Positions 1-64,000 of a stretch of 64,000 nucleotides of DNA are shown here, in pieces. The notes under the pieces were generated by a model that saw nothing but the letters and a program-made list of their open reading frames with translations, did no database searches and was not told where the DNA came from. Made by a program: the position numbers and the translations under genes. The stretch spans positions 186,001 to 250,000 of the forward strand of contig WHVD01000113.1 of NCBI GenBank assembly GCA_015178975.1, given 5' to 3'. How positions within the stretch are numbered: the first letter of the stretch is position 1; every line of letters starts with the position of its first letter. The DNA comes from Hysterangium stoloniferum. Lineage: Eukaryota > Basidiomycota > Agaricomycetes > Hysterangiales > Hysterangiaceae.

Positions 1-696
1 TCCAGTACCCTCCTTCTCCCCACACATCACCCACCATACCCTCAGTGCGCACCCCGCTCCCTTGTGCCACAGCTGTGTCCTCACGTGTGGTGGGTGCTTC
101 AAATTCTGGTCTGCATCTGTCTATGCCGCTCACTGCCGACTTAGAGGGCTGGCCACGTCTGCCCTGGTGGGACACAGCGTCGAGGCATTGCTGAAGAGAT
201 GGTGCCGACTGTGTTGGGGCGCTCTTACGTGGCTTGGTCCTGCGACAGGAAGCACTCAAAGCATGCTGTTGGCGTGTTGTTGGGAGCCTATGGGATCTGT
301 CTGGGTGTGCAGACAGCCTTTCCACTAGTGGCATTTGGTGTTGCTCTCGCCAGGCCCGGCACCATTCCCTGGTGCGAGGCTTAGCCATAGGGACGGTTTG
401 TGGCCTGTTGATATTATGCTGTGCTTCGAGGATCTGACGATGCATTGACTCTAGGTGCCCCATTCACAGATCCCAAGCAACCTGTACCCCCCTAAGCGCG
501 CTATCGCGGACAGCGGCCAGTAGACCCTGTGCCTCCATGATGGGTAAGTCCTTCTCAGTGCTTGGACGTACTGATCCCACATAAATAGCAGATGCCTCTT
601 TAGCGCTAGACCCAACAGATCGATGTCGACCACACCCTGGCATCACAGACATTTGTGCAACCTTGATGTGATCGGTGGACTGACCTCGGCCTTGCG
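1..696 (-). pseudogene. Unrecognised decayed reading frame, minus strand
   Basis: One minus-strand frame stays open over most of this stretch and is interrupted by a few stops, near 464-466 (TGA) and again near 120-140 (TGA and TAG). The text between stops is Arg/Gln/His-rich and does not match a family I recognise. The stop types are those expected from C-to-T decay of CGA or CAG codons, as in the neighbouring gypsy element. It directly abuts the TGTTA end of an LTR at 697. It may be part of another retroelement Gag. Low confidence that it is coding at all. Confidence 0.25.
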
Positions 697-1626
697 TGTT
701 ACGACCGTGTCGTAACCCATGTCGCAACCCGATGGTCTCCGAGAATACTACAGTCTATCGATGTTTCGAGTTATTGATCAAGTCATCATTTCGGCAACCT
801 TCGGAATACCGACACTGACGTATACCTTCACGGCGATCAAACCTCGTTTACGCCCCTGTCAAATATACTCGTACCATCTGGTTATGCTTTGATACGTCCC
901 CTTTCATTATGATGATCCGTTTTACTCTATGTTTCACATATGCCCATATATACCTGTAGCCCGTGGACTATTCCCTTTTCTCGTAATTCCGCTCTCGGCT
1001 AATCTCGGCTTCCGATCTTATTGTAACTTTCCGGTTCCTAGTCAAGCTTATTTGTCAATGCCGTTTTCCGCTCTTCCCTTAGTTAGTAGTTTCTAGACGC
1101 CGATAACCCATATATAAACCCGCTGTAATGTAACTACTAGACAATCAGAATATCGACTTAGAATATCGACTTAGCTCGACTTAGATACCCTCTAATTTCC
1201 GACTCCATTATCTATTCATGACCACCACATTCCGACTCCATCCGATTTACGATTCAACCTACATTTACGACTTCAACCTCTAATCTCCGACTCTCAGTCC
1301 CCGACACTCTCAGTCTCCAACTCTCACTCTCCGACTGTCTCAGTCTCCGACTCTCAGTCTCCGACTCTCAGTCTCCGACTCTCAGTCTCCGACTCTCTCA
1401 GTCTCCGACTCTTGGTCTCCGACCCCTCAACCCAACCCTCAACTTATCCTTCGGTTTCCGATCGGTAGTTTACCGAGAGGTTTACTTGACAGGACTAGTT
1501 TTTGCCCACCCAAAATTTAAGGACACCTGACGGTAACTTGCGAGGGCACAGCACATAAGCTGAAGCCAAGTCCTTCCGTTCGATCCCCGTCGGTCTGCCG
1601 ACATCCGTCAGTTTCTGCTCTTAACA
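697..1626 (-). repeat. 3' LTR of the gypsy element (family A)
   Basis: On the plus strand the block begins TGTTACGACC and ends TTCTGCTCTTAACA, giving the short inverted termini TGTTA/TAACA of an LTR. It lies immediately downstream of the minus-strand pol frame, and the pol stop codon TAA (1621-1623) is inside the LTR terminus. The same terminal sequences bound a solo copy at 41666-42389, and the 3' portion recurs at about 58347-58824. It carries an internal CTCTCAGTCTCCGA minisatellite and the conserved LTR block near 1545-1582. I find no 5' LTR partner beyond the gag end. Confidence 0.8.
1291..1416. repeat. CTCTCAGTCTCCGACT minisatellite inside LTR
   Basis: Tandem 14-16 bp units of the type CTCTCAGTCTCCGACT run through this part of the LTR, with single-base variants. 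The same array, longer and more homogeneous, occurs at about 58347-58616 next to the same LTR 3' sequence, so it belongs to the LTR and is not an independent locus. Confidence 0.85.
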
Positions 1627-3024
1627 TTGCGGCAACAAATGGACACTTGAAACGCCCAAGGCCTCCATGTATGCCTGCAATGGCTGCATGTGTTGAATCT
1701 CCTTGTATGGCAACCACGTCTTCTCAGCCGTGTTCCACAACACCTCAAACAAGGCATCAATGCCTTTTCCCGAGTGAGCCAAAATTCTTTCTACCGCCCA
1801 CTCTCGTTGCTGACTGCCAAAGCCAGGGATTTGTCTCAGCTGCCTACCTGGGAATAGCTGGTCATCATTTGGGATATGGATACGAAGTAAAGACGCGTGA
1901 AAGGAAGGGTTAATTCCCTGCTTCTTTAACTCCACTGACAGGTCCAGCTCATAGGTTGCACCTGGCTCCAATACGCGGGTGATCCTAAAAGGGCCAATGT
2001 ATTTCGGCAGCAATTTGTGTGCCCGATGCTTTGGCAAATGTAAGTTTTTCGTGGACAGATAAACAAGGTCATTGATGCTAAACTTGGCAGCCCTCCTATG
2101 GCAGTTTGCCTGTCGCATCTGCTTGACCCTTGCCGCCAGGATTTCATCATGGGCACTCATTATGGCCAGCTTCATGCGTTCTGCAAAGGCAAGAACACCG
2201 GGATATTGTGTGTTGCTCTCCCAGAGCAACGGCCGTGGCATCAGGCCATAATTCAAGAAGAATGGTGAGAACCCGGTCGTTTCAGAGGTAGCGTTATTCA
2301 TAGCAAACTCGATCGCAGGCAGTTTTGACACCCAATCCTTCTGGTTTGGTGCTATACACTGCCTCAGCATCTGTGTCATCGTTCTATTTGCTCGCTCAGT
2401 CGCTCCATCCATTTGAGGATGGTATGCCGAAGACATCCTCAATTCAACCCCTATTAACCGGTGAAGGTCTCTCCAGAACAGGCTCGTAAATAGTGAGTCT
2501 CAATCGCTGATTATCTTGAGCGGCAGGCCATGCAGCTTGTAAACATGCTCGAATATTACTTCAGCCATTTGGGTAGCAGTATAATTGCCCCGTGCTGGAA
2601 CTAAGTGAACCATGCACGTTAAATGGTCAATAATGACACAGATGTTATCAAACTCCCCAAGGCGGTTCTTGGACAGTGGTAATGGTCCCACAAAGTCGAC
2701 TCCAATTGCCTCCCATGGTTGTGAGGGCACCTCCAATGAACGAAGATGTCCCTGTGGCTTCTGAGTATCTGATTTCGATGTCGCACACACACTGCAAGAC
2801 CTGCAAAACAACTCAACATCCTTGGTTAAAGATGGCCACCATACGTTAGATCGTAGGTATGTGGCAGTTTTCCTTGCCCCTAAGTGTGCCAGGATCGAGT
2901 GAGTGTGCGAGATAATTATTTCCCGCACCTGTCGATTTCCTACCATAATATCTGGGATACACAGTAAGTTGACCTTCTCTAACTTCAGAAACAAGAGGCC
3001 CTCCTGTAATGTAAACCCCTTATA
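1621..3024 (-). pseudogene. Pol: integrase with C-terminal chromodomain-like tail
   Basis: It continues the pol frame after the TAG. The zinc-binding HHCC region is visible, with HLGARKT followed by CRSCSVC near 2790-2900. The core has VDFVGPLP (first Asp) near 2680-2700, a second Asp in IISD just before the TGA at 2500-2502, and HPQMDGATERAN with the catalytic Glu near 2395-2425. The TGA replaces the residue after SD, usually Arg in these integrases. The tail has a GPFRI motif and a chromodomain-like EVLWNTAEKTWLPY segment. The frame ends 6 nt inside the LTR. Confidence 0.85.
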
Positions 3025-6000
3025 CTACAAGGGTGCTGCCCATATCTTCACGAAGAAGTCATCCGATCCATACTGTTGTTGAAGTGCATCCGGGATGTGG
3101 ATGCCTGGGTGACCCTCTGAGATTATCCTCGCTAGCGGAAACTCAGGACGTGTGTCTGTCTGAATCCCCGGTAACTCGCCCTCCATTGCCAAGTGTGAGG
3201 TGTATCCTATGTCATCCTGCCGACTATTGTTGCCTGACTGATCCAGCCCTTCTTGCAAACCAGAATCTGCACCCCATTCTGTATCTGCGTTGGCCACCCC
3301 TTTTCCCGGTTGTCCCTTATGTCTCTTGCTCTGAGTCTTCAACCCTGCCAGAGTTGCATAAGATGGGCGTGAGCGTGTGGCCAGCCTGCTGGACCGTCTG
3401 GTTGCCTCTGTTAACACCGCTGCTGCTAACCCTGTATACAGTGGTGTCGACATGGTGTTGAGGCAGCCTCCTTGTGGCCTGTAAGGTACTCCTCTCTCCT
3501 CCTCGTCCCCCTCAGGAGTCTCACTTACATATTCTGTTTCCGCCCGAATGGTTCCGAGTGGTTCATCACTGTAAATGCGGGACAGTGCATCAGCAAAAGT
3601 ATTCGCCTGGCCAGGAATGTACTGGATCTCGAAATCGAATTCGTTGAGCAGGTCTAACCACCTTGTCTGCCTGGGGGACAAACTTCTTTGTGTAAGTATA
3701 TATTCTATGCCCTTATGTTCAGTACAAATCCGAAATTCTACCCCCAACAGCTGTGGCCGAAACTGTTTCAATGATTCCACAATGGCTAGGAGCTCCTGTT
3801 CATGCACAGGATAGTTCTGTTGAGCCGAGTTGAATTTCCCGGACCAAAAGGACACCACAGCCGCTTTTTGAAAGTCGTCCCCTTGGCTGAGAATGCCACT
3901 CGCTCCCGTTAAGGAAGCGTCAGTTACCACATTAATAGTGGAATGGCCTGGTGAGTAATCTAATGCAATGCGATACTTGTCCTGATGAGACTGAACAATC
4001 CGCTTAACCTCTTCGAAGGCACATTGCTCAGTTGCGCCCCACCTCCATGGTCTGTTTACCCCTGTCTGATTAGCCAGGATGGCCATCGGGATTCTTACCC
4101 CTTCACAGTTGTTCGCAAGGTATCCTACTGCCCCCAAAAACCCAGCCAACAGTAACTTGTTCGTCGGAATTTTCCAGTTCGTGACTGAGTCCACCTTATG
4201 GGGGTCCATTTTTATCCCTTTATCATTGACCACATGACCTAGAACTCGCAATTCAGGAGCAAATAAGTGCATTTTGTCGACAGCCAGGTATAGCTTCTCT
4301 TGACGGAGCACCTTAAACACGGTATGTAAATGCTTCACATGATCGCCAATGGAATCTGAATATACGACTATATCATCCAGATAGACATCCATGAAAACAC
4401 CAATGTAAGGAGTGAATAGGTGGTTCATCAATGTCTGGTATGTGGACGGCCCATTGCAATCGCCAATCTGTAATGTTAAGCTTTCCATAGTGCCATCTGG
4501 AGAGGTAAACAATGTCCGATGGACATGCTCTGGCACCACTCGAATCTGCTCGTATGCATCCTTTCCATCTATTAGACTCCGATACTTATGCCGCACAATG
4601 TTCCTTAGAATGGCTTCAATATCCGGCAAGGGTGTAGCCAGCTTATACGTGTTAGCGTTCTGCTCACGTTTATCCACTACCGTGCGAATCCGCAGCTTTC
4701 CATCAGCTTTTGGAGGCTTAGGAATGATGAGCATAGGACATGCGTTTGTGCCCGTGGCTACCCGCCATCTCCCATTCCTCAGGTACGCTGTTTTCTTTTC
4801 CTGCCATAGAGCCCTCATTGCTTCTGGACACTTAGAAGGCCGCCATGAATAGATTTTACCCTCGTCAATTATTGGAATGGTATGATTCACTGCCCGTAGT
4901 GGAGGCAGCCCTGTCAGTGCAGTGTCTGAGTCTAAGTCCGCTGCTTCAGCTCGCAATTCGGCCTTTAAACTATCAAGCTCATCCTCGAAAACTTCAGCAA
5001 CGGCGGACCGCAGTGTCTCGACGGCGTCTCCTTCCATTGGTAGTGGCTGGCTAGACCCAATGTTAACTCTTGTAGGATTCAAGCCTAGCATCACTCTATG
5101 TTGAAAAATAAATGGGGTTCCTAAAATCAAATCATAGGAGTCGAGATTGGCGACATCAAAACGACGTGAACAATTTATGTTCTGGTATACAAACTGAGCA
5201 GTCGCCGAATAATTGATTTTTGATCTCGACCCGTGAACAGCCAATTGCACAGTGAGTGGTTTGAGCAGTGGATTCTTAGTAACTCCTAGCTGATCAACCA
5301 ATGTCGTGGACATAAAATCTGCAAGTGACCCACTATCAATTAGGGCTTTCACAGGTCGTCCATTTATGAATGCTTCAATAACAACTGGCTTGGGCAGCCA
5401 CCGAGTAAAATCCTTGGGCTGATTTGAAGTATGCTCGACTGTCTCAATACCTTCATTTTTTAATTGACTCCATTTAGGTCCTAATGTTTTCCTCCTGGTG
5501 ACATGGGCAGCATTTGCGAAAACAATTGGTTCCGATGACTCCTCCTGGGATACTGCCCGAGTCAATATATCAGGTACGGTCCACCCCTCATGCTGTAAAT
5601 GGTCGGTTGTCACAGTATATCTTTTCCGTAATTCCCGATCGTGAATCTCATAGACCCCTGCAGTAAAGGAAACTCGGAATTGCTGCCGCTCCACTCCATT
5701 TACATCGTTAAAAACACTTGTCTTATAGTAGACTTGGAAACGGAGATCCAGAAGATTGGACATCGCCCCTTGACAATACCTTCGAAACTCTGGCATATCT
5801 TCAGCAAAACCAGGTATGTGCTCCTCATAGACGGCCTCTATTTTATCATCCATGTTCTCATTCAGCCTGACCACAGACCATGGCATAAACAGAGGTATGT
5901 CCGTGTGGATCTCATCCCATATCCGAAGTCCCAATTCTTCTGTATATACCCTAAACCGGGCTTCAGGATTAATTCCCTCCTGCAGTGCTTCTTTAGGTGG

Positions 6001-6837
6001 AAAGTACTCCTTCAGGGCTTCGAGAAGATACTGCGTTGGACTATTTCCCTCTATTCCCGGTGGGTCCTCATCCTCTATTGGCTCCCATTGGGCAGTTCCT
6101 CCTGCCATTGGGATAGCATTGCTAACTACTTGCGCAATTTCCCAGTCACCACTGAACAGGGCTTGTTTTGTAATCGCCATATATAAGTGGGGTTGTAAAA
6201 GATCCACGATTTCATACACCCAATGTGTACCATCAAACGAGACCTGAAATCGTTCTGTGTGTCGCATTCCCGCTGCCATAGACTCAAGTCGCGAAAAATG
6301 TGTACAACAACGCTGTTGTATAATCCTTGCCACTGTAACATGGTCTGCACAGTTGTCGGTGAGCTTTTTCCCTAACCATTCAGGGTCATTCACAATGCTT
6401 TGAGCAACAGTAAATCCTGGTTCCCAACATATAATTTTGCTAATTTGAAGAGGATCCCCAGGTATGACGTTGTCTCTCACCCTGAAGTCTTCCACCGAAT
6501 AGGATACCTCGAACCGTGTCAGCGGATTTTGACCCTCAGCTATGGCAGTATCAGGCCCAAAATATTCAGTGATCGATCTCTGCAGCCAGGTGGCATAAAT
6601 TTGATCATGTAAGTTATTGAACTCCTGTTGTGTCTCTTCATCCTTAAACACGAATGAGGCCATATGTAGTTGTAACTCTGCCCGTTCCTTCTTTCTTTCC
6701 AAATTGGTAAGTTGTTTTACTCGGACAGATCCAGCAGACACCATTACCCCTTTTTTTGGTGCCGACACGCACTTCCCGCGGGGACAGTTGCGGGATTCGT
6801 GACCCTCATTCTTGCATGAGAAACACCGCCCCTCTGC
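3025..6837 (-). pseudogene. pol: Pol: protease, reverse transcriptase, RNase H (gypsy)
   Basis: An open stretch of 1247 codons from Met 6768, continuous with Gag upstream. It contains an aspartic protease with ALIDSG near 5330-5345, a reverse transcriptase with the catalytic YLDD box near 4365-4395, and an RNase H/connection region with TDAS near 3910-3930 and the FADALSR motif near 3580-3600. A long region of about 450 codons precedes the protease without recognisable domains. The TAG at 3025-3027 separates it from integrase in the same frame. Overall length and order match Ty3/gypsy elements of Agaricomycetes. Confidence 0.88.
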
Positions 6838-8850
6838 TCAAAGTTGATTCATCTCACTCCGACTTAATTTAGGACGTGGTTCGAGGGTGGTACCCCTCGG
6901 TCCAGATGGCTGGGAGTGGTAACTTTTCACCCCTTGGGTATCCCTCTTCTGCCCGGTCTGACTCACTAAATCTTTCTTTGGGGGCCATATCCGAGGTGAT
7001 CGGGACGCTGTGTTTTCCCTCCTCCCTTTTTCTGCCAGTCGAAATTCTTGTGCAGCCTCAAACCGGGTAGCCATTTTGGTAAGTTTCTTCCATGACGTAT
7101 TGTCAGGATTGAGCCCATTATCTAACCATTTTTCTTTAATATAGTCATATGCCCCATCCCAGACAATTTGCTTGAGTTGTCGCTCGTGGATATCAGGAAA
7201 CCTTCTAGCGTTGTTTTCGACATCTCGTGCAAAATCACGAAAACACTTTCTACCCTGCCTGGCGGATGTTAGTTGCTTTCGCAGATGCACCTTATAATCG
7301 GCAGGAAAGCAGTAATCGAATAGGTCATCGTAGACAGCCTTCAAGGTCCACTTCCGTTTGCTCAACGCTACATGCTTCATATAGAAGGAGCTTGCCTTTC
7401 CATCCAGGAAGTATATGATCAATTTCACCGCCCACTTGTGATCTAACCCGTTGATCTCTGCCCAGAGATCATAAGCATATATAAATGCTTCGAGAACGTC
7501 AAGTTCAGCAGTGCCTGTATAGATCACAGCTTGCTTAGTCTTAACTCCAGCAAGCAGCTTCTTGGTTCGTTTCGCCTCAGCCTTGGACCGTTTGCGTTTG
7601 ACCTGTCTTACGCGCTGAGAGCTAGGTGAGTTTTTCTTTCTATGCTTCCTTCTTGTTTCAGAGCGACTTAGGGGAGCACCTTCCGATCCTGATCCAGACT
7701 CAGGGGAGTCGGTGCTACGTCCGCTGGCTGATGAATCTGACTCAGTTGACATGCTATCTGACAACTCATCGTCTCCATCACTAGACGATGAGCTGCTTGA
7801 ATGAAATGGTGGTCCGAATTTCCCTTGCCCTCCTACTGCAAAGTACCCGCCCTCCGGCACTTGCGAAGGCTCCCATACATAACGGCTAGTAACTTTCTTG
7901 GGCTTCCGCTCTTTCTGTGGCGGACTATTCTGCATTTCGCTCCCTTTGTACAGGTTCTTCAAGGGACACTCACCTTCCATTCTTTCCTTCCCTTTGCTGG
8001 TGTGCATTGACAACGTCTGTTTAGATCCATCTGCACTTGCAGGCTCTAACCTAGTAGATGTGGGTTCATTTGGTACAGGTGTGTTTTCCTCTACCTCAAT
8101 GACAATAGCGCTAAGATTTACGGATGACCGGGAAAATATTCCAGAGCTTTCCAGCCCTCTAGTCCCTCCGGTTCTCAGCTTGTAGGGTAACGTCCATGTT
8201 TCTGGGAGCGGCCCTAACTGATCGTCATCAGATTCCGAACAATCGGACCATTTAAACTTAGCACCCTGGCGGTGCTCAAGTGCCGTCTCCTTGGACGATC
8301 CTTCCTTCCTCTCATTGCCACTGCTCTCTCCTTCAAACCACTCTGGAAAAAAGAGTGCTTCTGGGCGAATGAGAGGTTTCCCCTTTTGGAACCTCCTTCA
8401 GAAGGTCTTTCGAGGTGCCGCCAGCTCTTCAGGGTACACCAAACCGTACTGACCAGTCCAGTTTTGGAGGGCGACCTGAGTTCTGAGATACTCATTAGGA
8501 CAGGGAAATGTCGCGTTGACCTCTCCACTCTCACTAGATTCATTTGAGGCTTCACTAATAGGAACTTGATTGTTTCCACTGGAAGTGGCCATCGAGGGAT
8601 CCGAGGCAATTTGCGATACCTCTTCCATCTCGGCATCACAGTCCATCCTCCCCTCTCTTTCTGCATGTGCAGTGTAGATCGGTTCAGGGCCTGTGGTATT
8701 CAGATGTGAAGAGGTAATACTCACCGTTTCAGTAGCGAGACTATTCAAATCATCACTAGCCACCCGTCGTCGAGCGATTCTCTTGCTCCACATGGGAATT
8801 GAACTTCGGACAGTGCCTCGACGAGTGATAGGTTGATTAATTTCGGACAT
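6838..8850 (-). pseudogene. gag: Gag of the gypsy element
   Basis: The frame opens at 8850 and reads a Ser/Glu-rich N-terminal region, a TGA at 8398-8400, then a basic and Ser-rich linker (about 7600-7800), followed by a conserved retrotransposon Gag core (about 7060-7500) with the typical aromatic/leucine pattern. It ends at a TGA at 6838-6840. The frame continues straight into a perfect CX2CX4HX4C zinc knuckle (about 6780-6830), so the stop separates Gag from its own nucleocapsid motif. That position argues for mutation (CGA to TGA) and against a programmed gag-pol stop, which normally follows the knuckle. Confidence 0.8.
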
Positions 8851-8892
8851 GGTGGCGAGAATATAGTTGTGTAGATGTATTGCGTGCACATG

Positions 8893-8915
8893 TTTTTTTT
8901 TTTTTTTTTTTTTTT
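8893..8915. repeat. 23-nt poly-T tract at the gag side of the element
   Basis: An uninterrupted run of 23 T lies about 40 nt beyond the gag start codon, where the 5' leader and LTR of the element would be expected. On the element's strand it is poly-A. It marks the edge of recognisable element sequence. Confidence 0.9.
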
Positions 8916-8929
8916 AACCTAGTGGGTGA

Positions 8930-9290
8930 TCAGTCCGCTAGTATAGAATATATAAAGAATATGAAATTGGAGGCCAACTACTCAAAAAGTGTAAGGTTCG
9001 GCTTTATAGATAGCGTAATCCTTCAGTTGAGCTCTTTACGAAGTGGAACGCACAGAGTAGGAATAGGCTCCAATTTGAAAAAAGACCCCCTAACTAATGG
9101 GGGGTTCACCTATTTATGCTAGCCCTCCTAAGCTACGTTCCCTGACAACCTCTTATACATCTGAAACCCTCTAATGATCGAAAACTTCCAGTGTCTTCTC
9201 TTTACCCCTTACCATCTAAGACTAGGGTGGTTACCCACCCGATTCATCGTCCGCCACCAAGTCTGCTCCCATTACAGGAGGCTCATCTAT
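8930..9290. repeat. Dispersed repeat, second copy at 17825-18175
   Basis: About 350 bp here aligns by eye with 17825-18175: both contain ACTCAAAAAGTGTAAGGTTC, a long shared block and the ending GTCCGCYMCCRKGTCYGCTC-type text. Both copies keep the same order and orientation. The second copy leads directly into the duplicated DUF2235 promoter region, which suggests this is part of a mobile or segmentally duplicated unit. No ORF of note. Confidence 0.65.
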
Positions 9291-9509
9291 TTGTAGGTAA
9301 AATCTGCAGGTAAACTGATGTATCTGTCAAACCTTCTCATCAAATGGCAGGCCAAGATGCATTACACCCTCTACATGTTGCAGGGATTAACCGGTAACCC
9401 AGTTCCTTCAATTCTACTCACAGATCATCACTTCCTCCAAAGCCGTCATGTGCTCACTGTTTGAATTCTCAACACTGTTTATGTTCTCTTTTCATCATCT
9501 CCATCCTAC

Positions 9510-9990
9510 TTGCCCTGCATTACAGCCTATTACTTGGTGGGACACTTTATCCCAAACTACTCTCCACATCCTCACTGATGCAAGTGGTGCCAAGGGTGGA
9601 GGTAGAGTCTCTGGCAATCAATGGTTTTGTTGTCAGATTCCTCATGATCATTCAGGAGCTGACATCCAAGTTAAGGAATTTTATGCCATCATTCATGCCA
9701 TTTTATGCTGGGATCCTGATTTCCATGGTCAGTATGTATCTTTCATGCTGATAATCAAAATGTATATTCTGCTATTACAAAGCTCTGCATTTGCTCATCA
9801 TCCACAATGGAACTCCTGCATCAATTCCTTGGTCTTGCATCCCCACTTGACTTCCTTTTTGAATCTGAATGGATTCCTCCTAAAGATGATTCCATTGCTG
9901 ATGCTGCCTCTCAGTCTTAATTTGCCCTCATGTTCTCCATCACCTTCAACTTTAGCCTCAAGGGTTCCTCCGAGGCTCTTTTTCTGAAAT
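9510..9990 (+). pseudogene. DIRS-type RT/RNase H fragment
   Basis: The translation contains a TDASG motif, a KEFYAIIHAILCW helix segment, then (after a frame change near 9745) an FHADNQNV motif and a WIPPKDDSIADAAS ending. This order (TDAS, E-x-x-A-I, HADN, W-I-P-x-x-x-N-x-x-ADA) is the RNase H end of DIRS/Ngaro-type retroelement polyproteins. Roughly 150 codons survive; the RT core and tyrosine recombinase are not visible nearby. It is decayed by at least one frameshift and later stops. Confidence 0.6.
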
Positions 9991-10279
9991 CAACCTGCAG
10001 CTTTCCCGAGATTCGCCCCATTCTTGCCATTGTGTGAGAACGACATCGGGCTTTCACGGCCACATTTTCAGACCACTTCTCCCAGTCCACCGGCTTTTCT
10101 AAGCTCTGCCCCGCTTGGCCCGGGCCTGCTACAATGGGTGCCTGTCTTCCACCTGTGCTCACACCCCCTTCCGCTTTAGACCGCAACGTGATGTCGTTCA
10201 CCAGACCGGAGTGAGATAGAGATTCAGCTCTGTGAACTCTTCCCAGAATCCACTGGTGAGCAGAAGATACGTGTACCAT

Positions 10280-13185
10280 GTAGTGACTTTATTTCAACAT
10301 TAATGTTCAAAAATACATCAAAAGGTTATTCTTCGGCGTAACCTGTAATTGTGTCCTCACGTGACATGTGCTCCAGTCCTACGTCTTACACTCATCTTCC
10401 TTCCCATAATTTCTCGTATTTCCAGTCCTAATCTTTCAAGTCCTTTCAGAGAGAAAGATCAGCACAATGCTTCGACAGAGGAGCATGTCCTCGTTTCCCC
10501 GAATCTAAGTGAGATGTCATTTATTATGGTTACGTGCTAACCACGGGATGTAATAAGATCTACCGGAAGGCATAGACGTGTTCTCCCCTGCTTTAATAGA
10601 GAGTGCATTCGGGACGATGCGGCGTGGATACGTGTGCGACTGCTTTATAGGATGCTGGGGCATCCGTGTGGTCCGGGTGTCAACAGCATAGTATGCTGGA
10701 ACCGAATCCAAAAACGAGTGAGTGGGGTGTTATTCTTTGTTGTGTGACTATGAGAGTATGATCTAGGCAGCTTTGATGAATGCGTTGGTGGCGTTGGTGA
10801 TAGACAGAAGTGGACCGCCGATTAAGGACCTTGCTACTGTTGAGGAGAAGGAGAAGGGTGTGTATGAGTTTATGACGACGGTAAGGTATTGGGCTTGTCA
10901 TGGGGAAGGAGGGAGGTGATTCCCTGAAGGGCGGAGCCATCCAGATGGCCATCATACGCGTCCAATGTTTTCGAGCGCGTCTTCCCTTCAGGACTGCCAG
11001 GACTCAGCAATCTCGGAAACAGCTGCTACATGGGATCCAGACTCCAATCAATATTCACACTTCGAGCCTTCAGCCTATACCACCTCTTTCCCTTGGTCAC
11101 CCACGCGTGTACATGCACCAAACAACTCCGCGCGCCCTGTATTGACCGTGAGGTGCCAAAATGGGTGAATCCTCAGGCCGACAATCGCACCTCGCACCCA
11201 TTTTCCGTCTTCTGCTGCCTGTGTCCGCCCCCGCCCCAGTGAAAATAGAGATTGGGCAACAAATGAGAATAGACGACGATCCCTTCCTTCGTTCATCACT
11301 CCCCGACGCCAGCGCCGTTATTCCAAGAAGGCATTACACCGACAATGCTCAGGTCTCCCATTGAAACAGGTCACAAGGAATTCTCAATGATGACATAGAA
11401 AACGCGGGAGAGTTCTCTGCGTATCCTACGGTCCTAAGTCAACAAGCTTAGGTTGTGGCGGCCCAGTGGGTGGTGGTGTTGATGAGCCTCAGCTGGAGCC
11501 TGCTGACATCATCCGCCTGCGGTGGATCAGGGGCTATTGCATGCAGTTCAAGAAGGTGCGGTGTTGTGCGTAATGATTTGAGCGGGTGGGGGACGTTGGG
11601 GACGCTATTGGGGAGCATGCCGGATGGTAATAGTGATGAGCTCTTGGTAGCCTGGAATCATCCCCTTTCCTTGTCACCCTGTCTCTTCTCGGTCGCGTTC
11701 GCCGGGGGCTGATCATGTGTCGAGTATATGCGTCTTTCCACTCCTCCCACTCCTTCCTATTCCACAGTTATCGTAGTTTGCCTCCTCATACATTATCGCG
11801 GCGGAAATTCCGGGTCTGCCGCGCTGATAGCCCTAGAATGCATGTGCTTCTCTACTTTACTTCGAGTTTCTCTGTTGAGTACCGGGATATATAATATTAC
11901 GCCCAGTTCATAATTGCCAAAAGAAGGGTCGCTGCACTCTTTAAGCCAGGCACTGGAACGGCATCGCCAGCAACTTTGACAACAATGGCTGCAATGTCCA
12001 TGACCTATAATAGATGATCTTCGTCGGGATGATGGAGAGTTGCTGTTTGGCAGGTCGACGCTCCATTTGGTATTGACTGTGCGCGTGGGATGGAGCACCG
12101 GATTGGTAAGCGAAACGCAGTCTTCATGGTAATAAGCGACACCCTCATATTCGAACGCCGCGATCGTGATGTTATAAAAACAAAAAAAGACGAACAGCCC
12201 GAACCAGTGTACACCTAAACTAGCATCCTACCTACTATGTCAGAAGGTGATTTACTAACTGACACATTGATTGAGACATAAATACTTATATTACAAGACT
12301 ATTACCACCTTGTTGATTGTGTATTACAATAAGTCAACTCATACTATTTTTAATAGCTTGTGTACTATGGAGGTTGTCTGTAAGCATTATAATGTCAAAT
12401 GTTTACTAATCAAAGCAATATTGCTACAAAAATTCATCTTAAAATAGTGGTATATATTCTAAGACCATTATAAAGAACTGTTTTGGATTAACCAGATGAG
12501 TAAATGGTAGGTGGCAATGTCATTTTCATGCAATTATGTATTAATAGCACTGCCATTTGATGTCCCTTTCCTAGGCTATGATTACAATATGAATTATGGA
12601 AATAACAGTGATAACCAAAAAGAGAAGGTGTTCACTGCAGACATGGTAGCCTTTGTCCCACGAGCAACACTGGAAATTCACAAAAGCTATGGGATTCCGT
12701 GTCCATCCTAGCTCTGCACATCGATCTACCCTATTTTCGTTTAGAAAGACTAAGTTATCACGTTTCGCGTAGGAGTGCTATTGCGCTCAAGTCCTCGACG
12801 GCTCGGGTAAAGCCCATAGATAACGAGAACAACGTACCTTTGAGAAATAAACATATTTGACAAAAGTGGACTGAACTAGAACAGAAGCCAGCAGACACCC
12901 AAGATTCAGTCGCCGCCTAGTGGGGCTGTAGGTAAACGACTGAACTGAGGTTGTACTCCATAGCGTCACATACATATATACGCGTGTGGGTGAAAAATGC
13001 GCTCGTACGATAAAAGGAAAAAATAAGCGGGTGGTCCAGTCCGATATACGATCTAGTAAGTGTTGCGGCGTTCAGGGTATGAGAATTCTTCCCTATTTAC
13101 CGCCATATAAATTTCGAATGATGCTGACTTTATTTTCCGGGACTTGCGGGGATACGAAGGTTTCTGTTCTTCTGGAAACGCTCCG
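10280..13185. other. No recognisable gene; mixed single-copy and AT-rich DNA
   Basis: No TE domain or gene family is recognisable. 10280-12230 is CpG-containing, with several short exon-like segments, for example a plus-strand segment near 10772-10890 reading ALMNALVALVIDRSGPP and another near 12011-12105 reading RRDDGELLFGRSTLHLVLTV before a GTAAGC donor-like site. They could be exons of a broken gene of unknown family. 12240-12715 is AT-rich and CpG-poor like old repeats, ending in a short ORF (12511-12711) with no known match. 12720-13185 shows nothing identifiable. Confidence 0.4.
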
Positions 13186-13189
13186 ATCC

Positions 13190-13830
13190 GAGGACACCCC
13201 GGGCTTATGGTGGATTAACCCTGCGCCTGCTTCTGCATCTTTTCTTATGGAATAGCTCAGAAGACATGTCGCCCTTATGGTGGATTAGCCCTGCGCCTGC
13301 TTCTGCTTCTTTTCATGTGGACAAGCTCAGAAGACATGCCGGCCATATGGTGGATTAGCCTGGGTCTCCTTCTCCTTCTTGTCTTCTGGAAAATGTGGGT
13401 CTGATTCTGCATCCTTTCTTCCCGAAAAGCTCAGAAGACATGCCGGGCTTATGGTGGATTAGCCCTGCGCCTGCTTTCTTGTGGAAAGGCACAGGAGATA
13501 TGCCGGGCTTATGGTGGATTAGCCTTGCGCCCGCTTCTCCTTTCCTCTGGAAAAGCTTTCTCGACACGAGGGCCTTATTACTAGCCTTGTTGGCGGCTAC
13601 ATTGACCCCTGCCTGGAACGCTCGGAAGGAGTGGCTGCCTTACTTTTGGTGGATTAGCTGGGAGGTTGCTTCTTCTTCTTCCTTGGTTCTCAAGGATTTC
13701 CCAACAACCAGAATTAAGAGAACTTCTTTTCTTCTTGGTTCTCCTGAGGGACCGGCCAGCCAGTGTCTCGCAGACTTCTGACGGTTATGATGGTCTTAAA
13801 GTTGATTAACCGGGGACTTGCTTCCGCTTC
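13190..13830. repeat. Degenerate minisatellite, ~60-75 bp units
   Basis: The phrase CTTATGGTGGATTAGCC recurs at about 13203, 13277, 13347, 13448 and 13510, with weaker forms near 13640 and 13785. Between copies are C/T-rich spacers ending in AAAGCTCAGAAGACATGCC. Units vary by indels. A related single unit sits at about 18180-18245 in the duplicated segment. Confidence 0.75.
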
Positions 13831-14310
13831 TTTTCTTCTCCTTTCTTCGGAATTATCCTTCAAGATCGGCTAGACGAATTATTGAGGATTTGCCATGTAA
13901 AAATCCTCAAAGAGATTATTTTCTTCTTGAGTATTGTGAATGACCGGCCAGCGAGATTCCCGAGGCCCGCCGGTCAATCATTTCCGCCCCGCACCTAACA
14001 TACCGAGGAAAATCTATTTGGAAAAACCATAAAGCATGTCCCAAATATCTAGTCGAACCAAGACATTCCGTCTAATTTCTTCCCCCTCTAGAACTATATC
14101 CACCCCCTCATTGCTGCCTAGTTCCTTCCCCTTACAGAACGACATTCAGCTCTTCATCACTGCATAAGTTCCTTCCCCTCTCATGACGACTCCTACCTCC
14201 TTATTTCTGGCTATTCTACCCCACCTTCCAGAACAACATCACCTATTTTCTGCCCCATCCATACCGACGCCAACCTCTATTACTGTCTATCTTCTTCCTC
14301 CTCCAGAACA

Positions 14311-16231
14311 ATGGACAACAACCTAAGGTGAGTATAATTCTGTCGGCCTCAGCCATCGATTTCGAGCTTTTATCAAGTAGTTCATGTAGCCAAAGCCCGA
14401 GAGAAGACGGATGCAAATGCAAAGCTCAACCACCCGATGTAGAAGGGAGGAATTTAATTGTCTGCATTGACGGGGCCTCAAATCAATCGGGGGACAAGGT
14501 ATGTTCTCATGTTTATCGACAAATGTATGACCCGTCTGATCCTTCTCTACAGAATACCAATGTCATGGAGCTTTACAGCCAGCTCGTCAAGGATGACGCA
14601 CGTCAACTCACATATTACAATAGCGGCATTGGGACCTATGCCAAACCCTATTGGAGGTCGGTGAGTTACTTGATACAAGTGCTCTGCAACAAGATTGCCT
14701 TCGCAATTGCCTGGTACGACGACGTTGTACATAACCGATTGTTGATTAACATCATATCCCTAAAGGAACTTTGAGAAGATCATTATGGATGCATACCGAT
14801 GGTTAGCGGACAACTACCGGGATGGTGACCGCATCTATTTATTTGGTAATGTAGAGGAAATTCGGTGCTTCTTTTTCTTCGCTAATCGCATACTTCAATC
14901 ACAGGCTTCTCACGGGGTGCATATCAGGTGCGAGTTTTGGAGGAAATGATTCACAAAGTCAGTGTTTGCGGGGTATTTTCCACGATCTCTTCACTTATGC
15001 TGAGAGATTAAGGTGATTAGGTTGGCCTCATACATAAAGGCAACGAGGAACAGATTCCATTGTAGGATTGAATTCTATATCTATTCCGCAAGGGTATTGA
15101 GGTCATATTAGTGCATATGAACTGTATGCAGATCCGGCAAGTGACGGAAATATGTCTGGCACCTCATACCGAATGAACCTGGCCCAACGCTTTAAGGACA
15201 CATTCTCTAGAAAAGACGTTCGAGTGTATTTTATTGGGGTTTGGTACGCTGATTATCCTATTAAGGCTGCGGCGCTTTATTAAAAATAAACTTGTTGTTT
15301 CTCAGGGATACTGTTTCATCCATAAGAGGTCCAAATCTTCCACGAACGGTCACATTAGACCACATGTGTTTCTTCCGCCATGCACTTGCCCTCGATGAAC
15401 GCCGGGTAAACTTCCTGCCTGAGTATGCTTGTCGCGGAGTCATGGTTCCTCAAAGTAAGTTATTAGTCATTAATATGAATTCCCTGCAACTCCTTCTCCC
15501 GCACTATCCAAGCAGCAGTCGCTCCAAAATGCTGCGAGTGCTGAACACCTCGCTCAGCAACAAACAGTTAAGGAAGTTTGGTTTCCGGGAACCCATTCCG
15601 ATATGCGAGTATCTTTCTATCTCTTCGATATAATTCGTGAGCTGACTGGGCTTCGCAGAGGTGGAGGAAGCGTGATCAGCGGTGACTTAGACCGTAGACA
15701 CCCTGCCTTCTTATGGATGTCCTATGAAGCTGCATGGGCAGGTCTGAGACTAATGTATTCCGATGTAGCATGGAAATGGGATGAACTAGGTCCAATTAAT
15801 GAGTCACTCACGTCGGTTTGGAAACTCCTAGAGTATTTGCCGATAAAGCGACTGTCCTACGAATCTGGCGACAGCGTCACTTGGCGGTACGTTCTTACTG
15901 CATGGGGTTCAACGTGTTAATTTTATAGGGCATTAGTCCACATCGTGGCCGGGGACGCAAAATACAGCCTGGACAGAAGGTGCACGTCTCTGCGGCATAC
16001 TGTCAAAAGTCGTATTCACCCAAGGTCGTCCTACCTGTGGATGGTACACAATGGGTTGGCTTTATAGGCCTTGGTGACCCAGAAGATCCGTTGTCTGTCC
16101 TGCGGGATCTCAAAGATATAGATCTACTAGAAATGGAAATCTTCGATCCAAATGCTGCAGACATCGTCATGAACATGATTGAAAGCTCACCAGATAAAAC
16201 AGGACCGCTGCACCGTCCGGCAATTATGTGA
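14311..16231 (+). CDS. DUF2235 family putative alpha/beta hydrolase, ~10 introns
   Basis: The family is an uncharacterised alpha/beta-hydrolase-like group that includes bacterial type VI lipase effectors; the fungal role is unknown. Splicing by eye from ATG 14311 gives exons 14311-14327, 14390-14498, 14553-14726, 14776-14845, 14905-14957, 15021-15061, 15112-15243 and 15306-15454, then about 15517-15608, 15659-15886 and 15937-16231. Diagnostic motifs in order are LIVCIDGASNQ, YYNSGIGTY, YLFGFSRGAYQVR (the nucleophile-elbow type G-x-S-x-G), GVWDTVSSIRG, FRHALALDERR and VWFPGTHSDM followed by RGGG. Most junctions are GT-AG and in phase. Those after 15454 and near 15608 are not clean, so a 1-nt lesion or unusual donor is possible there. 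The locus is partly duplicated at 18.9 kb. Confidence 0.75.
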
Positions 16232-16289
16232 AGTCAGGTAAACAAATTTTCTTCATTCCACACCAATATCTAGTAACATGGTTTTCTGA

Positions 16290-17160
16290 CGTAGCGTCGG
16301 GCATGATTGCGCTTTGTGGTGTGAACAACTTTGCCAATCGCTTGGGGGCACTCCTGCCAGCGTGTCCCATACCCCTTACATCACACATCACAGCTCAGAC
16401 TGCCTACTATTCCCAGTTCATCAACATATCTAGCATATAACAACTAATTTTTCTTTTTATTATACAAGGATTGTCTTCTCACAATTCTCAGAGCGAGTTC
16501 CGCGGGTTTCTTCAAGGCGCTCCTAGCAGACTGTATGTTAATCCCATATCCGACAATAACTATCTGACCACACCAAAGTAAACTTCCGAAAATGGCATCC
16601 GACCACCTTGGAAGCTGTCCTGAGCAATAGTCAGCATTTGGCATCTCTCATTTTCGGTGCTATTAAGCTTCAAGTAGTTTCTCTAAACGAAAAATTCTTG
16701 CAGTATGTCTTTCAAATTCCTCAGAACTGAATTACGCTTGATGAATACAAGTAAACCGTCGTGGTTGATTGGCATAGATTTAGCCTACTGGTGGCCTCTA
16801 CCAACACCCTGCAGGAACGTGAATATGGTGATGCACAACGTTATCAATTATGTAAATCTACTTATTTATTGGCCGTAGATGTATTCCGAAGCAACATATT
16901 GATGGCTGGCGAAATCATAGATCTGATAAAGCCCATCCTGCGGGAACCCCAACAAGCGTTCACTGATAAGCCCATTAACATTCTCGTAAATATTGCGGAA
17001 CGCGGCAAGCGTATTCCTGCTGGCGAGATACATGAGAGGTGGTGGTGCCGATGAAGAGAGTGTTTTTGGTAAAGACGAGGAGGTTGAAAGGGGGGGAACG
17101 TGGGAACATGAGGGAGTTGAAGGGGTTGGCGCACCTATATGTCCATGTGTACCAAACCAT
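16290..17160 (+). pseudogene. Unrecognised downstream frame, copy 1
   Basis: This region (clearest at 16488-17035) is strongly similar to 19150-19680. It reads pieces such as KFLRTELRLMN and QEREYGDAQRYQLCKSTYL, but in two frames, so this copy carries frameshifts and stops. I do not recognise the family. It follows the DUF2235 stop by a few hundred bases in the same orientation and was duplicated with it. Confidence 0.45.
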
Positions 17161-17164
17161 GTAC

Positions 17165-17824
17165 TTTTTCAAGCTTTCCGTAATCCAACGACCTACTCTT
17201 GAAGATGCATACTTTGTACACAAACATCTTAGAACTATATGAATGCAAAAGTTTACGACGGCATTATCCAACGATGTTTCGTCACTTGTAGTTATGTGGC
17301 TTTCAGATGTGAAAATGCGGGTTTTACTGGCAAACTAGAAAATAATAGGGAGAATTTACTCGTACATAGATCGCTCAGAATATCATATGGCTATCTTGTT
17401 TCTTTCATGACTTGAAATCTCTCGACTTAATGAGTTTATTTTGGAATTTTCTTCCCCTTTAAAACGCTGCCAGAATTATCATATTTCCGACGATTCGTTC
17501 ATACATTTCATTCTAGCCCAGCCTTCGAGGATAGATACTTACACTTCGAGATCTTTTCGCTGCCTCTTTTAGACCGGGCACAAAGTACCAATAACTCTAA
17601 AATGCGGCCGGCTTCGCCGACGAATACGTCTTTGCCAGAATATCGCATTGAGACAGGGGACATATGTGAGGGATATATTAGTCGGAGATATAGATGGCGA
17701 AGATCTCTGCTCCCAGCAATGAAACCCCGTATGAAACTATCTTAACTGCACCTACTGATTCAAAAACGACCAAACCCCAGAAGGGAAAGATGGCGGAACA
17801 GTTAAAGGCAATTACAGCAAGGTG
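17165..17824. other. No gene seen
   Basis: Short overlapping frames only, mixed base composition, no domain. It separates the DUF2235 locus from the dispersed repeat that begins the second copy. Confidence 0.5.
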
Positions 17825-18175
17825 TTTCTTGATCAGTCCACTAGTAGAAAATATAAAAGAATACGAAATTGAAGACAAGATACTCAAAAAGTGTAAGGTT
17901 CGGCTTTAAAGATAGCGTAATCCTTCGGTTTGAGCTTCTTACGAAGAGGAACGAGCAGAGTAGGAATAGGCTCCAATTCGAAATAACTGCTGTAGCTAAT
18001 GGGTGGCTTCCCTATTTATGCTAGCATTCGTAGACTAAACCCCCTAGCGACAGATAATAGAAATGAAACAGTGTAATGATCGGAAATTTATCTACCCTCT
18101 CTTTACCCTCTGAGACAACGGCGGTAGACCGCTCCGTGCCAAGTCCGCCACCAGGTCCGCTCCCGTTACAGTCTC
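17825..18175. repeat. Dispersed repeat, partner of 8930-9290
   Basis: Same sequence and orientation as 8930-9290 with scattered substitutions, ending at a GTTACAG just before sequence shared with 13775-14100. Confidence 0.65.
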
Positions 18176-19140
18176 GCGGACTTCTGACGGCCATGATGGT
18201 CTTAAGGTGGATTAACTGGGGACTTGTTTCCGCTTCTTTTCATTTCTTTTCATTTCTTAGAAATTATCCTCCAAGACCGGCCAGACAGGTTCTTGAATAT
18301 TTCCCATTCATCAGAATCAAAGACATTCTTTTCTTCTTGGGTATTCTGAATGACCTGCCAGCCAGATTCCCGAGGCCAGCGGGTCAATTATTTCCACCCC
18401 GCATCTAACACACCAAGGAAAAGGCTATAAAGCATGTCCCACACTATCTAGTCGAACTGTAAGGTCGTCGATTGACCTCACTCGGTCGGTACGGACAGGA
18501 CTAAGTTTTCTCTGTTCGAGTCGTTAGAGTATGCGAAAGATACAGGTAGAAGCTTCTGCTTGTAACTACATTAATCATGGGTTAATATATCTTGGCAGAA
18601 CAAAGGAGTGGCATCAGAGAAATAGGGGGAAACAAAAGGACAATGGAGGTGATGACACGAGGTAAGAGAACAAAGGGACAGCTTGGCGGAAGACAAAGGC
18701 GATTAGGTAAAACAAAAGAGAGTTGTGTGGAACAATGGGGATCCTATTGGTAATGTGTGCCTGTGGTACGACGGCCAGGATTACACGAACCAGGACATTC
18801 TGTCTAATTTCTCTCCCCCCTCTAGAACTATATCCAGTTCGTCACTACTCCCAATTTCCTTCCCCTTCCAGAACGACATCCTGCTCTTCATCACTGCATA
18901 ACTCCCTTCCCCTCTCATACCGACCCCCACCTTATCTCCAGAACAATGGACAGCAACCTAAGGTGAGTATAATTTTGTCGGCCTCAGCCATCGATTTCGA
19001 GCTTTTATCAAGTAGTTCATGAAGACGGATGCGAATGCAAAGCTTAACCACCCGATGTACAAGGGAGGAATTTAGTTGTCTGCATTGACGGGGCCTCAAA
19101 TCAATCTGGGGATACGGTATGTTCTTATGTTTATCTACAG
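18176..19140 (+). pseudogene. Second copy of the DUF2235 promoter and first exons, deleted and interrupted
   Basis: 18176-18457 and 18786-19130 match 13770-14510 in order: the minisatellite-like unit, the CCCGAGGCC block, the Pro/Ser-rich leader, an ATG at 18945 (MDSNL-type start) and the CIDGASNQS exon. After the donor at about 19117 the sequence jumps to text homologous to 16488, so all central exons with the GFSRGA motif are absent. A solo LTR (18458-18785) interrupts the leader. It cannot encode the hydrolase. Confidence 0.8.
18458..18785. mobile_element. Solo LTR, 328 bp, TSD CGAAC
   Basis: The insert begins TGTAAGG and ends GGATTACA and is flanked by CGAAC at 18453-18457 and 18786-18790. 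The parent sequence is visible at about 14075 (GTCGAACCAAGACATTC), where no insert is present, so insertion limits are exact. A ~55 bp inverted copy of its first part occurs at 20433-20487. Confidence 0.85.
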
Positions 19141-19149
19141 ATTCATGCC

Positions 19150-20014
19150 CTCAGAGTGAGTTCCGAGAATTTTTTCAAGGCGCTCCTAGTAAACTGTATG
19201 TTAATCACATAACCGATAATATCCATCTGACCACACCAAAGCGAACTTCCGACAATGGCATCCGACCACACTGGAAACCGTCTTGAGCGATGGTCAACAT
19301 TTGGCTTTGCTCATTTTCGGTGCTATTAAGGATCACAGAGTTTTGCTAATCAAAACGTTCTTGCAGTATGTCTTTCAAATTCCTCAGAAATGAATTACGC
19401 CTGATGAATCCAAGTAAACCGTTGTGGTCGATTGGCGTAGATTTAGCCTACTGGTGGCCTCCACTCAACACCCGGCAGGAACGTGAATATGGTGATGCAC
19501 ATCTTTATCAATTATGTAAATCTACTTATTTATTGGCCGTAGACGTATTCCGAAGCAACACATTGACGGCTGGCGATACCATCGATCTTATAGAGCCCTT
19601 CCTGCGGGAACCCCAACTTTACGTTCTCACAAGTCTTGCGGAATACAGTAAGCGTATTCCCGCTGGCCAGATCTTATCACACTCGATGTTGCTACAGATG
19701 TGCTTCGCACCATGGTGGTGACTAACCATATTGGTACCAAGCCAGTAACGTGGCTGGAAAGTAGCGATCGAAACATTCCTGAAACCGCTACAACGCTTGA
19801 GGCTCTACTTGGGAAATATGGTACGTCGTGGTCGTTGCGATCCTATATGTCTCCCTCTTTAACCCTCAATAAAGAAGATAAACCCCAGGGGGGCAGTGCA
19901 GGAGGCGATGGTCCACCTGTAATCGTAGAGGAGAGGTCAACACCTGGAGTAGAGACTGAAAGTGGTCAAAGGGGAAGAAAAGACCGACAACAATTGTCTG
20001 AAGTGTCGCAATAA
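19150..20014 (+). pseudogene. Unrecognised downstream frame, copy 2
   Basis: Homologous to 16488-17035 but better preserved: from Met 19368 a 117-codon frame reads through YWW and QEREYGDAHLYQLCKSTY. A second overlapping frame (19700-20014) reads VTNHIGTKPVTWLESS and ends in a polar, charged tail. The two could be exons of one protein of unknown family. Its upstream exons are missing because of the deletion that fused it to DUF2235 exon 2. Confidence 0.45.
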
Positions 20015-20205
20015 AAATTGCGATGGTAGGTGGGACATATATCAATGCAGGTGAGTCCTTAACCCTCATTCAAGTAGATGAACCTAAGGCGGCAGTTCAG
20101 GAAGCGATGGTCCACCTGTGATCGTAGAGGAGAGATCAACATCTGGAGTAGAAATTGAAAGTGGTCAAAGGTGAAGGAAGCGACCGACAACAATTACGCC
20201 ATCAC
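19880..20205. repeat. Two tandem copies of a ~110 bp segment
   Basis: 19885-20000 and 20083-20195 share GCGATGGTCCACCTGT, GAAAGTGGTCAAAGG and CGACCGACAACAATT-type text in the same order, with the second copy altered at about one base in ten. Confidence 0.75.
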
Positions 20206-21700
20206 CAACCTCTCCCATTCAACCACTCATTGTTCCGCCACTTGATTGTTAAGTAGCGCCCCTGTGCCTGATAATGCAGTTCTTTGTTCTCCTGCCACAT
20301 TCACCTTGACTCTATTAAAAACCCATATCCTATAGTGATAGAATATCTTCTCTTTGACCATTTAATCCGTTCCCCACTCTTCCCTAGGGAACCTCGCATC
20401 CACCTTGTATCTTACTGATATTTAAAAATAAAGAAAACTTAGTCCTGTCTGTGTTGACCGAGTGAGGCTGATACCGACAGCCTTACACCTTCACTCCCGG
20501 CTCTGCTATAGAGATCCGACTATCCCAGATGTATGCTCTGTCATTTTTACTCGCATGTCGTTAGACCTATCGAATGGAAACTTGAAATACTAGGAATGTT
20601 TGCCCATTTTTGCCATATTCAAGGAGCCACATTTGGATACAGTAAATTGCATCTTATGTCGGAAATTTTGAGATTGGAATATATATACAGATACAAACAT
20701 ATCAACACATATCAGGCTGTCAGCTATCTGACTCCTATATATGCTTCAAAAATTACCTATATCGTACTATCGGAATGACCACCACTGATGAGGATGATCA
20801 TCACTGATAAATAATGATCACCACAAATATTTCCATGCCAGATCTAGTTGCTCAGTTAGACACAGTATTCATGATTCACCAGCTAATACAGCATTGGATT
20901 TTGCTCAATTGTTGTATGGTAACATCAACACATGTGTATTCAATCAGCATAATATATGTCATATTTATTACAGGTCTTTCATATGTATAGGCTCAAGAGT
21001 GTTGTCAGATCTTATGAAGAAGCTCATCCAACCTACTGTTTAAATATTATCTATCCTCTCTTGCTTGAACAGCAATCTTCTCAAGAAATCTTCTCAAGAC
21101 TCTCCTTAACACCAACAAGCTCATGGTACAGCCAACTCATGCTGTCTTTGTCACGAAAGGTGAGATGCTGCCTTTTTAATGAGCGCTCATCAGCAACATC
21201 TATTGGAATTCCTGACTTGTGCTTCAGTGGAGATTTGACCTGATGTGAATGACAATGACTCTGGTGTTTATCAATTCATTCATGGTTAGCAAACTATGTG
21301 AAACTAGCCAATGTATGGTGTCACCTTGGCATGCTGTACCGGCACAACTACAGTGAATACATTGGCCTGTCCAAGTCCTACAGTTTCTGGCTGCTGACAA
21401 TGCTACAATTGTCGAGGAGATTGCAGTTCCTCCTCACTAGATGAGAGAATATATATTCCGGATCACTTTGGGCTGCCTGAAGATGATGAGGATGAGGATG
21501 AGGATGAGCAGGAGCAGAAGAGGAGGGGTGTGAGGTGGCCCTTCCATTATTTAATGGGTGGGAAGTCTGAAAGTACATTAAAGTCACTCTGAGTTTGAAG
21601 TGGTTGGTTGCAGTAAAGAGGAATGGGATGGCATTGAGGGTGAGTATCTTTCATTTTGAATGATCACACCACCTTGACACTTTATATATCTTTGGCAGTG
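20206..21700. other. No intact gene; LTR terminus fragment and AT-rich DNA
   Basis: 20433-20487 is an inverted copy of the start of the 18458 solo LTR. From 20530 the sequence becomes AT-rich and CpG-poor. Segments near 21050-21240 and 21440-21550 (acidic DEDEDEDEQEQ run) may be decayed exons upstream of the 5-phosphatase pseudogene, but no motif confirms this. Confidence 0.4.
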
Positions 21701-21739
21701 TCGACATGTTTAGTTCAAAGCTCATCGGCTCCCCAAAGA

Positions 21740-22320
21740 TCCTAATATGAGTTGCTTGTGAAAGATTGACTGATGGGTATTTATATTACCATCTTTGTCC
21801 ATAGGGATGCACAACCACTTGTCTGAGGTATGTAATTACATCTATTTTTCTATCACAATTTGAATGTTCCATTTCAACCATGAGCAAATATTATGCTTTA
21901 CTTATGGATAGTTTTTACTGGCCTCATAGGAGGCAGATTAGGAAATAAAGGTGGTGTTGGTGTCTCCATCAATTTAACAGAACTCTCTTCTTTTCATCAA
22001 AGCATGTCTTGCAGGTTGGTATATGTGCTTAAACCATCTTTTGTGACTGATTTTTATTCAGCTCATGAGGACAAAGTCCCACTATGTGTCACTAACCTTG
22101 CCAAGATCAAAGTAAGCACTTAGATGAAGTAATTACATTGTGTTCAATATTGCACAGGCAGAATTACTAGTGGATGCATTTCTAATGCCAGATGATCCAC
22201 TGACTTTAGCTGAAGGTGAGTAACTGCTTCTAAGTGTGAGGTCCTAATTCTCCCGAATAAATGTGCCTATTTAATCCAGACCTCACTGAGAAGTTTGATT
22301 ATGTTGGAACAGAAAGTGCA
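21740..22320 (+). pseudogene. Inositol-polyphosphate 5-phosphatase remnant
   Basis: Four exon-like pieces in order match the catalytic domain that removes the 5-phosphate from phosphoinositides: YELLVKD...LMGIYITIFVHRDAQPLV (about 21747-21828), TGLIGGRLGNKGGVGVSINL (about 21908-21980), AHEDKVPLCVTNLAKIK (about 22060-22112) and LVDAFLMPDDPLTLAE then DLTEKFDYVG (about 22165-22310). The middle motif is the conserved G-x-x-GNKG box, and AHE is the N-AHL-AAHE box with its first part lost. At least two in-frame TGA codons are present, and the upstream and downstream catalytic boxes (WxGDxN, SDHRP) are missing. Dead gene in CpG-depleted DNA. Confidence 0.7.
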
Positions 22321-22890
22321 CAACAGTATCTTTATGGGATAGCAGTAAGGGCCATGACACATAAACAAAAGCCTTCCTTTGGTTTACTTCTTAATTGTTC
22401 CCTTTGTCACTGTGATATTTCTTTAAAACATTCTAGTACATTCCATACTATTGTTTCCACTTTATCACCCTTCCTTTTCTTCTGAATTAGCTCAAAAAGA
22501 AGCCATTCCAGTCAACTTCACCTCAGCTATTTGGCATACAGCATGAAAATACTGAGTATTATTTAGTGCTTTAAATCTCACAGATTACACCTGAATTTTG
22601 GAGACATTTTCTTCTTTTGGATATCTCTCAATTGCACACCAACTGTCTAATTTCCTGCAAAGGTATACATCTATCCTGGTATGAATAGTTTACATTTATT
22701 GAAGGTTTTGATTAGAATACAGGCAGGCATTAGCTTTTGACCAACTTAGCAAGTGAATATAGGAAATGATCCAACTTTCTCTGACCTGCATGAGGCTGAC
22801 ATCAATTTTCCACCAATGTAATGGGATTTGATGTCACTGTTCTTATGATCTTTTCTAATATGATGAATACACCAGGTTGAAGCTTCAAGC
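22321..22890. other. No gene seen
   Basis: AT-rich, CpG-poor text with stops in all frames; probably the rotted 3' part of the pseudogene and old repeat. Confidence 0.4.
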
Positions 22891-22894
22891 ATGA

Positions 22895-23235
22895 TTTTTA
22901 GGACCAGAAAACCCACCAGCCTCTGGACCCCATCCTACATGGACCTGACTCACTATACCAAGTTACAGCTAAACTGGAAAGCCTGCCAGGGCCTGGATGT
23001 CAAGCCCATCTACATCTTACCCTCTGTGTCTCATGCATCACTCATTTGACTCTGCTGGGACCTGTGCACATCAAAGCCTGTCTATGTCCAACCCTGTTCC
23101 ATGCACCAGTCACTGGGCTCCACCCAGATAACCCAACAGCTCTCTAACTGAGCCCCATTCCCATTATGGTCTAATGACCTGTCATGTTTCAGACTCCACC
23201 TCCATTCCATTCCACCCCTAACACCTAATTTGGTG
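22895..23235 (-). repeat. LTR fragment (family B), reverse orientation
   Basis: The reverse complement of this block matches 62440-62774 and the distal half of the LTR at 31677-32490 (GACAGGTCATTTGAC, ACTGGTGCATGAGAC-type phrases). CpGs are almost all converted to TpG/CpA, marking it as an old copy. Confidence 0.65.
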
Positions 23236-24000
23236 TTTACTTATCTTCTTTCATGATTACTTGTTTGAATCTCAATATTACCAGATTTGGTATTGCATAC
23301 ATTCTACAGTCTATATAAACGTGAAGGGTATGCATATATCATGATTGGACTGTGGAATAATATACATATTATAGTACTTTATTATCTAGTTTTTATTTCT
23401 TTTCTTTAACTCTCTATATCTTTCGAGCATACCCATATTTCTTAGTTTGAAGTCTTATGTATATCTATGGGCACTCTCGGCACCAAATGACAAACACCTT
23501 TTTACCCAGCAGACACCACCTCGTAACGACCCCGACGTCGAATAGTGAGAGGTGTCAAGGGTAACATCTCAGCTACCTATAAAGGTAGTGTTTTCTTGCA
23601 TACTAATAGTCTTTGGACTCGAACCGCGAAGGTCGAGTCCCACTCCCAAGTCTTTGCGCTCATCGACACTATAGTCGACTCGTGCTGCTATATCTCTACC
23701 CTAGATATTCAGTCTTTCGCTGACTATCCCTCTTACTTCTAGCTACAAGTTGTACCGTAAAGGTCAACTCTTCTTTTCTCCTGTCCTCGTCATCACGAGC
23801 AACTGTACAGTTGCTCTTGTGACGTGTAGTGTGTCTCTCTACTAGTACTATCAGTCTAGTCATCTACTGTATTGCACTGGACAGTCAATACTTAATAATA
23901 GTAGTTGAATAAATACTATTCTTTGTATATTGAGCAGTCAGAATCTATCGACTCTTCACACTAATGTTGTATATACAATCTGGTCAGAAAATAAATTACA
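23236..24000. other. No gene; probable LTR-like DNA
   Basis: 23230-23400 resembles the TTTGGTGTTTAC...TCTATATAA segment of family B LTRs. 23470-23990 retains CpGs and contains GACTCGAACC-type text and a TATA-like run, with phrases resembling 29040-29330. No ORF of note. Confidence 0.4.
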
Positions 24001-24640
24001 GTGCTTTGCATTATTGTTAGGGTACATACATGGTGGGTTTCTGGAGAAACCTGCAGGAAATCCAGTAGGACTTTGCTTCAGCTTATAGGCTGTGCCCTCA
24101 CGAGATCATGTTGTCCAATTTCAGACAGGCAGATGGGAAACCCAGGGAGTCTGGGTGGGGTTTGTGGGTCGAGAGGTTGGAGGTTGGAGGTTGTGGGTCG
24201 AGGGGTTGGGGAGTTGAGATAAATAAGAGAGATAGATCTGTCGGAGCCCATGGGCTCTGACTAGCGAGAGCAGTGTAATTCAAGGAGGAGTTTAGAGCGG
24301 AAAATGTATTAGATTACTGGGGGGAATCTAAGCTGATTTTCTGACTGGATTGTATGTACAACATCTGCCAGACTATATAGACTGTGGAATGAATAACATA
24401 CCAAATCCAGTAATAATGAAATGAAACTAGCAAAACATAAAATGGGAATAGTAAACACCAAATTTGGTGTTAGGAATGGGACAGAATGGAGCAGAGTCCG
24501 AATTGTGACAAATCATAAACCATCACAGGAAATGGAGCAGGAGCAGAGTCTGAATTGTGACAAATCATAAACCATAATGGGAAATGGAGCAGGAGCAGAG
24601 TCTGAATTGTGACAGGTCATTTGACTAAAATGGGAATGGG

Positions 24641-25460
24641 TGTTACGACCGGGCAAATCCCGCCGGACTCCGGGCACTAACTCGTACGCCCCCACGCGCT
24701 ACAAGCACCAATCATCTGTTTATAGGATTTCCCGCCCGGACTCCGTTACGTCAAGACTCGTTACGTTCGACCTCATTAAGACACATATCAGTCACCGGAC
24801 TTCCCCCGGACCCCGTCTCTGTCTATGTCCGTCTTCGTCCCACGCATCAGTCACCGGACCCGCTTAGAATCCCGTCACCGCTCTAATCGAGCCCCGTTCC
24901 CGTTTTAGTCAAATGACCTGTCACGATTTAGGACTCCGCTCCCGCTCCGTTTCCCGTTATGGGTTATGCTTTGTCACGATTCGGATTCCGCTCCGTTCCG
25001 TCCCGTTCCTAACACCAATTTGGTGTTTACTATTCCCGTTCTATGTTTTGCTCGTTTCGTCTCATTATTACTGGATTCGGTATGTCATGCATTCCACGGT
25101 CTATATAAACTGGCAGATGTTGTACATACAATCCAGTCAGAAAATTAGCTTAGATTCCCCCCAGTAATCTAATACATTTTCCTCTCTAAAAACCCTACTC
25201 TTATCAGACCGCTCGCACTAGTCGGAGCCCACGGGCTCCGGCGCATCTATCTCTCTCGACTATCTCGATTCACGACTCTCGACTCACGACCTACGACTCA
25301 TGACCCACGAACCCCCGCCCGGACTCCCCGGGATTCCCGTCCGCCTGTCTGAAATTGGACAATACGATCTAGCGAGGGCGCAGCCTATAAGCTGAAGCCA
25401 AGTCCTACCGGATATCCCGCGGGTTTCTCCGGAAACCCGGCCTGAGTGTGTATCCTAACA
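24641..25460 (-). mobile_element. Young solo LTR (family B), 820 bp, TSD ATGGG
   Basis: It starts TGTTACGACC and ends GTATCCTAACA and is flanked by ATGGG at 24636-24640 and 25461-25465. It is in reverse orientation inside an older copy of the same family. It is rich in intact CpGs (for example CGCCGGACTCCGGGCAC), unlike its host copy. The conserved LTR block lies at about 25375-25408. Confidence 0.9.
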
Positions 25461-25670
25461 ATGGGGCTCAGTTAGAGGGATGACAGGTTTTCTGAGTGGG
25501 GTCCAGTGATTGATGCGTGGGACAAGGTCAGACATAGACAGGGATGGAGTCTAGTGGGAATTTTGGTGACTGATACATGACATAACAAAGTCGAGTGTGG
25601 ATACGTCTGACATACAGAGTCTGGCGGGAATTCCGGTAAACTGACAATCAGTGCATATAGGGCGCTGTAA

Positions 25671-26912
25671 TGTATTCAGGGGTTTCTCTTAGATAGCTCA
25701 ATATATGCTATAGTGTCACAGAGCTTCAACAATAAAACAAGCAAAGGTCCAGTAATTTAAATACTGATAGATTAATGAGTTGCACTATTAAGCTTAAACA
25801 ACTCAAATCAATGCTTATTTTGATTATTGAAAGGTTCAATAGAACAATATATGACTCTTTTAGCAAAAAAAAGAACTATTCCTTGAGAATAGAGGCTAGA
25901 AGCTGAATATATGCACAGTAACTTAGCAGAGACTTGATATAAAGCTTCAGACTCTTGGATGCGTATTTGTAACTATTAATAGCTATTTAACATGGTGTTA
26001 AATAATTTATTAATAGAGAAAATAATTTGGTTTGGATTAATTGAGTGCTTGTACTTGATTAATTCAATAAACTTAGGGCTGGGCCTTGAATAATCTAGTA
26101 TTGGCAGGGATTTCAGTAAGAATACTTATTAGGTTTACTATGTATTTAGTAAGCCTAAGGGTAGCTGTGAGGCTGGGGGGAAACTTAGATGATTAGCTAA
26201 GTTCAAAAGTGCTGACAAAGATTCAAGATTCTGCAAGTGTAGGTGCTTGCAGTTAGTGTATCAGACTAAGGCTATTATTGTCCTTAGGATGATTACATAA
26301 GCTTCTGAGCTGTGCAGTAAATATGTGTGTTATAGATGATTTTATTGGAAACTTGGCCCTCCTTATATACATTTTGATAACTAAATATTTAATTATTTAA
26401 TTATTTTATGAGGTCATTAGTTAGGTCATAATGACCTCATATTCTACTTATTTTTTACCCTTTATTTATCATGTGATTCCCCTCTCTGAGACAAGGGTTC
26501 CAACCTTTGGCTTGAACATGAAGGTTCAAGGCCATGGTCCCAGGATGGAAGCAAATGCTGAGTCGGTGGAATCTCGAGTAGTCACATCTGTGACTTGTGT
26601 GATATCCTGACACTGGAGGCTTATCTAATAAGTCACATGACTGTGAAAATGCACAAACAAGGCTGCAGCAAGGTGCTGAAAAGCAATAACTAAGTAAATA
26701 AAATATAAATAATTAGTTAAGAATTATAATAAAATAAATAAGATATAATAGCATTATATGAGCTTATATATGCTATTATTATGTGAAGTTAAAAGGAATT
26801 AGGCCTTATATTTCACAATAAAAATATAATAAAAATACAATAAATTCAAGAAAATATTAAATAATTCACAGAAAATTAAGAGAAAATTATGAGATGAGGC
26901 TGATACCTCATA
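25671..26912. mobile_element. ~1.24 kb AT-rich insert of unknown type
   Basis: It interrupts the host LTR between AGGGCGCTG-like and GTGTGGATG-like text. Possible flanks are ATAGG near 25661-25667 and near 26908-26913, but the exact ends are uncertain. It is AT-rich, CpG-poor, with no ORF above 60 codons. It contains GAATTCC-poor, TTAATTAA-like AT blocks and an early TGTAATG. It could be an LTR of another family or a non-coding transposon. Confidence 0.45.
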
Positions 26913-27119
26913 GGTGTGGATGTTTATAAGTTAGTGCCTGCAGTCTGGCAGAATTTCTGGTCGTAACAATTATGTAAGGTGCACACTAGATTTGTGGGGA
27001 AATATTGCTGACAATTGCAAACCTTGTAGCTCTTTCAATAATTGACTCACAATTTTCAGCAATATTTCCCCACAAATCTAGCACGTGCCTTACATAATGC
27101 AAAGTGCGGTAAGTTTTCA

Positions 27120-27525
27120 GACTAAGTCCTCCCCCAGTTACTTAGCATATACCCACTCCAACCCCATCTCACAACACTATCAACCTTATCAGAGCCCATG
27201 GGCTTTCTGACTGGTCCCCACTCCATCCCCATCTCATAACACTATCAACCTCATCAGAGCCTGTGGGCTTTCTGACTGGTCCCTGCTCCATCCCCATCTC
27301 TCATATCACAATACTTGCTATCGACCTCATCAGAGCCCATGGGCTTCCCAACTGATCTCTTGACCTATCAACTACACTGGGACTCCCTGGGTTTCCTGTC
27401 CACCTGTTTTAAATTGGATGCTATGATCTCATGAGGGCATAACCTATAAGCTGAAGCCAAGTCCTACTGGATTATCTGTGGGGTTCTCCAGAAACCCTTC
27501 ACTAAGCTCTGCACACATCTTAACA
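27120..27525 (-). repeat. LTR fragment (family B) with internal triplication
   Basis: The reverse-oriented 5' part of a family B LTR ends at CATCTTAACA (27525). A ~58 bp unit containing TCAGAGCCCATGGGCTT is repeated three times (about 27160-27350). In the other copies it occurs once. The conserved LTR block is at 27438-27468. CpG-depleted. Confidence 0.7.
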
Positions 27526-29335
27526 ATGAAGTACAGCCTTCATAGCATAAATCTCGACATGGTCATAAGCTTCCTGTGAGACATGCTTTTGATGAGGCCA
27601 ATGAAAATGGCAAAGAAGGCAGACAGTGTGCCTTGAATGATAAAGGAGGTGAGGATCAAGATGAGAGGGGCTATTTGGTCAGCATGGTGTCATCTGCTTG
27701 GACAATACATCCTTCCAAACACAAAATGGTTGCCAGGGAAGTGGGAATGATGACTCTCTAAGCCATTCAGTTCTTAAGCTTTTACACATGTCCAGTCTGA
27801 CCAATCTCATGTTAAAATGAAGCTGCCAGCCTGGGGAATCAAGAGTGATGGTCTCTTCTATGTGGTATGAGATGCTAACATACATAGAATGGTGTAGAAC
27901 GTGTAAACTGATGATATGACTCAGCTTCCAGATGAGGATTCTAGATGTCATCTGGAACTAACTATATACTAGAATACATGGTCTGTGCAGGAGTCTGTGC
28001 ACAAATGTGCACAAACCTAAACTATTTGGATAAGACTAAATATACTATCATGGGGATCACCCATGAATCAGCATATATTCAATCAATAAAAGGTATGAGC
28101 TCATTATTATTGATGATTATTCATATTATAACATCTCATGCTGCCAGGAAAGCCAAATATGTGTGGACATCCATCCTCAATGCCCTGGAGACAAGCATTG
28201 AAGCTTGGTGCTAAAATGCAAGTGCATGAGCTCATTGGCAATTGATAATCCATGTTTATCTGTGCAATCACCATCCAATGTGGAAGTTAGTTCATCTGTG
28301 AACTCGATTTGATTTGCTAAACCAAAGCAAAGCATGTCAGCAGGCTCAGTTGCACCCACTGGGCCCAAGCAAAGTACATCAGAAACATTGCACTGGAAGT
28401 GTTTTGTGAGTTTGAATGTGTCTGAGCAAGGTAGAGAGCCATCATTTTCTGGCAGACCATCTAGGACACTAAATTTGTTGCTCCATTGTGATATGTCTTT
28501 AACCAATGGTGCCTTTAAAAATCCTTCTTTCCTTCCCAAACCCCTTACCCTTCTTTTCCATTTCCTTTTTAAGTTCCTCTTTCATATATGCCTTGATGGA
28601 ATCATAGTGTGAAGGATAGGCTGTGAACAGCACAATAATCCATCGGGAATTGAGTATTGCTTTGATTCTTTTTTTTTTTCTATATTTTATATTATTTTTC
28701 CTTCACTTTAAATACAAGATATATCTTGTATTTAGTAGTGCAATGGTCCACATACATATGTATGCTTGTGGGTGCATGAGTGCCTACAAGCCCACAACAG
28801 TGACACTTGTAACTGTGATAGTCACAATAGACAAGACACCTTTAACCCTGACAACTACCACCTGCACAATGCAAGTATTGGTTTGGGGTTCTGGCTCAAT
28901 AACATCAGCATCACCACACTGATAGTTTAACTGTGAGCAAAGCTTCACACTGAAACAGTTGATGCTTGCTTGCTACTACTCAATTTGTCTTTAAGGATAA
29001 GACTTAATGAAATAGAACACATCTCTAGAAGCTATTCCATTTCTTTCTCATATTAGCAATGTCACTCCTACTCTCTCTATCATTCTATAAGTAATCCCTA
29101 ATTGTACCTCTAAATTGATCCATATCCCAACTACTGTCAGTCCGATTGCACCTTGAGGTCGATCTCCATTCTTAAGTATTTCATCTCATTGATTGAACCT
29201 TGAAGGTCACTCCTACTTCTATTATTAGAGTAGTAGACTATTATATCACTTAATTACTACTATTCTAATAAGTCAATATTGCTTGCACATTGAGTGGTAA
29301 TTTACTCAACTCTTCACACATAGTCTATGCTGTTA
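27526..29335. other. No recognisable gene
   Basis: CpG-poor DNA with a few frames of 90-120 codons (for example 28177-28539 minus), none matching a family. 28660-28760 has T-rich tracts. 29040-29330 resembles the LTR-like text at 23560-23960 and precedes the Gag remnant. Confidence 0.4.
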
Positions 29336-29339
29336 ATGT

Positions 29340-30749
29340 CCATATTGGACCTACACTGATTGGCCTTGTGCCCTCATTTCCTACACTGGAAATAAATAAT
29401 GGGTTTAACAGACTTCTAACCTGAGTCAACCTCCATGGGTCCAACCTCAGATTGTTTGACATTCTGGGCTGCTTTACTGGAAGGATATGGATGGTTGTTC
29501 TGCTGAGGTGGGGCTGGTTTTTGAGGCTTGGAGAACAGGCCACCATGTCTCTGGCTAGCTTCTCTTTGCATCCATTGGCTATCCAACTTTGTGGCCCAGT
29601 CAAACCAGCCCTTCAACTAGTAGGCATTTCTAGGAGAGTATATATCCTGTCTACCAAGGCAGAATTGAGGCCCTGCTCAAAATTTTCAATGAGAGCAGCA
29701 TCATTGTATAAAGGATCCTCCTTTAATTGCCCAAACCTGGCAATATAATCCTCAGCACTCTGTGAACCCTGTTTGAGTTGGTTCAACTTATGTCTGGCTG
29801 TGCTTGCAGGGTAAGAATCTCTAAATGTCTCCTGTAACTCTTTTAGGAAAATTTCCCAAGTAGAGTCAATAGTCCATTTAGTGGAATACTTTGAGTTTGG
29901 CCCAAGGTTTAGCAGTTCCTCCTTTGAAGTAAGATAGGGCAAAGAGGATCTTATCAGAGTCATTATGCATTCTCTTTCCATGAATGTAGAGGGAGAGTTG
30001 AGTGACAGAAGTGTCTGTCCTCTGCTGTGAACCATCAAAGGAGTCTGGAGTGGCTACTTTGAAATTTTTGGCTGTTGAGTATGTGTTAAGTACCATGTTG
30101 GAACCTATTCCAGAACTATTGGAAAGTCACTGGGAAGTTGGAAACTATCAGATAGGGTCAGGACATCAGCTTCAACTTACATGTGCTGCACCTCTATGCA
30201 AACACTTGGAAGTCCTTAATTTCAGAGATGAACACTTATGCTGGAAGATATGGATATTCAGAGTTCTGAAGAGTTCCGAATATTGATATCGGATCTAAAG
30301 TAAAGTACAATTCATGGAAACTAATATAGATTGTCTCATTATTGCACTACAAATTTAGGATCATAGTAAGATGAAATTGGAAGTATTCCAAAATGGGAAT
30401 ACAATAAGATGGACTAGGGAAAATATTCCAAAATGGGAATACAATAAATAAATGAGTGAATACTTGTCAGTCGACAAATTACTAAATGTGGAACAAAGGT
30501 GAGATCCAGAAATATGGGAACTATGAATATTCTGTAGTTGGAAGTCAGGGTTGGATATTGAGGTGGAGGTCAGATGTTTCAGATGATATTGGATATTAAG
30601 TATCCAGGAATGGGTTGTAACAGTATGTGATGCTGAGAGACTCTCCAGAAGCTGCTGCATCTGAATAATCTTCTGCTTCAGGTCTTCAATGGAAGGAGTA
30701 GGGGTATGGTGGTGATAGGAGTGGATAGGGTAGGAGTATGGTTATCCAT
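29340..30749 (-). pseudogene. Gypsy Gag remnant interrupted by a solo LTR
   Basis: The ATG is near 30747-30749. Reading right to left with frame changes: an N-terminal coiled segment (IQMQQLLESLSASHT near 30610-30670), then after the inserted LTR the Gag core with PDSFDGSQ, QLSLYIHGKRM, ILFALSYFKGGTA and PWAKLK (29878-30080), TARHKLNQLKQGSQSAEDY and FEQGLNSALVDRIY (29613-29850) and a Pro/Gln-rich tail (29416-29600). At least three frameshifts. This Gag type is common in mushroom chromoviruses. No protease or RT follows. Confidence 0.8.
30084..30622 (+). mobile_element. Solo LTR (family C), 539 bp, TSD GTATG
   Basis: It starts TGTTAAGTACC and ends GGTTGTAACA; GTATG flanks it at 30079-30083 and 30623-30627. 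It splits the Gag frame between SASHT and TYSTAKN. A closely related LTR is at 57232-57783. The conserved LTR block lies at about 30163-30192. Confidence 0.9.
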
Positions 30750-31152
30750 GGTATCTATAAAAAAAGGGGTGGGATCCAATAGGGTAGGATGCATACTATA
30801 TTTCCTCAGGAGTGTGTGGAGAAGAAAACTAGCTACAAAAGTGTCCTTGATCTAATTATTGTAACTATTGTAAACAAAAAAAGTAGCTAACTACCAACAC
30901 CCAGTTGTCAGCACTCTGGCCTATTCCTGGAATCACAGGGATGACTACCTGGATATTTTCTGGAGAACTAAGAGCTGCCTTGTACAAGGATCAGCCCCAA
31001 CAGTTGGTGTTCCTATCTACTAAGGTCACACACACTATAAGGGAGATTTATTGACAGTACAGAGAGCCTGGGAGGTGGAGGAAAGGGAATTGGATGTGAG
31101 GAGTTATTGAGAGAGTGAGAGATGGTAGAGTTGTTAAGAGAGTTTCAATCTT
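30750..31152. other. Gag leader and spacer, no gene
   Basis: 5' leader region of the minus-strand Gag remnant, with no ORF. Phrases such as CTACTAAGGTCACACACAC suggest retroelement leader sequence. Confidence 0.4.
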
Positions 31153-31592
31153 TGTTAGGGCAACACTAACAAGGCTACCAAAGCACAAAGAGGGAACAAG
31201 AGATAAAAGAAGGATAGGGAGTAAAGGAAGAGAGGTTCTGATGACTTTAAAAATATCACACCTGTGTTTAGTGGAAATCCTAAGAAATTGAAACTGGGGT
31301 CTAGTTATATACATCCTGAAGTATTTATAGTAAAGATAAAACCCAATAAAAAGTTAAAAAAAACTAAACTTAAGGAGAAAACTAAATAAGGTTTAAACAT
31401 ACTATTTTTACATGTGTGTATTGTGACCATGTGACAAAATGGACTAAACTAAACTAAAATAAACACAAATTTAAACAGAGATAAAAAACAAGAAAAATAT
31501 TCAGAGCTCTGACAGTACTGATAGCAGGATGCTGGAGAGTGGGGAAGGTAAAACAAGGCTGCAGGGAGCTAAATGACTGGATCCTATGTATG
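31153..31592 (-). repeat. Probable LTR of the chromovirus/Gag element
   Basis: The plus strand runs from TGTTAGGGCAACAC to ATGTATGTAACA. Part of it (CCTTGTTAGTGTTGCCC and TAGGATTYCACTAAA on the reverse strand) matches the LTR at 58951-59373, which follows a purine tract. It sits upstream of the minus-strand Gag remnant, where a 5' LTR is expected. GTATCCCCCCATT follows, a possible complement of a purine tract. Confidence 0.6.
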
Positions 31593-31676
31593 TAACAGTA
31601 TCCCCCCATTAGGTGGAGACCCTTTGAAATATTTCTAGAAAATGATGTCATGGGCACCTCATGCAGCTAACTTGGG

Positions 31677-32490
31677 TGTTAGGATACGTACAGGGCGGGT
31701 CTCCAGAGAAACCTGTGGGATATCCGGTAGGACTTGGCTTCACCTTATAGGCTGCGCCCTCGCTAGATCGTGTTGTCCAATTTCAGACAGGCGGACGGGA
31801 ATCCTGGGGAGTCTGGGCAGGGGTCATGGGTTGTGGGTTGTAGTTCGGAGGTCTTGGGTTGAGAGTCGAGATAGGTGAAAGAGATAGATGCGCCAGAGCC
31901 CATGGGCTCCGACTAGTGTGAGCGGTGTGATTTAAGTAAGGGTTTAGAGCAGAAAATGTATTAGATTACTGGGAGGAATGTAAGCTAATTTTCTGACTGG
32001 ATTGTATGTACAACATCTGCCAGTTTAAATAGACCATGGAGTGAATGTCATACCAAATCCAGTAATAATGAAATGAAATGAGCAAAACATAAAACGGGAA
32101 TAGTAAACACCAAGTTTGGTGTTAGGAACGGGATGGAATGGAGTGGAGTCCGAATTGTGACAAATCATACCCCATAATGGGAAACGGAGCGGGAGCGGAG
32201 TCATAATAGTGACAGGTCATTTGACTAAAACGGGAATGGGGCTCAGTTAGAGTGATGACGGGATTCTGAGCAGAATCCGGTGACTGATGCATGGGATGAA
32301 GATGGACATAGACAGAGACGGAGTCTGGGGGAAGTCCGGTGACTGATATGTGTCATAATGAGGTCAAATGTAACAAGTCTGATGTACAAAGTCCAGGTGG
32401 GAAATCCTATAAACTGACATTTGGTGCATCTAGGGCTCGGGTGTGTACAAGTTAGTGCCCAGAGTCTGGCGGGATTGTCCAGTCATAACA
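31677..32490 (+). repeat. Full-length LTR (family B), 814 bp
   Basis: It starts TGTTAGGATACG and ends CAGTCATAACA. It is the uninterrupted reference copy for family B, aligning to 24015-26968 (minus inserts) and to the reverse complement of 24641-25460. No matching TSD is seen (TTGGG versus GTACC), and the right flank GTACCCTCCCTTT reads as a purine tract on the minus strand, so it may be the 3' LTR of a minus-strand element whose body lay to the right. The conserved LTR block is at about 31728-31762. Confidence 0.8.
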
Positions 32491-32590
32491 GTACCCTCCC
32501 TTTATGCTGAAGTCCCAAAGAGGCTCTAGACCTAGATAAGGTTCTTGTCGGCTACATGCATGTGTCAAAAGTCATGTCAGTTACACGTAT

Positions 32591-33690
32591 GTGTCAAAGA
32601 GTCATGTGATCTGGAAGGTAAGGTTCAAACATGACGAGCCTATATATAAATTTGAAAAAATAGAAATTTCTTCTTCTTTATTACCCCCATCTTCGAAAAA
32701 ATGGGACGAAAACCAATGCCAAGACGGCAATGCCAACTGCCAGGCCCTCCACGGGCACTCCCGATCGGGCACCTTGGAGTGTGGCACAACCTTTGGTGTG
32801 GCGAGAAGAGCAGCGCTGACTTCATGAAGAAGCAGAGAGGGAGGCCAGGGAGGCCAAAGAGGCTTTGGACAAGGAGTACCAGGTGGCATTGGCCACAGAG
32901 GAAGAGGCTGTGAGGCAGAAGGAACGGGAAGAGGAGGAGGCTGCACAGGTGGCCACAGAGAAAGCCCAGGTAGCGGCAGAGAAGGCCAGGGTGGCTTCTG
33001 AGAGGGCCGCAGTTGTTGCGGGAAAGGTAAGTCCCAGTTTTTTAACTTGTGGTTTTTTTTTTTTTCCTTTTGACTGACTTAGTATTTTCAGCCCAAGGCG
33101 ACAGAGGTGGAGTCTGAGTCCCAGGGGGAGCCAGAAAGCCCCCAAAAGGTAAGCTTCTGGTCTGTGGGATATCTGTGGAACTAACTGCAACAACAGAAGG
33201 CAAAAAAGGTGGCACCAGTCTGCTTGCCCACATGGAACAACCTGCAGTGTTCCGGTTGTAATGACTGGAACACTGAGTGCAACAGAAAGTCCGGCTGGGG
33301 TCCGGGCTGCTGTCAATGCGCACATCTCAAAGCGAGGTGCTCGCTTGTTCATGAGCAGGCCACGGGGTCCAGGGTGCGAGACATCAGCAGGTCGGACAGG
33401 TTTTCCCGGTTGGATGAAGTCCTGGGATGGATCGCCGAGGGCATCGAGGCCTAAAATGAGTTCATCCGGAAGAGCAACAAGGTCCAGATTGTGGTGGCGA
33501 AGGAACTGTGCGGACTCCGCGAGGAATTTTGGAAATTCCTGGTGGAGTATGGCAGCTATGTATATGAGGAGCCACAAGCCAGGAGTTCCGAGGATGCCAG
33601 ATCGGATGAGGATGGGGTTGCCGTGGAGGTCGTGGAGCTCCCCGAGGAATGGCTGAGGAGGCAGGTAAAAAACACAGCCCTATCAATGTA
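32591..33690 (+). pseudogene. Coiled-coil and Cys-cluster protein remnant
   Basis: A plus-strand series of frames begins MGRKPMPRRQ at 32701, then a long Glu/Ala/Lys coiled coil (EEEEAAQVATEKAQVAAEKA, about 32865-33028), an intron-like gap (GTAAGT 33027 to TTTTCAG near 33090), a short acidic piece, another GTAAGC intron, and a Cys cluster of the form C-x2-C-x5-C-x9-C-x2-C-x5-C (about 33247-33345). A 70-residue acidic C-terminus ends near 33690. A TAA at about 33453 breaks the frame. Similar coiled-coil/Cys proteins are repeatedly found beside retroelements in mushroom genomes as I recall. Function unknown. A second coiled-coil stretch of this kind is at 58080-58330. Confidence 0.45.
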
Positions 33691-33906
33691 GATGAATAGA
33701 ATAAAATAAACTTGATAATAATTTTTTTGAATCTTAAATGTAAAGCGTGAAAAAACATAAGAGATCAAAGTCAAAGTCAAAGTCCACAAAAAATCCACTT
33801 AAAGACTTGAAAGACATGTCAGAACCTCTAAATGCAAAGAGAGACATAGGGTGACAGGGAATAATGAAAATGAGTCCAAACGTAACACGGGGTCCATGGA
33901 GTGCAG

Positions 33907-35524
33907 TCAGAGAGACGACAATGGTCCAGGTTTGAGTGGGTAAGCTGTATGAAAGTCAGTAACAATTTCCATGGCATTACCGAGTTCCGTGGCCAAAATC
34001 CATGAGGTTTCTTCACCAGTGCCCTCGTAACCCGCCCACTTGACTAAGTAAAGCAGTTTACAAGTGCATTGACGCTTGTCAATTTTCAAATCTAAAATTT
34101 GCGAGATTTCAAACTTGGGTTCTCCGTCAATGATGACCGGAGGAGGCGGAGATTGCACACGATCTGGGATAGTGTTAGCAGTACAAGGTTCTAGCATAGA
34201 AACATGAAATACTGGGTGTACCATGCACATGCTATCTGGAAGCCGTAGGGTCCAAAAAACTGAACCTACTTGTGCGATAATTTCAAAAGAACTTAAATAT
34301 TTTTCAGCAAACTTTTTTGATGGACAGGTAGTCCTAAAGAATTGAGCTTTGACATAAACACGGTCGCCAATTTTGAAATTGGGTGGTGGGATCCAGTGTC
34401 TGTCCCCTGAAAGTTGGTATTGCTCTTGGGTGGACTTTATTGCAGTCCGGAGTTCCTCGTGGAGCTTGTGGAGGCCCGTGGTGAACTCTTGAGCACGAGC
34501 AGAGGCAAGATTTCGTTCTGGATGTACTGTAATATTAGGATTATATCCTTTATTTGCAAAGAATGGGGAAACACCAGTAGTGGCCGAGGGTGCATTGTTG
34601 TAAGCAAACTCTGCAAGTGGTAACAAGGATTTCCAATTGTCCTGTTGATAATTGCAATATACGCGGAGGTATTGTTCCAATGTCTGGTTGACGTGTTCGG
34701 TTTGTCCGTCGCCTTCCGGGTGATGTCCAGATGTGAAATGTAATTTCATGTCCAAGGATTTCCTGAGGGATCTAAAGAAGTGAGACACGAACTCTGATCC
34801 TCAATCAGAAGTTACTTGGGATGGAACTCCGTGCTTGGAAAATACGTGGATAATGAAAGGTTCCGCTAACTGCATGGACATAATTGTATCATGTGTAGGG
34901 ATGAATATACCTTGTTTTGAGAATCTGTCAACAACGACTAGAATGGCGGAAAAGCCTTCATAATCCGGTAGGTGTTCAATGAAACCGATAGAGATATAAT
35001 TCCACGGGTGTTCTGGCACTGGGAGTTGTTTCCAAAGGCTGTATGGCTTGTGTTGCTGAGATTTCGAGTGGGGACAAGGAGTGCAAGATTTACAATAGTG
35101 CTTAACGAATCCATGGAGTCCAGGCCAAGTGTATTCTCTTCTTATTAATGATAGAGTTTTGTTGTACCCGAAATGTCCTGAGAGTGGATGATCATGTTTG
35201 TATTGAAGGATCCTGAGGCGGAGGCCGTCGGAGTCCAGTACATAGATCCTATCGTCAAGTCTAATGAAACCATGCTGATTAAGAGACCACCGGGGGTTGG
35301 TCGGGGTCCACGGGATTGTCAAGGTGAGCTTTAGTAATTGGGTCTAGCGGAATTGCTGATAGAATATCTTGATGTAACTTCTTGATATCCATAATGATAA
35401 TTCCATGGGCAATGGGATGAACAAGGAAAGTTGTGCAGACTGATGCAATAAGTTGCTGATTTGTGAAAATAGGTTTCAGGTTGTGCGGGTTTACCGTGGC
35501 ATAATTGTTGCTCCCCTCTTTAGT
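33907..35524 (-). pseudogene. Chromovirus pol C-terminal half: integrase and chromodomain
   Basis: Minus-strand frames carry the end of RNase H, then the HHCC region (HDHPLSGHFGYNKTLSLI then CKSCTPC, about 35060-35210), the integrase core (FIEHLPDYEGFSAILVVVDR near 34910-35000; SD before a TGA at 34801-34803; GHHPEGDGQTEHVNQ near 34685-34735) and a chromodomain (LYLVKWAGYEG near 34010-34050). Relative to the consensus, the TGA falls exactly at the Arg of SDRG. A frameshift lies near 35280-35320. Protease and RT are absent: the element is cut at about 35524, where the HEAT array begins in mid-unit. Confidence 0.88.
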
Positions 35525-37741
35525 TGGACTCTTGAAGGACTCTGACTCTGAGGTTCGATCAAGCACACTCTCGGTTATGGGGAACGTTTCAGAACAAGGT
35601 GCGGTGTGATAATAGGATGGGAATCCAGCTGATATTTGACCACAGCCGAATTTGCCATTGCAGTTGTCATTCCCAACATCATTGCATTGTTGAAGGACTC
35701 TGGCTCTGGGGTTCGATCAAGTGCAGTATCCGTCCTGGGAAATGTTTCAGAGCAAGGTGCGGTATGTGAAAATGGGATGGGATCCAGCTGACATTTGACC
35801 ACAGCCGAATTTCGAGCTCCCATTGTGGCTGCCTTTCCCGAAATTGTTGCGCTGTTGAAGGACAGTGACTCTAGCGTTCGATCAAGCACAGCATCGGTCC
35901 TGGCTAAATTTTCAGCACAAGGTGCGGTGTGATAATGGGAGGGGAATCCAGTTGACCTTTGACCACAGCCGAATTTCGAGCCGTTATTGCGGGTGCCATT
36001 CCTGACATTGTCACACTGCTGAAGGACTCTGCATGGCACGTTCGATCAAGCGCAGTATCAAACCTGGGGAACGTTTTAGAGCAAAGTGCAGTGTGTCGTA
36101 CTGGGATGGGATCCAGCTGACATTTGACCACAGCTGAAAATCAAGCCACCATGGCACGTATTAAGCGTGACATCGTTGCGATGTCGGAGGACTCCAATTC
36201 TAGCGTTCGATCAAGCGTAGCATCGACCCTGGCAAAATTTTCGGAACAAGGTGCTGTGTGGTAATGGGATGGGAATCCAGCTGACTTTTGATCACAGCCG
36301 AATTTCGAGCCGCCATCACGAGTGTCTTTCTCGACATTGTTGCACTGTTGGAAGACACTGAATGGCAGGTTCAATCAAGCGCAGTATCGGTCCTGGGGAA
36401 TGTTTCAGAGCAAGGTGTGGTGTGTGATACTGGGATGGGATGCAGTTGACATTTGACCACAGTCAAACTCCGAGTCGTCATTGCGGGTGTCATTCCTGAC
36501 ATTGTTACACTGTTGAAGCACACTGACTACCGCGTTCAATCAAGTGTAGTATCCGTCCTGGGGAACGTTTCAGGGCAAGGTGCGGTGTGTGATAATAGGA
36601 TGGGAATCCAGTTGACACTTGATCACAGCCGAATTTCGAGCCGCCATTGAGGGTGTCATTCCCGACATTGTTACACTGTTGAAGCACTCCGACTGGAGCG
36701 TTCGATGCAGCGCAGTATCCGTCCTGGGAAACGTTTCAGAACAAGGTGCGGCGTGTGATATTATGATGGGAATCCAGCTGATATTTGACCACAGTCCAAT
36801 TTCGAGCTGCCATTGCACCTGCCATTCCCGACATTGTTGCATTGTGGAAGGACCCTTACTCTTATGTTCGATCAAGCGTATTGTTGGTCCTGGGGAAGGT
36901 TTCAGAGCAAGGTGATGTGTGTGACAATAGGATGGGAATCCAGCTGACATCTGACCACAGCCGAATATCAAGCCGCCATTGCGGGTATCATTCCCGACAT
37001 TGTTGCACTGTTGAAGGAGCTTTACAATGAGGTTCGATCAAGCGCAGCAACGGCCCTACCTAAATTTTCAGCACAAGGTGTGGTGTGTGATAATGGGATG
37101 GGACTCCAGGTGACATTTGATCACAGTCGAATTTCGTGTCGTCATTGCGGGTGTCATTCCTGACATTGTTGCACGATTGAAGCACTCCGACTGGAGCGTT
37201 CGATCAAGCGCAGTATCCGTCCTGGGAAATGTTTCAAAGCAATGTGCAGTCTATGATACTGGGATGGGATCCAGCTGACATTTGACCACAGCCGAATTTC
37301 GAGCTGCCATTGCACCTGCCATTCCCGACATTGTTGCATTGTTGAAGGACTCTATTTCTTCTGTTCCATCAAGCGTACTGTCGGTCCTGGGGAACGTTTT
37401 GGAGAAGGGTGCGGTCTGTGATGATAGGATGGGAATCCAGTTGACATTGACCACAGCTGAATTTCGAGCCGCCATCGCGGGTGTCATTCCCGACATTGTT
37501 GCACTGTTGAAGCACTCTGACTCTGAGGTTCGATCAAACGCAGTCTCGGTCATGGGAAACGTTTCAGAACAAGGTGCGGTGGGATAATAGTATGGGAATT
37601 CAGCTAATATTTGACCCCACAGCCGAAGTTCGAGCTGCCATTGCGGGTGCCATTCCCCCCATTGTTACACTGTTGACGGACTCAGTGTCTGACGTTCGAT
37701 CAAGCGCAGCATCTGCCGTGGTGAAAGGTTCAGAACAAGGT
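35525..37741 (+). CDS. HEAT-repeat exon array, block 1 (units 0-13), 5'-truncated
   Basis: Fourteen tandem units, each a 117-nt exon (39 codons, phase 1 at both ends) plus an intron of about 45-49 nt. Checked examples: exon 36629-36745, intron 36746-36794, exon 36795-36911. The spliced repeat reads AEFRAAIAGVIPDIVALLKH, then a variable loop (SDWS, SDSE, SGSG, TDYR, LYNE) and VRSSAVSVLGNVSEQ, a canonical two-helix HEAT repeat. Introns start GTGCGGTGTG, contain CTGAC or CTGAT and end TTTGACCACAG. Unit 1 (35646) has a 6-nt in-frame deletion. Unit 0 is cut at its left edge by the chromovirus. I see no in-frame stop in this block. HEAT solenoids bind proteins or nucleic acid; the N-terminal effector, if any, is lost. 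Confidence 0.8.
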
Positions 37742-38278
37742 GAGCCGATAAGTCTTATTGAAGGATTTGTCTTGAGTCTCCACAGGGGAGTTTCTCCCCC
37801 TCGTCAGGACTAACATACGTGCAGCTGTAGGAGTGTCGGACAAAGCGCAACCAACTCTGCTGGAGTTACTTTCAATCCCACTTCAAAGCATTCTCATTCC
37901 CTCTTCTTTTCCATCTTATTCTGATCGATATGGCGATAATCTACCACATGTGCCCGATATACGAGACCTCTCTGGATTGTCTACCCATCGTCTGTCGTCA
38001 ACTATGGATCTCTTGCTTGGTACAGATAGTATTTCGCGTCACGAAGACATCAAGATCATTCAATGCATAACAATTACATGTATGTGGGGACAGGTCATAT
38101 ATTATTTATTGAATAATTTCCATACCACTTTAAAGCCCGGAAGTTTTTCCTTCCCTTATCCAAATTCGACCTCAATCTGAGACGAGGAAAGGTGGCTCTG
38201 GGACCGCTGGTCACTGCTTTGTATATTTTTGGTTCGTACACCAATCCTCATAAATTCCCATGATTCATAGACTTGCAG
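37742..38278 (+). CDS. Non-repeat linker between HEAT blocks
   Basis: After unit 13 the donor is GTGAGC and the next acceptor is probably GTGCAG near 37824. The following exon reads KAQPTLLELLSIPLQSILI and LSTHRLSSTMDLLLGTDS (about 37828-38083), ending at a GTATGTG donor. 38084-38278 looks like an intron or spacer ending in GACTTGCAG. This may be the original C-terminal part of one HEAT gene before a second array begins, or a non-repeat insert within one gene. Family not recognised. Confidence 0.5.
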
Positions 38279-40728
38279 ACGCATTTGAAACCGCCATTAC
38301 ACGCGCTATTCACGACATTTGTTACACTGTTCGAGGACACTGACTGGAGCGTTCGATTAAGCGCAGTATCGGCCCTGGGGACCGTTTCAGAGTGAGGTGC
38401 GCTGTGTAATAATGGGATGTGAATCCAGATATCATTTCGCCAGAGCAGAATTTCGAGGCACCATTGCGGCTGTCATTCCCGCCATTGTTACACTGTTGAA
38501 GGAATCTGAATGGAGTGTTCGATCAAGCGCAGTATCGGTCCTGAGGAACGTTTTAAAGCAGGGTACGGTGTGTGATACTGGGAGGGGAATCCAGCTGAAA
38601 TTTGACCACAGCCGAATTTCGAGCCGCCATTGCGGGTGTCATTCCCGACATTGTTGCACTGTTGAAGCACTATAACTGGCAGGTTTGATCAGGCGCAGTC
38701 TCAGTCCTGGGAAACGTTTCAGAGAAAGGTGCGGTGTGATAATGGGATGGGAAACCAGCTGACATTTGACCACAGCCGAATTTCGAGCTACCATTGTGGC
38801 TGCCTTGCCCGGAATTGTTGCGCTGTTGAAGGACAGTGACTTTAGCGTTTAATCAAGTACAGCATCGGTCCTGGCTAAATTTTCAGCACAAGGTGCGGTG
38901 TGATAATGGGATGGGAATTCAGTTGACCTTTGACCACAGCTGAATTTCGAGCCGCCATTGCGGTTGTCATTCCTGACATTGTTGCACTGTTGAAGCACTC
39001 TAACTGAGGCGTTCGATCAATAACAGTATCTGTCCTGGAAAACGTTTCAGAGCAAAGTGCGGTGTGTGATACTGGGATGGGAATCCAGCTGACATTTGAC
39101 CACAGCCGAATTTCGAGCCGCCTTTGCGCCTGCTATTCCCGACATTGTTGCACTGTTGAAGTACTCTGACTCTGAGGTTCGATTGTACGCAGTATCGGTC
39201 CTGGGGAACGTTTCAGACCAAGGTGCGGTGTGTGATAATAGGATGGGAATGCAGCTGACATTTGACGACAGCCGAATTTCGAGCCGCAATTGCGGGTGTC
39301 TTTCCCGACATTTTTGCACTGTTGAAGCACTCTGACTGGAGCGTTCGATCAAGCGCGGTATCGGCCTTAGGGAACGTTTCAAAACATGGTGCGGTGTGTG
39401 ATAATAGGATGGGAATCCAACTGACATTTGACCACAGCTAAATTTCGAGCCCCAATTGCGCTTGCCATTCCCGACATCGTTGCATTGTTGAAGGACTCTT
39501 CCGTTCGATCAAGTGCAGTATTGGTCCTTTTCAAGGTTTCACAGCAGAGTGCGGTTTGTGATAATGGGATGGGAATCCAGTTGACATTTGATCACAGCCG
39601 AATTTCGAGCCGCCATTGCGGGTGTCATTCCTGACATTGTTGTACTATTGAAGCACTCCGACTGGAGCGTTCGATCAAGTGTAGTATTCGTCCTGGGGAA
39701 CGTTTCAGGGCAAGGTGTGGTGTGTGATAATGGGATGGGAATCCAGTTGACACTTAATCACAGCCGAATTTCGAGCCGCCATGGCGGGTGCCATTCCCGA
39801 CATTGTTGCACTGTTGAAGTACCCCGACTCTGAGGTTCCATCAAGCGCAGTATCCGTCCTGGGGAACGTTTCAGAACAAGGTGCGGTGTGATAATAGGAT
39901 GGGCAATCCAGCTGATATTTGACCACAGCCGAGTTTCGAGCCCCCATTGCGGCTGTCATTCCCGACATCGTTGCATTGTTGAAGGACTCTGAATTTGAGG
40001 TTCGATCAAGCGCAGTCTCGGTCATGGGGAACGTTTCAGAACAAGGTGCGGTGGGGTAATAGGATGGGAATCCAGCTGATATTTGACCACAGCCGAATTT
40101 CGAGCTGCCATTGCGGCTGTCATTCTCGACATCGTTGCATTGTTGAAGGACTCTGGCTCTGGGGTTCGATCAAGCGCAGTATCCGTCCTGGGTTATGTTT
40201 CAGAGCAAGGTGCGGTCCGTGATACTCGGAGGAGATCCAGCTGACATTTGACCACAGCCGAATTCCGAGCCGCCATTGCAGCTGTCATTCCCGACATCGT
40301 TGTATTGTTGAAGGACTCTGAAGGGCGCGTTCCATCAAGCGCAATATCGGTCCCGGGGAACGTTTCAGAGCAGGGTGCAGTATGGTAATAATATAGGAAT
40401 CGAGCTGACGTTTGACCTCAGCCGAATTTCAAACTGTCATTGCGCTTGCCATTCCTGACATTGTTCACTGTTAAAGCACTCTGACTATGAGGTTCGATCA
40501 AGCGCAGCATCAGCCCTGGCGAAATTTTCAGAAAAAGGTGTGCGGTGTATGATAATGGGATGGGTATCTACCTGACATTTGACTGTAGCGGAATTCCGGG
40601 CCGCCATCGCGGGTGTCATTCACAACATTGTCGCACTCTTGGAAAACATATCTCCACAAACTCAAACCCTAGTTGTAAACCTGCTCGTTAAGCTAGCAGC
40701 TCATGGTGTGTGCCTTGACATGCAAGTC
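38279..40728 (+). pseudogene. HEAT-repeat exon array, block 2 (units 14-28)
   Basis: Fifteen more units of the same exon-intron design (checked example: exon 39598-39714, 117 nt). Several are damaged: unit 14 has an inserted T and a TGA, unit 16 (about 38611) has CGA changed to TGA, unit 17 (about 38776) to TAA, unit 18 (about 38940) has TGG changed to TGA, and unit 21 (about 39438) has a 6-nt in-frame deletion. The last unit starts near 40590 and runs without intron into a terminal segment (ENISPQTQTLVVNLLVKLAA) and a TAG near 40726, the natural end. Because every exon is phase 1-1, skipping a damaged exon would keep the frame. Confidence 0.75.
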
Positions 40729-40789
40729 GGGCCATAGACTATGAGTCATCTTAAGATTCTGTGTATTAACTGATGGAAAGGTCAGTATA

Positions 40790-41215
40790 TAGGGAGCTCA
40801 CACAGATGTGATTCCTGAGATTCTTAGGGTAGATACATAGGATGCAATATGCAGATTATAGCAGTATTCACACAGAGGTGATTCTTAAGATTCTGGGTGT
40901 ACATACACAAACCATGATATACAGACTATATGGGTACCCACACTGAGGTGATTCTTAAGATTCCTGGGGTAAATACCTCCTACATGCTATGCAGAAAATG
41001 GATGTACTCACACAGAAGTGATTCTTGAGATTTTTAGTGTAGATACATACACAGCAAGTGATATACAGATTATAAGATAATTCACAAAGGTATGTAATTC
41101 TTGAGATTCTTAATGTACATACACAGAACATGATATACAGATTATATGGGTGTCTACACTGAGGTGATTCTCAAGATTCCTAGGATGAATCAAATACAGC
41201 TGATCTGGAGATATT
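40790..41215. repeat. Tandem repeat, ~72-bp unit, about six copies
   Basis: GTGATTCTTRAGATTCYT recurs at about 40808, 40880, 40950, 41019, 41093 and 41164. Each is followed by GTACATACAC-type and ATATACAGATTATA-type text. Units are 69-74 bp with about 20% divergence. It lies between the HEAT gene stop and the helicase fragment. Confidence 0.8.
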
Positions 41216-41248
41216 TAAGCAAATACATAGAGTAAAGCCTTATGGGAA

Positions 41249-42700
41249 TTAGGGGATTGGGGGGATTGGGGGGATTGCCTCACATGTGAAACATGACTGC
41301 ATTGGAACTTCATGCCAAATAATCAGTCGGACATTCTTCATAAGCTCTGCTTTTTCTGAACCCTTTTTGATATGATATAGAGCATCCTTTTCACAGGGAA
41401 CAGGGATTGAAAATGTACTGTGAGAAGTGCAACCACCCTTGAGAATCATTGATGCAATTCCAGAAGATGCCACACAAAGCACAATGTAGCCCTTGGCCCT
41501 ACATGCATGTGCCAAAGTATTCCATACAAAGGACTTGCCAGTGCCACCTGGACCATTCACAAAAAACAATTTGCCCTGCTGCTGCTCATCCACTGCCTTC
41601 ATGATAGTCTCAAAGGCAGCTTGTTGTTCAGGATTGCACTTTTCAAGATTGGCTTGGGCACTGGCTGTTAAGAACTGAAAACTGACTAATGTCGGTGGCC
41701 GACAGGGACCGATCAGAAGGACTTGGCTTCAGCTTATGTGCTGTGCCCTCGCAAATATCTGTAGGGTGTCCTTAGATTTCGGGCGGGCGAAGACTAATCC
41801 TAAAGAGCTCTTTTCGGCGAGATACCGATCAGAACTGAAGGACAAGTCGAGCATCGGGCCAAGGGGTCGGGGCCAGGAGTGGGCGAGCGCACACGGAGGT
41901 GGATGGGGGGATTCTTAGTGTGAGACTATTACAGGCGTATGAGGGTGTTCTGAGTTGTTATTCTGATTGCCTAGTAACTACAACTACAGCGGGTTCATAT
42001 ACAAGTAACAGGCGTCTAGAAAATACTAATGGGGAGAAGGGCGGAAAAACGGCATTAACAATAAGCTTGACTAGGAACGGGAAGTTTATGATTAGTTCGG
42101 AGGCTGATGATAACCGAGAGCGTAATTACGATAAAAGGAAATAGTTCAAGGACTACAAATATAGATAGACATATGTGAAACATAAGGTTGAACGGATCAA
42201 CATAATAAAAGGGACGTATCAAAAGTTTGACCAGACAATACGAGTTATTTTGACGTGGGCGTAAATGGAGTTTGATCTTCATGAAAACATATGTCAGCTT
42301 CGGGGCCGATGGTTTCCGAGATGGTGACTTGAACCATTGATAAGTGGCGATAGCCTCGGGGCCGATAGGGTTGCGACACGGTCGTAACACTGGCAAGCTC
42401 ATGTTCCACATTATAATTCTTTTGCTCGTTAATGAGACGGTTGCCAACAATCCTATCCCAATTATCAGTGCAGTTTGGCATGGTTGGATAGTGTGAGAGG
42501 GACTTTCCAGAATAGCTTAGGATCCTATCAATTTCATAGAGACCAAAGTGGGCAATGAGGTCGGTATGCGGCATTGCATAATCAGGAAAGCAGACACTAA
42601 CTTGGCGTCGTTTGGAATACCACTGGGTTGCCGAATCCAAGTGGAATCTGATCATTGATGAGGGACTATCATACAGTATATAATATAGGGTCACATACGA
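41249..42700 (-). pseudogene. Helitron-type PIF1 helicase fragment split by a solo LTR
   Basis: Reading right to left, 42700-42395 gives a Helitron ORF segment (YPTMPNCTDNWDRIVGNRL, NEQKNYNVEHELAS). After the LTR the frame resumes with NPEQQAAFETIMKAVDEQ, the Walker A box NGPGGTGKSFVWNTL, LCVASSGIASMIL and LIIWHEVPMQ (normally WDEVPM, so the Walker B Asp is His here). Both sides join at the CTGGC target site. The C-terminal helicase motifs are lost at about 41290. The Rep domain is absent, so it is a helicase-only remnant. Confidence 0.82.
41666..42389 (+). mobile_element. Solo LTR (family A), 724 bp, TSD CTGGC
   Basis: It starts TGTTAAGAACTGAAAAC and ends CGGTCGTAACA, flanked by CTGGC at 41661-41665 and 42390-42394. 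Its termini are the same as those of the gypsy LTR at 697-1626 read in reverse. It lacks the CTCTCAGTCTCCGA minisatellite and carries the conserved LTR block at about 41718-41750. CpG-rich, so young. Confidence 0.9.
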
Positions 42701-42744
42701 TGGTGAACCATTGTGTAAATATCGCAGAGTTCTCGTTGAGACGC

Positions 42745-44961
42745 GTCAAGAGCATCTAAGTATCCCATCATTAGTGGACCATAACCAGACAGGAAAAGCG
42801 AATAGACTAACAGTAGCAATTGCCGGACATATACCAAATACCATGTCCATGATCCTGTACTTCCCTGTAGTTGACATAATCCAGCTATAGACGTACTCTC
42901 AGCCTTAAAATTTGCAGCACAGATTGTACCACATACCCGGCAAATAATGATCCCGTGGACATTGCCATACTGTTCGGAAGCAAGTGGGCACCTACAACCC
43001 GTTCAGTATAGCAACAGCAGGAATATGCATAGCAAACATACCGGCGGTCGACGCGGACGTCAACATAACCGTCTCAAAGAACATAGGGAAGAAATACATG
43101 ACAGCGAAGTTACATATTGAGACCTTCCCATGTCCATGTCACATTTAACCAAAAAGTTCACAAACAGGACTCACAAGTAAGTTACTTATTCCAATCAAGA
43201 CCGGAACCCTCTGCCTCAACAAAAAGGGAGCAAGAACGGGCTCAGGCGCAATAAGTAACTCCACAAGGATGAATGCAATGAAAGTGGCGATCCAAATTAT
43301 TATGGAGACAATGACAGCAGGAGAGTTGAATGGGAGATCATCGTTGTATTTATAGCTGAGGAAGAAGAGGAGTGAGCCGACCTGTATGGCGTATTAGTAA
43401 AGAGAATTCAAAACAAAATGAAGAGAATGCGGACGGAGAGAAAAAGCGTGAGACTGCCGTCGTAGTCAATCCGCTTGAGGACATCTTTGGTGCTCTTTCC
43501 TCTTCCCTGAAGATATCGTAAGTGGTTAAAGCATGCTGAAGGGATCGTACCACGTACCGGGGTAACATAGTGAAGGTTGTAGCCCGTTAAAGCAAATGAA
43601 GCGGCAAAAATAGGAATTTGGATTAAAAATGCCCAGCGCCATCCGAGTCTATCCCCTCCTGTCAACTCGATTTTATAGCAAAAACTATCCAGGAGATATA
43701 CCGGTCGCTAATCCATCCACCAAGGGGACCGCCGAATCCCATACCAGCCTGAACGCCATATTAGCACTTAGAGTCTATAGTGGACTAAGCACTTACACCA
43801 CTGAAAATACTCGCAATACCTTGCGCAAGACCCCGATCTCGCATGCTAAACATATCGCTCGTAATAATCGATGCAGTTGACATTATCCCTCCGCCACCTA
43901 TGCCACTCAACTTCCTAAGGCGTGAGGAATTAACCGAATCAATTACAAGTCATATACGCTCACAAACCGCTCTGCGATGAGCATCTCCAGGCTGTTAGAC
44001 AATCCACGGCATAATATACCGAGTCCAGCGAAGAACACGGCTGTTTGGTTAGTTCCACGGCGGCCCATGACATTCGAGAGACGGCCATAAAGCGGTGTAA
44101 ATGTACACGTTGCGAGAAGATATCTACGTGAATTGAAGTCATGTCAACATGCTGACGGATGAAAAGGAAATATGTACGATGTTCCGAGCCAACTGGCTTG
44201 GTTTGATTGATTGTATTCAGAAGAGATTGAGGAGATCACTGTGGGGATATAGTCAGCGCATCGTAAATGTCAAAGAACTAGATATGATACTTGAGTGTCG
44301 CGACTAGTGTGGCTGCCGGAAAAAAATTTAAGAACAATCGGAAGGCTATCAAATCATACCCCACGACTAGAAAATAACACAGAAAGTATAGAAGAACGAT
44401 TGCAGCTCCTTCCCATGCTTTTCATCTAGAAAATCAGTGCCAATCTTTCGTGTGCCATGGTACATAGTCGCAGTCTGACCAGGAGGCCTGGCATGTTTCG
44501 GCTTATTGTGTGACTGATATACTTTGACGGTATAACGAGTCCATGCAATTCTCTGCTTTGCAGACTGACATACCAGAATAGGAAAACCGAAAAATTCCGC
44601 CTCCATTTCCATGAGGAAAACCCTACTGGGAAGTAGCGTGTTTTTACATGTCCCGCATGAAGCTTCCACACTACACAAAGTAAACCAATATAGATCGCAA
44701 ACTTACTATTCAAAGTCTTAAACATTAGTAGTCATGCATTCATCTCAGCCGAACTTGCGTGTAACGAAAAAAACAGGAACAATTGACGTACAGAAAGAAA
44801 TGTAGCCATCCATACTCCAACCAAAATCCAACGCCGATTGGCAGCTGAAATCTCCATCGGCCCTAGTCGAGTCGCAGGGACTTTATCGACATTTGAGGTA
44901 ACAGTACCATTAGGGTGGTCGGGATTCTCTCTGAGAAGTGGGGTGTGTTCATTGGCAGACA
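42745..44961 (-). pseudogene. MFS transporter (DHA2, vacuolar amino-acid type), 3'-truncated
   Basis: The ATG is at 44959-44961. The N-terminus reads HTPLLRENPDHPNG (the acidic di-leucine style tail of vacuolar Vba-type permeases) into a first TM segment. Later exons give SSISSEYNQSNQASWLGTS, YLLATCTFTPLYGRLSNV, GRRG, GGGGIMSTASIITSDMFSMR (motif C region, about 43850-43910), AGMGFGGPLGGWISDR and FGWRWAFLIQIPIF, then further TM segments (VGSLLFFLSYKYN; NFAVMYFFPMFFE) to about 42750. Short GT-AG introns join these in phase for the most part. The region between 44330 and 44773 is an unusually long or damaged intron. The last TM helices are missing where the Helitron remnant begins. Likely non-functional. 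Confidence 0.7.
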
Positions 44962-44974
44962 TGACTCTGTGTGT

Positions 44975-45020
44975 AGACACTGATAGACACACAGACACAG
45001 ACAGACACAGACGAGGTTGC
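44975..45020. repeat. (ACAGAC)n-like simple repeat
   Basis: A short CACAGACACAGACAGACACAG tract lies just upstream of the MFS start codon, in its 5' leader or promoter. Confidence 0.7.
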
Positions 45021-45358
45021 GTCTGGGACAATGAGGTAACGGTTCAGAGGAGAAGGGTCTAAATAAATGTCTTTTGTGATGGCTGTAGTGCATTCCGACA
45101 GAATCCTGATCGTTCGTGCCGAGCGCAAAAAAATGCGGCCGAGCTACATGACGTTATGAAACCGGCTTCGGGACCAAGCACTTCCGATGCCGATATCGGC
45201 ACTGTCTACGTGAAATAAATTTTACGATGATGCCAGCTTTGGCCTAGAAGCAGTTCAAGATGTAACAGGTTCCATAAACCGACATCGAAGCTGTCCAAGA
45301 AACATTTTTTTCGACATTCTAGAACTTAAATGTTACATAGTAGATTTATATCAGAACC

Positions 45359-48160
45359 TCAAGAATCGATTTCGATCTGGGAAACCTCTAAAGCATCCTG
45401 ACTAGGCCCTGATCCTGCCGCCATTAGCGAGTCAATCGACATGTTCCCCTGACGTTCAATCGAGTCACACAGAGGCTTCTTCTCCCCGCCATCCAATGTA
45501 ATAGCAGCCGATGCAGATCCACCTTTATCCTCCGAATCAACAACCATCCCTTCGTCCTTCTCTTTTTTCTCTCGCTCCTTCTCCTTCTCCCGCTCTTGGT
45601 CGATACTCTTCGCTAGAATATCAACATCCCCAACGCCAATCTTCCCGAATAGGTGAAGATGCTCGGCGCGCGCTCGGCGGATCGCGAGCCAAGATAGCCG
45701 GTCCCGTTGCTATATTGTCCGATATTTATCAAGGAAGAAGGTCAATGCATGTCAATGGCTTAATAAAATACGAGAAACGAACCAAATTGAAATTCATTAA
45801 TTGGGGATCTACTTTCAGTGGCGGAAGTGGCACAGCCTTTGCCACGGCAGGTTGTGAGCTTGGAAGAGGTTGTGTTGACGGCAACGAAGCAGTAGGCTGT
45901 GGCGAGGGTTGCGAAGAAGAAGGTGGCGGTCGTCCCTTCGGAGCAGGGCTCAAGACAGGTCGAGGAGGGAGTGAAGGGTGTAGAGAAGGCACTGACGGAA
46001 CTGGAGCAGCTAGAGTCGGTGCCGCTACTACTTCCACCGAAACCTGTGCTGGCGCTGCAGCGGCGGGCTCCTGTGATCCAGTAGGTGCTGCTTTGTCTTT
46101 TGCCGCTTCGGCCGTTGGTATAGGCGCAGGTGTAGCAACCAGGACGGGTACAGGTGGTTTCATCTTTTCTAGCTGTGCCTTACGCATATTAATACGCATT
46201 TCGACCTGTTTGATACGCTTTGCAAAGTCTTTCACTTCTTCGGGGCTGTTGTAGTGAAGTGCAAGCAAATAAATATTAGAGAAACACAACAGCGTGCAGA
46301 ACAAAACAGCTAACCTAGGCGGATCAGCACAATCCGAAAGTCCATGGAACCCAGTCTCCCAAAGCTCCGTCAGAGCCTCCGTGCCAAACCGATATCTCCA
46401 CGGTGGTGGTGGCTCCATCAACTTTTGCCTCTTCACTCGAGTCTGTTCTTCCAGCGATGGCTGAAGAGGTTCCTTGTCAAACGGCGGGCAAAGGTCGTTC
46501 TTCCATCGAATCTAAGAAACAACACAACCTTCAAATTCAGAAGGGCACATAAAATAAATAAATGTATAACAACTCACCCAGTTCCTCTCTCTTTCCAAGA
46601 CAGCACCCAGAGTCTCTCCGACCACTTTACCATTAGGAGAAGTGGGCCTCATTTCCTCAATTGCACGTATCCACGTTTCCTCAACCCACTTGGCATCGGC
46701 AGGAGTCAATGTGAAGTCCATATGTAAAGAACGATTCCGCGTTGTGGCCCATTTGACAACTTCTGTAGGCGTGAAGTACTGCAGATGCTGTAATAGAATG
46801 AGAAGTTGGAAGGGAAATTGTCGTCGGAAGAGTGTATCAGCAATCTGTTGAAGATGCCAAGATATCAGCATGATCGTTCTCGGTGCGCCTTTGTAATATA
46901 TCTGCGCTCACCTCCAAATCAAGTAACTCCGGCGAAGTCAAAAATTTCGCAAAAACGTAATCCCTCGATGATGCATCATCCCCAACTTCCATGTCGCGTT
47001 TCCGCTTCAGCGCTCCACTGACCGATTTACTCCCCATCATTGCGCGCTCCTTCTTGGTAGCTTCGGAAATGACGGGAAGGACTGTGTTCACGGCATCTTT
47101 GAACTCGTCCACGCTGATTGAGTGTGCAAAGAGGGGAGGCCGGGAGTATGGAAGCTGGAGCCACCAGAACGTTTGGTAGAATTCTGGGGGAGGAGAGGTT
47201 TGTGAGTGGAAAGGAAAAAAGATACCACGGCGCAAGGCACCTTCTTTCTTCGCTTCCTCAGATGCAGCCCTTTTGGCCTTCTGATCGTTTTATTGACCTT
47301 CCACAACAACGTCCTGGCTGCCTTCCTTTTCCTTTTCCTTTTCCTTCACATTCTCCTTCTGTTTCGCCTTCTTAGGTAATACGTCCCCCTCCCACTGCGG
47401 TCCGTAATCACCCCTCAAGTTCACGCCACTACGTTCGCCAAGGGAAAACACGCTGCTCAAGAAATTCAATATTCTCCCGCAGAACATAGTATTATTTCCT
47501 GTTTTTGAGAGACGGCGGAGGAGGTCGTTCAGTGTGCGGAGGAGGACTAGGGATTTGCCTTTGGCGGGTATCATGTTCTATTCTTGTATGTTTAGCAGGT
47601 GTCCTAGCTTTGATGTCTGGGTGCTCACAGTGGTTAATCGTTCCGTACGCTCCTCAATCCATAAAAATATATGCCAGCATGATTCAATTGTTTTCCCTTC
47701 CAGTAGATCCTCTAGAACACTAAACGGGAACGAGCTGTCGCACATATCTGAAAAAATATAAACGTAAGAATGGACAGATAATAGAAGCGAGAAAAATGAG
47801 CAACGTACCATGTTCCGTAAATGCAAGCACCAAATCCAACCTCGACTTCAATTCATCAAAATACCTAATCTCTGACTCTTTCAACGCCTCTCCCTCTGTC
47901 GCCTAATCCACCACCGCCACCACATCAATAAGTAAACAAAATGCTACAACAAAAACCAAGGCAAATCAACTCACAGCAAATTTAAACACCTCATTCTTCT
48001 ACAAATACTCCCACTGTGCACGGCGCGTATCCAGCGACCGATCATCCCGCGTTTCTTGTATTGCATACGCTACAAACGGATCTAGTTCCTGTTGAGATAC
48101 CGAGCGAGCCTCAAGGAGAGTCGAGAGGTGCGAACTGAGGATGTCGAGGTCCTTGCTCAT
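45359..48160 (-). CDS. THO complex subunit 1 (Hpr1/THOC1 family)
   Basis: THO couples transcription elongation with mRNA export in the nucleus. Exons by eye: 48160-47975, 47902-47809, 47747-47629 and from 47577 leftwards to about 46915, then about 46857-46577, 46508-46313 and others to the TGA at 45359-45361. Conserved segments are [94 protein letters not shown] and [14 protein letters not shown], ending in a Pro/Ala-rich and charged tail. The stop near 47578 is removed by a GTGAGC...AATAG intron. A TAG at 47999-48001 (codon 54) and a TAA at 47290-47292 are not obviously spliced out, though the second could lie in a 69-nt intron. Otherwise the protein is well conserved. Confidence 0.85.
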
Positions 48161-48524
48161 TGTGGTTGCAATTGACCACCTCGTGCTAGTGGAAGAGGAG
48201 AGGGATTTATGAGGATGTGACAGATGTGACAGCTCATCAGGTGGCGGACTTAAAGACCCTTTAATCTAAATCTTAAAAATTCCAAGGAGGACGCAGCGAT
48301 AGATTCGAAGAAGAATGTTCCCAGCATCCCGCGCATCGATGGTCACACCTACTTCTAGGGCCGGTGCAGTGGCCGAATGCATGGAATGGCTGTATATACG
48401 GCCCGAGATTCTAGGTTAATTGGTGGAAGAGACTTCCCGATCTACTACTATTTCTGGATGTACTGGATGTGGCTGACATTGTCGTGGCTGTTTTCTCTGA
48501 TGAGGAGCACGATGACTACTCAGG

Positions 48525-48558
48525 AGGGTTTAGGGTTTAGGGTTTAGGGTTTAGGGTT
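48525..48558. repeat. Interstitial telomere-like (AGGGTTT)5
   Basis: Nearly five perfect 7-bp units AGGGTTT stand alone in the ~630 bp between the divergent ends of THO1 (start codon 48160) and the mannitol-1-phosphate dehydrogenase (stop 48792). On the THO1 strand this is AAACCCT, about 365 bp upstream of the start codon. The unit is the plant-type 7-mer, not the usual fungal TTAGGG. Confidence 0.9.
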
Positions 48559-48791
48559 ACCTAAAAGTGTTACTATGATTCCCGTTCGTTCTTGTGCCTC
48601 CCCATCTCCCAGGATGACGGTGTAGGTTAAATCGCTTAAGGACTGCCCTCTAGCTGCCACTATCAGTATGACTCGGCGGAACAGTATATTGGATTGAATT
48701 ACAGACGTAGAGCAGCTACAAGTCTAGGGCCTCTGCTCGTACAAATCAGCGCTATGACATCAGAAGGCAAAGTAAACATGTTCGTGGTCAA

Positions 48792-50045
48792 TTAATTCCT
48801 TGCCTTCATTCTCATCACTACATCATACGACCCTTGAATTCTCTTGAACTCCTCGCTGTCCTCGTTAAATCCTGTCAGTTTCGTGATTACATTTCGAACA
48901 CCCTGCTGCTCAATCTCATTCTTCAGCTCTGCAGCCTGCTCGTCCTCGTCGTTCTCATATAACATCGCAGCGGCAATGCCGCGAGCAATATTATCAATAG
49001 GAAGGCGATATTCTCGGGCGGTATAGACGGGACCGAGCAAACGGTCGTTTTTCGCGAGCTTCCGTAGTGGCTGGCGCCCCACCCGCTTTACATTATCCAC
49101 GACATTCGGGTTGCGGAATCGATCGAGCGTCCTCTTGATATACTTTTGCTGCTCATCCAGTGTGCAAGTAGGGTGCTTCTTCACAAGGGCTGCGCCGCCC
49201 TCTTGCATGGCGCCTTCGACGATGCGGAGAATTTCCTCATCCTGGATGCTGTCGAATATGGTGGGGTAACCTTTTAGGAACCCGAGGTAGGCGGTTGTTG
49301 CGTGGCCGCAGTTGAAGGTGAAGAGCTTCCGTTCAACGTAGCCGGGAAGATCGTCCGTGAGTGCCATGCCCTTGATCCCGAGCGTCCCACTGTTGTCAAT
49401 ACCTGTAAGAGGCCCTCGTTCGACGATCCATTCTGATAAAAAATTAATAATACGCTTTTAGTGACCCGTTGACAGAACCGACCACAGAAATATTCCACCC
49501 CAACGTCCAGCGGTGAATCATTCTCGAATGGCGGCACGATGCGATCGACCGAGCAATCCGCAAAGCCAACGTGTTCCTTTGCATACTTCTTATCTTCCTC
49601 CGAAATATGCTCGAAAACCGCCTCCCGGAGCTTTTCCGTCGCACCGACTCCGTTCTCGCATGCAATCACGTTTAGAGGCCCACTTCCCGCCTTTCTGCGC
49701 TGCGAAATTCCCCTGGCTATCGGACCGGCAATTTTCGGGAGTACGGGGAGTCCGACAGATGTAGTGACTAGTTTGACGTCTGGTGCTGCTATTTCGTTTG
49801 GCAATTGATCACTTGTGGACACGATCCCTGAGATGTCGGTGACAGTCGTAGTGCCCCCGTTTCTTGGGCTCGAGGGTGTGTACAGCGTATTCTCTGTGTT
49901 CGTTTGCTTTGTTTATGACATCGGTGTCGATATCAAGGAATATGACATGGTAACCAAATTGTACGAGTAAAGGACCGATAAAGCCTCGTCCTATATTTCC
50001 AGCACCAAAGTGAATTGCACACAATTGTTTGTGATCGACAACCAT
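48792..50045 (-). CDS. mtlD: Mannitol-1-phosphate 5-dehydrogenase, one frameshift
   Basis: It interconverts fructose-6-phosphate and mannitol-1-phosphate with NAD(H), the fungal mannitol cycle enzyme in the cytosol. The ATG at 50043-50045 begins MVVDHKQLCAIHFGAGNIGRG, which holds the Rossmann dinucleotide motif GAGNIGRGF. Further motifs: TTTVTDISGIVSTSD, VIACENGVGATEKL, FADCSVDRIVPPFE, EWIVERGPLTG, PGYVERKLFTFNCGHA and RFRNPNVVDNVKRVGRQPL. One intron (49433-49482) has donor GTCGGT. The exons total 1204 nt, one more than 401 codons; the extra base is in a G-rich run at about 49851-49858, after LEPKKRG. Without it the protein is 400 aa, the usual family size. Real mutation or sequence error cannot be told apart here. 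Confidence 0.9.
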
Positions 50046-50481
50046 GGTTTGTATAAATGTGGGGATGGTGGGTACTTCCTCTTGCTTTATGTACTAAGCG
50101 CGAACTGACGTGTGTCCTTGCTAGTGCGGTAGTACGTACATATGATGTCACACTCTCCACTGGCAGCGGCCCATTTTAGACCAGGGTAATTACATGGTAC
50201 CGGAAATTTGAATTGGAAGGCTTCACAAGGTTCAGCCTGGTGAACAGAGTGGTTTGAATAAATATTAGGATGGTAGATGTCTATGGTAATGTCGTACGTT
50301 CACCTTGGAGCGGCCCATTTTAGAAATTTGAATAGAAAGGCTGTTACTGGGCTGCAGACTTTCCAGAAAGGAGAAGATTCCGATATGCATATGTGCATTC
50401 AGAAGCTCAGCTTAACAAATACAAAATATAAAAGAAGGTATAGAAACATAACTAAAGACATCGAATATTAGAAAATACTCC

Positions 50482-51903
50482 CTAGCCAGCCATCTCGTTA
50501 ACACATTCCCAACCACCTTTAAGTCTTTCTTTCCAGAGCGTCACCTTCCCATCTGCACAGCTGACAGCAAGGATATTCCCAGCTAGACTCCATGATACAC
50601 GCCAAACGACATCGGGGAATTTACCGCTGGAAGCGCCGGACATGGTGGACGGGTCTAGTGCGGTCTTAGTCCAAGGGGATGTCGGTGTGTCTTTCGTCCA
50701 AATAATCACAGTTTTATCCTAGATATTCCGTAACATATGAGGTCATGGCAGTGATATTAATCGATATCAACGAGACGACGCCGACCTGAGAAGCCGTAGC
50801 GATGTAGGAACGTGGGAGCCCGATATTGGGCGCCCAAGCAACGTCACGAACCCAATCGGCATGACCCTCGAGAACTTCTTCTTCCAGCCAGGCTTGTTGG
50901 TCTTCCCTGTGATATTGAATGATGTCAAAATCGACAAATGAGTTCTGAATGTGATGGCATGCCTGAATCCCCAGATTTTCACAAGGTTATCGCACCCGGC
51001 ACTCGCAAACCTCTTGACTGTAGCATAGGAGGGTTGGTCTGGGTTTGATCCCAGTGCAGAGGGCTGTTGTTGGGTGGGTGTGATAAGTGAGCCCGGAAGG
51101 GTAGCTGGAGCCCAAGATACAGCGTTACAGCCAATTCCGTGTCCGTTGAAAATATCGGCACCCCAGGTGCCATCATCTAGTCAAAGAGCAACACATTAGA
51201 ACATGCCAAAAAGACATGAGGCACGACACACTTTTGAAAGTAAGTACGGAAATTTTGCCATCGGAAGATGCACATGCAACAATCGCGCCGAGTTCATGGG
51301 GAGCCCAGCTCACCGAGTTGACTTTTCGCGAGGTGTCAGCCGCTACTTGCACTCGCGCACGGGGTGAAAAGCATACCTGACGCGCTGTGCAGACTGTGTT
51401 CCTTGATTTTGGTCCACGCACCAAATCCACCACCTTGTCCCTGTCCCTGCGGCTGCTCCTTCCAGATCAACACCTTCCCATCGTACGAACAAGATGCAAG
51501 AATGTGCCCATATTTCGGATGAGCCCATGCGACTTGCCATACAGGTCCGTTATGGCTGTTAGTTGCTACAAGTTACCCTACATGCGGCGACACGACACGA
51601 AACGACCAGACATACCCGTGGAGCACCTGTCCCTCTTTTCTCTGCATTTCGCCATTGATAACCTCGAAAACCCTCACGCTGCGATCCGAAGAGCATGTAG
51701 CCAACCTCTTCCCGTAGTAATCCAGTTGTGCATCATGCTATTCAAAAAGCAATGAGCACCAGAACCTGGCAAGATATATAACGAACGTACAATCATATCA
51801 TCGTGTGATGTCTCAACTGGGACTGCTTTTGTCGCTTTAGATGCAGCCTGGAGTGATTTCTTATATCGTTGACCATGTAGACATTGATACGGGAGCTTAC
51901 CAT
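50482..51903 (-). CDS. SEC13: Sec13, WD40 protein of COPII coat and nuclear pore
   Basis: Sec13 pairs with Sec31 in the COPII cage and with Nup84-complex proteins; it is a six-blade propeller. The ATG is 51901-51903 and intron 1 (51848-51900) begins directly after it. The protein then reads [155 protein letters not shown] and [19 protein letters not shown], ending at a TAG at 50482-50484. All exons join in phase. One intron (about 50910-50971) has a GC donor (GCATGC). Length is about 300 aa as in the family. Intact. Confidence 0.95.
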
Positions 51904-54573
51904 GTTGTACCACTCTAATCAATGTTTTGGAAGGACGTGGCTGAGCGTTAGAGAGTTATTTGGGCGCTAAGCACTGGGAATCTTTGAGTTGGATGATCTT
52001 TGGTGTCCTAAGTACTCCTTGTCAACCCTATAGTATGTTTTCTAGAGTGTAAATCAATTTCTTGTGGTGTCAAATTAAGAGGTCTTCGATTATGTCTTTA
52101 TCTATGTGTGTCTAATTAAGGATTCCGAGTCCTGTAATTTCGCAGGACTGAGATCTTCACACCCAATGAATGCAATTCCTGAACAGGACCTTAATCATAT
52201 CCAACATTAATCCTTAAAAGATCATTTCCAAGCCCGAAAATCTTTTTATTTACGCGGCTGGGAAATCCATATGGATGGCATTAAGCGCCTCCCCACTTTT
52301 ATTAACAACACCCCACGTCCCCAAACGTGAGGTTGCTTGAGCTACAGCTTTTTTTCATTCCCTCACGTAGATATCTTGATTATCAGGGTGATGTAGGTGC
52401 TCAAGTTGCCTTTTATACCAATAAGACTGATAGTAGCACCCAAAGATCTAGCGGTAACTTGTAACCCTTCCGAGTCGCCAACAAGGTTTAGGGGCCAACA
52501 TCCATTCCTAAATCCCACCATGCCTCCAAGACGGGAATCTAGTCCATTTATACCAAACGTTTTTTTTAGGAAGGAGAACATCAGTAAAGTGGTTTAGCCG
52601 CTGGAGCTGCCGGCCATGCTCCAGTTTGCTCCCGTCCCTTTTTGGCTGTAGAGGATAGGCGCTAGCTCCCAGAGGCTCTGAGAGAAGCGCATATACATTC
52701 AGAGGCTCTGAGAGAGTGTACATAAATTCAGAGGCTCTGAGAGAGCATACATACATTTGCATAGATTTAAATACTATGTATAACAAGAAATTGTATCTAC
52801 AAAGAATGGCAAGATTAATATAGTTGTAATAGTGAACAAATATATGGCCATGTACTGCAGTTGACATGAAGTAAGAATCAACTGAGGTACAGCTCTTCGG
52901 CTCTGGTTATACTTATACAAAAAATGCTAAGCTCTGATAGTGATCTGCCAGAAATTGAAACTCCGACAGTCTTACTGTATGAACCTAAATTTTTTTTCAT
53001 CGTTCCATGTCACATCCCTTTCATCATGGTCAAAGCCAAATGAACTATACCTAACTTTGCTCTATTAAACAAACTTCAAAATAACCAACAAGTATGTAAG
53101 TTGTACATTTGCTCTCTTTTTTACTTACTAACAAGATGTAATCAGATGTGTAAATTTCCTATTACAAGACCATCGCTATATCTATGGAAAACTTCAAATT
53201 GATGAAGACACAGGAGAGGTACGTCTTTATTCTTAGGTTTAAGACTAAGGGTATCGTCCAGACAATTGACATGCATCAGCATAGATGGGAACTGTACTTC
53301 ATCGGCTTGATCCACACTGTGATCACTGTAAATCACCTCAGATGCCACTGTGCATTTGGGGACCTCAAAGATAAGGGTGCTGTCGCAACTCAGTATCGAA
53401 CGAGGTAGGTGTTGCTGCAGGCACCACCGACGCCGCACGAGAAGAAACCTGGGACGACTGGCATCACACGAGGAGGCGACAGACCATACTCCACCAGTGG
53501 CAGGTGAGAGGTAGTACAACAGTACAGGGAGACTGCATTTATGAACCTACATCGATTTACCAGTCAGATGCCGCCAAAGTGAAATAGTAAAAGAAATAGA
53601 AAGGGAGACAGGACGCACTCCATTCGAGGCGGCACGTCCCATGAACGCAACAGCTACATATTCTTCCTTTTTCGGATGGATTCGCACTGGATCTTGAAAA
53701 CCATACCCTGAAACACCTTCATCACATGCACATAACACCACATGCGGGACCCTGCTCATAATCACTGCCTGGTCAACTACACCATTGTGAATACGCATCA
53801 AGCATACTCTTCATCGTTGCAACAGTGCGCACGAGATTGATGGACCTGCGGCTGCTGGATTCAGACAGCATGCAGAAGGCTGTTTAGAAGCTTGCACATG
53901 CAACGGTCACGATCGCGCTTAGCGGGTGTTCTTGATTTTGGTTCTGCAGGATAGTGACAATAACCTGTACAGAAAGGCTCAGACTAACTATCCCTTTTTA
54001 GTGAATTTGAGGGAGCGGCGGTGGGGGTAAAATTGGATGTAAGTAAATTGCCTATTTTCCATTTTTACCACTAATGTTTGGTGTTAGGGAAAAACTCACC
54101 GATGGAGGAGGGTCTGATACTGAAGATAATTTCATATCAGGGGAAATTGAGATGGATGCGGCTTCGGATTAGGGACTCGAATTTGAGGGAGCAGCGATGG
54201 GGGTGGAATTGAATGCAGTGACTCAATGGTTTTTGGTGATTGGCGAGCATAAAAATATTTCATATTGTAGCATTAGGTACACTACTAGTGGCACTAATGT
54301 GTAATAATATCAAATAAACATTTTTTGAATCACAATTGTATTTGAAAATTTCTAATTTATTTATCTAAATGAATATTTATTAAACATATTATAGACACGG
54401 CTAGAGCAACTAGAGTAGTGAGAGCAGTGAGAGCCAGTGAGAGAAAAGAGATGTTGTGAGCGTTTACCGTCTCTAAAGTGCTCTGAGAGCATTTGAAACC
54501 GGGCGATGTTCTCTGAATACTCCGATGCCGCTGGAGCCGCCCCGAGGCTCCAGAGCACATACTCATTTTACTG
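51904..54573. other. Gene-poor spacer with small repeats
   Basis: 52673-52760 has three ~36-bp copies of CAGAGGCTCTGAGAGA plus a spacer. 54000-54060 and 54175-54225 share GAATTTGAGGGAGC and TGGGGGT. Minus-strand frames at 53142-53519 (125 codons) and 53547-53801 (84 codons, with CDEGVSGYGFQDPVRIHP) look exon-like, with a GTCCTG donor-like site between, but match no family I know. A CTGGAGC..GCTCCAG palindromic phrase occurs near 52600 and 54530. Confidence 0.4.
53142..53801 (-). CDS. Unrecognised two-exon candidate gene
   Basis: Two open minus-strand stretches with balanced composition: 53801-53620 (ending FMGRAASNGV before a possible GT donor) and 53490-53142 (CDASRPRFLLVRRRW through YSDHSVDQADEVQFPS to a stop). 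No motif identifies it. CpGs are retained, unlike the TE regions. Start and splice sites are uncertain. Confidence 0.3.
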
Positions 54574-55814
54574 ATGAACGCATCGCGTCATGCTCCTGCT
54601 GGTGTTCCAACGCCTTTGAGAGGACGACCCGGCCACCAGCAAAAGCGCGAAGAAAATAATCCCGGGAGTAATAGGCAGCATTATGCCCAACCTCCAGACC
54701 CAGGATTTCCAGGCGCTTACAGCAATCAGTGGGGGTACGCCGTCCCTCCGAATCCATATCCCCCCCAGGCAGGTCATTACCCGCCACCTGGTCCTTATCC
54801 CCCTCATCCGGCTCACTTCGCTCCTCCTCCTGGTCCATATCCACCGCATGCCGCATATCCTCCGACCGGCGCATTTCCTCCTGCTCATGGTTATGGCGGC
54901 TTCCCGCCACCTGGTCCTTATCCCCCTTACGTCGCACCCGGTATTACACCCCATCAACGCGGCGGTCACCCTCCTCCTACCGCGCCATATCCACATATGC
55001 CAATGGGTCCACCACCTTTTGTATATCCATATACATATACAGGTCGTATGCCATTTGGTCCTTTACCATATGGGCAGCCAGAGCAACCCGTGCCCGTTGA
55101 ACGTCCCTTGGAAGCAGGTGATGTCCTAGTTGATAGATGGGCCGCGGGGCCTGATTGTGCGTGTTCCAATTCCTGCTTTTTTACCATTTCCCATCATATC
55201 CGGGGTCATCTATCGCATTCTTCGACAAAGGCGTGATGCTGACAAAACTGTACAGATGGTCCTGTATTGACGCCGCTCGAAATTAGCATCCTGGATGTCA
55301 AAGTACAGATTAACCCACTGCTCGCGCCATCAACCGACACAGCTGACCAGCCTTACTGGAGTATAACGTGTTGCTGCCCGTCCGCTCAGCCCACCGCTCC
55401 ACAGATCAAGCCGGGAGATCCTGGACACGCGGTCGTGCCGCGCCCGCTACGTTTCCACGCGTAACCGAACTCAACCTGATTTTGAAAAACTTCCGCTGGG
55501 TAATAACCATCAAGGCGGACAACCCGACCATTGGAGTCACATGTTCGGATGTCCTCCACGGCATTCACGAAGATATGCACCGTCTTGTACCGCGCTCCAC
55601 CATCGAGGAGCTTTCGCCCCGGGAGTATAATCTCCTCATCAAGTCGTACAGGGTCAACCGCAGCACGGCACGCCATGCGCCCGGCGGCGAGTTTGGGGCA
55701 CCCGTGAAGAGAGGTGACTTTTTGCACAAGTCTATAATGTTTGATGGTATTGTGGAAGATGAGGCATTCACGTTGCGGAAGCTCGTCGCGTCTGGCCCTG
55801 GGTGGAAGGGATAG
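54574..55814 (+). CDS. Pro/Tyr/Gly-rich protein with C-terminal DUF6699-like domain
   Basis: Function is unknown. The ATG is at 54574. Exons 54574-55156, 55256-55360 and 55405-55814 give 365 aa in phase (introns GTGCGT...TACAG, 99 nt, and GTATAA...CACAG, 44 nt). Residues 30-165 are low-complexity repeats of the type PPPGPYPPH, intrinsically disordered. Residues 200-365 form a globular domain: VLTPLEISILDVKVQINPLL, RPATFPRVTELNLIL-type text (here AAPATFPRV), NFRWVITIKA, IGVTCSDVLHGIHEDMHRLV and a polar tail. This pattern (NPLL, pATfP, W-I-I, GVTcxDVL) resembles the basidiomycete DUF6699 family from memory. The second intron is inferred to fix a frame change. Confidence 0.75.
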
Positions 55815-56283
55815 TAAACGGCGGGTACCCTGTCACTCTTGTCTTGAATCTGGGTCGTATTCACGGTCGTCCGGACCATGACGCCACCAGGACTGGAGAA
55901 AGTACAGTCACAGGTCCCCACAAGACTTGAGTCCGACGCCCTCGGTACCTTCATTTTCTAGACCCTCTCTCGTGCATTTTTTGTATCAAGTACCTTCAAT
56001 TTTTGGACCTCTCCCAAGCGTTTTCTTTTGTATCAAGGTATAGACGCGCTTATTTGTTGTCATTTGTCGGAGCTTTTTTCAACACTTCAAACTCCTTTGA
56101 CTGTGCATTGCTACACTGGTTTAGTAATATTTGGTCCCATTGTTGTCCACATCCCATTGTTCTCACCTCCCATTGTTCTTTATTATCTATGTAGATAAAG
56201 TAGTGGTTTGTTCTCCATCACTCATTCTAGTCTGTCTGCACCTGCAGCAGATACTAGTCTTATAATAGCATTGAAAATCATCA
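55815..56283. other. 3' flank, no gene
   Basis: Two copies of TTTTGTATCAAG (about 55977 and 56026) and C/T-rich text; no coding signal. Confidence 0.5.
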
Positions 56284-56740
56284 CTATAAATCAGCGATAA
56301 CAGCAATAAAAACTGATAAGAGAAACATAACCACCCAAAGTGATAAATGACTCTGCACATGCATAGGTCCTATATGAACAGCCTCTTTTAACGTGTTCTC
56401 CATACACTCTGCCATCTTATTAATACCAAAGACATCACTAGCACGCTGCATTGTGCGTTCACTCAGTTGACGTCGTTCTTCCTGCGATAAACTAATTTTC
56501 TCCATAATAGCCTCACTCCACGTTTCAGCATCTGGCACTCTAAGCCACCCTGTCCTCACGAAGGCAGGCTGACCAGACACATCTGGGTCCACAATGCTCT
56601 CCATCAGACCACTGCTGTTACACCCTAGGACTGGCAGACCAGAAATCATCCCCTCCACAGGGATAATCCCAAACTCGTTGGTTGGCATGTAAAGCAGTGT
56701 GAGTGTTTTGGGCAGTGTGAGTAGCCGGGATTACGTTGGG
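56284..56740 (-). pseudogene. ALG2 mannosyltransferase, C-terminal fragment
   Basis: ALG2 adds the second and third mannose in dolichol-linked oligosaccharide synthesis at the ER. The fragment reads LLYMPTNEFGIIPVEGMISG, LPVLGCNSSGLMESIVD, TGWLRVPDAETWSEAI, LSQEERRQLSERTMQRA, FGINKMAECMENTLKEA and a terminal hydrophobic anchor (WVVMFLLSVFIAVIADL). This is the last ~135 residues of a ~480-aa GT4 enzyme. Upstream homology stops near 56735 at a GT-rich junction. No stop or frameshift occurs within it, but it lacks the donor half and lies among CpG-poor repeats. Confidence 0.75.
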
Positions 56741-57231
56741 GTCGGGATTGGGGTTGAGCAGTTTTACAAAAGTAAGAAGTTACTATCGTAATTTTTGACT
56801 GATTGGAGTCATATGACTTTGGTTGAAATCAAAAAACCATTTTGCATTGAGTGATAAAATTCTTCAACATTAATGGCTCTTCTTCTGTAAACTCTTCTGG
56901 TTTATTAATCATAATCTCAGATTCTTTGAGGGAAGATAATCAATCTTTGAGAACCTTTCCAAGTACAGCTCCAAAATGCTGAAACATTGTTTCATCCTCA
57001 GAAGTAACAAGTTCTGGAGGTGGAGACTTGGGCAGAGATTCTTGTTCTTGAATTGGCAACATTGGAGATTTAATACACTCTTCTTGAACTTCTTCTGATT
57101 CCCAAATTGGTTATGTTACTTGTGGAGTTGTTGGCAACATAGCTTGTCATGTTTTGGTTAACAGTAATACTTGAATTCTTGAGGGTCAGATAGGTTTTGG
57201 CAAAGGAATGGAGGCCACAGATTGAAATGCC
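56741..57231. other. No gene; CpG-poor repeat
   Basis: A minus-strand Glu/Ser-rich frame with stops (about 56830-57110) is visible, perhaps an old retroelement leader or Gag. Nothing identifiable. Confidence 0.35.
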
Positions 57232-57783
57232 TGTTAAGTACTGTGTTGGGAACTTATTCTGGAACTATTGAAAGTGACTGGGAACTCAGGAACTTCTGGA
57301 TAGGGTCAGGACATTGGCATCAGCTTATGTGCTGCACCTCTACACAAATACTTGGAATGTCCTTAATTTCAGAGATGGGATTTATGACAGAAGATTATGG
57401 ATATTCAAAGTTCTGAAGAGTTCCAAATATCGAGCATACAGAAAGAAGGAAGGAATTAGAAACTAAGTCAATATCAGATCTAAGGTAAAGTACAAATTCA
57501 CAGAGACTAATACATGTATAAGTTCTTTCATTATTGTACTACAAACTAGGATCATAATAAGATGGGTTAGAGTAAGTATTCTGAAATGGGAATACAACAA
57601 ACAAATGAATGAATACTTGTCAACTGACAAGTTACCAAATGTGGAACAAGGAGGGGGTTTGGAAGTACAGGAACTATAAATGTTCCATAGTCGGAAGTCA
57701 GGTTGGAAGTCAGGTTGGAAAGTCAGGTTGGAAAGTTACAGATAATTATGGAAGCTTGAAGTATTCAGGAACAGGTCATAATA
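57232..57783 (+). repeat. LTR (family C), 552 bp
   Basis: It starts TGTTAAGTACTGTG and ends AGGTCATAATA and matches the solo LTR at 30084-30622 over most of its length. No matching TSD (ATGCC versus GTACC). The right flank GTACCCCACTG reads as a purine tract on the minus strand. A GGTTGGAAGTCA unit is repeated about three times at 57700-57735. The conserved LTR block is at about 57310-57340. Confidence 0.75.
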
Positions 57784-58335
57784 GTACCCCACTGTTAGGC
57801 TGAAGTCCCATAGAGGTGATTAGGTACTGAGTGTTGAACCATCAGTTATCCATTACAGTATGTGTCATGAAAAAATGCATGTTTAGAAGTGAAGAGTTTT
57901 GGCTGCTGATCTGAGTATAAAAACTTCCAAATATTTAAATTGTGATTTTCCTTTCTTTAACCATGACTTGCATGTGCATTTCCCATCCTTTGTTTACCAC
58001 CACTCTGGAAAGTTCAGATACCAAGATTGCCAAAATTGGCAAAATGTCAAAAGCAGAAGAACTTCAATAAAAATAACAGAGGATAGAGGAGGTAAGATGA
58101 CAACAAGAGGAGGAGGCAAAAGAGTTAATGTGGGAGTTGAGAGAGGTGGAGGAGGCAGAAAAATGGGAGTTGGAGCAGATTGAGGTGGAGAGAAAGAAAG
58201 AGGAGCAGAGGAAGGAATGGTTGCAGAAAATGGTGGAAGATTGGAGGTTGTGGGATGAGGTGGAGATGGCAGGATGCTGAGGCAGAAGAGTAGAGGCTAA
58301 AAGAGAAATGGGATGGAAAAGTGAGTGAACCAGGA
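57784..58335 (+). pseudogene. Coiled-coil remnant, possible relative of 32591-33690
   Basis: Following the LTR flank phrase GCTGAAGTCCCATAGAGG (as after the 31677 LTR), a plus-strand Glu/Trp/Lys-rich coiled-coil frame runs from about 58095 to 58330 (KWELEQIEVERKKEEQRKEW-like text). Stops occur nearby. The matching order (LTR, same flank, coiled coil) at both loci suggests one element family. Confidence 0.4.
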
Positions 58336-58346
58336 ATGTTCCATGT

Positions 58347-58824
58347 GTCCGACACTCTCAGTCTCTGACTCTCAGCCTCCGACACTCTCAGTCTCCAACT
58401 CTCTCAGTGTCCGACTCTCTCAGTGTCCGACTCTCTCAGTGTCCGAATCTCTCAGTGTCCGACTCTCTCAGTCTCTGACTCTCTCAGTCTCCGACTCTCT
58501 CAGTCTCCGACTCTCTCAGTCTCCGACTCTCTCAGTCTCCGACTCTCTCAGTCTCCGACTCTCTCAGTCTCCGACTCTCTCAATCTCCGACTCTCTCAGT
58601 CTCCGACTCTTGGTCTCCGATCCCTCAGCCCAACCCTCAACTTATCCTTCGGTTTCTGATCCGTAGTTTACCGCGAGGTTTACTCGACAGGACTAGTTTC
58701 TGCCTGCCCAAAATTTAAGGACACCCGATGGTAACTTGCGAGGGTGCAGCACATAAGCTGAAGCGAAGTCCTTGCGATCGGTCCCTGTCAGCCTACCAAC
58801 ATCCGTCAGTTTCTGTTCTTAACA
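58347..58824 (-). repeat. Family A LTR fragment with expanded minisatellite
   Basis: 58347-58616 is a 16-bp CTCTCAGTCTCCGACT array of about 17 units, more homogeneous than the copy at 1291-1416. It is followed by LTR text ending CTGTTCTTAACA (58824) that matches 1420-1626 closely. The conserved LTR block is at 58738-58770. The left part of the LTR is absent. Confidence 0.85.
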
Positions 58825-58950
58825 CTCTGCCTTGACATTCACCCAACTCTCCTTCAGAACCTTACATAAACCTCACAGAGACTATTCTCCCATCTGGAAC
58901 CACCTGGACCTCTGGCAAGCACATTGAGGGCAATGCGCCTTAAGGAGGGG

Positions 58951-59373
58951 GTGATGACAGGGCTCATATATTTTATTTTATTTTATTGTATCTTTGTTTT
59001 GTTTTGTTTATTTGTCACATGTCACATGTCACAGTGTGTGTGTGTGATGCCATGTGATATGGTTTGAAAGATTGTTTGTGGCCATACAATGACAATCACA
59101 TGACAATCACATGTCAAATGTAAAACTTAACTTTATTTTACTTCTCTTCTAAGGTTGGAACCTTCAATAAGAACTTTATTTAGTTCTCCCTTTAGTAGAA
59201 ATATCCTAAGATGTACATAGTTGGACCCCAGTTTCAATCTCTTAGGATTCCACTAAATACAAGTGTGATATTCTTAAGTCATTAGAACTTCCATTCTCCC
59301 ACTCCTTATCTTGAACTCTCTCTTGTTTCTTTTTGTGTTTTGGTAGCCTTGTTAGTGTTGCCCTAACAATAAC
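58951..59373 (+). repeat. LTR of the chromovirus family
   Basis: A purine tract AAGGAGGGGG (58941-58950) is followed by TGATGACAGGGCTC, and the block ends TTGCCCTAACA (59373). The tract and TGATGACAGGG start are typical of chromovirus 3' LTRs of fungi. It shares reverse-complement sequence with 31153-31320. Confidence 0.65.
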
Positions 59374-59935
59374 ACTGTATTGACTATCAAAGTACAATAC
59401 AGGTAAAAAAGGTGATTTGTTACCATAAGCAACTGTAAGGCAGCTGGAGGCCATTAATATGGGGAATAGGAATTGAATTTCAGACTGAATAAGTCCAATG
59501 AAATGGGATAAAGGTAAGGGTGGTTCACAAGAAAGAATTGAAAGGTGCAAGGAGATGTTGGTAACCATGAGTGAGTTGGAGTGGTGAGATCTGACCTTCA
59601 ACTGTAAGTATGAAGCTAAGAGTAATATGCAAATTTTAACTTGTAGCCATTTGAGATGGCTGAGATGATACCCCAATCATGGCTTGCAGGACACTTCAAA
59701 AGGGTGTCTTGGGCAAGTTGTGGTTATGGGGTAAAAGTGTCTAAATTCCAAGTTATGCCCACTAGTGTACACTATGTTCCACAAGAGTGTATGTACACAC
59801 AGGTGTACATAGATCTTTGAATTAATACAAACTAATATAAATGAAGAATACCTTACTTTAAAAATAGTAGAAAAATAAGAGAAAAATATGGGAAATATAA
59901 TACAATGAAACCACTAAATTTCCTAGAGAGGGGTA
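59374..59935. other. No gene; old repeat
   Basis: CpG-poor, with one minus frame (59242-59676) overlapping LTR text and no domain. Confidence 0.35.
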
Positions 59936-60383
59936 CCCCTCACAGCACCTGACCCTCAAAAAAACTTGCAAAAGTTTCCTTGGCCCTTTCGAGATTATAT
60001 CACAAGCTGGCTCACTTTCTTCAACTCTCTGACTTCCTGATAATATGGAAACAGTCCACCCTGTTTTCCACATTTCCATGTTGGAAACTTGTGTTCCTAA
60101 CACTATCTTAGAATGTATTCAACCTCAGCCTCCTCCAGTCATTATCGATGGAGAACCCAAATTTGAAGTTTCCAAGATTTTAGATTCCAAGATTGACAAT
60201 TACTATCACACCTCTAAACTGCTTTATCCAGTCAAATGGGCAGGCTATGAAGGTACTGATGAGGAAACTTCCTGGATACTGGCTATGGAACTTGGTCATA
60301 CTATGAAACTTGTACTCAACTTCCACAATCCTTACCCTAGTAAACCTGGACTTTTATCATCACTTCAACTTCCAACATTCTGA
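59936..60383 (+). pseudogene. Chromovirus integrase tail with chromodomain
   Basis: The plus strand reads LGPFEIISQAGSL, a stop, then METVHPVFHISMLE, PPPVIIDGEPKFEVSKIL and LYPVKWAGYEGTDEETSWIL to a stop at 60381-60383. It is the same segment as 33930-34300, about 70% identical by eye, so it is a second member of that family. Only the last ~130 residues of pol remain. Confidence 0.85.
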
Positions 60384-60466
60384 CAATTTCCACCATCTGT
60401 CTCATTTTTTCTCTTACAGAATCTTACAAGTTCATGCCAATACTTTTGCAAGTCAAGGTTATTCAA

Positions 60467-60883
60467 TTAATTTAAATTTTCCTTCAAAGTCTCCACTTCT
60501 CTGAATTTTGGCTCCTCAGCTACAATTTCCATCTCCTCCTGAACCTCATCATTATTTTCTGGCCTCCTCTGAAACTCCATCCTTTCCTCAAGCTCCATGA
60601 TGACTCCATTTTCCAACCTGGAACCTTCTCCTCCCAGCTCTTCCCATGTATATTTTTCAGTCACTGCCATAACACCAATACTGACCATCGCCTTTTCCAA
60701 GATCTCATTCTGTCTCCAGAATTTTTGATCTATTGCCCTAAAACCCTGGATCTGGTTATTGACCATCACTTCCCATACTTTCAAGAATTCTATGGCAATT
60801 TGAAGCATGACATTTACATTCTCCTGCAGAAGATTCTCATCATGAAGATCACACATCTCCTGTGTGCTAGGGCTAGTTTCCAA
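60467..60883 (-). CDS. Unrecognised 138-codon charged/coiled ORF
   Basis: From Met 60883 the frame is rich in Glu, Gln and Asn, with helical segments (NVMLQIAIEFLKVWEVMVN; QKFWRQNEILEKAM) and an acidic C-terminus. It is probably coiled-coil. It lies just after the chromovirus remnant and may be a retroelement Gag accessory, or chance. No family recognised. Confidence 0.3.
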   Translation of the reverse strand: METSPSTQEMCDLHDENLLQENVNVMLQIAIEFLKVWEVMVNNQIQGFRAIDQKFWRQNEILEKAMVSIGVMAVTEKYTWEELGGEGSRLENGVIMELEERMEFQRRPENNDEVQEEMEIVAEEPKFREVETLKENLN

Positions 60884-61758
60884 TGCTCTGGTGTTGAGAG
60901 TTCAATTGGAAAGTAACCTATATGGCTATAGTTTCAAGTCACATCACAAGCACAAATTCCTATATATACTTTGGCACTCAAGACAACTTCTACACAGCCA
61001 AATCAGTTTCATCAATCAGACATGCAAAATCCCTAATGGAACTTGAAGAAGTAACATCTTGATTCTCTTCATACTCAGACATCATACATGAGCCTGAACC
61101 AGCCTATTCATACTCCTCAAAGAAACCATTGTAACCTCCATCAAAAAGGTATTCAATCCACATATGCTCCAGACAATCCTGTCTTTATTTGTCTATATAA
61201 TAACTCCCATGAACTCTTCCACTATCAATTCAATCGAGTACTCTGGCGAGAGTGTTCCCCACCAGCATAGGGATTCTTTTATGAGGCAGTGTTCACTCCA
61301 GTAGGAGATCATAGAGGACCCTCATTGAGGATGTTCCCAGTTCCAGAAGGGAGTCAAGTAGAGCCTCGTTGAGGTCATTGTTGATTTATGTTCCTTGCAT
61401 GGTTGTGGAGCCTACTCACCACCTGGTTTTAATGTGGTGATTGATTGCATGCCCCCCTTTATGCTGCAAGATTAGGAACAGAATGTCCAATCTTCTATAT
61501 GTATGTATAGCTGGAGGACAAGAGGTTTCAACTCAATTGTGGCTCATTAACAGATATGTACTATATCATTTTATAATTCTAGAAAATTCAAGGGATTTTA
61601 ATTTGATTAATCAGAAATATTTTCTGCACTATCTAGGTTCCCAACATTAACCTCATTGTTGAAGCTGTACAAATCAAGCTCTAGAGTATTATGAGTGAAA
61701 CTGCAGTATGTGAAGTCGACACATTCAGTGACAAGTTTTATTGTATTTCTGGAGGTAC
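60884..61758. other. No gene; includes left copy of a direct repeat
   Basis: CpG-poor. 61493-61600 is repeated directly at 63897-64000. TAGAGGACCCTCATTGAGG and TAGAGCCTCGTTGAGG (61310-61370) form a short local duplication. Confidence 0.45.
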
Positions 61759-62439
61759 AGTGGCTTCCAAAACTGTCCCAATGTTTTTGTAATTCTCAAT
61801 AAATGCTTTATAACCTACCCAATAAATTTTCTAAAATAGTGATAATATTCTCACATATACCTTAGCGTACTAGCTTTGATATACCCAAACATTACAGAAT
61901 ATTGATGGAAATTGGTGTCACAGTGAATATTTAAAAATAGCCAATCATTGGGACAGTTTTGGAACCACCCTTTTTGAATCAGATATCTTGTTATTATAGT
62001 ACTTTGTATGGCCTCCCCTAGCCTTTATTACAGCATAAAGCCTTCTAGGAATAATTTCTATGAGTTTCTGACACTCCTGAGGCTGAATATTTGGCCATTC
62101 CACTTCCACCCTCTCCCATAACTCCCAAACTCCCTTTGGTGGTTAAGGATATTTTTGTAGCTGTTTCATCAGGTGATTCCAAATATGTTCTATGGGATTG
62201 AGGTCAGGAGACTGTGCTGGCCAGTCTAATACCTGAATCTGATTTTCAGAAAACCATTTTTGTGCCATCTTGTATGTATGCTTTGGGTCATTATCTTGCT
62301 GGAAAATGGCCTCATCTTCTGGAATCTCCAAATCTCCAATGCTCTGGGACAAATACTGATCCAGGATCTCCACATATTGTGCAGAAACCATCCTTCCTTC
62401 AATCTCTGCAAGCCTTCCCACTCCATTCCAACCCATAGG
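61759..62439 (-). pseudogene. Tc1/mariner transposase C-terminal part with one terminal repeat
   Basis: The minus frame reads GWNGVGRLAEIEGRMVSAQY, FQQDNDPKHTYKMAQKW (second catalytic Asp region), LDWPAQSPDLNPIEHIWNHL (third acidic residue) and, after an in-frame TAA at about 62143-62145, PPKGVWELWERVEVEWPNI to a stop near 61947. This is a DDE_3-type transposase, roughly the last 165 residues. The terminal repeat CAGTGGCTTCCAAAACTGTC starts at 61759, and an inverted related copy (GACAGTTTTGGAACCACCC) is at about 61949. The 5' half is replaced by LTR sequence at 62440. Confidence 0.88.
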
Positions 62440-62774
62440 TGTTAGGGATGGAATGGAATGGGAGTGGGGTGCAAAACATGACAGGTCATTTGACTATAAC
62501 AGGAATGGAGTTCAGTTAGAGAGCTGATGGGTTGTCCAGGTGGAGTCCAGTGAACTGGTACTTGGGACAGAGTTGGATATAGACAGGTTGACATGTGCTG
62601 GTCCTGGCAGGTATTCCAATGACTGGTGCATGAGACACAGAGGGCCAGGCATAGACAGGTTTGACATCCAGGTCCAGGCAGGCTGTCCAGTTGTGAACTT
62701 GGACCTGGTGGGTATAAAGAGTCAGGTGCATATAGGATGGGGTCTGGAGCCCAGCAGGTTTTCCAGTCCTAACA
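62440..62774 (+). repeat. Family B LTR fragment
   Basis: It begins at the internal GTGTTAGGRATGG phrase and runs to the LTR end CAGTCCTAACA. It corresponds to the distal ~330 bp of the 31677 LTR and to 22895-23235 in reverse. All but a few CpGs are lost. Confidence 0.7.
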
Positions 62775-62863
62775 CCTTAATAGATTGAAAAGTATTTCTA
62801 TTAAAACTATAATTAGAGAGTAATTGAATTATATTTTTCTTATTTACATTTTTTTGGGAAGTC

Positions 62864-63760
62864 TCATTGAATATTTCCTGTCAAGGAGTTCCACCAATGA
62901 CAATATACAAAGAATTTTCTATCTTTTAAGTAAACCATTATTGTTGATTTAAAATAGATGTTATCCACAAGTACTTTCCACTGCTCTTCAAAAGAACTTT
63001 TATGGAATCTACATCCATTAAAATTGTTTCTAATACTGCTAAAGTTGTCTATATACCATGATTTTGAAAATACTTTTTTACTATAAAACTTAACTTCAAT
63101 CTTTGTCATTCCCACATTCTTTGTCATTCCCACATTCTTTGTCATTCCCACATTCTTTAATCTTTCTAGTGATTGTGACATTGCCTCAGTAGGATCAATA
63201 TATAAATTGTGGATTCCAGATCCTAGAGTAGTCATCATATCACAGCTTTCTAGGATTTGTACAAATTTATTGTATACTTTAATTTTGCATGAATGGTCAT
63301 CATTAAAGAAGGATATACAATTATCTCCAACCTTGTTTCTATCATTGATAATATATTCTGCTTTTATTCCATGATTTAATGTATGTATGTTTAAGAATAT
63401 CTTTTCTAGTTGTAAGATAGGGTATATCTTGGGAGATATCTATATCATGTCAGATAATTTTGTCACAAATAGTTTCTCTTAGGAATTTTATTATGTTTTT
63501 GATAGGTACCTCAGATAATGAAATTTTATAAGAAAGGTAAGGAGTATTTTTAGGTGCAATATCAATACTAGTATCTGAGTGTAGTAACTTGATCTTAAAA
63601 GAACATGAGAAATATACTTTGCATTTTCCAGATATGACATTTCTAAAGTCTTCTCCAATAGACCATTACATTATCACAGAAAACTCCCCATGTTCTCAAT
63701 ATGCTCAAAGGAGTCTAAGTCACATACATTGAAAAAATTCTCAGATCCAAAGACTTAAGG
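62864..63760 (-). pseudogene. AT-rich gene of unknown family (KVYNKF / GMTKIE motifs)
   Basis: The best frame (63238-62864, extending upstream to about 63410) reads FFNDDHSCKIKVYNKFVQIL, GSGIHNLYIDPTEAM, NVGMTKIEVKFYSKKV and FFVYCHWWNSLTGNIQ to a stop. Further upstream the minus strand has more conserved-looking text with stops (to about 63750). The segment NVGMTK is encoded three times in a row by an 18-bp repeat (about 63103-63158). From memory, similar motif strings occur in AT-rich ORFs of other fungi, but I cannot name the family or its function. A+T content is much higher than in the gene island. Confidence 0.4.
63100..63160. repeat. Triplicated 18-bp unit
   Basis: ATTCTTTGTCATTCCCAC is present three times head to tail, keeping the reading frame of the overlapping ORF and repeating the residues NVGMTK. 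Confidence 0.9.
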
Positions 63761-63896
63761 GATCCTTAGTGGACCTGTTTGAGAGTTGAACTTGCCATAA
63801 GCACCTATTAGCCTCATTTGAATATTTATGTATATCTGGGGATTGTTTTGTTGTGTGTGATCTAGCTTCTTTTGAGGATGTGGAGAAAAAAGAGAG

Positions 63897-64000
63897 TCTA
63901 TATGTATGTATAGCTGGAGAACAAGAGATTTCAACACAATTGTGGCTCATTTAACAGATACTATATCATTTTATAATTCTAGAAAATTCAAGGATGTGAA
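63897..64000. repeat. Right copy of a ~105-bp direct repeat (left copy 61493-61600)
   Basis: Both copies contain TATATGTATGTATAGCTGGA, CAATTGTGGCTCATT and AATTCTAGAAAATTCAAG in the same order and orientation, about 90% identical. The right copy runs to the edge of the window. Confidence 0.85.

Follow-up and report, generated by a model that had tools for sequence, protein, structure and literature searches.

The tandem array at 35523–40705 of the DNA analysed here, a 64,000-nucleotide stretch of the Hysterangium stoloniferum genome (the window), is almost certainly the truncated, decaying relic of one member of a DUF6535-HEAT gene family. In the members that have suffered less damage, a DUF6535 domain and a linker are followed by 39-residue HEAT repeats, arranged as two blocks flanking a centre. 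The family belongs among the DUF6535 (PF20153) proteins of the Agaricomycetes, and we are somewhat inclined to read its products as membrane-anchored repeat receptors diversified by array turnover.

Tandem Repeats Finder, applied to the window, reports one array at 35523–40641, with a period of 166 (score 3583) and of 329 (score 3668), and a 23-base acceptor motif has 20 matches in the window at up to three mismatches, all within 35803–40278, against 0.00 expected. Delimited by wraparound alignment to the unit consensus (Table 1), the array comprises 29 HEAT-type exons (a truncated first, 13 and 14 complete, and a terminal one), in agreement with the roughly 29 units of the preliminary description, and its introns of 46–49 nt and phase 1 exon boundaries likewise bear out the ~49-nt introns and constant phase given there. 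The assignment to HEAT also holds (PF02985, E 5.8e-17 for a consensus trimer), as do the statement that introns are as conserved as exons (mean pairwise differences in the window copy of 0.166 and 0.221, respectively) and the loop variation after LLK, which we find at residues 20–24. The stated exon length of 117 nt holds for 23 of the 27 complete exons; two have 111 nt and two align as 118. As an observation of the array, however, that description is confirmed only in part: near-identity overstates the likeness of the units in this copy, where those 23 exons average 77% nucleotide and 63% amino-acid identity; and the array is not uninterrupted, but is divided by a non-HEAT module of two exons (37786–38231), to which the centre modules of relatives are 80–82% identical. 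The bounds of these two exons were set by comparison with the relative C377, whose centre matches window positions 37787–38279 at 82% over 496 bp.

Table 1. Features of the window copy and of the element that adjoins it.
Feature	Position	Strand	Remarks
Ty3/Gypsy pol fragment	33907..35520	-	integrase ORFs 34801-35343 and 33907-34800
First HEAT unit, truncated to the 3' two thirds of an exon	35523..35598	+	frame open; alignment begins at unit position 42
First HEAT block, 13 complete exons (units 2-14)	35646..37739	+	introns 46-49 nt; no in-frame stop
Centre module exon 1, 294 nt	37786..38079	+	open; C377 counterpart 288 nt
Centre module exon 2, 96 nt	38136..38231	+	open; C377 counterpart also 96 nt
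Second HEAT block, 14 exons (units 18-31)	38279..40539	+	wraparound alignment
Unit 20, with stop	38612-38728	+	
Unit 21, with stop	38776-38892	+	
Unit 22, with stop	38940-39056	+	
Terminal HEAT exon, 117 nt	40589..40705	+	open; unit alignment to 40641
Homology end, beginning of next intron	40706..40728	+	match stops at 40728

Stops interrupt the frame of the window copy in units 20, 21 and 22, and a shift of one base disturbs it in units 18 and 31; stops fall in 4 of 27 units when columns are taken in the consensus frame; units 1–14 and the centre module keep an open reading frame. PF20153 (DUF6535) is missing from the copy itself, the 5′ exons having been lost, and a blastn query of 3.5 kb from the upstream side of the C377 array, a segment that carries the DUF6535 exons of C377, found no match in the window. 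The pol fragment, which is read on the minus strand and has an H2C2 integrase zinc-binding domain (PF17921, E 6.7e-19) within 34801–35343, ends abruptly at the start of the HEAT array, with the junction at ~35515–35523. At the other end two C-terminal exons of the relatives are absent, and window positions 40655–40728 match sequence downstream in C377 at 85%. As this copy is a relic, the matter of its own isoforms is moot.

About 40 relatives of the window copy are present in the genome, where PF20153 has 75 matches and a 439-aa exon has 101, 41 of them spanning at least 400 residues (37 of these 41 without a stop). The arrays of ten relatives were read, and eight of the ten are without defect in the parts tested; the exceptions are C200, whose unit 20 contains a stop, and C1b, whose linker-HEAT exon is frameshifted given the sites tried. 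A further relative, C79, which has only 10–11 units of irregular lengths, some with stops, and a frameshift, is either a less homogenised or a decaying member, and is excluded from all ten-array counts. In C377, 35 exons are predicted to splice to 1,934 open residues, which begin with DUF6535 and a helical linker, continue with a centre between two sets of 14 HEAT units, and close with the terminal unit and the C-terminal part. The preliminary description had asked which N-terminal domain precedes the array in a full-length homologue, and this domain is DUF6535 (E 1.1e-44 in C377), for which a membrane bundle of four helices is predicted, with PF20153 scores of 152.9 bits in C377 and 149.2 bits in C157, above the curated cut-off of 23.9 bits. 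Intact members are very probably expressed as spliced repeat proteins. In the deposited H. stoloniferum models P0032 and P0033 some introns are read through as coding, and deposited gene models at family loci are fragmentary, so that the family is easily overlooked in genome surveys.

For counts on the ten relatives, units were accepted if they had AG at the acceptor and departed from the consensus by no more than 26 differences (no more than 30 for substitution and entropy counts); first units, terminal units, centre slots and units without AG acceptor were dropped, among the last C157 unit 6, an alignment artefact. Because AG is required by this selection, its presence at acceptors is no evidence in itself. 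The lengths of all 261 selected HEAT exons are divisible by three (256 of 117 nt, two of 114, and one each of 111, 108 and 105), and each of these exons is symmetric, bounded in phase 1 on either side and coding for a single repeat. Of the 81 introns that deviate from 49 nt, 68 do so by an amount that is not a multiple of three. A stop interrupts one of the 261 units when they are read directly (C200 unit 20) and two on gap-aligned columns. Among the single changes possible from the consensus, 76 of 95 synonymous, 170 of 240 missense and one of 13 stop changes are observed (stop versus missense, Fisher p 7e-6), and dN/dS is 0.26 in DUF6535, 0.43 in the linker and about 0.86 in the array. The introns of the ten relatives differ by 0.117, close to the synonymous difference of 0.133; we therefore reject the idea that they are kept for a function of their own, and they appear to be young, co-duplicated and without special constraint. 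Since nearly all units are symmetric, skipping an exon leaves the frame intact, and exon skipping could vary the length of the solenoid.

Mean unit identity in the ten arrays is 84–92% at the nucleotide and 70–84% at the amino-acid level, above the values of the window copy, and for 114 of the 261 units the nearest unit lies in the same array (25.6 by chance). In C157, units 26–28 equal units 31–33 in every aligned column, introns included. The flanks of C32 and C2b are 97.4% identical, and those of C2c and C200 97.6%, whereas only five of 25 units in each pair have a partner at 97% or more: array interiors change faster than flanks. In the pair C157 and C377, 25 of 32 units reach the 94.1% of the flank, and here units resemble one another no less than the flanks do; only their order has changed. 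Units are thus homogenised within arrays and show the concerted evolution expected of high-internal-conservation repeats; for such repeats PMC4986451 sets 85% amino-acid identity over at least 100 residues, a scoring method distinct from our unit means, although some of our units are identical. As intron and exon move jointly, a neutral clock, the intron, stands beside each repeat, and the family lends itself to a clear-cut test of the idea that cassette exons promote array turnover.

Entropy in the ungapped profile of the relatives' units is highest at residues 24, 23, 22, 35 and 28. Near-identical exon pairs have 1.78 nucleotide differences in codons 22–24, against 0.15–0.83 in non-overlapping three-codon windows, such that these codons show roughly double the change of the next-ranking window, while the adjacent loop residue 21 and V25-R26 show no such increase. 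Among 256 units there are 61 loop triplets, grouped by array: same-array pairs with the same triplet number 398 versus 228.5 (0 of 1000 shuffles). The per-codon comparison suggested in the preliminary description, carried out as a SLAC-like count over 39 positions, yields no amino-acid excess at 22–24 (p 0.87, 0.95 and 0.73), because synonymous changes go up at these residues too; the sole low p among the 39 positions belongs to position 36 (5e-4). Strong positive selection at the loop is not supported by these site counts.

If the family does encode membrane-anchored receptors, DUF6535 would form a four-helix membrane bundle whose four crossings would leave both termini on one side, probably the cytosol, with a solenoid of 24–35 repeats exposed to the cytoplasm. 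Residues 22–24, 28 and 35 of every repeat would make up one putative binding face. Joint duplication of intron and exon would ease unequal exchange between 166-bp units, and this exchange would alter the number of repeats and the order of loop variants, and paralogues might thereby gain differing specificities. Among putative ligands, cytoplasmic molecules that vary, whether from self, non-self or invaders, would be the most likely, and signal output through the DUF6535 membrane domain is likewise putative. Whether DUF6535-HEAT proteins serve as recognition receptors we consider evenly balanced.

The arrays might instead drift neutrally in ordinary scaffold or tether proteins, with exchange homogenising the units, the core kept for folding and the loop left unconstrained. 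Such drift would account for an array dN/dS near but below 1 with no significant loop excess, for a nearest-pair N/S ratio that is 0.84 at variable positions and 0.75 elsewhere, and for differences equally many at all three codon positions of codons 22–24; relaxed constraint would also explain why missense change is almost as unrestricted as synonymous change. It sits less well with some 40 copies, with loop repertoires specific to arrays, with about twofold more change in codons 22–24 than in the next window, and with the same residues being variable in Mycena, and we regard it as rather unlikely. Still less probable is a role as organelle or contact-site tethers, membrane-bound ARM/HEAT scaffolds with varied partners in the manner of Vac8: a membrane domain with a solenoid is compatible with this, and Vac8 is among the sequence and fold matches of the repeats, but it matches no better than other ARM/HEAT proteins, and ~40 rapidly rearranging copies would be unexpected for a housekeeping tether. 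We give as little weight to cell-death or channel effectors, in which the HEAT array would act as sensor or brake, while the DUF6535 bundle would itself execute the output by forming a channel or a lytic oligomer. Pseudogene debris, functionless everywhere, describes the window copy, but is very improbable for a family whose relatives have open frames, avoided stops, frame-preserving indels and a dN/dS of 0.26 in DUF6535.

The likeness to NLR/STAND sensors proposed in the preliminary description is supported in part, as it extends to homogenised repeats, few variable surface positions and a HEAT superstructure, but not to membership. At E up to 1, the N-terminal 612 residues, centre and C-terminal part of C377 gave no match to a nucleotide-binding domain, and because of this the predicted DUF6535-HEAT protein is not an NLR; among 38 NACHT matches in the genome, one (C24:621283, opposite strand, E 8.1e-4) lies, by eye, within 10 kb of a family locus. 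Fungal repeat sensors combine homogenised repeats with variation at few surface positions, and the HNWD/high-internal-conservation NLRs of Podospora anserina (het-d, het-e, het-r) likewise have similar tandem repeats under concerted evolution, fast change of repeat number and order, and few variable surface codons (PMC12222747). In contrast to these, the present family has a membrane domain and no NACHT/NB-ARC, HEAT replaces WD40, each repeat has one intron, and diversifying selection is a candidate only. N-NACHT/HEAT NLRs of Sordariales carry C-terminal HEAT repeats, as here, but with a NACHT domain (PMC12258605). Uniform frame-preserving exons are also known from the LRR of NLRP3-type proteins, where 171 bp encode two LRRs and skipping keeps the frame; theirs is a vertebrate LRR with demonstrated alternative splicing (PMC6642158), whereas ours is a HEAT layout read from genome sequence.

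Closest are the Agaricomycetes proteins of Mycena albidolilacea (P0152), Mycena venus (P0001) and Serendipita vermifera (P0161), which share DUF6535, linker and 39-residue HEAT repeats with the window's family; the layout of one repeat per exon was read in H. stoloniferum genes, the other species being compared as proteins. DUF6535-HEAT proteins span at least Hysterangiales and Mycena, with fewer or partial repeats in Serendipita. P0152 has DUF6535 (E 8.7e-46) and 13 + 10 repeats on either side of a centre, and its variability profile correlates with that of Hysterangium at 0.55 in register and at -0.22 to 0.20 out of register. The term DUF6535 occurs in one paper in 5.39 million, without a reported function, and we found no report of the DUF6535-HEAT family in the open-licence PubMed Central literature. 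Among solved structures the best matches to the repeat are alphaRep chains, which are artificial and have no membrane domain. AlphaRep repeats are 31 residues long, and their variable positions 18, 19, 22, 23, 26 and 30 correspond to 23, 24, 27, 28, 31 and 35 here. Four of the five most variable positions in Hysterangium, and four of five in Mycena, are alphaRep randomised positions (p 8.7e-4 each, for a random set), whereas residue 22, variable in both, lies outside them; as the alphaRep positions derive from natural HEAT variability, this agreement may merely mark exposed residues. One alphaRep binder pair is reported to interact via concave faces that bear the randomised residues.

We tentatively raise the possibility that Agaricomycetes harbour an undescribed class of nucleotide-binding-free, membrane-anchored receptors, natural counterparts of alphaReps built from exchangeable 166-bp cassettes and used in self/non-self or parasite recognition. 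In such a class unequal exchange would cause paralogues and strains to differ in how many repeats they have and in how the loops are ordered, exon skipping would vary the solenoid inside one mycelium, and the DUF6535 bundle would relay a signal into or across the membrane. To our knowledge, fungal recognition by homogenised, hypervariable repeats has so far been linked to NLRs; if the receptor reading is true, these ~40 genes would represent a second solution, in which the repeat logic is kept and a membrane domain replaces the nucleotide-binding switch.

The HEAT array in this window, a truncated copy from the DUF6535–HEAT gene family, is a relic. A tandem-repeat search places a block of 166-bp units at 35523–40641, and a scan of the window for the array's acceptor motif returns 20 matches, none outside the array, against 0.00 expected. 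Aligned to the unit consensus, the array opens with a cut first unit and closes with a terminal exon; between these lie two blocks of complete HEAT exons, 13 in the first and 14 in the second, on either side of a two-exon non-HEAT module (the ‘centre’). Every exon boundary is in phase 1, as the preliminary description had it, and its exon length of 117 nt holds for 23 of the 27 complete exons but not for two of 111 nt and two aligned as 118 nt. The first HEAT block and the centre are open in frame; in the second block, units 20, 21 and 22 contain stops and units 18 and 31 are frameshifted. A Ty3/Gypsy pol fragment, itself cut at the junction (~35515–35523), adjoins the 5′-end, and homology to the relatives stops 3′ at 40728, ahead of their last exons. 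Elsewhere in the window, the four ORFs of a Ty3/Gypsy-like element follow one another directly in a single reading frame, each separated from the next by one stop codon, a PIF1-like fragment is perhaps of mobile-element origin, and two mannitol dehydrogenase ORFs are presumably joined by an intron. Two C/T-rich minisatellites near opposite window ends are alike, and a further centre module lies outside the window on the same contig (C17:150520–151000, minus strand), ~73 kb from the window's centre.

Features of the window other than the HEAT array
Feature	Position	Strand	Details
Ty3/Gypsy-like element	1621–8397	-	ORFs 1621–2499, 2500–3024, 3025–6837, 6838–8397
C/T-rich minisatellite	1284–1423		unit TCTCCGACTCTCAG x9.6; tandem-repeat search
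C/T-rich minisatellite	58348–58628		unit TCCGACTCTCTCAGTC x17.9; tandem-repeat search
Tle1 phospholipase effector-like fragment	14187–14774	+	PF09994, E 1.2e-9
Tandem repeat, 70/216 bp	40797–41181		directly past end of HEAT homology
PIF1-like helicase fragment	41249–41728	-	PF05970, E 3e-36
Interspersed repeat	41821–42391 and 835–1165		91% and 81% identity to DNA that lies downstream of relative C377
Mannitol dehydrogenase, two overlapping ORFs	48792–49912	-	PF08125 and PF01232

The family is large in this ectomycorrhizal fungus (PMC7550596), placed in the Phallomycetidae, Hysterangiales. A two-unit probe gave 520 genome matches, with at least 18 places counted by hand among the ~150 matches listed; the 439-aa exon encoding most of DUF6535 gave 101, of which 41 cover at least 400 residues and 37 of those 41 are stop-free; the centre gave at least 40, a lower bound equal to the number of candidates scored. 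PF20153 (DUF6535) matches number 75 in the genome versus none in 14 prokaryote control genomes. Cyanobacterial long HEAT arrays (e.g. P0133, P0134, P0043, P0058) resemble the repeat by sequence and have precomputed NACHT or caspase-like (PF00656) domains.

Ten relatives were complete enough for array reading, with 24 to 35 HEAT-type units each, plus a more distant one on contig C79 whose array is shorter and irregular. Exons of the deposited H. stoloniferum protein P0050 match that contig at 82–98% (C79:288777–290394). In C377, the one relative spliced end to end, joining 35 exons gives an open frame of 1,934 residues (excluding the extreme 5′-end): DUF6535 (profile search, E 1.1e-44), a linker of ~300 residues, HEAT units 1–14, the centre, HEAT units 18–31, a terminal unit and, last, two C-terminal exons. 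The junction from the DUF6535 exon to the first HEAT unit has two candidate donors, both phase 1; the early GT is found in all ten relatives and keeps eight open into that unit, while C377 requires the late donor. C1b has a frameshift in the junction exon with the sites tried and C200 a stop in unit 20; eight of the ten relatives are defect-free in the parts tested. Two deposited H. stoloniferum models (P0032, P0033) translate some introns (QGAVCDNGMGI..LTFDHS-type peptides) and are without the DUF6535 part, so that existing annotation is no evidence of splicing at each junction and has missed the family architecture.

Coding signal was assessed in 261 HEAT exons from the ten relatives, each chosen because it has an AG acceptor and no more than 26 differences to the consensus. 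Their lengths are all multiples of three, the five with indels keeping frame; 81 introns depart from 49 nt, 68 of them by an amount not divisible by three. Single changes seen among those possible from the consensus were 76/95 synonymous, 170/240 missense and 1/13 stop (stop vs missense p 7e-6; synonymous vs missense p 0.10); shared descent among units means that these counts are not independent. The donor is GT in 260 units and GC in one, and GT-AG introns of 46–50 nt are kept in every array, but since the entire intron is conserved too (mean 95% per position over 180 introns of 49 nt), conserved splice-site positions are no proof of splicing. With dN/dS of 0.26 in DUF6535, 0.43 in the linker (45 pairs) and 0.86 in the array, DUF6535 evolves under constraint, the linker less so and the array hardly.

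The arrays turn over rapidly relative to their flanks in the pairs compared. Recent duplicates by flank identity, C32/C2b (97.4%) and C2c/C200 (97.6%), each have partners at 97% or above for only 5 of 25 units, and in C32/C2b the matching units that stay collinear mostly sit at block edges (units 11, 15, 26–29). C157/C377, with flanks at 94.1%, retain 25 of 32 units at that level in scrambled order, and within C157 units 26–28 equal units 31–33 at all aligned columns, introns included. The nearest unit comes from the same array in 114 of 261 cases (25.6 expected). Such a pattern would be expected if entire cassettes were exchanged unequally.

Variation within the 39-residue repeat is concentrated: entropy peaks at positions 24 (2.63 bits), 23 (1.78), 22 (1.76), 35 (1.59) and 28 (1.36), and is low in the core (L17 0.07, F3 0.21). 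Across 2,064 exon pairs with 1–8 differences each, codons 22–24 hold 1.78 differences versus 0.15–0.83 in non-overlapping three-codon windows. The 256 units carry 61 kinds of loop triplet, and each array has a loop repertoire of its own (398 same-array same-triplet matches against 228.5; 0 of 1000 shuffles came this high). The loop is hypervariable; positive selection is not demonstrated, as amino-acid change at codons 22–24 is not significantly in excess by a parsimony count, synonymous changes rising there too, and the same picture would result if exchange or mutation were locally faster, or if old variants stayed in circulation. The Mycena albidolilacea protein P0152 (1,679 aa; DUF6535 at E 8.7e-46, linker, 13 repeats, centre, 10 repeats), whose repeats are 66% identical among themselves (19 of 23 used), serves as an independent replicate: its variability profile agrees with the Hysterangium one when the two are in register (Spearman 0.55, p 3e-4) but not out of register (-0.22 to 0.20), and Mycena varies most at 23, 24, 27, 31 and 22.

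Among the best 60 of 172 solved-structure matches to the repeat, four of the top six name designed alphaRep binders. The variable alphaRep positions given in PMC3754942 (18, 19, 22, 23, 26, 30) correspond here, by a register set on shared VR and ALG residues, to 23, 24, 27, 28, 31 and 35; in Hysterangium and in Mycena alike, four of the top five variable positions belong to this set (p 8.7e-4 each vs a random set). Variability among 22 alphaRep segments correlates with that of Hysterangium (0.57) and Mycena (0.72) in register only, an agreement that may flag exposed residues in general, since alphaRep was built from natural HEAT variability. The comparison supports, without proving, the idea that these positions form a binding face.

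Hydropathy gives DUF6535 four candidate membrane stretches, and structure models from Mycena and Hysterangium sequences have four long helices; fold comparison of these models found no solved fold clearly related to DUF6535, NINJ1 and ORAI leading tied helical proteins at scores below trust level. On the best-supported reading, family members would be membrane-anchored receptors with HEAT solenoids in the cytosol, their specificity rewritten through cassette exchange; that a variable surface means recognition, and that binding leads to an output, we infer. The resemblance to NLR/STAND proteins noted in the preliminary description does not extend to membership, which fails on the nucleotide-binding domain: no match to such a domain was found at E up to 1 in the N-terminal 612 residues, the centre or the C-terminal part of C377. 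In its working principle, the family is nevertheless similar to high-internal-conservation NLRs.
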